Shown: positions 1 to 33,644 of the stretch, piece by piece | Layout of the letters: the number at the start of each line of letters is the position of its first letter | How positions within the stretch are numbered: position 1 is the first letter of the stretch | IMG/VR virus record: IMGVR_UViG_3300049048_000026 | Coordinates: 1 to 33,644 of that record | Length of the DNA stretch: 33,644 bases | Source of the DNA: a virus | Direction: 5' to 3' (one strand) | Program-made: the position numbers and the translations under genes | Notes under the pieces: model-generated | Databases searched by the model: none | What the model saw: only the letters and a program-made list of their open reading frames with translations | Told to the model about the DNA's origin: nothing

Positions 1-7
1 CTTTCTA

Positions 8-442
8 ATGATTGTTCAAAGCTATCCGTCTATTCGTAAACCCGTGACCCCTGTTGTGCCTGTGTTTACGGGTAAGCAGCAGCAACAACAATGGCCTTCT
101 GCTGGAACACCTAGTAGGTTCCCGTTAACTCCAAAGGAAGTGTTGCGAGCAACTAAGCTCAAGATTACCAACGAAGAATACCGACGTCGGGATGACATTG
201 TTCGTGAGACCTACAAGAATTGCCTGCATTTTGTTGGTGATGTTGTTTATCCTCAGAGTAAGGAAGGGATGACCAAGTACGGCAAGTGTCGCATCACTGC
301 ATTGGTTAGCAGTTACTACGATTACGGGGACGATTGGCCGAAGAATGACAATCCCCTCATCGTGCATTTCACCAGTGAAGAGAACGGGCAGGAAGCATTC
401 TCCACTGTGAATTACTTTAAGGAACCGGAAAGCAAATGCTGA
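8..442 (+). CDS. Hypothetical protein, first gene of the amidoligase cluster
   Basis: I do not recognise this 144-residue protein. It starts with MIVQSYPSIRKP, has a Pro/Gln-rich N-terminal third with a run of five glutamines, and a charged middle with a KITNEEYRRRDDIVRETY helix-like stretch. No signal peptide or membrane segment is visible. The stop overlaps the start of the class I glutamine amidotransferase by 7 bases, so it is translationally coupled to the amide-ligation cluster and is probably part of that operon. The few bases before its start do not allow a check of its ribosome binding site. Confidence 0.7.
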   Translation: MIVQSYPSIRKPVTPVVPVFTGKQQQQQWPSAGTPSRFPLTPKEVLRATKLKITNEEYRRRDDIVRETYKNCLHFVGDVVYPQSKEGMTKYGKCRITALVSSYYDYGDDWPKNDNPLIVHFTSEENGQEAFSTVNYFKEPESKC

Positions 443-1089
443 AACTAGGAATTTGTCCAGAGGGTGGGCCAGACGATCCTTCTCATTTCATTGAACTCTT
501 TCCTAAATGGCAAAACATTTCAAAGGATGGCATTGAGGGATGTGATGCTGTAATCTTTTGGGGTGGTACTGACATTCATCCAGAGCTGTATGGTGCTAAA
601 CGCAACTACATGAGCCAAGCCCCAATGCTTGGTCCATCTAGGCGTGATGTGTTTGAAATGAAAGCCATGCAATGGTGCCGTGTCAACAACATTCCGATGA
701 TTGGGGTGTGTCGTGGTGCTCAATTGATGTGTGCCTTTGCTGGTGGTAGTTTAGCTCAGCATGTGACAGGGCATCGTGTCAATCATATGATTAGCACGCT
801 CAACGATGGTGACATGATGGCAACATCTGAACATCATCAGATGATGAACATTTCAGGCACAGACGGGGTGCTTCTTGCGTGGAGTAAAGAGCGCCGCAGC
901 ACCATGTACCAAGGGGAAGATAGCAAGGACATTTTGTCCATGCGTGAGGCACCTGAAGCTGAGATTGTCTATTTCCCCAGCATTAAGGGACTAGCAATTC
1001 AAGGCCATCCTGAATGGTGCAGCGATCCTCTTGAACCCTTCGTGCAATTGTGCAATAAGTATGTCATTCAATATTTGTTTGGAGAGTAA
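436..1089 (+). CDS. Class I glutamine amidotransferase-like hydrolase (peptidase C26 / PuuD-like)
   Basis: This 217-residue protein carries the class I glutamine amidotransferase triad. The nucleophile elbow GVCRGAQL puts the catalytic Cys at residue 92, and GHPEW near the C terminus supplies His191 and Glu193. FWGGTDIHP at about 41-49 matches the GGxD-type oxyanion region of gamma-glutamyl hydrolases. Known members cleave gamma-glutamyl amides or release ammonia from glutamine. It stands alone, without a fused synthetase, and lies upstream of two amidoligases, a class II amidotransferase and an ATP-grasp ligase. I infer that it trims or recycles a gamma-glutamyl or amide-linked product of that pathway. 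Family-level call is strong; substrate unknown. Confidence 0.88.
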   Translation: MLKLGICPEGGPDDPSHFIELFPKWQNISKDGIEGCDAVIFWGGTDIHPELYGAKRNYMSQAPMLGPSRRDVFEMKAMQWCRVNNIPMIGVCRGAQLMCAFAGGSLAQHVTGHRVNHMISTLNDGDMMATSEHHQMMNISGTDGVLLAWSKERRSTMYQGEDSKDILSMREAPEAEIVYFPSIKGLAIQGHPEWCSDPLEPFVQLCNKYVIQYLFGE

Positions 1090-1415
1090 TGATGACTAAG
1101 AAAAAGGTTTATATCAATAGCACTGGTATTGTCAATCTAACCTGTGGGGTGTCGTATCTTGGGTATTTTCGCCATTACAGCAACCACGAGCCTCATTGGG
1201 GTGACCCACCTAATCCAACGATTGCCAATCTTCAAGTACCTCAAGGTGCTGGCTGGTTTATTGCTGGATTCACTAACGAGAAACCGGTCTACGCCGAAGC
1301 ATATGAGCAGTTGAAAGCCAAATACAAGATTGTTTATCAATCTCCTGTCCGTGTGAACACCCGCACTGGACGTCAGTTCTTCTTCTGTATCTACGACGCA
1401 AAGAGCAAACCTTAA
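1089..1415 (+). CDS. Hypothetical protein
   Basis: This is a 108-residue protein that I do not recognise. Its start overlaps the previous stop by one base (TAATG), with GGAGAG just upstream; the ATG at 1092 is an alternative. It is rich in aromatics and Gly/Pro (GYFRHYSNHEPHWGDPPNP) and has no visible membrane segment. It sits between the class I amidotransferase and the COOH-NH2 ligase, so it could be an accessory factor or substrate of the amide-ligation cluster; that is inference from position only. Confidence 0.65.
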   Translation: MMTKKKVYINSTGIVNLTCGVSYLGYFRHYSNHEPHWGDPPNPTIANLQVPQGAGWFIAGFTNEKPVYAEAYEQLKAKYKIVYQSPVRVNTRTGRQFFFCIYDAKSKP

Positions 1416-1424
1416 GGATATGAC

Positions 1425-2174
1425 ATGAGACTCGGTACTGACCCTGAAGTGTTCCTGCAAGATGCCTATGGCAAGCCCGTGAGTGCCATTGGTTACATCG
1501 GTGCAGATAAGTGGAGTCCTCTGCAAGTGCGTGGCCTGCGTAAAGGGTTCACCCTGCAAGAAGACAACGTGGCACTGGAGTTCGGTGTGCCTCCTGCCAG
1601 TAGTGCAGACGAGTTCGTTAAGAACATCCGCACTGTAATGAAAGCTGGCCTGAAGCGTTGCGAAGGTCTATCGTTTAGCCGTCTTTCCTGCACGATTTTC
1701 CCCAAGGATCAGATGCAGCATCCCAATGCGTTCGTGTTTGGCTGTGAGCCTGACTACAATGCATGGACTGGCAAGGAAAACCCCAAGCCTCAGCCTCCGC
1801 ATCAATTTATGCGGTCTGCTGGTGGTCACATCCACATCGAAACCAAGCAGGACCCCAGTTCTGTGGGCCGTCGTATGGACCTGTTTGCAGCAGTTCCGTC
1901 CACGTTAATGGATGAGGGTGAGAAGCGCAAGCAGCTTTATGGCAAGATGGGTGCTATTCGTGTGAAGCCATATGGGGTGGAGTACCGCACCCTGTCCAAC
2001 TTCTGGATTTTCGATGACGAGCTGATTCGCTGGGCATGGAGAGCAACCGAGCGTGCGCTCAACTCCGATCTGCCTGTGGAGAATCTGGAAGAAGCCATCC
2101 GCGAAGCGGTGGACTATGGCAACAAGAACGTTGCTCGTGAGTTGGTGAAAGAGTTTAACCTTGAGGTGATCTGA
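1425..2174 (+). CDS. phiEco32-like COOH-NH2 ligase (type 2 amidoligase, glutamine-synthetase-like fold)
   Basis: This 249-residue protein looks like the phiEco32-type COOH-NH2 ligase family, glutamine-synthetase-like enzymes predicted to join a carboxylate to an amine using ATP. Visible hallmarks are an N-terminal GTDPE (Glu8), LQEDNVALEFG at 44-54 with conserved acids, the metal/nucleotide-binding GGHIHIE at 133-139, and GVEYRTLSNFW at 184-194. An AAGGATATG ribosome site precedes the ATG. It is followed at once by an unknown gene and then a second amidoligase, the arrangement expected of a peptide-ligation operon. The family call is fairly secure; the amine and acid substrates are unknown. 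Confidence 0.85.
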   Translation: MRLGTDPEVFLQDAYGKPVSAIGYIGADKWSPLQVRGLRKGFTLQEDNVALEFGVPPASSADEFVKNIRTVMKAGLKRCEGLSFSRLSCTIFPKDQMQHPNAFVFGCEPDYNAWTGKENPKPQPPHQFMRSAGGHIHIETKQDPSSVGRRMDLFAAVPSTLMDEGEKRKQLYGKMGAIRVKPYGVEYRTLSNFWIFDDELIRWAWRATERALNSDLPVENLEEAIREAVDYGNKNVARELVKEFNLEVI

Positions 2175-2801
2175 ATGAAATTCAGTAGTGACAATCACGC
2201 AGATATCAGTAAGTATTTCAACAACTGTTTCATCAAGATCAAAGAGTCTGGTGACCTGTTGTTCTTTGTCCAGCATGTGTCTCGGACTGAGGTTCGGGGG
2301 GTGTGTGAGACTGGTGCTGAGTTTGCAATCTATCTGGACAATGAGAATCCGTATGAGATTGACTATGTGCTTCCGCACAAGAGCTACTTCCAATTCGGCA
2401 AGGATGCGTGCCAGTTGTACCGCACGCCAGCTAAGCAATATTACCGTGGTCTGAATCAACAGAACACGAACGTTGCTAAGCTGAATAAAGAAGGCACGGG
2501 TCAGGAAGGCATGAAGCTGAGCTTTGACATTCTCAAGGCTTTCGTGTCTAAGCAACCCTTCTTTTCTCTGTCCGAAGCCACAGGTAAGGGTAAGGGCATT
2601 GAAGGCACCAACCACAGTTATGTGCTTACCCCACGGCTGGCCTACCATCGCCTGAGCAAGGGGCTGTATGTCGATGGAATTCGGATTGCTAGTGTGGATG
2701 TTCCGAGCAAGACCATCCAATTCAAGCATCCCATCTTCAAACCCGAGGTTGCAGCATTCCTTGCTCAATCGGGTGAAACCTCCACTTTCACGCTGGTGTA
2801 A
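2175..2801 (+). CDS. Hypothetical protein between two amidoligase genes
   Basis: This 208-residue protein begins directly after the preceding TGA, with GAGGTGAT as a good ribosome site. I do not recognise a domain. The sequence looks soluble and mixed alpha/beta, with a central basic, Gly-rich stretch (ATGKGKGIEGTNHSY) and a C-terminal half suggesting beta strands. It sits between the COOH-NH2 ligase and the second amidoligase with almost no spacing. It may be a subunit, or the protein that is modified, but nothing in the sequence proves it. Confidence 0.7.
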   Translation: MKFSSDNHADISKYFNNCFIKIKESGDLLFFVQHVSRTEVRGVCETGAEFAIYLDNENPYEIDYVLPHKSYFQFGKDACQLYRTPAKQYYRGLNQQNTNVAKLNKEGTGQEGMKLSFDILKAFVSKQPFFSLSEATGKGKGIEGTNHSYVLTPRLAYHRLSKGLYVDGIRIASVDVPSKTIQFKHPIFKPEVAAFLAQSGETSTFTLV

Positions 2802-2803
2802 AT

Positions 2804-3580
2804 ATGAGTACGAAAATTGGTGAGCTTTATGGCTGCGATTCTTACATGGGCCAGAAAAAGTTTATTGCCGGTCTGGAATGCGAGATTGAGGCCATTCCCG
2901 GAGGGAAAGCAAAGCCCTATGCTATCTTCCAGTGCAAGGAAGACCACAGCCTGCGGAACAATGGCTGGGAGTTTGTGAGTATTCCTGAAGACTTGCCCAC
3001 GCTGGTTAGTGAGTTTGCTAAGCTCCAAGCATGGCTGGGTCTGGAAATGTCTCAGGACCCGTTCTCCCATCGTACCAGTACCCATGTGCATGTGAATGTG
3101 TCCAACCTGACGCTGGAACAGGCAAAGAACATGTTGATGTTGTACGCCCTGTACGAGGAATTCTTCTTCGCAATGGTCAAGCCTGAGCGACGTAGCAACA
3201 TCCACTGTGTTCCTCTGACCGAGACTCACCTGCCCATGTATTACAAGCACGAGATTCAAGTGCTTCGTGAAAAGTGGAGTAAGTATTCAGCACTGAACCT
3301 GCTGAGACTTGCTGACTTGGGCACTATGGAGTTCCGCCACCTGCATGGCACTGGTGATGTGCAAGAAGTGGAAACGTGGCTCAAGGTGCTGGAGAATTTG
3401 TGGAAACTGGCACAAGAAGTGGAGATTAATGCTGACACCTTGAGTAATGAGAACGTACTCAAGTTGTGGTTCAGCACCATCTTTGCTCCGTCTGAGAAGA
3501 GTTTAATGCTTAAACCCGCTCTCATGAACATCATCCAGAACAGTTTGGTCGATGTGAAATTCTCGACCCTTAAGGACTAA
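2804..3580 (+). CDS. Amidoligase-family enzyme (Amidoligase_2-like)
   Basis: This 258-residue protein fits the amidoligase enzyme family, a second glutamine-synthetase-fold group that forms amide bonds. Visible features are GLECEIE at 23-29 (family hallmark GxExE), EDHSLRNNGWEFVS at 46-59 (ExD ... EfvS), the histidine strand STHVHVNVSNL at 92-102, and EFRHLHGTGD at 176-185, matching the EfR motif. All key positions expected of an active enzyme appear present. It follows an unknown gene two bases downstream and precedes a class II amidotransferase by three bases, so the set is probably co-expressed. With the COOH-NH2 ligase at 1,425 it gives two distinct amidoligases in one operon. Substrate unknown. 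Confidence 0.85.
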   Translation: MSTKIGELYGCDSYMGQKKFIAGLECEIEAIPGGKAKPYAIFQCKEDHSLRNNGWEFVSIPEDLPTLVSEFAKLQAWLGLEMSQDPFSHRTSTHVHVNVSNLTLEQAKNMLMLYALYEEFFFAMVKPERRSNIHCVPLTETHLPMYYKHEIQVLREKWSKYSALNLLRLADLGTMEFRHLHGTGDVQEVETWLKVLENLWKLAQEVEINADTLSNENVLKLWFSTIFAPSEKSLMLKPALMNIIQNSLVDVKFSTLKD

Positions 3581-3583
3581 GCC

Positions 3584-4918
3584 ATGTGTGGCATCGTAGG
3601 CGTGATTAAGAAAGCCAACTACGGCTTTTACAAGAAGCAGCAGGACAGTTTCTTCCAGATGCTATATGCTGATGCTGTTCGAGGTTGGGACAGCACTGGT
3701 GTGGTTGGCGTGGAAAGGGACGGCTCTTTTCACATTGCCAAGGAAGCTCTAGAAGCTGCCTATGTAATTCCTCAGATCAAAGTAGAGAAGTTCTACAACG
3801 ATAGGATGGACAAAGCCGAGGGCAAGGTGTGGATTGGTCATAACCGCAAGACTACTGTGGGCAAGACCAATGACGAAAACGCCCATCCGTTTGTCATCAA
3901 CAATGAGTTTGCCTTCGTCCATAATGGTACGTTGTTCAATCACGAGCAGCTTGCCAAGACGGATGTGGACAGCAAAGCTCTTGCCATTGTCCTGCATGAA
4001 GCTCTTGGTGAGAAGGATTGGAAGAAGGCCCTAGAAGATACTTTAGGTAAAGTGTATGGGGCATATGCTTGTGCATGGTTCGACCAGCGCCATAACAAGC
4101 TCTTCTTATTGCGAAACAAAGAGCGACCGCTCATTGTTGCTGAGACAGATGATGCTTACTATTGGGCAAGTGAGAGTGCCATGATGTATTGGGTACTCAA
4201 TCGCAACGATTATAAGCACGATGACATTAAATTCCACAAAATGGAAGAGAATGTCTTGTTCAGCTTTGACCTGACGGATACGAAGATGGAGGTGGAGGAA
4301 CTCAAGCCAAAAAAATCTACTCCCCCGGTTCTTTTCCGTACCGGGGGCAGGATGAGTACGGCGGATGGTACAGTCTTTACTAGTAGTCAGAGTGCCGGAG
4401 GTCACTCTTCTTCGGATATGTCCAAAAACCAGCTTAAAGCTCTCCGACGTACTTGGCTGGGCCGCCCTCTTAGGTTTTGGGTTGATGACTATGTGGAGCG
4501 AGATTTCCAATCTGGTGTTTCCCTAGAGGATGGTGCTATCTCGTATATTCTAGGTGACACTGAAATCTTCAACACGAAGAACGCAGTCACTGCACTCATT
4601 GATCCTAAGAAACTCAGCCTCACCAGCCCCAAAATGGTGGTTGATCGCCCATGGATTGGGCACATTGAGAACATGTATTGGGACAAGCAGAGTAAGGAGC
4701 TTAAAATTTGGGTGTTAGAGCCCAAACCCATTGCGTCCTCCATCAGCAGCATTGCAGGCATGAGTGCTGCCCTTGAGAAGTATGTTAAGGAGAAACAAAC
4801 GGAATATGAGAAAACCTTCGGTCCCTTGAAACAAGTGATGCAAGACGGTAAGATTCAACTTCGTACCACCGATAAACAGGAAAAGATTGTTTATGAAACT
4901 CCAATTACTCTCCACTAA
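3584..4918 (+). CDS. Class II glutamine amidotransferase domain protein
   Basis: This 444-residue protein starts MCGIVGVIKK, so Met removal exposes the N-terminal nucleophile Cys2 of Ntn-type class II glutamine amidotransferases. Supporting motifs are RGWDSTG (33-39), GHNRKTTVG (85-93), HPF (101-103) and HNGTL (113-117), the glutamine-binding elements seen in GlmS, PurF and AsnB. The amidotransferase domain covers about residues 1-230. The remaining 200 residues are not a recognisable sugar isomerase or asparagine synthetase domain and may be a docking or acceptor domain. It probably supplies ammonia from glutamine for a ligase in the cluster. AAGGA precedes the start; the 3' end overlaps the ATP-grasp gene by 26 bases. 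Confidence 0.88.
   Translation: MCGIVGVIKKANYGFYKKQQDSFFQMLYADAVRGWDSTGVVGVERDGSFHIAKEALEAAYVIPQIKVEKFYNDRMDKAEGKVWIGHNRKTTVGKTNDENAHPFVINNEFAFVHNGTLFNHEQLAKTDVDSKALAIVLHEALGEKDWKKALEDTLGKVYGAYACAWFDQRHNKLFLLRNKERPLIVAETDDAYYWASESAMMYWVLNRNDYKHDDIKFHKMEENVLFSFDLTDTKMEVEELKPKKSTPPVLFRTGGRMSTADGTVFTSSQSAGGHSSSDMSKNQLKALRRTWLGRPLRFWVDDYVERDFQSGVSLEDGAISYILGDTEIFNTKNAVTALIDPKKLSLTSPKMVVDRPWIGHIENMYWDKQSKELKIWVLEPKPIASSISSIAGMSAALEKYVKEKQTEYEKTFGPLKQVMQDGKIQLRTTDKQEKIVYETPITLH
4322..4347 (+). other. GC-rich inverted repeat inside the class II amidotransferase gene
   Basis: CCCCCGGT at 4322-4329 and ACCGGGGG at 4340-4347 form a perfect 8-bp stem around a 10-base pyrimidine-rich loop. There is no T-run after it, so it does not look like an intrinsic terminator. 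It lies near the border between the amidotransferase domain and the unknown C-terminal domain. Coincidental coding constraint (Pro-Pro and Gly-Gly codons) cannot be excluded. Confidence 0.4.
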
Positions 4919-5615
4919 GAACGGCATGAAGAGTGGCAGTCTCAAGCGACTGTCCGTTGCCTTGACCGCCGCCCTTGGCTATAAGGTGTGGCGTACCGTG
5001 AATGTCCGTACTGATAGGAAACAGTTCAAGTACGGCGATCTTGTTGACAAGCTCCAGCAATACAAATGGTTCAAGCAGCAGGGACTATCAGCACTGGAGT
5101 TCACCACTTCTCAATCGGAGGCTGAAAGTTGGGTTAACAACGACCACACCGTGTTTGGTCGTAAGCTTCTTAATGCTAGCTGTGGTGATGGCATTGTAGT
5201 GTACACACCCGGCCCGGCATTCCTTGGTGTCAATGAAAAACTTCCGGTGTACACCAAATACAAGCCCAAGAAGCGTGAATTCCGTGTTCACGTCTTTAAG
5301 GATAAAGTAGTAACAATCGTTGAAAAACGACGTAAGAAGGACTGGACGGGTGACAAATCAGACGCGAAAATTCGTAACCTCGCTAATGGATATATCTTCT
5401 GCCAAGAAGTTGAACTCACCGATCAGCTCCGAAAGCGAATTGAGGAAATTTCGCTCGCTGCTAGCAAAGTCTGTAGCTCCGACTTCCGTGGAGTTGATGT
5501 CGGTTACAATGAAAAGCATGATGACGTCTTCGTCATCGAAGTGAACAGTGCCCCCGGCATCGAGGGGTCTAATGTGGATAAATACGTTCAAACCATTCTT
5601 CAGTACGCAAAATGA
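4893..5615 (+). CDS. ATP-grasp ligase (RimK-like)
   Basis: This 240-residue protein has the C-terminal signature of the ATP-grasp superfamily: SSDFRGVDVG at 195-204 followed by FVIEVNSAPGIEGSN at 213-227, which supplies the Mg-ATP acidic and Asn residues. Upstream are a nucleotide-loop-like NASCGDGIVVY (94-104) and KPKKREFRVHVF (124-135). ATP-grasp ligases form acyl-phosphate intermediates and join carboxylates to amines, as in RimK or glutathione synthesis. It is shorter than typical ligases of about 300 residues, with a reduced N-terminal region. I chose ATG 4893 because AGGA lies upstream and MKLQLL is a natural start. It is coupled to the class II amidotransferase and to the next gene (ATGA overlap). 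Confidence 0.88.
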   Translation: MKLQLLSTKNGMKSGSLKRLSVALTAALGYKVWRTVNVRTDRKQFKYGDLVDKLQQYKWFKQQGLSALEFTTSQSEAESWVNNDHTVFGRKLLNASCGDGIVVYTPGPAFLGVNEKLPVYTKYKPKKREFRVHVFKDKVVTIVEKRRKKDWTGDKSDAKIRNLANGYIFCQEVELTDQLRKRIEEISLAASKVCSSDFRGVDVGYNEKHDDVFVIEVNSAPGIEGSNVDKYVQTILQYAK

Positions 5616-6295
5616 AATTTAACATTAAACTCACCAATGATTCCCGCTATTGTGAAGTGGGTCAGACCAATCCTCTGCGTTGGAAGACGTTGTTCAAGGA
5701 AAAGGATGGCAGCTTTATCGACCAGAGTGGTTGGATTAAATGCAAGGACTTCTTCAATGACACTCTGGCCTACTTCAAAGTAGGCACAAAGTTTTCAATC
5801 TACGGATACAAGAACGACATTAAGAAGAACGAAGAGGGTGTCTATTTCCTACTCAAAGAGATTAAGGATATGGACAGCTTCATTGACGGTCTAAACGTGA
5901 TGAACGTTCGTCTGTTCAAGGACCTCAAGTGTGAGGTGGCTTATTGGCCGCAAGAAAAAGGTCAGTGTGTCATTCTCCTTCCCAATCAGATTTGGGAATC
6001 CACTTACATCCTGTCCCTTGCAACGATGATTATTCGTTGTGCCAACTATGGTTACAAGTACAAAGAATGGGAAGATTTCTTTGCACCCGGCACTCCCATG
6101 AATACCGTAGAACATGCTTTTACGGAGAAAGCTAAGAAGTTCACCAAGGAGCATGGCTTCCTTGTTCCGAAGGAATATCGGAAATACTGGTGGTTCTTCA
6201 ACAAACAGCACAACAGCGGCACCAACCCCAATGCAACTGGTGGCACCATCCACAACAACGGTGCATGTGAGTGGACTAACGGAATGGTGGCATAA
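5612..6295 (+). CDS. Hypothetical protein at the end of the amidoligase cluster
   Basis: This 227-residue protein overlaps the ATP-grasp stop codon by four bases. I do not recognise a domain. The first half is rich in Lys and aromatics (strand-like FKVGTKFSIYGYKND), the middle has a hydrophobic helix around IWESTYILSLATMIIRC, and the C-terminal 30 residues are low in complexity and rich in Asn, Gly and Thr (SGTNPNATGGTIHNNGAC), suggesting a flexible exposed tail. Position makes it a plausible substrate or partner of the ligases, but this is speculative. Confidence 0.7.
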   Translation: MKFNIKLTNDSRYCEVGQTNPLRWKTLFKEKDGSFIDQSGWIKCKDFFNDTLAYFKVGTKFSIYGYKNDIKKNEEGVYFLLKEIKDMDSFIDGLNVMNVRLFKDLKCEVAYWPQEKGQCVILLPNQIWESTYILSLATMIIRCANYGYKYKEWEDFFAPGTPMNTVEHAFTEKAKKFTKEHGFLVPKEYRKYWWFFNKQHNSGTNPNATGGTIHNNGACEWTNGMVA

Positions 6296-6483
6296 TGCGT
6301 TGTTATGCATGCAATAACATCCTTAAACCTTCTGAATCAACCCGGAAGTTTAAGGAGTCTGGAGCCTTCACAGATATGTGTGAGGTTTGTTTGGGCACCA
6401 TCGCTGAGGTAGAAACGGTGGAGGGTGCAGGAGAGGATGAAGACCTCTTTGATGATGATGGAGAACCAATTGAGCGTGATTAA
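6295..6483 (+). CDS. Small zinc-ribbon-like protein
   Basis: This 62-residue protein begins MRCYACNNIL and later has MCEVCLG, giving two CxxC knuckles about 26 residues apart, consistent with one structural zinc site. The C-terminal third is strongly acidic (GAGEDEDLFDDDGEPIERD). The start overlaps the previous stop by one base. Small acidic zinc-ribbon proteins are common in phage early operons, but no function can be assigned from the sequence. Confidence 0.75.
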   Translation: MRCYACNNILKPSESTRKFKESGAFTDMCEVCLGTIAEVETVEGAGEDEDLFDDDGEPIERD

Positions 6484-6784
6484 CCGATGGTTCCTGTGGT
6501 TTGGTCATTTGTTGGGCAGGCAGTATGTGTCTCTGCATGAAACCGACATGGGAATCACAAAACTAGTACGTTTTCATTACGTTGGGGAGGGGTTGAGCGG
6601 TCCCTACGGTTGGACCGATTGTCGATGGGCAGGTACAAAACACCGCATCGTCTGTAAAAGTTCTAAAGATTGGGTAGCTGGGGATTTCAGCGGCACATGG
6701 GAAAACGTGACAGTGTTCAAACCATGGATCAAACCTATGGAGTTTAACCTTAAAGCAAAACATGGGCGTTTTCGTCAAGCATGA
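6476..6784 (+). CDS. Hypothetical protein (start uncertain)
   Basis: This protein overlaps the end of the zinc-ribbon gene and runs into the primase start. I favour GTG 6476 (protein starting MINRWFLWFGHLLGRQ), because GGAGAA lies about 10 bases upstream; the ATG codons at 6452-6458 in the same frame are alternatives. The first residues are hydrophobic and aromatic. The rest (VGEGLSGPYGWTDCRWAGTKH and later GTWENVTVFKPW) reads like a compact beta-rich domain. I do not recognise the family. Confidence 0.55.
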   Translation: MINRWFLWFGHLLGRQYVSLHETDMGITKLVRFHYVGEGLSGPYGWTDCRWAGTKHRIVCKSSKDWVAGDFSGTWENVTVFKPWIKPMEFNLKAKHGRFRQA

Positions 6785-7496
6785 GGCCTGTCCTCGGTGT
6801 GGCAGCAAGGACAATCTAGGCAGATACAGTGATGGCTCTGCATGGTGTTTTGGTTGTCATTATCGTGAAAAAGCTGATCGAATTCCTGTTATAGACGAGA
6901 AATACCTTGAAAAAGAACACCAAAGTATTACACTCTCTGACGACCTCTGTAACGACTTTCCTGAGCACGTTGTTGGATGGTTGGCTAAATATCATGTACC
7001 CGTTGAGGAAGCGATAAAACATGGCTGGAAATACTCGCCGAAGTGGGACCAACTCGTCTTCACGTTTGCAGACGCAGATGGGAATGTCGCGTGCAGTCAG
7101 GCACGAAACTTTAGACAAGGAGCAAAGACAAAATACTTCAACCAAGGAAGTCCCGCCGACGTCTTGCCGATCTTCCATTGTGGACGGGCTGTGGGGATGG
7201 GGGCCTCCAATTCCCGGGCGCTCGTGGTAGTTGAAGATGCCGTCTCAGCGGCCCGTATAAGCCGTCAGTGCGACGCAATGCCCTGTCTAGGTAGCTACCT
7301 ACCTGTACGCAAATTAACGGCTCTAAAGCTCTTAAATTACGAGTCCATCACAGTGTGGTTGGACTCCGACAAGCTTAAAGAAGCCATGGAAATTGCAGAC
7401 AAAGCGAAATGGATTGGGCTGAGTAGTAAAGTAGTACACACTGAACTTGACCCTAAGGAATACACCGATCAGGAGATTTCAAAATTCTTGTCTTAG
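6762..7496 (+). CDS. DNA primase (zinc-binding and TOPRIM domains)
   Basis: This 244-residue protein is a phage primase. The N-terminal zinc-binding domain has CPRC (Cys10, Cys13) and CFGC (Cys29, Cys32), as in DnaG and the T7 gp4 primase half. The TOPRIM core is visible as VVVEDAVSAARI with Glu158 and ITVWLDSDK with Asp201 and Asp203, the metal-binding acids. Unlike T7 gp4 it has no fused helicase; the helicase is a separate gene at 8,591. Its start lies 23 bases inside the preceding gene and its ribosome site is weak, suggesting coupling. The 3' end overlaps the next small gene. Confidence 0.88.
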   Translation: MGVFVKHEACPRCGSKDNLGRYSDGSAWCFGCHYREKADRIPVIDEKYLEKEHQSITLSDDLCNDFPEHVVGWLAKYHVPVEEAIKHGWKYSPKWDQLVFTFADADGNVACSQARNFRQGAKTKYFNQGSPADVLPIFHCGRAVGMGASNSRALVVVEDAVSAARISRQCDAMPCLGSYLPVRKLTALKLLNYESITVWLDSDKLKEAMEIADKAKWIGLSSKVVHTELDPKEYTDQEISKFLS

Positions 7497-7717
7497 AAGC
7501 CAGCTATGCAGGGAACAAGTTTCCCTTACAGGTGGATCAGGAAGTGGTTGAGAACATCATGCATCTTTACGGAATTGAGGAAGACATGTCGTTTAGCAAC
7601 CATTATCTTCATCGTTCAGACTTTCCAGCTCTGGACAAATGGATGACCAAACATTCATATCGACAAGCAATGGTGTTAGCACACCATTATCCAGAAGTAA
7701 TGGATAAAGAAAAGTAA
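7484..7717 (+). CDS. Small hypothetical protein, probable ATT start
   Basis: The reading frame is open from 7457 but has no ATG before 7559. The best start by position is ATT at 7484, seven bases after a strong AGGAGA at 7471-7476, giving a 77-residue protein starting (M)LVLEASYAGNKFP and overlapping the primase stop by 13 bases. GTG 7532 is the conventional alternative but has no good ribosome site. The residues upstream of 7532 look like real protein (LVLEASYAGNKFPLQV), which supports the longer form. No domain recognised; helical and soluble. Confidence 0.6.
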   Translation: MLVLEASYAGNKFPLQVDQEVVENIMHLYGIEEDMSFSNHYLHRSDFPALDKWMTKHSYRQAMVLAHHYPEVMDKEK

Positions 7718-7731
7718 TACTTTTCTCTGTC

Positions 7732-7760
7732 TTGACAAAGTTTATAGGAAATGGTACAAT
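7732..7760 (+). promoter_or_regulatory. Sigma70-type promoter P1
   Basis: TTGACA at 7732-7737 and TACAAT at 7755-7760 are separated by exactly 17 bases, a near-perfect host sigma70 promoter. Transcription should begin near 7767. It lies in the first real non-coding gap of the rightward arm and drives the replication genes from 7,833 on. It shares GTCTTGACAA, a spacer GAAATG, and an A/T-rich start region ending AGTAT with the second promoter at 12,706, so the two are probably paralogous. Confidence 0.85.
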
Positions 7761-7769
7761 ATTAGTATA

Positions 7770-7832
7770 GGGAGTAAGGACGATGGTTGGGTTGAGTGAA
7801 ACGAAACTAACCTGAGTTCTTACCCTTAATAT
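7770..7832 (+). promoter_or_regulatory. Structured 5' leader with remote ribosome binding site
   Basis: Just after the expected transcription start, GTAAGGAC (7774-7781) can pair with GTTCTTAC (7816-7823). An inner stem pairs GGTTGG (7785-7790) with CTAACC (7807-7812), allowing one G-T pair. No ribosome site lies close to the ATG at 7833, but GGGAG at 7770-7774 sits at the left foot of the stem. Folding would leave about ten unpaired bases between that GGGAG and the ATG. This resembles the hairpin-assisted initiation sites known in T4 genes 25 and 38. The pairing is visible; its role is inferred. Confidence 0.55.
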
Positions 7833-7997
7833 ATGAAAATAAGATACTTTATTGATTTAGAGATACCTGATGAAGTAGTAAAGGAATTCTCAGAAAGCAT
7901 GGATTACACGCTGTATGGTAACCGTGTTGTTGAGAAAATGTTAGCGGAAGCTGACAGTTGTGATGATCTACCTTTAGATTGGACAGGAGAATGGTAA
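7833..7997 (+). CDS. Small hypothetical protein, first gene after promoter P1
   Basis: This 54-residue protein starts MKIRYFIDLEIPDEVV and ends with an acidic tail (DSCDDLPLDWTGEW). It is the first gene downstream of the sigma70 promoter and the hairpin leader. It is coupled to the next gene by overlap: the following ATG at 7991 lies inside its last codons. No family recognised. Its regular residue composition and tight linkage to both neighbours make it likely to be real. Confidence 0.7.
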   Translation: MKIRYFIDLEIPDEVVKEFSESMDYTLYGNRVVEKMLAEADSCDDLPLDWTGEW

Positions 7998-8206
7998 TCC
8001 GTAAGAATCCTGCTCATGACACTGAAAACCCTCCCGGAACTGTGACGTGGCCTTTCCCCTCGTCTTCCCGTAAGTCTGTTCATGGGGGCTACCCCGGTGA
8101 CATTAATCCCATCTATCTGAAGCATGTGGATGAGGGTAAAGAGCACAATGATGATGAGCCCAAGGTTGTCCTGATGAAGGATTATTTTAAGGAGAAGCCG
8201 GAATAA
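7991..8206 (+). CDS. Small hypothetical protein
   Basis: This 71-residue protein starts MVIRKNPAHDTENPPG. AGGAGA directly abuts the ATG, so a TTG at 7979 remains possible. It is rich in Pro and charged residues, ends KDYFKEKPE, and has no membrane segment. A strong AAGGAG lies at its 3' end, the expected ribosome site for whatever follows; today that is an HNH gene rather than the helicase. No function recognised. Confidence 0.65.
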   Translation: MVIRKNPAHDTENPPGTVTWPFPSSSRKSVHGGYPGDINPIYLKHVDEGKEHNDDEPKVVLMKDYFKEKPE

Positions 8207-8604
8207 CGACATACAACGAAGCGCACAAGAAGTATTTCCAGAACAATAAAGAGGCACTTAGAGAGGTTAGACGCAATTGGAGAACAGCCAATTATGAAAA
8301 ATACATTCTTTCTAGTGCCAAAAACACGGCAAAAGTTAAAGGACTTCCTTTTACTCTAGAGTTGGGTGATATTGTCATTCCTCCTATTTGTCCGTATCTC
8401 GGGATCGAAATTACGAAATCCCAAGAAGGCGAAGGTAGGAAACAATCTAACCCCTCAATAGATCGGATTGTACCAGCACTTGGATATGTGAAAGGGAATA
8501 TTCAAATCATTAGTGATTTAGCCAATCGCATGAAACAGGAGGCAACTCCAGAACAATTAAAAGCGTTTGCACAAAACGTTCTAAAATTGTATGGTTCTTC
8601 CTGA
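8203..8604 (+). CDS. HNH homing-endonuclease-type protein, inserted before the helicase
   Basis: The frame from 8191 encodes a charged N-terminal helix region followed by the HNH-type core: IVIPPICPYLG, PSIDRIVPALGYVKGN, IQIISDLANRMK. The same order (CPY, DRI, GY, N-Q-IS, AN-K) occurs in the HNH protein at 11,533, so the two are related. No ATG exists in the N-terminal part. AAGGAG at 8189-8194 points to ATA 8203 as start (133 residues); TTG 8362 would delete half the protein. It overlaps the stop of the gene before it and runs 14 bases into the helicase gene. I infer a mobile insertion at the helicase start. Family call good, start uncertain. Confidence 0.7.
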   Translation: MTTYNEAHKKYFQNNKEALREVRRNWRTANYEKYILSSAKNTAKVKGLPFTLELGDIVIPPICPYLGIEITKSQEGEGRKQSNPSIDRIVPALGYVKGNIQIISDLANRMKQEATPEQLKAFAQNVLKLYGSS

Positions 8605-9829
8605 ACTCTCTGTAATCAGGCTCTTTCTTAAGCACTCAGCTTGGAATGAGTACAAAGATAAGTTGACTCTCAAGGATTTTCCTAAAGAGCTTCAGCCTGT
8701 CTATTCCGTACTAGATAATTATCAGAATAACAACGAAGCAGGGACAGATTTATCCCTAGCCGATCTGTGTAATCTGCTTAGCGCATCTAGCGTGCGCGAC
8801 AAAGAGTATTATCTCGGTGTCGTAGAACAATTAGAAAAACTAGAAGTCACTGAAGATACAACGCTCAAGCTCATCAACCGCATCGTTGCGAACAAGCAGC
8901 TAGCTGAAATTAGTCTCGCTGCACATGACGCAAAGGAAGGCCGTGTTGAATTCGAGCAAGTGCTGTCCATGATGGACAAGTTTCGGGACCTTCACGGTAC
9001 TCCTGAAACAGACGAAGCTTCCTCTCTGTACGTTACAGACGACATTGAAGCGGTTGTGGCTGACGTATTCCAGAAGCCCGGCCTTCGATGGCGCATGAAA
9101 ACGATGAACAGGATGCTGGGGTCTTTACGACCCGGCGATTTTGGATTCGTGTTTGCAAGGCCTGAAACAGGCAAGACTACCTTCCTAGCCTCTGAGCTAA
9201 CCCACATGGCGGAGCAAGCTGATGCTCCCATCCTGTGGCTGGCTAACGAGGAAGATGGCAAGAAGGTGATGCTTAGGCTGTACCAAGCATCGTTTGGCAT
9301 TGACCTGCCTACCCTAATGTCTGATCTGGCAAAGTGGAAATCTCTTTACCAGCAGAAGTATGAGGGCAGGATTAAGGTGGTGTCTGACCTGTCAGTGATG
9401 ACTAAGAGTGGAGTGGAACGTCTATGCGCTAAGCTTAAACCAGCCCTGTTGGTTGTTGACCAACTCTCTAAGATTACAGGTTTCTCCAACGACCGTAAGG
9501 ACCTAGAGCTTGGAGCTTCCTGTGAGTGGGGACGTACTCTTGCTAAAACCTATTGCCCTGTTGTTGCTGTTCACCAAGCGGATGGAACAGCCGAAGGGGT
9601 TAAATGGTTAAACATGAACCACGTTGCTAACGCCAAGACTGCCATGCAAGCTGAGGCTGACTGGATTTTGGGGATCGGCAAAATTAATGATCCCGGCTAT
9701 GAGAATGTGCGTTACCTAGCCCTGTCTAAGAACAAGCTGACAGGTGATCCTGACACCGATCCCAACCTGAGGCACGGACGAATGGAAGCTCTCATTCATC
9801 CAATGATTGCTCGATACGGAGATATTTAA
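8591..9829 (+). CDS. DnaB-like replicative helicase
   Basis: This 412-residue protein is a RecA-fold helicase of the DnaB/T7 gp4 class. The Walker A motif ARPETGKTT is at 189-197 after LGSLRPGDFGFVF, and Walker B KPALLVVDQL has Asp290. Glu220/Glu221 in LANEEDG and His in VVAVHQADG fit the catalytic Glu and H4 histidine regions. An N-terminal helical domain of about 135 residues precedes the ATPase core. It should unwind DNA 5' to 3' with the separate primase at 6,762. The start ATG has no ribosome site of its own and lies within the end of the HNH gene, so its translation now probably depends on coupling. Confidence 0.9.
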   Translation: MVLPELSVIRLFLKHSAWNEYKDKLTLKDFPKELQPVYSVLDNYQNNNEAGTDLSLADLCNLLSASSVRDKEYYLGVVEQLEKLEVTEDTTLKLINRIVANKQLAEISLAAHDAKEGRVEFEQVLSMMDKFRDLHGTPETDEASSLYVTDDIEAVVADVFQKPGLRWRMKTMNRMLGSLRPGDFGFVFARPETGKTTFLASELTHMAEQADAPILWLANEEDGKKVMLRLYQASFGIDLPTLMSDLAKWKSLYQQKYEGRIKVVSDLSVMTKSGVERLCAKLKPALLVVDQLSKITGFSNDRKDLELGASCEWGRTLAKTYCPVVAVHQADGTAEGVKWLNMNHVANAKTAMQAEADWILGIGKINDPGYENVRYLALSKNKLTGDPDTDPNLRHGRMEALIHPMIARYGDI

Positions 9830-9915
9830 TGTATGTACCTTTATGGATTCACTATCCCATGGCTTTTTGTGCTGGTTGGGGGATTGCTGATTTGATTATG
9901 ATGGCTCTTCGATGA
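9829..9915 (+). CDS. 28-residue hydrophobic microprotein
   Basis: The start codon shares one base with the helicase stop (TAATG), and its stop overlaps the next start (ATGA). The protein begins MYVPLWIHYPMAF and is almost entirely hydrophobic, with one possible membrane-spanning stretch and a single terminal Arg. The double overlap argues for a translated, coupled micro-gene rather than random open frame. Function unknown. Confidence 0.5.
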   Translation: MYVPLWIHYPMAFCAGWGIADLIMMALR

Positions 9916-10124
9916 AATTTCCTAAGAACAGGGCTAACCTGTATGTAGTGGTCCGAGAAGACTACGATGGTGGTGGAGTGTTTAATGTCTCCCTGTTAGG
10001 GGGTTCCTCTGAACTGGAATTCGCAGAAGATTACAAAGACTCTTGCCAACAAGAATGGCTAGACAAAGTGGGGCATCTAGAGGGTGCTAAATTTGTAACT
10101 AGGTTAACAACCTTCTATGGCTGA
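9912..10124 (+). CDS. Small hypothetical protein
   Basis: This 70-residue protein starts MKFPKNRANLYVVVRED and looks like a small beta-rich soluble protein with an acidic middle. Its start overlaps the microprotein stop (ATGA) and its end overlaps the polymerase start by eight bases, so it is inside the replication operon. No domain recognised. Confidence 0.7.
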   Translation: MKFPKNRANLYVVVREDYDGGGVFNVSLLGGSSELEFAEDYKDSCQQEWLDKVGHLEGAKFVTRLTTFYG

Positions 10125-11238
10125 GCTTGCGCTTGACGTAGAAAGTACAACATGGAATAAAGGTAATCCTTACGATAGCCGTAATAAGTTGGTGTGTTAT
10201 AGCTGGGCAACCGACCACTCACACAATGCGCAACTTTGGCCTGCTCAGACAGAGGTTCAAACCAGCATCAATGAGTCCAGTTTAATTGTAGGCTTTAACT
10301 TTAAGTTCGACTACCACTGGCTAGCTAAGGAAGGGGTGGACTTAACAAAGTCCAAGATTTGGGACGTCCAGATTGCTGAGTTCATCTTGTCTAATCAAAC
10401 CAACCGTTTTCCTTCTCTCGACCAAACGTGTGAGAAATACGGTATTGCGAAGAAACTGGATGTAGTTAAGACAGAGTATTGGGACAAGGGAATTAACACT
10501 GATGCTATTCCATGGGACGTGCTTCGGGAATATGCTGCACACGATGCGGCGATTACCCTGCAATGTTACCATGCACAGCTAAAGTCGATGACTCCTGCCC
10601 AAGTGATGCTCTGTAAGCTGATGTGCCAAGACCTGCACATCTTACGGGAAATGGAAGCTAATGGACTTCCCTATGACGAAGAGCTGTGTCAACAACGCAG
10701 CATGGAGGTAGATGACCAGATATCAAAGATTAAACACGAACTCGCAGCTATTTATCCCCACATTCCTCTTAATTTTGGTTCTAACGATCATTTGTCTGCC
10801 TTTCTTTATGGTGGCGTGGTTAAGGAAGAAGCTAAAGAGCACGTTGGTTTTTATAAAGGGGGTCAAAAAGCCGGACAACCTAAATACAAAAATGTGATTG
10901 TTGAGCATCAGCTTCCTAGACTGTATACGCCTCTCAAGGGCAGCGAACTATTGAAAGAGGGAATGTTCGCCACAGATGAGGGTACTCTCAGGAAACTTAA
11001 GGGCAAACAGAAAGTCATCAACCTGCTGTTAGAGCTTGCCAAGCTAGAAAAACGTAATGGCACATACTACAAAGGGTTGGTTAAATTGCGAGAGGAAATG
11101 CATTGGCCCAAAGGAAAACTCCATGGTCAGTTTAACCAATGTGTTGCGGCAACTGGTCGTCTTAGTAGCAGTAAGCCTAACTTACAGAATTTTGACAGCC
11201 AACTCCAAGACATCTTTATCTCCGAGTATCGAGATTAG
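10117..11238 (+). CDS. DNA polymerase A family, N-terminal part (3'-5' exonuclease plus start of polymerase domain)
   Basis: This 373-residue protein is the front half of a T7/Pol I-type replicative polymerase. The proofreading exonuclease motifs are intact: LALDVES (Asp7, Glu9), VGFNFKFD (Asn61, Asp65) and YAAHD (Asp143). The polymerase domain begins with the thumb region and reaches GRLSSSKPNLQN at 347-358, just before catalytic motif A. It then stops after IFISEYRD at a TAG (11236-11238). Family A polymerases of this type are about 650-800 residues, so this is a truncated piece. The missing motifs A, B and C occur downstream from 11,990. Alone it could proofread but not synthesise DNA. Confidence 0.88.
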   Translation: MAELALDVESTTWNKGNPYDSRNKLVCYSWATDHSHNAQLWPAQTEVQTSINESSLIVGFNFKFDYHWLAKEGVDLTKSKIWDVQIAEFILSNQTNRFPSLDQTCEKYGIAKKLDVVKTEYWDKGINTDAIPWDVLREYAAHDAAITLQCYHAQLKSMTPAQVMLCKLMCQDLHILREMEANGLPYDEELCQQRSMEVDDQISKIKHELAAIYPHIPLNFGSNDHLSAFLYGGVVKEEAKEHVGFYKGGQKAGQPKYKNVIVEHQLPRLYTPLKGSELLKEGMFATDEGTLRKLKGKQKVINLLLELAKLEKRNGTYYKGLVKLREEMHWPKGKLHGQFNQCVAATGRLSSSKPNLQNFDSQLQDIFISEYRD

Positions 11239-11245
11239 AACAAGA

Positions 11246-11458
11246 ATGACAAAAGAACTAGAAGCACAGAGCCAACAAGAACTAGCCCAATTAGCTTATG
11301 AAGACGTCCTCGTATCCTTTAACAGCCTCTGTGAACAATACGGAGTGCGAGCAGTCCTTGCGTCTTTCCGAGACGCCTACCCCGAAATGTACGAAGAAGT
11401 TGTCGTCCAAATCAATCGACTTCCTCCCCAAAGACAAGTTGCTGCCCTGCTCAGGTGA
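11246..11458 (+). CDS. Small hypothetical protein inside the split polymerase locus
   Basis: This 70-residue protein starts MTKELEAQSQQELAQLAYED and is strongly helical with many Gln, Glu and Leu. It begins eight bases after the stop of the polymerase N-terminal part and ends ALLR at TGA. I do not recognise it. The composition looks like genuine protein. It may be a gene carried by the insertion that split the polymerase. A zinc-knuckle-like sequence continues in the +1 frame right after its stop. Confidence 0.5.
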   Translation: MTKELEAQSQQELAQLAYEDVLVSFNSLCEQYGVRAVLASFRDAYPEMYEEVVVQINRLPPQRQVAALLR

Positions 11459-11516
11459 TAGGTGCTGGCACTGTGGTAGGCCAGCAGGAGACTATTGCGG
11501 AGACTGTGCTCAATGA
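11439..11516 (+). CDS. Zinc-knuckle-like peptide (separate micro-gene or +1 extension)
   Basis: Overlapping the end of the 70-residue gene and running past it, the +1 frame encodes DRCWHCGRPAGDYCGDCAQ and stops at 11516. The CxxC ... CxxC pattern is too good for a shadow frame. The only nearby start is TTG 11439, giving 25 residues. Alternatively a +1 shift at the rare AGG codon just before the TGA of the upstream gene would append this knuckle to it. Which is right cannot be told from sequence. Confidence 0.35.
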   Translation: MLPCSGDRCWHCGRPAGDYCGDCAQ

Positions 11517-11518
11517 AC

Positions 11519-11537
11519 GATGTTAATTCAATGTGAC
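11519..11537 (+). repeat. Direct repeat, left copy (18/19 match with 11989-12007)
   Basis: The 19-base sequence GATGTTAATTCAATGTGAC matches the right copy at 11989-12007 at all but one base. Read in the polymerase frame from the ATG, it encodes MLIQCD, the residues leading into polymerase motif A. The left copy runs into the HNH gene, whose GTG start lies inside it, so it is a displaced exon fragment created when the HNH element inserted. Confidence 0.75.
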
Positions 11538-12006
11538 TCCTGAAGACAAGAAACAGAAACGCCGTGAATATTATCTACGTAGGAAAGACTATTACCTAGA
11601 ACAGAATAAACAATGGCGTGAAGCAAACAAAGAGCACAGAGCACAACATGCAGCCAAGAAGCATAGAGAACGAAAAGAGCAGAATCCAGCTCTCTATCTG
11701 TGGAAGTATGCCAAAGCTCGTGCTAGATATGACAACATGGATTTCGATTTAGAGATTACGGATATTGTTATTCCAGCCGTGTGTCCTTACTTTAAGACAC
11801 CGTTTGTGATGAATGACCAACATCTTGCAGCTTCTCTAGATAGAATTGATTCCAATAAAGGCTACACGAAAGACAACATCCAAGTGATTAGTTATCGTGC
11901 AAATAAAATGAAAAATGATGCAACAGTGCAAGAGCTGATCTCTTTTGCCAAAGGTGTTCTTGAAGTCCACCAAGGAGGTCAGGGCTGCGATGTTGATTCA
12001 ATGTGA
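11533..12006 (+). CDS. HNH homing-endonuclease-type protein inserted in the DNA polymerase gene
   Basis: This 157-residue protein has a very basic, helical N-terminal half (EDKKQKRREYYLRRKDYY, then many Arg/Lys/Gln), typical of DNA-binding linkers of homing endonucleases. The C-terminal nuclease core is IVIPAVCPYFKTPF, ASLDRIDSNKGYTKDN, IQVISYRANKMKND, closely paralleling the HNH at 8,203. The GTG start and the stop both fall within the 19-bp direct repeats. HNH enzymes of the I-HmuI type are known from phage DNA polymerase introns, so this location is typical. I see no convincing group I ribozyme core around it and treat it as a free-standing insertion. Confidence 0.8.
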   Translation: MTPEDKKQKRREYYLRRKDYYLEQNKQWREANKEHRAQHAAKKHRERKEQNPALYLWKYAKARARYDNMDFDLEITDIVIPAVCPYFKTPFVMNDQHLAASLDRIDSNKGYTKDNIQVISYRANKMKNDATVQELISFAKGVLEVHQGGQGCDVDSM

Positions 12007-12007
12007 C
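11989..12007 (+). repeat. Direct repeat, right copy, at the polymerase 3' part
   Basis: This copy differs from the left one by G for A at its seventh base. It begins the downstream polymerase fragment in frame (MLIQCD, followed by ASQL). AAGGAGG at 11972-11978 lies 11 bases upstream of its ATG, so this copy could be translated separately. The last codons of the HNH gene run through it. Confidence 0.75.
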
Positions 12008-12709
12008 GCTTCGCAGCTTTAGCCCGAATGGAGGACAATCCTCCAGCTTGCGAACGACCAGACAGGTATTCAGGAGGTACTGGACAAAGCGGACGCGCAC
12101 TCGCTCAATCAGGTCGCGTTCCAATTGCCTAGCCGCCTCATTGCCAAAATCTACCTATTCCGTACAATTTTCAGGGGATCGGGTTGGAGTTTTGCGAACG
12201 ATCCTGATTTCATGCACGTTAGCGCGGACCCGAAATATTGGGATGAGGTAAACGTAAAGTTCTTCACCAAGTATGCAGGCATTGACGCCTGTCATCAACG
12301 GTGGAAGGATGCAGTCATGCACCATGGCGTGATTCACGGACCTTTAGGCAGGTCGTGGTCTATCGGCATGAAGCGTGACAAGCGTGGTGAGCTTAAGATT
12401 CCATGGACGGTGCTGTCCAACTACCCTGTGCAGGGAACTGGTGCAGACGTAATGATGCTTGCTAGATTGATGGCCCATAAACGAATTAAAAAGGCCAATA
12501 TCGAATGCAAATTTATTTCCACTGTCCACGATAGCATTGTGCTGGACGCGCCTCAGAAGTCGATTGAGCCCCTTGCAGAGCTATTCCATGGTGTCTTCCA
12601 AGATATTCCCAAAGTCATTAAACAGAACTTTGGATATGACTGGATTGTGCCTATGGCCTGTGAATGCAAGTGGGGTAAAAACATGAAAGACATGGAGAAA
12701 ATGTCTTGA
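11990..12709 (+). CDS. DNA polymerase A family, C-terminal part, interrupted by an in-frame TAG
   Basis: From ATG 11990 the frame reads MLIQCDASQL, then TAG and CCC (12020-12025), then EWRTILQLAND and on to 12709. Family A motif A should read DASQLEWR without a break, so two extra codons, one a stop, sit inside the catalytic motif. After that the fragment is well preserved: KADAHSLNQVAF, motif B-like RLIAKIYLFRTIFRGSG, and motif C TVHDSIVLD. Without the interruption it would supply palm and fingers for the N-terminal part at 10,117. The longest uninterrupted piece with a start codon is TTG 12125-12709. Either recoding is needed or this polymerase is inactive. Confidence 0.7.
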
Positions 12710-12734
12710 CAATCAATAACAGAAATGTTATACT
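12706..12734 (+). promoter_or_regulatory. Sigma70-type promoter P2
   Basis: TTGACA at 12706-12711 and TATACT at 12729-12734 are separated by 17 bases. The -35 box overlaps the polymerase stop codon. It shares GTCTTGACAA, spacer GAAATG and downstream AGTAT with promoter P1 at 7,732, so both likely derive from one ancestral element. It should start transcription near 12741 and drive the ssDNA-binding protein gene. Confidence 0.85.
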
Positions 12735-12812
12735 ATAAGTATGGACAGAGAATCTTTAGAGTTGTACTTTATTGAAGACTTTGCCAACAGTTTATACAAA
12801 AAGGAAAATTAC

Positions 12813-13391
12813 TTGAACATTACTATTCTGAACGTTGCTATTGCTACTGTGCCTACGGCTAAAGGTAGCTACCAAGTGGCAGATGTTGCCTACAAGAACA
12901 ACAGCTTCCAAGGCAAGGTTGAAGGCAAGAAAGTTATGTCCTTTGGTGTCACGAAAGACACCTTTGGTGTGTTGAGTACGGCCCAGCCGGGCCAAACGTT
13001 TGAGGTGAACGTAGTTAAGAATGACAAGGGATACAATGATTGGGTGTCGATGCAACCAGCCAATGGAGCCGTGCCAAGCGTGTCCGCAGCAGGAGCTACT
13101 GCCGTCGCATCTGCAAGCAAAGGCTCCACCCCTGCTCCCCGCTCTACATATGAAACCCCCGAAGAGCGAGCGCAGCGGCAAGTTCTCATTGTCCGTCAGT
13201 CTAGCCTTAGTTCTGCTGTCGCTACTCTTGCTGTGGGCTCTAAAGTAGTAAAGCCTGAGGAAGTGCTGGCATTGGCGAAGCGTTACAACGAATGGGTGTT
13301 CCAGAAGGGTGCAGATGTTCAGGGCCCTACGGGCTTTGATGACCTTCCGGACTTCCCCAAAGAGCTGGCTGACGAACCTCAGATCGACTAA
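12813..13391 (+). CDS. Probable single-stranded DNA-binding protein
   Basis: The 192-residue product starting at TTG 12813 has an N-terminal strand-rich region resembling an OB-fold (SYQVADVAYKNNSFQGKV, PGQTFEVNVVKNDKGYNDW), an Ala/Ser/Pro-rich linker, and an acidic C terminus (DDLPDFPKELADEPQID). Acidic tails are typical of phage SSBs that recruit replication partners. TTG 12813 is preferred because AAGGA lies seven bases upstream. ATG 12741 in the same frame would add 24 residues but falls at the predicted transcription start, so would be leaderless. Its own promoter and following terminator fit an abundant protein. The function is inferred, not proven by a diagnostic motif. Confidence 0.65.
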   Translation: MNITILNVAIATVPTAKGSYQVADVAYKNNSFQGKVEGKKVMSFGVTKDTFGVLSTAQPGQTFEVNVVKNDKGYNDWVSMQPANGAVPSVSAAGATAVASASKGSTPAPRSTYETPEERAQRQVLIVRQSSLSSAVATLAVGSKVVKPEEVLALAKRYNEWVFQKGADVQGPTGFDDLPDFPKELADEPQID

Positions 13392-13400
13392 TCATTAAAC

Positions 13401-13420
13401 AAGGCCCTTCGGGGCCTTTC
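13401..13420 (+). terminator. Intrinsic terminator or stem-loop after the SSB gene
   Basis: AAGGCCC (13401-13407), loop TTCG, GGGCCTT (13412-13418) form a perfect 7-bp stem closed by the very stable C(UUCG)G tetraloop. Only three T residues follow before CTC, so termination is probably partial, letting some transcripts continue into the next genes while giving the SSB gene a short abundant message. Confidence 0.75.
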
Positions 13421-13425
13421 TCATC

Positions 13426-13755
13426 ATGGCAACCATTTATACCACCGGTAGCACTTACAGCACTGCTGATTATTGGTCTTCATCCAGTCATTGGATGGAG
13501 CTTTACAAAAAGAAATTTGAGAACCAACTTCAGAAAGAGGAACTAGCTAAAAAGATTGCCAAGCCCAAGCTGATGGAGTTTAACATTAAGGCTAAGGGCT
13601 GGAAGCCCGCTGCTGAGAAGAAATACTTCGGTGCCCTTGATAAGACGTATTACAAGCAGAAATTCCCTGTTCTTCCAGCTACCATTGTTGGCCATGACGG
13701 AGTTACATACTTAGTGGATGAAGATGAAAAAGGTATGTATTGGATTCCCGCGTGA
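13426..13755 (+). CDS. Hypothetical protein
   Basis: This 109-residue protein starts eight bases after the terminator stem. The N terminus is Ser/Thr/Tyr-rich (TTGSTYSTADYWSSSSHW). The middle is a Lys-rich helix, and the C-terminal 35 residues (TIVGHDGVTYLVDEDEKGMYWIPA) look like a small beta domain. No family recognised. It is coupled to the exonuclease by a GTGA overlap. Confidence 0.7.
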   Translation: MATIYTTGSTYSTADYWSSSSHWMELYKKKFENQLQKEELAKKIAKPKLMEFNIKAKGWKPAAEKKYFGALDKTYYKQKFPVLPATIVGHDGVTYLVDEDEKGMYWIPA

Positions 13756-14537
13756 TTGAGACAGCCCTCATTGATTCGGATATCGTGGCTTACCGGTGTG
13801 CGGCAGCAACAGAAAATGACACTGAGGACATTGCACGATGGCAAACCTCAGAAATGATGCGAAGGATTCTACATGAAACGAACGCTATGCGCTATAAGTG
13901 TTTTATTAGCGGTAGTGATAATTTCCGTTACGCTGTATATCCTGAGTACAAGGCAAATCGCAAGGACATGCCAAAGCCAAAACACCTCCAAGTTGTGCGA
14001 GAGCACCTTGTTACTGAATGGCAAGCAGTAATTGCAGATGGTGTTGAAGCAGATGACTTGATGGGAATTGCACAATGTTCTGAGCATGACGGAGATACCG
14101 TCATCTGCACGATAGACAAGGACCTTTTGATGATTCCCGGACGTCATTACAACTTTGTCAAGCAGGAGTTTCGTCATGTGTCTCCCTTAGAGGGTATTAG
14201 GCACCTGTATTTGCAAGCGATTCTTGGAGATCGTGCTGACAACATCTTCGGTTTTGATGGCAAAGCGAGGTCTAAAGTGCCAAAATTTCTACAAGATAAT
14301 GTAGATGTTATTGAGACACTGACTGATGAATCTGATATGTTTGATTACGTCAGAGACATGTATAATGACGATGTTAGATACTTAACGAATCTCTCCTGTC
14401 TGTGGATTCAACGACACGATGGAGATTTCTATTTTAGACGGGAGGTTGTACGGCAAAAGGCAAAGATATTACAGGAAACCGCTATGGACGACTCATTGCT
14501 GTGCGTCCTACAGAACATCGAAAAAACAATAATGTGA
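13752..14537 (+). CDS. Flap/T7 gp6-like 5'-3' exonuclease
   Basis: This is a 5'-nuclease of the T5 D15/T7 gp6 class, about 261 residues. Visible are the N-terminal metal site ALIDSDIVAYR, the arch helix FRYAVYPEYKANRKDMPKP, acidic motifs EADDLMGIA and CTIDKDLLMIPG, and the H2TH region LGDRADNIFG. It would remove RNA primers or degrade DNA from 5' ends. I chose GTG 13752 because it forms a GTGA overlap with the previous stop; TTG 13740 adds four residues. Its last 30 residues or so overlap the HNH gene in another frame and may be a novel tail created by that insertion. Confidence 0.85.
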   Translation: MIETALIDSDIVAYRCAAATENDTEDIARWQTSEMMRRILHETNAMRYKCFISGSDNFRYAVYPEYKANRKDMPKPKHLQVVREHLVTEWQAVIADGVEADDLMGIAQCSEHDGDTVICTIDKDLLMIPGRHYNFVKQEFRHVSPLEGIRHLYLQAILGDRADNIFGFDGKARSKVPKFLQDNVDVIETLTDESDMFDYVRDMYNDDVRYLTNLSCLWIQRHDGDFYFRREVVRQKAKILQETAMDDSLLCVLQNIEKTIM

Positions 14538-14974
14538 TGTGGGAATGTCTCTGTGATTGTGGTACGACTACGATCAAGAGACAAGGAGCTTTACAAAGTA
14601 ATAGTGTGATCTCGTGCGGATGTGCTAAGAATACACTCCCTCCGGGAGAAAGCTCTTTTCATTTTCTTTTAGATCATTATAAGCGCAACGCGACAAAACG
14701 TGGGTACTCGTTTGAACTCACTAAAGAACAGTTCAGAAAACTTACCAGACAACCTTGTCATTATTGCTCGCTTCTTCCTTCTCAAATAATGGTTTCCCGG
14801 ACATTTAGGGAGCCATACATCTATAACGGAGTTGATCGGAAAAACAACTCTATTGGGTACACTATTGATAATAGTGTTACTTGTTGTGGACAATGTAACA
14901 AAGCTAAAGGAACTACCAATTACGAAGATTTCATACTTTGGATAAAACGCTTGGTAAAACACCATGCCTCGTAA
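14450..14974 (+). CDS. HNH homing-endonuclease-type protein overlapping the exonuclease 3' end
   Basis: The frame open from 14438 encodes AKGKDITGNRYGRLIAV, the typical N terminus of a phage HNH family that normally reads MxxxDLTGQRFGRLTV, then a zinc module (CLCDCG ... SCGC), then the HNH core: PCHYCSL, NGVDRKNNSIGYTIDN, CCGQCNKAKG. No ATG exists at the expected start. ACG 14450, just after GGAGG (14441-14445), is the natural position; ATT 14468 or GTG 14501 are alternatives that shorten the protein. It overlaps the exonuclease by nearly 90 bases. Family call secure, start doubtful. Confidence 0.75.
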   Translation, partial: TAKGKDITGNRYGRLIAVRPTEHRKNNNVMWECLCDCGTTTIKRQGALQSNSVISCGCAKNTLPPGESSFHFLLDHYKRNATKRGYSFELTKEQFRKLTRQPCHYCSLLPSQIMVSRTFREPYIYNGVDRKNNSIGYTIDNSVTCCGQCNKAKGTTNYEDFILWIKRLVKHHAS

Positions 14975-15335
14975 ATACAACAACGGACAATGGACCCAAG
15001 CTAGATTCCACGCGTTTGTTACTTCTGTGCTTAGAGCCGGATCACGACGATGGGCACCTAAGTACGAGACCCTAAACGCAGCTAAGACAGAAAAGAAAAT
15101 TAATCAGAAAACTGGACGTCTTGCACAACACTACAGGTGCAATGTCTGTAAAGAAGAATTTACAAGCAAGGACGTACAGGTTGACCACATCAAGCCCATT
15201 ATCAATCCCAAGAAAGGCTTTACCTCTTGGGACGACTATGTGGATGCCTTGTTCTGTGAGTCTAAAAATCTCCAAACTATTTGTAAGCCTTGTCACAAAC
15301 TCAAGACTGCAAAGGAACGTAAACAAACTAAGTGA
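14964..15335 (+). CDS. HNH endonuclease (phage-type)
   Basis: This 123-residue protein has a canonical HNH nuclease core: RCNVCKEEF (zinc pair), VQVDHIKPIINP with the catalytic DH, then LQTICKPCHKLKTAKE with the second zinc pair and HNH histidine. The N-terminal part is basic (MPRKYNNGQWTQARF). It differs from the homing-type HNH proteins elsewhere here by its conventional ATG. Such stand-alone HNH proteins occur in many podophage replication regions, where roles in DNA processing or host DNA breakdown have been suggested. Confidence 0.88.
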   Translation: MPRKYNNGQWTQARFHAFVTSVLRAGSRRWAPKYETLNAAKTEKKINQKTGRLAQHYRCNVCKEEFTSKDVQVDHIKPIINPKKGFTSWDDYVDALFCESKNLQTICKPCHKLKTAKERKQTK

Positions 15336-15511
15336 AAATCAATAAGACTTTACAAAACGAAGACGGTACGCTACATTTTGAAGGTGAGCTTACGCAAGAG
15401 GAAGCTGACCTTGTTATTGAATGTGGCTTGAATTGGCTGGTTAAGGAAGGGGCTCTTCCCATGCTGATTGAAAAACCCAACCTCATGCCCCCTGCACAGG
15501 ATGTTCAGTGA
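15332..15511 (+). CDS. Small hypothetical protein
   Basis: This 59-residue protein starts at GTG 15332 (MKINKTLQNEDGTLHFEGEL), overlapping the HNH stop by GTGA, and ends with a GTGA overlap with the phosphoesterase. It has a strand-like start, an acidic helix (TQEEADLVIECGLNWLVKEG) and a Pro-rich tail. No domain recognised, but coupling at both ends supports reality. Confidence 0.7.
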   Translation: MKINKTLQNEDGTLHFEGELTQEEADLVIECGLNWLVKEGALPMLIEKPNLMPPAQDVQ

Positions 15512-16278
15512 CTAAACATTTCGTCCTGCCAGACGTACAAGCTAAGTATGGGCATGACTTCTCCTATCTGTCCAAAGCAGGCCAATATGTCGTAGAGAAA
15601 CAACCAGACGTCATTGTCTGCTTAGGCGATTGGGCTGACATGGAGAGCCTATCTAGCTATGACGTTGGCACTAAGAAGTTTGAGGGGAAGAGGTACGTCA
15701 ATGACATTCAGGCTGCTCACGATGCCATGCAGGCCTTCCTAGCACCCATTGACGAGTTCAACAAGAAAGCTAAAGCTAATGGCAAAAAGCAGTACAAGCC
15801 TCGAAAAGTGCTCACCTTGGGCAATCACGAAAACCGAATCAATCGGGCTGTTAACTTGGACCCTAAACTTGATGGAGTCCTGTCTACGGATGATCTCGGT
15901 TATGCCAGTGAGTATGGTTGGGAGGTGTATCCATTCCTTGAAGTTGTGGTTATTGATGGCGTTGCTTACAGCCATTATTTTACCACTGGCGTTGCTGGTC
16001 GAGCCGCTGGTACGGCTAGTGCTCAACTTAACAAAAAGCACATGTCGTGCATTGCTGGGCATCAGCAAGGACTTCAGATCGCAACCGCCCACCGGGCCGA
16101 TGGGAAGCTAATTACTTCCATCATTGCTGGTAGCTTCTATGAGCATGATGAAGACTACATGGGTCCTCAAGGCAACAAGCATTGGCGTGGTTGTCTGATG
16201 CTCCATGAAGTGGACGACGGCGCGTTCGATGTTATGCCGGTTAGCTTGAATTATTTGAATAACAGGAAGTATAAATGA
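15508..16278 (+). CDS. Calcineurin-like metallophosphoesterase
   Basis: This 256-residue protein has the metallophosphoesterase signature: LPDVQ with Asp9, CLGDWAD (39-44) for the GD motif, TLGNHENR (103-110) for GNHE, then YSHYF and AGHQQG for the later histidines. These residues bind the two metals. Substrates of phage members include nucleotides, phosphorylated DNA ends and 2',3'-cyclic phosphates; nothing here discriminates between them. It starts with a GTGA overlap and ends with an ATGA overlap in the run of nucleotide-metabolism genes. Confidence 0.87.
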   Translation: MTKHFVLPDVQAKYGHDFSYLSKAGQYVVEKQPDVIVCLGDWADMESLSSYDVGTKKFEGKRYVNDIQAAHDAMQAFLAPIDEFNKKAKANGKKQYKPRKVLTLGNHENRINRAVNLDPKLDGVLSTDDLGYASEYGWEVYPFLEVVVIDGVAYSHYFTTGVAGRAAGTASAQLNKKHMSCIAGHQQGLQIATAHRADGKLITSIIAGSFYEHDEDYMGPQGNKHWRGCLMLHEVDDGAFDVMPVSLNYLNNRKYK

Positions 16279-16661
16279 CTGAGGGTGGATTGAAATATGA
16301 CAGCGAGAAGCCTCGCACTGATCTTCTTGATCCTCTGGCAATGGAAGGTCTTGCCAAGGTTTTAGCATTCGGAGCACAGAAATATGCTGCAAATAATTGG
16401 AGAGGGGGCCTTAGCTATAGCCGTCTTGCTGGCGCTGCTCTGCGCCATACGTTCGCCATTCTTAGGGGGGAAGACAACGATCCCGAGAGCGGCCTTCCTC
16501 ACGTCGATCATCTTGGCTGTTGCTGGATGTTTCTTAGTAACATGATGAAAACCCGTCCTGATATGGACGACAGGTGGAAAGGTAAGCCTGAGGAACATAT
16601 GTCTAAAAAACAACCGGGTCAATGGATTGAAGTGAAAGGAAATCCCAACAAATGCATCTGA
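16275..16661 (+). CDS. dATP/dGTP diphosphohydrolase N-terminal-like protein (DUF5664 type)
   Basis: This 128-residue protein matches the small phage family annotated as dATP/dGTP diphosphohydrolase N-terminal domain. Visible hallmarks are GLKYDSEKPRTDLLDPLAMEG, VLAFGAQKYAANNWRGG, and the AALRHTFAILRGEDNDPESG ... HVDHLGCCWMFL segment with repeated His/Asp/Glu. It lies directly before a MazG pyrophosphohydrolase, with a 10-base overlap. The two probably act together on dNTPs. No PurZ-like gene is visible, so I do not infer a diaminopurine genome. Confidence 0.75.
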   Translation: MTEGGLKYDSEKPRTDLLDPLAMEGLAKVLAFGAQKYAANNWRGGLSYSRLAGAALRHTFAILRGEDNDPESGLPHVDHLGCCWMFLSNMMKTRPDMDDRWKGKPEEHMSKKQPGQWIEVKGNPNKCI

Positions 16662-16966
16662 ATGAATATCAAAACGCAGCACAAGAGTTTGCTGTTTATC
16701 CGAAAAGTCAAGGCATCATGTACACTGCCTTGGCCTTGAATGAAGAAGCTGGTGAATACGCAGGCAAGATTGCCAAGGCTGTTCGTAAAGGTGTCGATCC
16801 CGATTATGAAGCCGCTGCTAAAGAACTCGGTGACACGCTCTGGCAACTGAGTCAAGCTGCACGGGAGATTGGTTACACGCTGGAAGACATTGCGCTGATG
16901 AATCTGGATAAGTTGTACGCCCGTCAGCAAGCGGGCACCATCATTGGCAGTGGTGATAATCGGTAA
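16652..16966 (+). CDS. MazG-like nucleotide pyrophosphohydrolase
   Basis: This 104-residue protein has the MazG metal-binding pattern: ALNEEAGEYAGKIAK (ExxE) and KELGDTLWQLSQAA (ExxD), on a four-helix fold of normal length for single-domain phage MazG. MazG enzymes hydrolyse NTPs or dNTPs to monophosphate plus pyrophosphate, and may alter nucleotide pools or ppGpp. It sits with the diphosphohydrolase-like gene, ThyX and ribonucleotide reductase, consistent with dNTP pool control. Confidence 0.87.
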   Translation: MHLNEYQNAAQEFAVYPKSQGIMYTALALNEEAGEYAGKIAKAVRKGVDPDYEAAAKELGDTLWQLSQAAREIGYTLEDIALMNLDKLYARQQAGTIIGSGDNR

Positions 16967-17127
16967 TGCTCGGCGATACCCTAGACGAACTGAAGGCTCG
17001 CATCGTGTCGGCCATGGATATTACGGATTTCCTTGATATGCTTGGCCTAGATTTTGTAGATGTAATTGATAAGTTTGATGACGAAATCCAAGAAAATTCA
17101 GAGAAATTCGACCGAGCTTGCCGATGA
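16966..17127 (+). CDS. Small acidic hypothetical protein
   Basis: This 53-residue protein starts one base inside the MazG stop (TAATG) and reads MLGDTLDELKARIVSAMDIT. It is acidic and helical, with a repeated L-D-x-x-D/V pattern (FLDMLGLDFVDVIDKFDDE). No domain is recognised. A small acidic protein beside MazG might be a regulator, but there is no direct evidence. Confidence 0.65.
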   Translation: MLGDTLDELKARIVSAMDITDFLDMLGLDFVDVIDKFDDEIQENSEKFDRACR

Positions 17128-17269
17128 GGAGAGGCGCGGTAAGCGCCGATACCGTATGCGTGTTATCCAAGAACAAGAAGCTAAGGAATATGTAAATGAC
17201 TATTTCGTTGAGGACCAAAATCCTCAACGGCTTTCACCGATGGGAAAGAAACGATATGACCAATGTTAA
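17078..17269 (+). CDS. Small basic hypothetical protein
   Basis: In another frame over the end of the acidic gene, ATG 17078 opens a 63-residue protein (MTKSKKIQRNSTELADEERR). It is highly charged, with a basic middle (RRGKRRYRMRVIQEQEAKEY) and a short C-terminal tail ending DQC. No good ribosome site is visible. The C-terminal half looks genuine; the N-terminal start is uncertain. The LAGLIDADG gene begins inside its last codons. Confidence 0.5.
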   Translation: MTKSKKIQRNSTELADEERRGKRRYRMRVIQEQEAKEYVNDYFVEDQNPQRLSPMGKKRYDQC

Positions 17270-17606
17270 CACAGCATGGGCGGCTGGTCTAATTGAAGGT
17301 GAGGGGTGTTTTATTTTATCAAAAGATAAACGCAGCAATCATCATAAAGTAGCCATTCAGGTTGAAATGACGGACAAAGACACTCTGGACAACCTCCAAA
17401 AAATCTTAGGAGGTACCATCATTGAGAGTAATTATCCGTCAAAGTTCAAGAGATTTCCCAACGCCAAACCTTCATGGCGTTGGTATGTTCATAAACAACA
17501 AGAAGTGTTTAGTGTTTTAATTGAGATTATGCCGTTCTTGAAAACTAGACGATTGCAACGGGCACAAGAACTGTTTAACTACTTAGAGCCTAAAGTATGC
17601 CTGTAA
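17256..17606 (+). CDS. LAGLIDADG homing-endonuclease-like protein upstream of thyX
   Basis: This 116-residue protein carries one LAGLIDADG motif as AWAAGLIEGEGCF near its N terminus, with the acidic Glu of the motif kept. Single-motif members act as homodimers and cleave long DNA sites. The rest (VEMTDKDTLDNLQKILGG, KPSWRWYVH, FLKTRRLQRA) matches the usual beta-sheet and C-terminal helices. I chose ATG 17256 (MTNVNTAW); ATG 17196 in frame adds 20 residues that look like shadow coding. It overlaps its neighbours at both ends and is wedged directly before thyX. Confidence 0.82.
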   Translation: MTNVNTAWAAGLIEGEGCFILSKDKRSNHHKVAIQVEMTDKDTLDNLQKILGGTIIESNYPSKFKRFPNAKPSWRWYVHKQQEVFSVLIEIMPFLKTRRLQRAQELFNYLEPKVCL

Positions 17607-18229
17607 AACTCGTCTGGACTACTCAGGGAGGTGAGCAGCTTATTGGGGACATGGCTAGAGTATCAGCTCCTGAGAATGTGGGTAAAGATGCCACAAAACT
17701 CATGGGATATCTTATCAAAAACCATCATTGGTCACCATTTGAAATGGTGAATGCTTGTTTTGAAATTGAGACTACGCGGGACATTGCTCGTCAAATCCTT
17801 AGGCATCGAAGCTTCTCTTTCCAAGAATTTAGCCAACGGTATGCAGAGGTGGACAAACTTCCCCGCGCTCAAGTACGAGAAGCTAGATTACAGGACACTA
17901 AGAATAGACAAAATAGTCTGGAGACAGACAAACAAGACCTCTGTGATTGGTGGGAATTTACCCAAGCTGATTTACAAGAACATTGCCAGTATGTTTACGA
18001 ACAGGCTCTTAAGAATGGTATTGCTAAAGAGGTAGCTCGTGCTGTTCTGCCCGAAGGTCTGACCACTAGTAAAATGTACATGAACGGGACACTCCGTTCG
18101 TGGATTCATTATTGTGAGTTGCGCTCCGGTAACGGTACTCAGAAAGAACATGCTGCCATTGCTTTAGCAGTCAGTAATTTGTTATCTCAACACTATCCGA
18201 ATGTATGGAAAGCCCTAGTAAACCAGTAA
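17597..18229 (+). CDS. thyX: Flavin-dependent thymidylate synthase ThyX
   Basis: This 210-residue protein contains the diagnostic ThyX motif at 69-82, RHRSFSFQEFSQRY (consensus RHRxxSxNExSxRY). Other family features are ARVSAPENVGKD near the N terminus, the NHHWSPFEM histidine-serine loop, and the C-terminal ARAVLPEGLTTSKMYMNGTL and RSWIHYCELR segments that bind dUMP and FAD. It makes dTMP from dUMP using methylene-tetrahydrofolate and NADPH without releasing dihydrofolate. It lies next to the class II ribonucleotide reductase, giving the phage a DHFR-independent dTTP route. Confidence 0.93.
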   Translation: MPVKLVWTTQGGEQLIGDMARVSAPENVGKDATKLMGYLIKNHHWSPFEMVNACFEIETTRDIARQILRHRSFSFQEFSQRYAEVDKLPRAQVREARLQDTKNRQNSLETDKQDLCDWWEFTQADLQEHCQYVYEQALKNGIAKEVARAVLPEGLTTSKMYMNGTLRSWIHYCELRSGNGTQKEHAAIALAVSNLLSQHYPNVWKALVNQ

Positions 18230-18372
18230 GCCCTTACAAGTGTCCCATGCACAACATGTGGATGCGTAAGGGTCAATGTGAGATTTGCCGCTTAGAAGCG
18301 GATAAACGTCAAAAGGAATATGAACGAACGGGGGGCAGCAACAAGCCCCCTGTCAAAATTGGAACCCTATGA
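18205..18372 (+). CDS. Small zinc-knuckle-like protein
   Basis: This 55-residue protein starts within the last codons of thyX (MESPSKPVSPYKCPMHNMWM) and has KCPMH and QCEICRLEADKRQ, giving a possible Cys/His zinc site. It is basic and followed by a Gly/Lys/Pro tail. It overlaps the next gene by four bases. A GGGGGC/GCCCCC stem at 18331-18349 lies inside it, without a following T-run. Function unknown. Confidence 0.65.
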   Translation: MESPSKPVSPYKCPMHNMWMRKGQCEICRLEADKRQKEYERTGGSNKPPVKIGTL

Positions 18373-18509
18373 AACCTGAACAATATACTATGTTAAAGCT
18401 GCAAGCCTTGCAGTTTGCTAACGGCGATCTACAAAAGGCTAAGCTCATTCTGAAATGGCTGCTCAAAACCCAAGATGAAGATAACAAACCGGAGGCACCC
18501 ACCGAGTGA
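18369..18509 (+). CDS. Small hypothetical protein before ribonucleotide reductase
   Basis: This 46-residue helical protein starts at an ATGA overlap (MKPEQYTMLKLQALQFANGD) and ends in a charged, Pro-rich tail. Its GTGA end overlaps the reductase start at 18506, and its final codons contain the GGAGG (18491-18495) used as ribosome site for the reductase. It may mainly serve coupling. No domain recognised. Confidence 0.6.
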   Translation: MKPEQYTMLKLQALQFANGDLQKAKLILKWLLKTQDEDNKPEAPTE

Positions 18510-20377
18510 ATGATTATCAGCAGTTTATCGCTAAAAGCCGATATGCCCGATGGCTTGACCACAAAGGACGACGAGAGTCTTGGGACGAGACAGTAACTCG
18601 ATACTGTGACTTCTGGAAAAACCGAGCAGGAGATTTGTTTCCTTATGATGACATTCATTCAGCGATTTATAATCTCGAAGTGATGCCCTCCATGCGGGCT
18701 TTAATGACCGCTGGCGATGCACTGAACCGAGACAACATTGCTGGATACAACTGCTCGTATATTCCTGTCGATGATCCTCGTGCCTTTGACGAGATTATGT
18801 ACATCTTGATGAACGGTACAGGCGTTGGCTATTCAGTTGAACGTCAATATGTTCAACGTCTCCCGGAAGTGGCTGAGAAATTCTATGACACAGACACGGT
18901 TATCAAAGTTGCAGATAGCAAGCAAGGATGGGCAAGTTCTCTACGCCAACTTATCTCGCTCCTTTATTCGGGCCAGACTCCCAAGCTCGATGTTAGCGGA
19001 GTTCGACCGGCTGGTGCCCGTCTTAAGACCTTTGGCGGAAGAGCGTCGGGACCCGGTCCTCTGCTTGAATTGTTCCATTTCACTACTTCGCTATTTAAGC
19101 GTGCTAGCGGGCGGAAGCTTACGTCTGTCGAATGCAGCGACCTTGTATGCAAGATTGCAGAAGTCGTCGTGGTTGGTGGGGTTAGGAGATCGGCGCTTAT
19201 TTGTCTTTCCAATCTCACGGATGAACGAATGCGGAACTACAAAAACGGTCAATGGTGGGTTGACGAAAAGCAGCGATCATTAGCCAATATCAGTGCTGCA
19301 TACACAGAGCAGCCGGATATTGGTATCTTTATGAAAGAGTGGAGTGCTCTGTATGAGTCTAAGTCAGGAGAGCGTGGTATCTTTAACCGAGTCGCAGCGA
19401 AAAAAGCTGCAGAAACAACTGGACGTCGTGATTCGGGATTTGAATTCGGTACAAATCCGTGCGGAGAAATTGTACTCCGACCTTTTGGTTTCTGCAACCT
19501 TACCGAGGTCGTCGTACGAGCGCACGACACGACTGATTCACTCCAAAAGAAAGTTGAACTGGCTACTATACTCGGAACCTTCCAAAGCACTCTAACAGAC
19601 TTTAAGTACATCCGAAAGGTCTGGCAGAACAATGCTGAAGAAGAGCGTCTGCTGGGGGTCAGTATGACCGGTATCATGGATAATGATTTCCTCTCTAAGC
19701 CTAGCAAAGAGCTAGAAGAAACTCTGGAAGGATTGCGTTTACATGCTGTGGATGTTAACAAAGCTTGGGCTGGGCGTCTTGGTATCAATCCTAGCGCTGC
19801 TATCACCACTGTTAAGCCCTCTGGAACTGTCTCGCAGTTGGTTGATTCTGCCAGTGGGATTCATCCTCGGCATAGCCCTTATTACATCCGCACTGTTCGA
19901 TCTGATTACAAAGATCCTCTTGCTGTTTTCTTGAAAGACAAGGGCGTACCTACGGAAGTGGACGTTACTAGTCCCACCAACTTGGTATTTTCTTTCCCCA
20001 TCAAGAGTCCAGATAAGGCGGTCTTCCGACAGGATGTGTCTGCTATCAACCAGCTTGAGCATTACCTCATTTTTAAGAAACATTGGTGTGAGCACAATCC
20101 CTCCATCACCGTGTATGTTAAAGAGCACGAATGGTTGGATGTTGGCGCATGGGTGTTTAAGAACATGAACTATATTGGTGGAGTTAGTTTTCTGCCGTTC
20201 TCGGATCATGTTTACCAACAAGCCCCTTATCAGGACATTGACCAGTCTACTTATGCGAAACTGGAACAGGAGTTTCCTCGATTTGATTGGGCAGAGTTTG
20301 ACAAGTATGAGGTTGATGATTCGGTGATTAACTATAGCGAGTTTGCTTGTGTTAACGGTGCGTGCGAAATCAACTGA
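18506..20377 (+). CDS. nrdJ: Adenosylcobalamin-dependent (class II) ribonucleotide reductase
   Basis: This 623-residue protein is a class II RNR, turning ribonucleotides into deoxyribonucleotides with a B12-derived thiyl radical. NPCGEI at 317-322 holds the radical Cys319 and Glu321. Cys83 (YNCSY) and Cys330 (GFCNLTEVV) form the active-site redox pair. KPSGTVSQL fits the phosphate-binding loop. The C-terminal pair Cys615/Cys620 (CVNGAC) would shuttle electrons from thioredoxin. The length fits the compact monomeric class rather than NrdA, and no NrdB-like partner is visible. GTG 18506 is supported by GGAGG ten bases upstream. The 3' end overlaps a LAGLIDADG gene. Confidence 0.92.
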   Translation: MNDYQQFIAKSRYARWLDHKGRRESWDETVTRYCDFWKNRAGDLFPYDDIHSAIYNLEVMPSMRALMTAGDALNRDNIAGYNCSYIPVDDPRAFDEIMYILMNGTGVGYSVERQYVQRLPEVAEKFYDTDTVIKVADSKQGWASSLRQLISLLYSGQTPKLDVSGVRPAGARLKTFGGRASGPGPLLELFHFTTSLFKRASGRKLTSVECSDLVCKIAEVVVVGGVRRSALICLSNLTDERMRNYKNGQWWVDEKQRSLANISAAYTEQPDIGIFMKEWSALYESKSGERGIFNRVAAKKAAETTGRRDSGFEFGTNPCGEIVLRPFGFCNLTEVVVRAHDTTDSLQKKVELATILGTFQSTLTDFKYIRKVWQNNAEEERLLGVSMTGIMDNDFLSKPSKELEETLEGLRLHAVDVNKAWAGRLGINPSAAITTVKPSGTVSQLVDSASGIHPRHSPYYIRTVRSDYKDPLAVFLKDKGVPTEVDVTSPTNLVFSFPIKSPDKAVFRQDVSAINQLEHYLIFKKHWCEHNPSITVYVKEHEWLDVGAWVFKNMNYIGGVSFLPFSDHVYQQAPYQDIDQSTYAKLEQEFPRFDWAEFDKYEVDDSVINYSEFACVNGACEIN

Positions 20378-20666
20378 TATTGCTTGGGCTGCTGGTTTGA
20401 TTGAGGGTGAGGGTTGTTTTACGGTTCATTCTAAAAAGCACCCTTATCTTCTGTTAGACATGTGTGACAAAGATGTTATTGAAAGGCTCCACAGCATTTT
20501 CCCCTATGGGAATGTTCGTGGCCCCTATCTTAGCAAGAAGCCCAACCATAAACCACGCTGGCGTTTTGACGCCTTTGGTCCCAAATGTCGAAGAATTATT
20601 CTAGATATTTATCCTTATATGTGCAAACGACGCAAAGAGCGTATTAATGAATTAATGGAGCTTTAA
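20358..20666 (+). CDS. LAGLIDADG homing-endonuclease-like protein after ribonucleotide reductase
   Basis: This roughly 102-residue protein has one LAGLIDADG motif (IAWAAGLIEGEGCF) at its N terminus and the strand/helix pattern of a single-motif homodimeric endonuclease (LDMCDKDVIERLHSIF, KPRWRFDAFG, MCKRRKERINELMEL). It shares WAAGLIEGEGCF and a K-P-x-W-R-W/F motif with the protein at 17,256 and is slightly smaller. No ATG is available; GTG 20358 is the likely start and GTG 20349 or TTG 20343 are alternatives. All lie within the conserved last codons of the reductase gene, and no ribosome site is visible. Confidence 0.8.
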   Translation: MRAKSTDIAWAAGLIEGEGCFTVHSKKHPYLLLDMCDKDVIERLHSIFPYGNVRGPYLSKKPNHKPRWRFDAFGPKCRRIILDIYPYMCKRRKERINELMEL

Positions 20667-20821
20667 TGCTAGAATTTAGTATTGACACCATTCGTGGTGG
20701 TATGGTGGGGATTGAGTTCCCTGTTGCTGGTGAGATTGATGACGACATTCAATGGATGGCAGTGATTGATCTGTTCATCCTGCGCTTCATGCTCATTCGT
20801 TGGAAAGACGAAGCTAGTTGA
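20666..20821 (+). CDS. Small hypothetical protein, last rightward gene
   Basis: This 51-residue protein starts one base inside the preceding stop (TAATG) and reads MLEFSIDTIRGGMVGIEFPV. It has a hydrophobic C-terminal helix (WMAVIDLFILRFMLIRW) that could be membrane-associated or amphipathic. It ends just before the convergent terminator. Function unknown. Confidence 0.65.
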   Translation: MLEFSIDTIRGGMVGIEFPVAGEIDDDIQWMAVIDLFILRFMLIRWKDEAS

Positions 20822-20828
20822 CCAAAAG

Positions 20829-20864
20829 AAAAGCCCCTAAGCTGAAAGGCCTAGGGGCTTTTTG
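20829..20864. terminator. Bidirectional intrinsic terminator between convergent gene arms
   Basis: AAAAGCCCCTA pairs with TAGGGGCTTTT around an internal GCTGAAAGGC loop, followed by TTTTTG on the plus strand. On the minus strand the same stem is followed by CTTTTCTTTTGG, a second T-rich tract. It sits exactly between the last rightward gene (ends 20821) and the lysozyme gene (ends 20867 on the minus strand), so it can stop transcripts from both directions. Confidence 0.9.
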
Positions 20865-20866
20865 TT

Positions 20867-21346
20867 TTACCACTCAATCAACAGTTGTGCAATTCTCTTA
20901 GCCCAGCCTCTGTTAAAACTTCTCCAATTCTTCAAATCAGTCATAAACAACAGGCGATAGCCTAACATCCTTGCTTCCACCGCTTCCGGGTCTGCTTTAG
21001 CCACAGCCGCTAGAGTCTTAGGACCAAGCTTCCCATCCACTGTTTCTCCCACAGTCCTTTGCAGCCATTGAATGGCTTGCTCAGGGCCGGAGTTAACAGC
21101 AGCATCGAAGAGGGCATACCGGATAAACTCTGGCATTGCATCAGCCCTCACCTTATCCCAATAGTCTTTCTTGTAAATGGCTTTGGCAAAGTCCACCGGC
21201 AGGTCCTTCATGGGGCCATAGTAGCCGTTGGCTTTCGCTACAGCTTCCGTAACTCCCCACATAGTTTCACCTCCCGGATCATCGGGGTGATCGCTATAAC
21301 CACCCTCATGGCCCAGCAGTTCATGGAACGCTTCATCAAAAGTCAT
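20867..21346 (-). CDS. Lysozyme / N-acetylmuramidase, GH108-like endolysin
   Basis: This 159-residue protein matches the glycoside hydrolase 108 family with its C-terminal peptidoglycan-binding helices. The N-terminal motif HELLGHEGGYSDHPDDPGG contains catalytic Glu14 in HEGGYS, followed by GGETMWGVT, the family hallmark. The C-terminal part (TVGETVDGKLGPKTLAAV) looks like a peptidoglycan-binding repeat. No signal peptide or membrane anchor is seen, so export would need a holin. I chose the internal ATG (MTFDEAF), which overlaps the stop region of the giant upstream gene. It is the last gene of the leftward operon. Confidence 0.9.
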   Translation of the reverse strand: MTFDEAFHELLGHEGGYSDHPDDPGGETMWGVTEAVAKANGYYGPMKDLPVDFAKAIYKKDYWDKVRADAMPEFIRYALFDAAVNSGPEQAIQWLQRTVGETVDGKLGPKTLAAVAKADPEAVEARMLGYRLLFMTDLKNWRSFNRGWAKRIAQLLIEW

Positions 21347-21347
21347 G

Positions 21348-24300
21348 TCATTCCTTGTAGGATTCTTGCAGACGTTGTGCATGTCGCAGGCTGGTAATGC
21401 TCTTAGACATTGCTGATGTTAAGTAGTCCCTGTCTTTGGCAGTCATGTTCTGCTTCTTCAGCGTCCTACGAATGTCAGCTTCAAGGGTCTTAATGTCACC
21501 TTCATACTTGAGATATTCCTGAATGGTTTCAGGCTTAATCCGGTTCTGAGTGAACAACTCTCCATGAGCACGTTCCAACACCGGCTTTCGCTTATCAGCG
21601 TAGGCTTGTTGAATCCACTTGTTCTCATAATGCTTCTGTTTGTAAATAGATTCATTAATTGAAGTGCCGGAGGTCGCCTTAACCACTTTATCCTGATAGC
21701 TACGATTGTACACAGCTTCCAGAGTATTACGGTTAACAGCCGTAGTGCCGTTGTTCTTGCTAAACCACATAAGGTCTTCTGCACCCGTAGCAAACGCGGG
21801 ACTCCATTCACGGATAGCACGTTTGGTGTTCATTTCGCTAGGACGACGGACAGCCTCATAGGCAGTGTCTGCCATGTTCACCAGCTTACTACCACCGGGG
21901 AACGCAAGAGACATAATGTCATCACCCACCAAATCACCCAAACCTAAACGCTTGGACAGGTCCACCCCTAACGGACTAAACCCACCATTGGACAGGACAT
22001 AGCTGGCATCACCAATCTTACCTTTAGTACCACCAGTCATGTTGTTCACCTGTTTTCCAATGTCCTCACTCATACGGACAACCGCAAGAGAAAGGCTGTC
22101 AGGCTTACCCATAGCTTTAGTGATCTGCTTGTACAGCCAGTCAGCTTCCTCAAAGGCAATGATGCCTTGGATACCTGCAAAGGCCACTTGTGCAGCTAGA
22201 GCCACAGCAAGAGGACGAGCAGACTTCTCTTCAGCAATCTGACGAGCAAACAGAGCAATACGGCTCACTTCGTTGTGTTTGAACGAGGCAAGGTTGGCAG
22301 ACACGTCACCCACAGGACCCATAGCGTTGTACATCCGCGGACGTTCAGTGGCGCTATAGTTGTTCATCGCCATGTCAGTCAGGTTATGAGCTGCTTCAAA
22401 CAGTCCATTCTTAACAGACATACCGTTGTCCTTGAGCATGTGAGCAAAGGTGTTGAACATCATGTGGCGGGTAGAAGATTCAATTCCACCAGCCACAAAG
22501 TTACCCACTTGCTCAGCACGGTAGGGCAGGTCCTTACGGACACGGTTGGAGTGTTCAACCAGATCGCTTCCGAACACATGATGTTTGTCAGCGTATTCCA
22601 GCATAGACTTTTCAAAGGCGTCAGCCTTTCCCATCCGCTGCTTCATATAGCTGATACCGCCCTGACCCAAATAGGACCAGCCTGTGCCCATGTCGAAGTT
22701 AACATCCAGTCCTTTAGTGACAAGATAGGCTTTCATACCGGGCATAGCCACAAACGGCTGCATGACGTTAACACCCCAAAAGTAGGGATTAAGGCCCAGC
22801 AGAGCGGTGTTAACCACCTTACGGGAAACAGCAGCAGACGCCCGGAAATTGGAATACCCAACCCCACTTAGCTCGAAAGCAGACGACAGAGCCTTCTCCA
22901 GATATTGACCAACCTTCTCAGGGTTGTAACCAAGAGCATTCTGAAGATGCTCTTCCGTCCACTTCTTAGCGAAGTGCTGCTTGTCAACCAGTTCAGGAGA
23001 CTTGAGGACTTCTTTGATGTTTACAGCGGCGTTGGTCATGTGCTCCCATTTGAGAGCCATTTCCGCATACTGCACCTGAGCCTGTAAGCCTTCCTTCGCG
23101 TTCAGATCATTAAGCCGCTGTTGCTTCTTAATGTCCACAACGAGGTCTTCCTTACGGCCCTGCATACCAAAGACACCCTTCTTCTGCTTGGTGTGAACGT
23201 CCATGTTCAGGAAGCCATAGGCCTCATCCTTCATCACCTCATCTGCCTTTAACAGTAGGTCCTTGAGGCGAGGATCATCCTTAGCCAAGAAGTCCAGAGC
23301 TTGTAGAAGAGCCACTTGGGCAGAGCCCTTGTCATGAGGAACACCACCGATGTAGTGACGATCACCAATCTCATAACCCTCAAGCATCAGCCTTTCAGCA
23401 AGAATGTCAGCACTATATTTGTCGTTACGACCAATGATGCCAACAATATCGCCATCCTTCTTGACCACCATACGGTAGTCACCAGAAGCATTCATAGCCG
23501 CATAGGCTTCACGCTTCTTAACAGGAGGCATATCCAGCTTTGCCCGCACATTGTTCATGGCGGTAAAGGCCCTGTCCATCACCTCACGATGAGTTTCAAT
23601 GGCACGGATTTGCTTTTCGCTAAACCCCCCTTCAAGAAGCTCCTGCCGAGTGAAGGCAGTTTCAGTCTTGTCTGCGTGGTTGATTATCTTCCAAACATCG
23701 CGCTGGTCAGCATTACTAAGCTCGCGGAAAGCAGGAGCCAGCTTATCATGAACGTAGTCACGAATATCAGCCCTAGAAAGACGATCCGCCTCACTGATTT
23801 GTTCCACCCCATAGCGGACAACAGGGTTCTTAGTCTTGAGAGCTTGATATGTGCCTCCCTTGGTCAGATAGTTAGCCGCTTTCTGGAGGAAGTTCTGGTC
23901 AACGTCCTTAGCATTCTTGGCGATTTCCACCGCATCGGCTGGGCTCCATTTGCTAGGAGCAATGGGACCTAAGATACGTTCAATAGCACCCACATCCTTC
24001 AGCTTGTCATGTTGCTTAGGATTGAGGAACACAGCACCCGTTTGCTTGTTACCGGGTGACTTCTTCCTGTCCCCAACCACGTTGTCGACCCCAGCAACAC
24101 CACGAGGATTGTGCATAAGAATGTCATCGACGGAAGAACCCAGCGACCAAGAAGAGTCACCGCCATGTTTACCAGTCAGGTCCATCGGGAGAAGATTGCG
24201 TAAATCGGACTTGTCGTAGGCACTAGGGTGTCCACGCTCAGCCACAACCTCCGCCTCAATCTCACCGTGGGTGCGTTTCCACTCGCTCATGTCGATCTTG

Positions 24301-26681
24301 CCATCAGCATCACGCCAGTTCATACCCGGTTGGAAGCCTTCGATGTCTTGAACAGCGTGTTGGATTTCATGTAACAGAGTTGAAGTGAATTTCTCGTACA
24401 CATCGCCTTTGGGATCACGGCCTCGTTCCCATACGCCTAACAGAGCACCGGGATCGTCACGAATTTGTTGCTTGACAGACTCCAATTCATCAGGAGTGTA
24501 TTTTCCACCACGAGCAATCTCGTCTTCCAGCTTTCGCATGAGATAGCTCGACAAGGCCTCTTTCGATTTCATGGCTTCTTGCTTTTCTAACATTGCCTGT
24601 AGCAACTCACGCTCGAGATATTTGGGGTTAAAAACAATTTCCTTAGAGCTGGGAGAAAAGTGTGCTTTACCGTCCGTATCTTTACTGACACGGATGTAGT
24701 AGTTTTTAAGCTGGGGGTACTTCTTAAAGAGTTCAGGATGATTTAACACATCACCTAAACGCTTCCCGCCATCACCACGAGCCATGGACTTGAAGCCTTC
24801 CAGACGAACTTCAGCGCCTTGGTCCGGAATTTCAAATCGCCATTTACGATCCTTGCCAAACCACATTCCGGTTTTGTTCCAGATTTGTAATGGAGTATTA
24901 CCCCGTTCTGACAGCTTGGCAGCAGTCATCATTCTCCGACCAAATCCTTCGCCTCCACCAGCTTGTGAGCCTGCGAAGATGTTTAGACCACGCTCTTGGT
25001 TTTTACCTTGCTTAGCTCGTTGGGCTTTAGTCTGACCAAAGTCGAAACCAATCGCCCCGCCCTGCTTTTTTCCAACACCCCCTCTCGGAGACTTGGAAAC
25101 CTTACCCTTGGTGGCAATGTTCTTGTAGACACGGTTGGCAAGAGCCTGCAGATCAGCCACTTCCTTTTCAAGACGACGGATACGAGCAGGACCTTCCCCA
25201 GCAAGCTGGGCTTTAGCCACAATGTCTTCAGCAGCAATGGCACGCTCAATGGCAGCCCTAACCATGGGATGTTCCATAGCTCGAGCGTGGTTGTGCGCTT
25301 CCTTCATCTGGTTGGTGATGATGGTTTCAGCACGAGCCTCCGGGCCCACTTGAGCAGCCCTAGCAGCCGCAACATCCCTGTTCAGACCACCGAAACCGTC
25401 CGTGGTGGCGTCCATGGTGCGCTGGCCTTGCACGGCTTGCTGACGAGCCACCATATCCTCACGCGAGGTGAGGTTCATCTTGTTGTAGGTCTTCTCACCC
25501 AAAGCGGTGGGGTCGAGGCTAGCAATGTCCAGTCCATGACGGTTCTGGTCCACGTTCTTAGCCACACCGGCTTCCAGAGCAGCCTGACGGGCTTCCGCAG
25601 CCTGTTGAGCGGCAGCTTGCCTATCCTTAGCCATCGCCTGCTCTTTCCAGAGAGCAGTCAGCTCAGCTTCCGTAGCCTTACGGCCAGTGCGCTCTTCCAC
25701 CTGTTTAGCCATCCACGCCAAAGCATCCGCCTGAGGAGGCAGATTGACAGGAGTTTCCTTAGGCTGAACTTGGAACGCCATTTCATCAAAGGCAGCAGCA
25801 CCCTGCTTATCAGCTTGACGGGCCTTAAGAGCTTCCACTTCCTGACGCAGACGTTGTTGTTCCAGTTGATCGAACAGAGGCCCATACTGGGTGTCACGAA
25901 TACTTTGAGCTTGTAGGTCTTCCGTCATCCGTCCAAACACCTCGGCAGGGTTAGAACGGGTTGGGAGAGACTCTACTTGACCAAAGGCACCGGGAACACC
26001 AGTGCCAGTGTCCGTTTTAGTGGGAACATCCCCCAGCCGCATGTTCTTATCAGTAGCAAGCTCGTTAGCCATTTGTCCCATGACGTCGCCAGTGGGTCTA
26101 TCGGCAGGAGCAGTTTTCTTAGCAATCAGTTCATCGGCTTTAGACGGAGCTTGTGGTTTAGCAGTCGCCTTCCCTTTGCCCGGTTGGATACGAGACAGAG
26201 GGAACAGGTTGAACGCAGCTTCAGCAAAGGTACGCTGGGCTTGCTCAGCATTCAAATCACCAGCAGTGAGCCTGCCTTCCTTCTCACGAAGAGAGGCTTG
26301 GTAAGCTTGTTCACGCGCAGTGGCGTCGCCATAAGCACTCTGTGCTTCCATCATGGTATCAGAGATACCCTTAGCAACCTTCTTACCCTTTTCAGTGCGG
26401 GGCTCATACGTCAGGAAGTCACCAGACGACTGACCACGCTCTACAGCAGTACCCACGTCACCAGTGACAGCTAGTTCCCCAAGAGTACGCAGACCTTGCG
26501 GAATGGAAGCCGCCACACCGGAGACAAAGTTACCCACACCCTCAGCTAAACCGAGGGCATTCATTCCAAGATTGGAACTTTGTTCACCAGCCAGATGGGA
26601 CTGAATTTTGAATTTAGCCTGCTCAGGAGTTAAACCGTCAGACAGTTCGTAATGTTTACCTTGATACTCGTAAACAGGCAT
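21348..26681 (-). CDS. Giant internal-virion-type polyvalent protein with HExxH motif
   Basis: This is a 1,777-residue protein, the largest in the window and the size expected of podophage ejection proteins such as T7 gp16. The N terminus (MPVYEYQGKHYELSDGLT) is followed by a linker rich in Ala, Gln and charged residues (about 50-560). At 771-775 is HEIQH within STLLHEIQHAVQDIEGF, a zinc-metalloprotease signature, with further acidic residues (EIEAEVVAERGH) downstream. The region of about 960-1,480 is alpha-helical; the C terminus is a charged coiled-coil-like stretch. Position beside two other virion proteins suggests it is packaged and ejected with the DNA. AAGGAATTACTATG gives a good start. 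Protease activity is inferred. Confidence 0.8.
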   Translation of the reverse strand: MPVYEYQGKHYELSDGLTPEQAKFKIQSHLAGEQSSNLGMNALGLAEGVGNFVSGVAASIPQGLRTLGELAVTGDVGTAVERGQSSGDFLTYEPRTEKGKKVAKGISDTMMEAQSAYGDATAREQAYQASLREKEGRLTAGDLNAEQAQRTFAEAAFNLFPLSRIQPGKGKATAKPQAPSKADELIAKKTAPADRPTGDVMGQMANELATDKNMRLGDVPTKTDTGTGVPGAFGQVESLPTRSNPAEVFGRMTEDLQAQSIRDTQYGPLFDQLEQQRLRQEVEALKARQADKQGAAAFDEMAFQVQPKETPVNLPPQADALAWMAKQVEERTGRKATEAELTALWKEQAMAKDRQAAAQQAAEARQAALEAGVAKNVDQNRHGLDIASLDPTALGEKTYNKMNLTSREDMVARQQAVQGQRTMDATTDGFGGLNRDVAAARAAQVGPEARAETIITNQMKEAHNHARAMEHPMVRAAIERAIAAEDIVAKAQLAGEGPARIRRLEKEVADLQALANRVYKNIATKGKVSKSPRGGVGKKQGGAIGFDFGQTKAQRAKQGKNQERGLNIFAGSQAGGGEGFGRRMMTAAKLSERGNTPLQIWNKTGMWFGKDRKWRFEIPDQGAEVRLEGFKSMARGDGGKRLGDVLNHPELFKKYPQLKNYYIRVSKDTDGKAHFSPSSKEIVFNPKYLERELLQAMLEKQEAMKSKEALSSYLMRKLEDEIARGGKYTPDELESVKQQIRDDPGALLGVWERGRDPKGDVYEKFTSTLLHEIQHAVQDIEGFQPGMNWRDADGKIDMSEWKRTHGEIEAEVVAERGHPSAYDKSDLRNLLPMDLTGKHGGDSSWSLGSSVDDILMHNPRGVAGVDNVVGDRKKSPGNKQTGAVFLNPKQHDKLKDVGAIERILGPIAPSKWSPADAVEIAKNAKDVDQNFLQKAANYLTKGGTYQALKTKNPVVRYGVEQISEADRLSRADIRDYVHDKLAPAFRELSNADQRDVWKIINHADKTETAFTRQELLEGGFSEKQIRAIETHREVMDRAFTAMNNVRAKLDMPPVKKREAYAAMNASGDYRMVVKKDGDIVGIIGRNDKYSADILAERLMLEGYEIGDRHYIGGVPHDKGSAQVALLQALDFLAKDDPRLKDLLLKADEVMKDEAYGFLNMDVHTKQKKGVFGMQGRKEDLVVDIKKQQRLNDLNAKEGLQAQVQYAEMALKWEHMTNAAVNIKEVLKSPELVDKQHFAKKWTEEHLQNALGYNPEKVGQYLEKALSSAFELSGVGYSNFRASAAVSRKVVNTALLGLNPYFWGVNVMQPFVAMPGMKAYLVTKGLDVNFDMGTGWSYLGQGGISYMKQRMGKADAFEKSMLEYADKHHVFGSDLVEHSNRVRKDLPYRAEQVGNFVAGGIESSTRHMMFNTFAHMLKDNGMSVKNGLFEAAHNLTDMAMNNYSATERPRMYNAMGPVGDVSANLASFKHNEVSRIALFARQIAEEKSARPLAVALAAQVAFAGIQGIIAFEEADWLYKQITKAMGKPDSLSLAVVRMSEDIGKQVNNMTGGTKGKIGDASYVLSNGGFSPLGVDLSKRLGLGDLVGDDIMSLAFPGGSKLVNMADTAYEAVRRPSEMNTKRAIREWSPAFATGAEDLMWFSKNNGTTAVNRNTLEAVYNRSYQDKVVKATSGTSINESIYKQKHYENKWIQQAYADKRKPVLERAHGELFTQNRIKPETIQEYLKYEGDIKTLEADIRRTLKKQNMTAKDRDYLTSAMSKSITSLRHAQRLQESYKE

Positions 26682-26692
26682 AGTAATTCCTT
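26679..26692 (-). repeat. Shared leader AAGGAATTACTATG, copy 1
   Basis: The ribosome-site and start region of the giant gene (AAGGAATTACTATG on the minus strand) is identical to that of the virion gene starting at 28901. An exact 14-base match at two starts suggests duplication or selection for a strong, uniform late-gene ribosome site. Confidence 0.6.
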
Positions 26693-26693
26693 A

Positions 26694-27671
26694 TCAATCA
26701 AGTTTAATGGGGTCATCCTTAGTGCCAGAGCCTTGAGGCTTCCTACCACCTTGACCAGCCACCGGAGCGGGAGGCTGTGCAGGAGTAATACCAGCAGCAG
26801 CGAGGTCGGGGTTCTGAGGATTAGGACGCATTTGCAGCGCAAGCTTGTTCATAGTCTCAGCAAGACGGTTGAACTTTTCCCTGTCCATGTCATTCTCAGC
26901 CATGGCCGCCAGCACTTCAAACTGTGCAGCAGCGTTAGCAGGAGACACACGGCCCTCTTTAAGCCGTTGGAGAATATCATTACTCGTGTTCTTGGCTTTA
27001 GAAGCGGCGGCAGCAATACGAGCTTCGGCACTTTTGTCAGCACTGTATTTAGAAGAACGTTCACTGGCATCAGCCGTATATTTGGTACGCTTGAGAGCCT
27101 CAGCATCCTTAGCCGCTTGGGCGTGAAATTCGGGACTGTTCTCAGCAATCCACTTATTCATCTTAGCCGCACTCGCCAAGAGCTGTTGAGGATCAGCCGT
27201 AATGAGCTTACCAATGCTGGGGTTGGTCTGAGGATCAAAGCCGTTCTGCTTGAAGAACTCAGCCGTAGCAATGGTACGTTCCATGGGATTCTGAATACCA
27301 CCGAAACGATGAGCAGCTTGTTCAGCTAAACCCTGCATCATGGTGACTTCTTTAACTTTAGCTTCGACACCTTTTACTCGATTACCAGTGTTAGTAGCAT
27401 CAATGGTGCTTTCCATGGTACGACCATATACGTCGTTTTCCATACCGGCTTTTCGATTGCCGAGAACCAATCCCTCCGTTTGTGCCCCTAGGTGTTTAGC
27501 ACGCAGGGGATTCATCTGAGCGTTGTGTTCCATTTCCTGCTGCATCCGCATGATGTCAACAAGACCTTTTTGTTGATTGACTCCAGACTCTGCTTGACGG
27601 GCAACATGCTCGTCACCCATAAACCCAGCAGCAGTGATAGGAGCAATTTGCATCAAGTTAGCGAGAGACAT
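26694..27671 (-). CDS. Probable internal virion protein
   Basis: This 325-residue protein starts MSLANLMQIAPITAAGFMGDE, and is mostly long helices rich in Ala, Gln, Met and Lys with predicted coiled-coil character (DASERSSKYSADKSAEARIA). It ends with a Pro/Gly-rich tail (PAQPPAPVAGQGGRKPQG). It overlaps the upstream structural gene by one base and precedes the giant HExxH protein by 12 bases. Composition and order match the middle-sized ejection proteins of podophages (compare T7 gp15), but no diagnostic motif is seen. Confidence 0.6.
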   Translation of the reverse strand: MSLANLMQIAPITAAGFMGDEHVARQAESGVNQQKGLVDIMRMQQEMEHNAQMNPLRAKHLGAQTEGLVLGNRKAGMENDVYGRTMESTIDATNTGNRVKGVEAKVKEVTMMQGLAEQAAHRFGGIQNPMERTIATAEFFKQNGFDPQTNPSIGKLITADPQQLLASAAKMNKWIAENSPEFHAQAAKDAEALKRTKYTADASERSSKYSADKSAEARIAAAASKAKNTSNDILQRLKEGRVSPANAAAQFEVLAAMAENDMDREKFNRLAETMNKLALQMRPNPQNPDLAAAGITPAQPPAPVAGQGGRKPQGSGTKDDPIKLD

Positions 27672-28522
27672 TAAATGAACTCCCCGTAGTCAATAAAGTC
27701 ATCGTTACCACCCATCTGTTTCCAAGCCTCGTCCCATTCAGGAACACCGGACAATCCAGAGGTATTACCACTGGTGATAGCGTTGAGGACACTAGACAGG
27801 TTCTGCGGATTAGCCAGCAGCTTACTCATTGCAGCGCGAACGCCTGCAGGAGAAGCAGCTTGTTGATTGAACGCTTGTTGGTAATTACCGGCGAGACCCT
27901 TAGTGAGTTCTGCGGTATACTTAGCCTTGGTGTCAGCAACCTTACCCATGAAGTCCACAGTACGTGGGCCATACTGACTGTTACGGCCAGCAGCAGCGTC
28001 TTTCCGAGACATGGCTTCCCACAGACTCTGCCATTCCGGAGAACCGGGTTGATACAGAGAATCAATCTTACCCTGCTGAGTACGCATGTAATCCAGCATC
28101 TGGTCAGACGACTTATTCTGATTCCGGTAGTCCATAGTACCTGCAATAATGTCCGCAAGATTTTGACCAGTCAAACCGCTGTTCTTCATGAACGGGCTAG
28201 CCACCGTGTTAAGAGCTTGAGCGCCTTTAACATAAGGGTTGTTCATAACTCCGTTAATGGTCTCTTTCAAACCACCACCAGCCGCAGGCGCCGATTGAGA
28301 GGTTTGAGGGGAGCCCATTGCACTAGACGGGGGGCCCATATAGGCACCACTAACGTCCGGCCCAACTCCGGGCAGGCCGCCCATCCAAGCACCACTACCA
28401 TTACCGGAACCCAGCATAGCAGGCATGTAGGCATCACCAGCGGCTCCCATCTGACCGTACATACCGGGCACCCATACCCCCACCACTAGCTCCGGCAGCG
28501 CCAGCGGCAGCACCCTCACCAA
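27671..28522 (-). CDS. Virion protein, downstream part of an apparently frameshifted gene
   Basis: This frame encodes genuine protein from about GMYGQMGAAGDAYMPAML onward: a Gly/Met/Pro-rich stretch, then helical domains (LADIIAGTMDYRNQNKSSDQ) ending DDFIDYGEFI. The first 19 formal residues (VRVLPLALPELVVG...) are shadow of the upstream frame. The true upstream partner is the gene ending at 28434, and a +1 shift near 28464-28469 joins ...GGGMGA to GMYGQM without a gap, giving about 408 residues. Alone it has no good start codon with a ribosome site. Likely an internal virion or head-tail protein; no family recognised. Confidence 0.6.
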   Translation of the reverse strand: MVRVLPLALPELVVGVWVPGMYGQMGAAGDAYMPAMLGSGNGSGAWMGGLPGVGPDVSGAYMGPPSSAMGSPQTSQSAPAAGGGLKETINGVMNNPYVKGAQALNTVASPFMKNSGLTGQNLADIIAGTMDYRNQNKSSDQMLDYMRTQQGKIDSLYQPGSPEWQSLWEAMSRKDAAAGRNSQYGPRTVDFMGKVADTKAKYTAELTKGLAGNYQQAFNQQAASPAGVRAAMSKLLANPQNLSSVLNAITSGNTSGLSGVPEWDEAWKQMGGNDDFIDYGEFI

Positions 28523-28901
28523 TACCCATAGCAGGGATACCGTACATCATAGCCGCAGCCGCAAGTATGGCAGGCAGGGGGCTCATATTTCCGCTGTTGC
28601 TGAAAACATCAAAACCACCATAACCACCGGGCGAGAGGCCGGTACGGGTAGTCCCGGTTTTACCCAGAACGGCGTCTTGCGAGTCACCCATCCACATGCT
28701 TGTCGGAGTACCGAAATCATTAGGATCAAGACTCTGCTCTCGCATGAACCATTTTCCATTTTCTTGGAAGGGGGTAAACGCCGCATAAGAGTCAAAACGC
28801 GACGGATCAATAGCTTGTTGACCACCACTGCGCTGAGAAGCCCACTGATCGAAGGATTGTGTACCCTCTTGGCCGGGGAGACTAGAATCAAAATCCCACA
28901 T
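28434..28901 (-). CDS. Virion protein, upstream part of an apparently frameshifted gene
   Basis: This 155-residue frame starts MWDFDSSLPGQEGTQSFDQW at a good AAGGA site. It has a low-complexity Gln/Ser/Phe-rich start, then an Ala/Met/Gly-rich, possibly membrane-inserting stretch (SPLPAILAAAAMMYGIPAMG) and a Gly/Ala run ending in GGGMGA. The remaining residues, RYVRSDGSRW, do not resemble the rest and are probably read past the true frameshift point. The +1 frame carries the sensible continuation. It forms one gene with the frame at 27,671-28,522. Confidence 0.6.
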   Translation of the reverse strand: MWDFDSSLPGQEGTQSFDQWASQRSGGQQAIDPSRFDSYAAFTPFQENGKWFMREQSLDPNDFGTPTSMWMGDSQDAVLGKTGTTRTGLSPGGYGGFDVFSNSGNMSPLPAILAAAAMMYGIPAMGIGEGAAAGAAGASGGGMGARYVRSDGSRW

Positions 28902-28912
28902 AGTAATTCCTT
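28899..28912 (-). repeat. Shared leader AAGGAATTACTATG, copy 2
   Basis: This is the second exact copy of the 14-base ribosome-site/start block found at 26679-26692. It overlaps the stop region of the upstream 133-residue gene, so it also sits at a gene junction. Confidence 0.6.
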
Positions 28913-29313
28913 TATACTAAGGCGACGGATTTCAGAACTCCGCCATCGTTGACCCATAGCCGGACAGTACCAGCGCCTGTGTCTTTATAAATAGCCCATT
29001 GACTTGCCGGAATATCGGTCGTAGTGGGGGCTCCTGCTTTACTCTTCATATCAATAATTCCACGGCTGTTGAGAGCAGTAACCGTAACTCCCTCTGCTGT
29101 AGAAACATGAGTGCTACCTGTTCCCTGAACGCCAGTTAAGGATGAGTGCAACCTCACCGCAAGGTCTGCCAGTGAACTACCGGTCTTGTCAATCTGACCC
29201 CATGCCACACCGTCCGCAGACGAGAGCAGTCGTTGGAGTTGATTAAACCAATCCATCCAGATTCGGCTACCGGGCTCCGCCTGTTGGGGAGGAGGGGTCA
29301 GTTGAATTGCCAT
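28912..29313 (-). CDS. Hypothetical virion-region protein
   Basis: This 133-residue protein starts MAIQLTPPPQQAEPGSRIWM. After a Pro-rich N terminus and an amphipathic helix (WMDWFNQLQRLLSS), it becomes beta-rich with many Thr, Ser and Gly residues (HSSLTGVQGTGSTHVSTAEG), ending in strand-like WAIYKDTGAGTVRLWVND, like a trimeric fibre or collar segment. It sits between the gp10-like gene and the split virion gene. Probably structural; family not recognised. Confidence 0.6.
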   Translation of the reverse strand: MAIQLTPPPQQAEPGSRIWMDWFNQLQRLLSSADGVAWGQIDKTGSSLADLAVRLHSSLTGVQGTGSTHVSTAEGVTVTALNSRGIIDMKSKAGAPTTTDIPASQWAIYKDTGAGTVRLWVNDGGVLKSVALV

Positions 29314-29333
29314 TGTTTTTCCTTAAGAAAAAG

Positions 29334-30926
29334 CTATTGTTGTCCTTTGTTGATATCGACTTCAAAAAACTTGATACGAAAACTATAGGCAGCGTTCGCA
29401 ACAAGCTTGAAAGCACGGCGCCTAAAAGAGCCAAGCTGAGTAACAAATGGGAAGTCATAGGCGGCGTTAAGTGGAGAACTGTTGTTGAACGTGTAATCCC
29501 CATCTGACCAGTACAGCGTCATAGACGGAGTAGCGGAAGTGTTGTTAACCGTCTGCCCTACGGCAAAGCGAGACATAAACTTAAGATTCATCGTACCGAA
29601 GTCCATAGGAACTGTACGAATCTCGATTTGGTAAGGCAGCGTGGTAGTGCCACCGTTGAAGTAGTCCTGACCATACGAAGTGAAGTACGAAGTACTCAAC
29701 GTAGACGGGCCCATACTACCAAAGTAGGCAACGCCACCAGTGAAGTAGTTACCAGCCACAAAGGTCGCAATGTTTCCACTAGTGCCGTTGTGTGTAGCCA
29801 TAACGTTAAACATCTGACCATCACTACCGCAAGAGAACTCAAACCATTGCTGTGCATCGAAGCTGTATGCGAACACACCGTTACCAGCATCATTCGTATT
29901 AGAGGCTCCGGGGATACGCAAGACGTAAAGCAAGTCTCCGTTTTGTCGCATCATGTAACCTCGGATGTTTGCCGCTGACGCTCCATTATTCAGAGCTAGG
30001 TTCAGATATGGCATCATCCACGCAGCATCAATCTCTTTGTGCTTGAAGTCCTCAATTACCTTAATGACCGCCTCACCGTCGTTGTTGTTGGCAATGAAGA
30101 TTGCCATGTTCTCGGTAGAGGCCAACGAAGTTGAAATCGAAGTACCAAAGGGCAGGACACCACCATCATACCGTGCTAACGGAGAGCCAGAGGCATTCGC
30201 TGCATCGTAGAAGAACTCAGTACCTGTACGGCCAATAGCCACCAAGTAGTTGTTGATCTTCACTAAGCCTGTGATATCGTCAGGATAGAGTTCCGAACTA
30301 ATATAGCTACCGTTGGTCCACGCAGCGGGATCGTTAAGATCGCTGTTGTAAAGATCAGCAGTATTGGCTTTTGCTAGGAACAGATAACCGTCAAGGAAGA
30401 TGGGATTAGGCACATGCGGAGTAGGAAAGTCCACATCCGTAATCTTCGTACCAGCAGCGTTGCTGGTATAGACATATCCCTCAACACCATCCACTAGAAC
30501 TAGTGACTTGACATTTGATGCGTTAATGAATTCAGTGAAGCCCACAGGACTAGATGCGGAAGTCAACAGAGTGTTAACCGCTGTCCAGCTTCCAGCAAGT
30601 CCCGTGGTACTGGTATAGACGCTGGTGTTAATCACTACAAAGTAATAAACATTACCAGCACTCTTTTCCCACACATAGCACCCACGCACCGGGTCAGAGG
30701 TAGCAGCCACTTGGCCTGCACAAATGGGCAAACGACTCTCCGCATGGAGAATCGGATCGCTGTCCTTCTGCTCTTTAATCTTGCGAGGTAGGAGGTTAAC
30801 CATACCCGCATCGACTCGCGTCGTGCAATTACCCGGACTAACACCCACTCGCATATCAATTGGATAGACAGAAGTGATGCGTTGAGTTCCGTAGGTATCT
30901 TTTTCAGGTGCCGATGTGTAAGCCAT
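29334..30926 (-). CDS. P22 gp10-like packaged-DNA stabilisation / tail hub protein
   Basis: This 530-residue protein resembles phage stabilisation proteins of the P22 gp10 type, which form the hexameric hub below the portal and seal packaged DNA. The N terminus (RITSVYPIDMRVGVSPGN) is followed by repeated beta-propeller-like blades, each with aromatic-Gly motifs: GCYVWEKSAGNVYYFVV, PIFLDGYLFLAK, INNYLVAIGRTGTEFFYD, and QNGDLLYVLRIPG. It follows the gp4-like gene with a one-base overlap, the same order as in P22-like tail modules. The call rests on pattern and neighbourhood rather than a single catalytic signature. Confidence 0.78.
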   Translation of the reverse strand: MAYTSAPEKDTYGTQRITSVYPIDMRVGVSPGNCTTRVDAGMVNLLPRKIKEQKDSDPILHAESRLPICAGQVAATSDPVRGCYVWEKSAGNVYYFVVINTSVYTSTTGLAGSWTAVNTLLTSASSPVGFTEFINASNVKSLVLVDGVEGYVYTSNAAGTKITDVDFPTPHVPNPIFLDGYLFLAKANTADLYNSDLNDPAAWTNGSYISSELYPDDITGLVKINNYLVAIGRTGTEFFYDAANASGSPLARYDGGVLPFGTSISTSLASTENMAIFIANNNDGEAVIKVIEDFKHKEIDAAWMMPYLNLALNNGASAANIRGYMMRQNGDLLYVLRIPGASNTNDAGNGVFAYSFDAQQWFEFSCGSDGQMFNVMATHNGTSGNIATFVAGNYFTGGVAYFGSMGPSTLSTSYFTSYGQDYFNGGTTTLPYQIEIRTVPMDFGTMNLKFMSRFAVGQTVNNTSATPSMTLYWSDGDYTFNNSSPLNAAYDFPFVTQLGSFRRRAFKLVANAAYSFRIKFFEVDINKGQQ

Positions 30927-31624
30927 CAGTATTTCCTAGGTTGAAGAAACAAACTCCCTTCCTCGCTACCGTAGGACAACGCTTGATCTTTCCAGAACTT
31001 GGCCTCACCAGCAATCAGGTTTCGATCAGCGGGTGGGATGCCGTACTCTGGAGCCAGTGCCCAAGCAAGGTTATAAATGAGAGCTTGAATCCAATACGGA
31101 GGAAAATCGAAATCATCCGTACTAGTCGTCATGTCCTCAAAAGGTGCTTGGTAGTGGATCGTAATTTCAGTCGTGCTGTCATCCGGTGTCGGCCACAGTT
31201 GAATGACACCCGTAGTCCGCAGAGGCTGGTAGTAGAGATTAACAGGAGTACCAGAGGAATTATCCTGCGGCAAATTCATAAAGTCATACCTGTTATACAC
31301 GTTCAGCGGGGTGTTATCCCCACCAGTTAATGTATAAAATCCCTGTAAGACTTTAAGCGGTTGTACCGTGTTCAGGGTTTGACTAGGACCAATCGTGTAA
31401 GACGCTGTACCAGAAGTCACCGTAAACGTGTATGAAGTGATCTTCCACAACGGCATACCGTCTGCATGGAACGCTTTGATTAGCGCGTTAAGCGCGTCGT
31501 TTGCGTCTGCAATTTGGTTGGCACTAGGAGTACCACCAGAAGGAAGCACTGCTAGTTTACGCAAGGCTCCAGTAATGACTTGGTTACGATTTAACGTCCA
31601 AGTGCTCGTTCCGCTTGTCGCCAT
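30926..31624 (-). CDS. P22 gp4-like head-tail adaptor (tail accessory factor)
   Basis: This 232-residue protein looks like the P22 gp4 tail accessory/adaptor family. Its N-terminal helical part reads NQVITGALRKLAVLPSG ... DANDALNALIKAFHADG, typical of connector proteins that dock under the portal. A strand-rich middle follows (SYTFTVTSGTASYTIGP), then the helix YWIQALIYNLAWALAPEYG and a C terminus with GEAKFWKDQAL. It overlaps the holin candidate by about 41 bases and the gp10-like gene by one. Position next to the gp10-like protein supports the call. Confidence 0.8.
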   Translation of the reverse strand: MATSGTSTWTLNRNQVITGALRKLAVLPSGGTPSANQIADANDALNALIKAFHADGMPLWKITSYTFTVTSGTASYTIGPSQTLNTVQPLKVLQGFYTLTGGDNTPLNVYNRYDFMNLPQDNSSGTPVNLYYQPLRTTGVIQLWPTPDDSTTEITIHYQAPFEDMTTSTDDFDFPPYWIQALIYNLAWALAPEYGIPPADRNLIAGEAKFWKDQALSYGSEEGSLFLQPRKY

Positions 31625-31817
31625 TTCTAGCCTTTCGTTTTACAAACCAATAATCCCAAAGTTGGGTGCCAAGCCATGCAATAGAGAAAACGCCAGCGAT
31701 TACAGGGACTACATCGACAAAGACACCAGCAGCAACTCCGACAGCGGCCCAATTGAGGTAGGATTTGATCGGCTCGATCAACCGATCAACTTGGTGAAAA
31801 GTGTCCATCAAACTCAT
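31584..31817 (-). CDS. Small membrane protein, holin candidate
   Basis: This 77-residue protein has a short charged N terminus (MSLMDTFHQVDRLIEPIKSY), then two closely spaced hydrophobic stretches (LNWAAVGVAAGVFVDVV and IAGVFSIAWLGTQLWDYWFV), and a very basic C-terminal tail (KRKARNGDKR). That is the layout of class II-type holins, which form the lesion that lets endolysin reach the cell wall. The lysozyme lies at the far end of the same operon. It overlaps the gp4-like gene in another frame. The holin role is inferred from topology. Confidence 0.6.
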   Translation of the reverse strand: MSLMDTFHQVDRLIEPIKSYLNWAAVGVAAGVFVDVVPVIAGVFSIAWLGTQLWDYWFVKRKARNGDKRNEHLDVKS

Positions 31818-31819
31818 GA

Positions 31820-32614
31820 TTATGCTGCTCGTGCCAAGTGGCCTTGAAAGTAGGTCAGAGCCGCACCCGGCTCAACAGCTAGAGTGCTGCCCCCACTGTA
31901 GTAACACCACAACTCAACATAATCAGTGGTACCATTCATTTGAACCAAAGCACTCACAGTAGCCATCCGACCACTGTCAGCAGCAGACCCGGACATAGTT
32001 CCTCGCTTGATCTCTGCTCCATTTTTATAAATGGTAACGAGAACAGTGAGTCCGCTACCGTTGAATTGAGTAGCTCCGGTAATTAGGTAATAACCTGCAA
32101 CATTAGGGGTAAACCTATAGTTTGTTGCATTGTCGTAGCAGTTGGCTGTATCAAACTCTTCGGTTTGGCATTGGACCTTTGTAATTAAACCGTTTGTTAT
32201 AGCTTGAGAGGTAGACCGATACGCACTGAATGCTGGGCCAGTACCAGCAACTCCAGTAGCCAAGTCTGCTTGTAGCACACTACCATTAGGTAACCCACCA
32301 GCAGTCAAGGCAGTGAGGCTGGTGATATCGTTATTAGCACCAGAGGCTGCGGCACCTAGATTAGCACGCGCATCAGCCGCAGTAGAAGCACCAGTTCCAC
32401 CATCAGCCACTGCCAAATCCGTAATTCCGGTAATCGTGCCACCAGTGATGGCGGCAGCGGAATTGGTTGTCTTTAAATTAAGAGCTGCCTGCGTAGCAGT
32501 TGAAATAGGAAGAGAACCAAGAGTAGCCTTAGAGGTCGTACCGGAGTCAACCAGCGGAATGGTATCATCCGTGGTAGGACTAGCTACGCTAGGTAGTTCA
32601 GAAATCTTAGGCAT
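31820..32614 (-). CDS. Tail fibre / appendage protein with C1q-like C-terminal domain
   Basis: This 264-residue protein begins MPKISELPSVASPTTDDTIP, a common phage fibre N terminus. The collagen-free repeat region includes DLAVADGGTGASTAADARAN, a segment recurrent in phage fibres. The C-terminal 130 residues look like a C1q/TNF-type jelly roll: FSAYRSTSQAI ... NYRFTPNVAGYYLITG ... VTIYKNGAEIKRG ... DYVELWCYYSGG. Such domains form trimers that bind surface ligands. It is probably a virion decoration or receptor-binding protein. Confidence 0.8.
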   Translation of the reverse strand: MPKISELPSVASPTTDDTIPLVDSGTTSKATLGSLPISTATQAALNLKTTNSAAAITGGTITGITDLAVADGGTGASTAADARANLGAAASGANNDITSLTALTAGGLPNGSVLQADLATGVAGTGPAFSAYRSTSQAITNGLITKVQCQTEEFDTANCYDNATNYRFTPNVAGYYLITGATQFNGSGLTVLVTIYKNGAEIKRGTMSGSAADSGRMATVSALVQMNGTTDYVELWCYYSGGSTLAVEPGAALTYFQGHLARAA

Positions 32615-32908
32615 TTAATTCTCCGTTAAAAGGTTGACACCACTTTCTGTGGTTAAGAAGGCAGTAATATCAGCCTCTGTCGAAATTTCTTGTGGACCAA
32701 CAAACACATCCTGTGCTTCTGGTCGAGCCCAAGGAGGACTCACATGCTCCTGTGGAACACGGATCAGTAATTGTGGATGTTTTGGTTCCCAGCACCTATC
32801 ACATACCATGAGGCCGGTCCACTCTTTCCGTAGGGCACTCGCTTTGAAGCGAAAGCCACAACGGTCGCATATCGCATTCCAGTCTCCTAGTACGAGGTAG
32901 TTACGCAT
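32615..32908 (-). CDS. Phage zinc-ribbon protein of the virion region
   Basis: This 97-residue protein starts MRNYLVLGDWNAICDRCGFR and has paired CxxC motifs (Cys14/Cys17 and Cys36/Cys39) in a small zinc ribbon, then KHPQLLIRVP and a variable acidic tail. Proteins with this DRCGF ... KEWTGL ... VCDRCWEPKHPQ pattern are common beside phage fibre genes, but their function is not established. Confidence 0.75.
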   Translation of the reverse strand: MRNYLVLGDWNAICDRCGFRFKASALRKEWTGLMVCDRCWEPKHPQLLIRVPQEHVSPPWARPEAQDVFVGPQEISTEADITAFLTTESGVNLLTEN

Positions 32909-33134
32909 TCATTCTCTCCAAGTCCTCGGCGTAAGCCTTTTTACAATGGTCTTCTTGGTTCCATAGCCAACGGAAGAACCAGTTGATGACTGGTTCCCAA
33001 CGACTCTTTTCTTTATGAGCCCACCCGGATAGGGTGAGCCCACGAGGAGCACCAAGTAAACGGGCGATATGAAGATCGGCTCGTAGCAAATCTTGGATGT
33101 TGTCCCGGATATAGTTTACAAGCCAATCCTTCAT
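32901..33134 (-). CDS. Hypothetical protein
   Basis: This 77-residue protein (MKDWLVNYIRDNIQDLLRAD) is helical with many Trp and charged residues (EPVINWFFRWLWNQEDHCKK). It overlaps the zinc-ribbon start by eight bases and follows the fibre fragment with nine bases between. I do not recognise the family; a short lysis-related or assembly role is possible but unsupported. Confidence 0.6.
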   Translation of the reverse strand: MKDWLVNYIRDNIQDLLRADLHIARLLGAPRGLTLSGWAHKEKSRWEPVINWFFRWLWNQEDHCKKAYAEDLERMNA

Positions 33135-33143
33135 ATATTTTCC

Positions 33144-33350
33144 TTAAAGAGTAATACCCATTTTGTTTCCAACAAAACGTTCCGCCTGCGTAATTTGCAG
33201 CGCAGAGGAAGCAGCGCCCCGGATGATGGTCTGGTACTCCCTGCCGTTGAAGGGGAGAGTGGAGCCACCACGGCGGCCGAAGTAGAGGGGGTAATTGCCG
33301 AAGTTGCCCGTTCCTTGGTCCGTAGCGGAAGTGACCGCGACGCCGTTCAC
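33144..33350 (-). CDS. C-terminal piece of a LamG/concanavalin-like fibre, out of frame with its upstream part
   Basis: This 68-residue frame (MNGVAVTSATDQGTGNFGNY) reads like the end of a laminin-G-type domain common in phage fibres: SATDQGTGNFGNYPLYFGRR, FNGREYQTIIRGA, and a final QAERFVGNKMGITL. It starts with a GTG overlapping the stop of the frame at 33,347 by four bases. In intact relatives of this fold the two parts are continuous, so the domain has been split by a small indel, or it is re-initiated at the GTGA overlap. Confidence 0.55.
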   Translation of the reverse strand: MNGVAVTSATDQGTGNFGNYPLYFGRRGGSTLPFNGREYQTIIRGAASSALQITQAERFVGNKMGITL

Positions 33351-33644
33351 TCGCTGTCGCCGCTAATGTCGCCGATTCCAGTCAGCACATTGCTGATCGG
33401 CGCGGCGTAGTTGGCAGCAGATGAGACCGTTCCATCGCCCGTGCCCTTGCTGCGCCAAAAATAATTTGAACCAGCGGCTCCAGCAGGGGCCGTGATATAG
33501 AACGTCCCGTTATTGGCGGCAGAACTGACGGACAGCTCTACTAACGCGCCGACCGCCGCATCACTCTGCTTATTCACCCCCGCCCAGACAGTCATCTTGT
33601 CCGTAGCCGAGAAGTCCACGCTCCCCGTTGCCATGGAGTCGTCT
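33347..33644 (-). CDS. Partial LamG-like fibre protein, 5' end beyond the window
   Basis: The frame is open to the window edge, so the gene starts outside; the ATG at 33632-33634 is probably internal, because coding continues upstream (DDSMATGSVDFSATDK). It contains the beta-rich first half of a LamG-type domain (KMTVWAGVNKQSDAAVGALV, GTFYITAPAGAAGSNYFW) and ends ISGDSE at TGA. The second half continues at 33,350 in another frame. This looks like a damaged or recoded receptor-binding fibre. Confidence 0.6.
   Translation of the reverse strand, partial: DDSMATGSVDFSATDKMTVWAGVNKQSDAAVGALVELSVSSAANNGTFYITAPAGAAGSNYFWRSKGTGDGTVSSAANYAAPISNVLTGIGDISGDSE

Follow-up and report, generated by a model that had tools for sequence, protein, structure and literature searches.

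The window analysed here, a stretch of 33,644 nucleotides from IMG/VR virus record IMGVR_UViG_3300049048_000026, is part of a short-tailed phage genome and carries a group of enzymes, shared by hundreds of related phages, that form or cut amide bonds (Table 1). This cluster belongs to an already published podophage amide-ligase cassette, and the module is not new. The best explanation, to which we assign a probability of roughly 0.6, is that the known cassette, with its putative role in peptidoglycan modification, encodes a gamma-glutamyl-centred ligation-hydrolysis pathway. Under the name of putative "peptidoglycan modification cassette" it has been reported from RIO-1/PSA-HP1, phiEco32, 7-11, PA11, tf, LUZ24, PaP3, and CW02 (PMC5498523, PMC11945000), so the complete arrangement, which an earlier note on this DNA had taken to be uncharacterised, was already in the literature. 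PMC5498523 refers the cassette to Hardies 2013 and Iyer, and PMC10580990 credits a superinfection idea for it to Iyer 2009. None of the papers found demonstrates an activity for an enzyme of the cassette.

Table 1. Genes and ORFs of the cassette region (positions in the window).
Feature	Position	Strand	Support or remarks
u144	8..442	+	ORF upstream of GAT1; kept upstream of GAT1 in ~16 of the closest loci
GAT1, class I glutamine-amidotransferase-fold hydrolase, Peptidase C26 family	436..1089	+	Pfam, PHROG, PDB profile, NCBIfam
Accessory ORF, 108 aa	1089..1415	+	No family match (Pfam/PHROG profile search)
COOH-NH2 ligase, GS fold, PF14395	1425..2174	+	Pfam, PHROG, AlphaFold2 model
P5, 208 aa	2175..2801	+	Profile match in window; AlphaFold2 pLDDT 93.7
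Amidoligase_2, GS-fold family PF12224, second carboxylate-amine ligase	2804..3580	+	Pfam PF12224 4.2e-8
GAT2, class II glutamine amidotransferase, Ntn glutaminase domain, Cys2, C-terminal extension	3584..4918	+	GATase_6 7.1e-17
RimK-like ATP-grasp ligase	4893..5615	+	RimK 5.5e-6; phrog_2599 1.4e-44
d227	5612..6295	+	Directly 3' of the ATP-grasp gene, which it overlaps by 4 nt; also conserved in 17 further loci

Profile searches (Pfam, PHROG) recovered all five enzyme families at the positions where the earlier note had placed them, and the catalytic residues it had cited as intact are present in the window and conserved across ~76-90 relatives. The five enzymes do not make up the full cluster, since two further ORFs, the accessory ORF and P5, lie inside it, and the latter, a conserved core ORF, had been missed. 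The accessory ORF is not a core part, because it is present in only 3 other loci, in 2 of which it is located 3' of the ATP-grasp gene. Coupling of all the genes by short overlaps had also been described; this holds for GAT2 and the ATP-grasp gene, which starts with the ATG at 4893 and overlaps GAT2 by 26 nt, and this is the sole direct overlap between the named enzyme genes. The remaining enzyme-gene junctions are gaps of 0-9 nt or a 1-nt overlap, and some of them pass through intervening ORFs. The window gave no match in Rfam, and its promoter- and terminator-like sites were not clearly above those of shuffled sequences.

The expectation that the genes would travel together in related phages was borne out. 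In the window, the genes for the two GS-fold ligases (COOH-NH2 ligase and Amidoligase_2), the class II glutaminase, and the ATP-grasp enzyme are adjacent in one cluster, and the exact order of the window (GAT1, COOH-NH2 ligase, P5, Amidoligase_2, GAT2, ATP-grasp) recurs in 61 of 92 loci. Such a repeated arrangement is real and far beyond chance. The same gene set was found in annotated phages of Alcaligenes, Vibrio, Pseudomonas, Pseudoalteromonas, Citrobacter, and Escherichia, and the COOH-NH2 ligase matched in 317 sequenced phage records, many of them from Pseudomonas and Escherichia phages. With the published cassette of RIO-1, phiEco32 and the others, the window shares the COOH-NH2 ligase, Amidoligase_2, the class II glutaminase and the ATP-grasp ligase, a short conserved ORF that separates the two ligase genes, and the location beside primase/replication genes. 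Unlike those phages, it contains the C26 hydrolase GAT1, shows no match to gamma-glutamyl cyclotransferase (GGCT) near the cassette, and encodes a GAT2 that lacks the C-terminal CxxC pairs present in 48 of 86 loci; moreover, GAT2 follows the amidoligase in the window, whereas in RIO-1 and PA11 it precedes the COOH-NH2 ligase. Among named phages, Alcaligenes phage vB_Af_QDWS535 (OK172329) gave the best match to GAT1 and to the class II enzyme, and it has the six genes in the order of the window; it additionally carries a GGCT gene upstream, and its enzymes are only ~32-42% identical to those of the window. In a genome scan for bacterial chromosomal relatives that might hint at the substrate, 12 MAG contigs were obtained, and no host pathway was learned from them because those inspected resemble phage contigs in bins.

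P5 is the core sixth part of the cassette. An ORF of ~180-210 aa is conserved between the two GS-fold ligases, and it was found in 87 of 92 loci, always at this place. Its relatives were detected with a profile built from syntenic ORFs, which also matched in the window; a DNA-pattern search from one P5 sequence gave no match. The AlphaFold2 model is beta-barrel-rich, with an SH3/Sm-like N-terminal part. Foldseek returned no match to it at E<=0.001 and VIA only weak ones (Z<=4.7), so that the fold class is suggestive only; the comparison mainly covers residues up to ~100. P5 is presumed to be a non-catalytic adaptor. A fixed-order, conserved partner of this kind bears on whether the cluster consists of auxiliary nitrogen-metabolism genes boosting glutamate or amino-acid supply, as was proposed for Phage-ZRK32 from the growth effects of phage addition (PMC10945688). 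We consider this very improbable, since simple assimilation would need neither ATP-consuming ligases nor such a partner, and the effect described is that of the whole phage and not of these genes (PMC10945688).

The COOH-NH2 ligase is predicted to be a gamma-glutamyl-type carboxylate-amine ligase. It matched COOH-NH2_lig PF14395 (9.6e-14) with 51.7 bits against a gathering score of 25 bits, and phrog_3815 with 6.7e-71; residues D6, E8, E52, H135, H137, R179, E186, and R188 are conserved. Sequence searches found no solved relatives of this protein or of the amidoligase, whose residues E25/E27, H94/H96, and E176/R178 are conserved in 87 loci. The AlphaFold2 model of the COOH-NH2 ligase (pLDDT 96.7) has the GS fold, and in VIA it was closest to YbdK (Z 13.6), GshF (13.1), plant GCL (13.0), Dop (12.6), GS (12.4), and PafA (11.7). 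With the YbdK/gamma-glutamylcysteine ligase branch it has the fold in common over 204-218 residues (Z 13-13.6), at an identity of 11-15%. These fold matches do not prove gamma-glutamyl specificity, because the GS-superfamily matches (YbdK, GCL, Dop, GS, PafA) are tied within ~1-2 Z.

Regarding the other two enzymes, GAT2 has the features of class II enzymes, with a nucleophilic Cys at the N-terminus and both a GHNR..T and an HNG motif; its Cys2 is conserved in 99% of 85 relatives. The ATP-grasp protein, whose N-terminal region is short compared with isolate-phage relatives, retains Glu216 and Asn218, conserved in 82/82 relatives, and by profile comparison its nearest relatives are the RimK/LysX/MptN/CofF alpha-glutamate ligases. 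One wrong ORF (A5 row, L004:11329-11997) was removed before profile building, yet the profile for the search for ATP-grasp relatives still included it. RimK modifies ribosomal protein S6, and PafA tags with Pup. A RimK-like ATP-grasp and a COOH-NH2 ligase model that also lies near Dop and PafA would suit a short gamma-linked or poly-glutamyl tag put on a host or phage protein, and protein modification has been suggested as the role of other phage ATP-grasp families (PMC4431377). Such tagging appears unlikely, however, since comparison of the gene content showed no recurrent Pup-like tag protein (no conserved small tag ORF was noticed) and no evident protein substrate, and the relatives of GAT1 and GGCT act on small gamma-glutamyl amides and are not protein peptidases.

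GAT1 matched Peptidase_C26 (1.1e-16), phrog_7218 glutamine amidotransferase (9e-25), and the PDB profiles of Lin1909 (1.6e-19), 7d4r (1.8e-12), and PuuD (1.4e-8); Cys92, His191, and Glu193 are intact in the window and invariant in 76/76 relatives. Its top NCBIfam match was gamma-glutamyl-CDP-amidate hydrolase (GCDPHdlase; 1e-11, under the cut-off). These solved and profiled relatives agree with the earlier suggestion that GAT1 acts as a trimmer by hydrolysis and not as a source of ammonia. GAT1 shares the fold family and the Cys-His-Glu triad of PuuD/SpuA-type and gamma-glutamyl-CDP-amidate hydrolases but scores lower than each of the curated equivalog cut-offs (45.3 vs 250 bits for NF045546; 20.1 vs 266 for NF008471), and, like the ATP-grasp protein, far under that of any characterised enzyme; it may therefore work like the named gamma-glutamyl-amide hydrolases, and we do not file it as a member of these equivalogs. 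A gamma-glutamyl-removing enzyme accompanies the core in the window as GAT1, and GAT1 or GGCT was present in 59/59 module-bearing records checked. GAT1 was absent from 7 of 11 GGCT records (Fisher p 6e-6). Complementarity of the two was nevertheless dropped, because shared ancestry can explain the swap: the GGCT-only state needs ~2 changes on the COOH-NH2 ligase tree, where the long branch of RIO-1 (L008) is unreliably placed, and the independent-pairs test gave p 1.

Gamma-glutamate serves as a removable carrier in butirosin biosynthesis, in putrescine catabolism and in the Campylobacter phosphoramidate pathway. By analogy, the cassette could make a diffusible gamma-glutamyl-derived amine, amidate or peptide that hits the host or competing phages. 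The presence of two different gamma-glutamyl-removing enzymes beside the core and the top NCBIfam match of GAT1 point in this direction, as do three MAG-binned contigs (L097, L098, L103), reduced systems in which nothing but GAT1-like and GGCT genes accompanies the COOH-NH2 ligase. We regard this small-molecule product as possible but somewhat doubtful, given that the cassette has no recurrent gene for a transporter or for tailoring. Rather unlikely is a carrier pathway, run during infection, in which the GS-fold ligases would load glutamate on a substrate, P5 would be the scaffold for elaborating the carried group, and release by GAT1 or GGCT would give a small molecule or surface decoration.

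Returning to the cassette as a putative peptidoglycan-modifying pathway, its chemistry looks gamma-glutamyl-centred because the COOH-NH2 ligase model resembles YbdK/GCL, GAT1 resembles gamma-glutamyl-amide hydrolases, and the ATP-grasp protein resembles alpha-glutamate ligases. We infer reactions, step order, product and target as follows. At the expense of ATP, the two GS-fold ligases would link an amine to a carboxylate, probably glutamate's gamma-carboxylate, with P5 as a non-catalytic beta-barrel scaffold; the class II glutaminase would supply ammonia for one amidation, and the RimK-like enzyme would add an amino acid, probably glutamate, via an alpha-amide. The C26 hydrolase would act last, stripping a gamma-glutamyl carrier or protecting group or trimming the product, and in other phages GGCT would replace it. 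Because the cassette adjoins genes for primase, helicase, and polymerase, synthesis presumably takes place during infection. Among the hypothesised targets the cell wall is cited most often, on published analogy; the present evidence does not place a protein tag ahead of a product in the cell wall or a small molecule.

With the window comes a clean version, six genes long, of a cassette whose marker ligase occurs in >300 sequenced phage records. The comparison highlights an overlooked core component, P5, and a gamma-glutamyl-hydrolysing step, and so allows a choice of the first enzymatic assays. If the carrier pathway were true, it would be a so far undescribed type of biosynthetic pathway in phages, present in hundreds of them, and not a direct edit of peptidoglycan peptides. 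If the cassette alters the host surface, it could account for superinfection exclusion in these phages.

The five enzyme families that the earlier note had placed at 436-5615, in a 33,644-base record from a tailed phage with short-tailed phage relatives, were all borne out by Pfam and PHROGs, and two extra ORFs were located inside the cluster. Junction lengths were taken straight from the window sequence (see table). The block is tightly packed and contains some overlaps, but the description of its genes as all coupled by short overlaps was only partly right, since these are mixed with gaps of 0-9 nt. ORF 1089-1415 is accessory, because it was rare among the compared loci and found at differing positions. 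The unknown ORFs flanking the cassette keep their position mainly in the closest relatives. Contrary to the claim that the complete arrangement was uncharacterised, a seven-gene peptidoglycan modification cassette has been described in RIO-1-like podoviruses, common to phiEco32, 7-11, PA11, tf, MR299-2, LUZ24, PaP3, and CW02 (PMC5498523), and a LUZ24-like version is also known (PMC11945000). The window cluster is a complete, new instance of this already known phage cassette.

Features of the window (junction, that with the following ORF)
Feature	Position	Strand	Family or match	Junction
Unknown ORF	8-442			overlap 7 nt
GAT1	within 436-5615		C26/class I amidotransferase-like hydrolase (Pfam, PHROGs)	overlap 1 nt
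ORF	1089-1415			gap 9 nt
COOH-NH2 ligase	within 436-5615		phiEco32-type (Pfam, PHROGs)	0 nt
P5	2175-2801		no Pfam family	2 nt
Amidoligase	within 436-5615		Amidoligase_2 (Pfam, PHROGs)	3 nt
GAT2	3584-4918		class II glutamine amidotransferase (Pfam, PHROGs)	overlap 26 nt
ATP-grasp ligase	within 436-5615		RimK-like (Pfam, PHROGs)	overlap 4 nt
Unknown ORF	5612-6295
Endonuclease-like ORF	8362-8604		by eye; no Pfam match
Polymerase, apparent part	10117-11238
Endonuclease-like ORF	11533-12006		by eye; no Pfam match
Polymerase, apparent part	12125-12709
Endonuclease-like ORF	14501-14974		by eye; no Pfam match
Endonuclease-like ORF	14964-15335		HNH (Pfam)
Endonuclease-like ORF	17196-17606		LAGLIDADG (Pfam)
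Thymidylate synthase	17597-18229		ThyX-type
Ribonucleotide reductase	18506-20377		B12-dependent-type
Endonuclease-like ORF	20343-20666		by eye; no Pfam match
Late-region protein, 1,777 aa	21348-26681	-	LPD23 (large polyvalent protein), sole domain match

Profiles seeded with ten annotated phages and the window were iterated over 92 loci, 80 of which came from viral contigs retrieved with the COOH-NH2 ligase and one of which (L001) duplicates the window. The window order GAT1, COOH-NH2 ligase, P5, Amidoligase_2, GAT2, ATP-grasp was found in 61 of them; most others were truncated, carried a γ-glutamyl cyclotransferase (GGCT) without GAT1, or had GAT2 ahead of the COOH-NH2 ligase. The cluster recurs more than expected by chance. 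All near-invariant catalytic residues in the alignments are present in the window: C92/H191/E193 in GAT1; C2, R88, N114, G115, and D129 in GAT2; D6, E8, E52, H135, H137, R179, E186, and R188 in the COOH-NH2 ligase; E25, E27, H94, H96, E176, and R178 in the amidoligase; and K53, E129, R131, K145, D202, E216, and N218 in the ATP-grasp enzyme. Of 86 loci, 48 encode a GAT2 whose C-terminal region bears at least two CxxC pairs; such pairs are absent from the window and from its closest relatives. A second, more divergent Amidoligase_2-like ORF, possibly a third glutamine synthetase (GS)-fold ligase, lies several kb upstream from the cassette in three loci (L029:375-1070, L032:3884-4582, L037:4428-5177).

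P5, a 208-aa protein overlooked in the earlier note, matched PHROGs only weakly (phrog_11055, 2.4e-4), and its profile was positive in 87 of 92 loci, invariably between the two GS-fold ligases. Its confident AlphaFold2 model (pLDDT 93.7) has many short strands, and the nearest solved structures were small SH3/Sm-type β-barrels, which scored low (Z no higher than 4.7) and mostly matched over about 55-60 residues. We infer that P5 may be a non-catalytic adaptor.

Elsewhere in the window, many small endonuclease-like ORFs lie within or adjoining the replication genes, the polymerase gene appears to be split, and no Rfam group I intron was detected at the gathering threshold.

The COOH-NH2 ligase model (pLDDT 96.7) showed a GS fold, with YbdK (Z 13.6), bifunctional glutathione synthetase (13.1), and plant glutamate-cysteine ligase (13.0) as top matches, closely followed by Dop (12.6), GS (12.4), and PafA (11.7). 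Since the top scores are partly tied, they do not fix the substrate. The ATP-grasp enzyme is nearest to the RimK, LysX, MptN, and CofF α-glutamate ligases. For GAT1, the nearest solved relatives were Lin1909, 7d4r/7d50/7d53, and PuuD, and the top NCBIfam match, well under cut-off, was γ-glutamyl-CDP-amidate hydrolase; PuuD and the CDP-amidate hydrolase strip γ-glutamyl groups off small amides.

The statement that the product is uncharacterised stands, as none has been demonstrated in the published literature found on these genes. Superinfection prevention has been hypothesized for the RIO-1-like cassette (PMC5498523), and superinfection exclusion or the making of endolysin targets for the LUZ24-like one (PMC11945000). 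PMC10580990 credits the cell-wall idea to Iyer 2009, the genes are also listed in the publications on UFV-P2 and TC6, and PMC10945688 treats them as nitrogen-metabolism genes. The peptide-tagging pathway proposed in the earlier note is one of several candidate readings.

Whole-record searches covered 60 records, and all 59 bearing the module contained GAT1 only (48), GGCT only (7), or both (4); the sixtieth (L073) had the COOH-NH2 ligase alone and neither of them. Counts by name in the phage collection point the same way (Pseudomonas: COOH-NH2 ligase 121, GGCT 105, GAT1 16; Escherichia: COOH-NH2 ligase 93, GGCT 93). A statistically supported GAT1/GGCT exchange is not claimed, since the swap requires only about two changes on the tree. 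Three MAG-binned contigs (L097, L098, L103) contained COOH-NH2 ligase, GAT1-like, and GGCT genes without the other cassette genes, which for the short L097 contig may lie off the contig. L098 and L103 are phage-like in appearance, yet the bins they fall in are those of a bacterium and an archaeon. The reduced gene sets of the three contigs link the COOH-NH2 ligase to γ-glutamyl removal.
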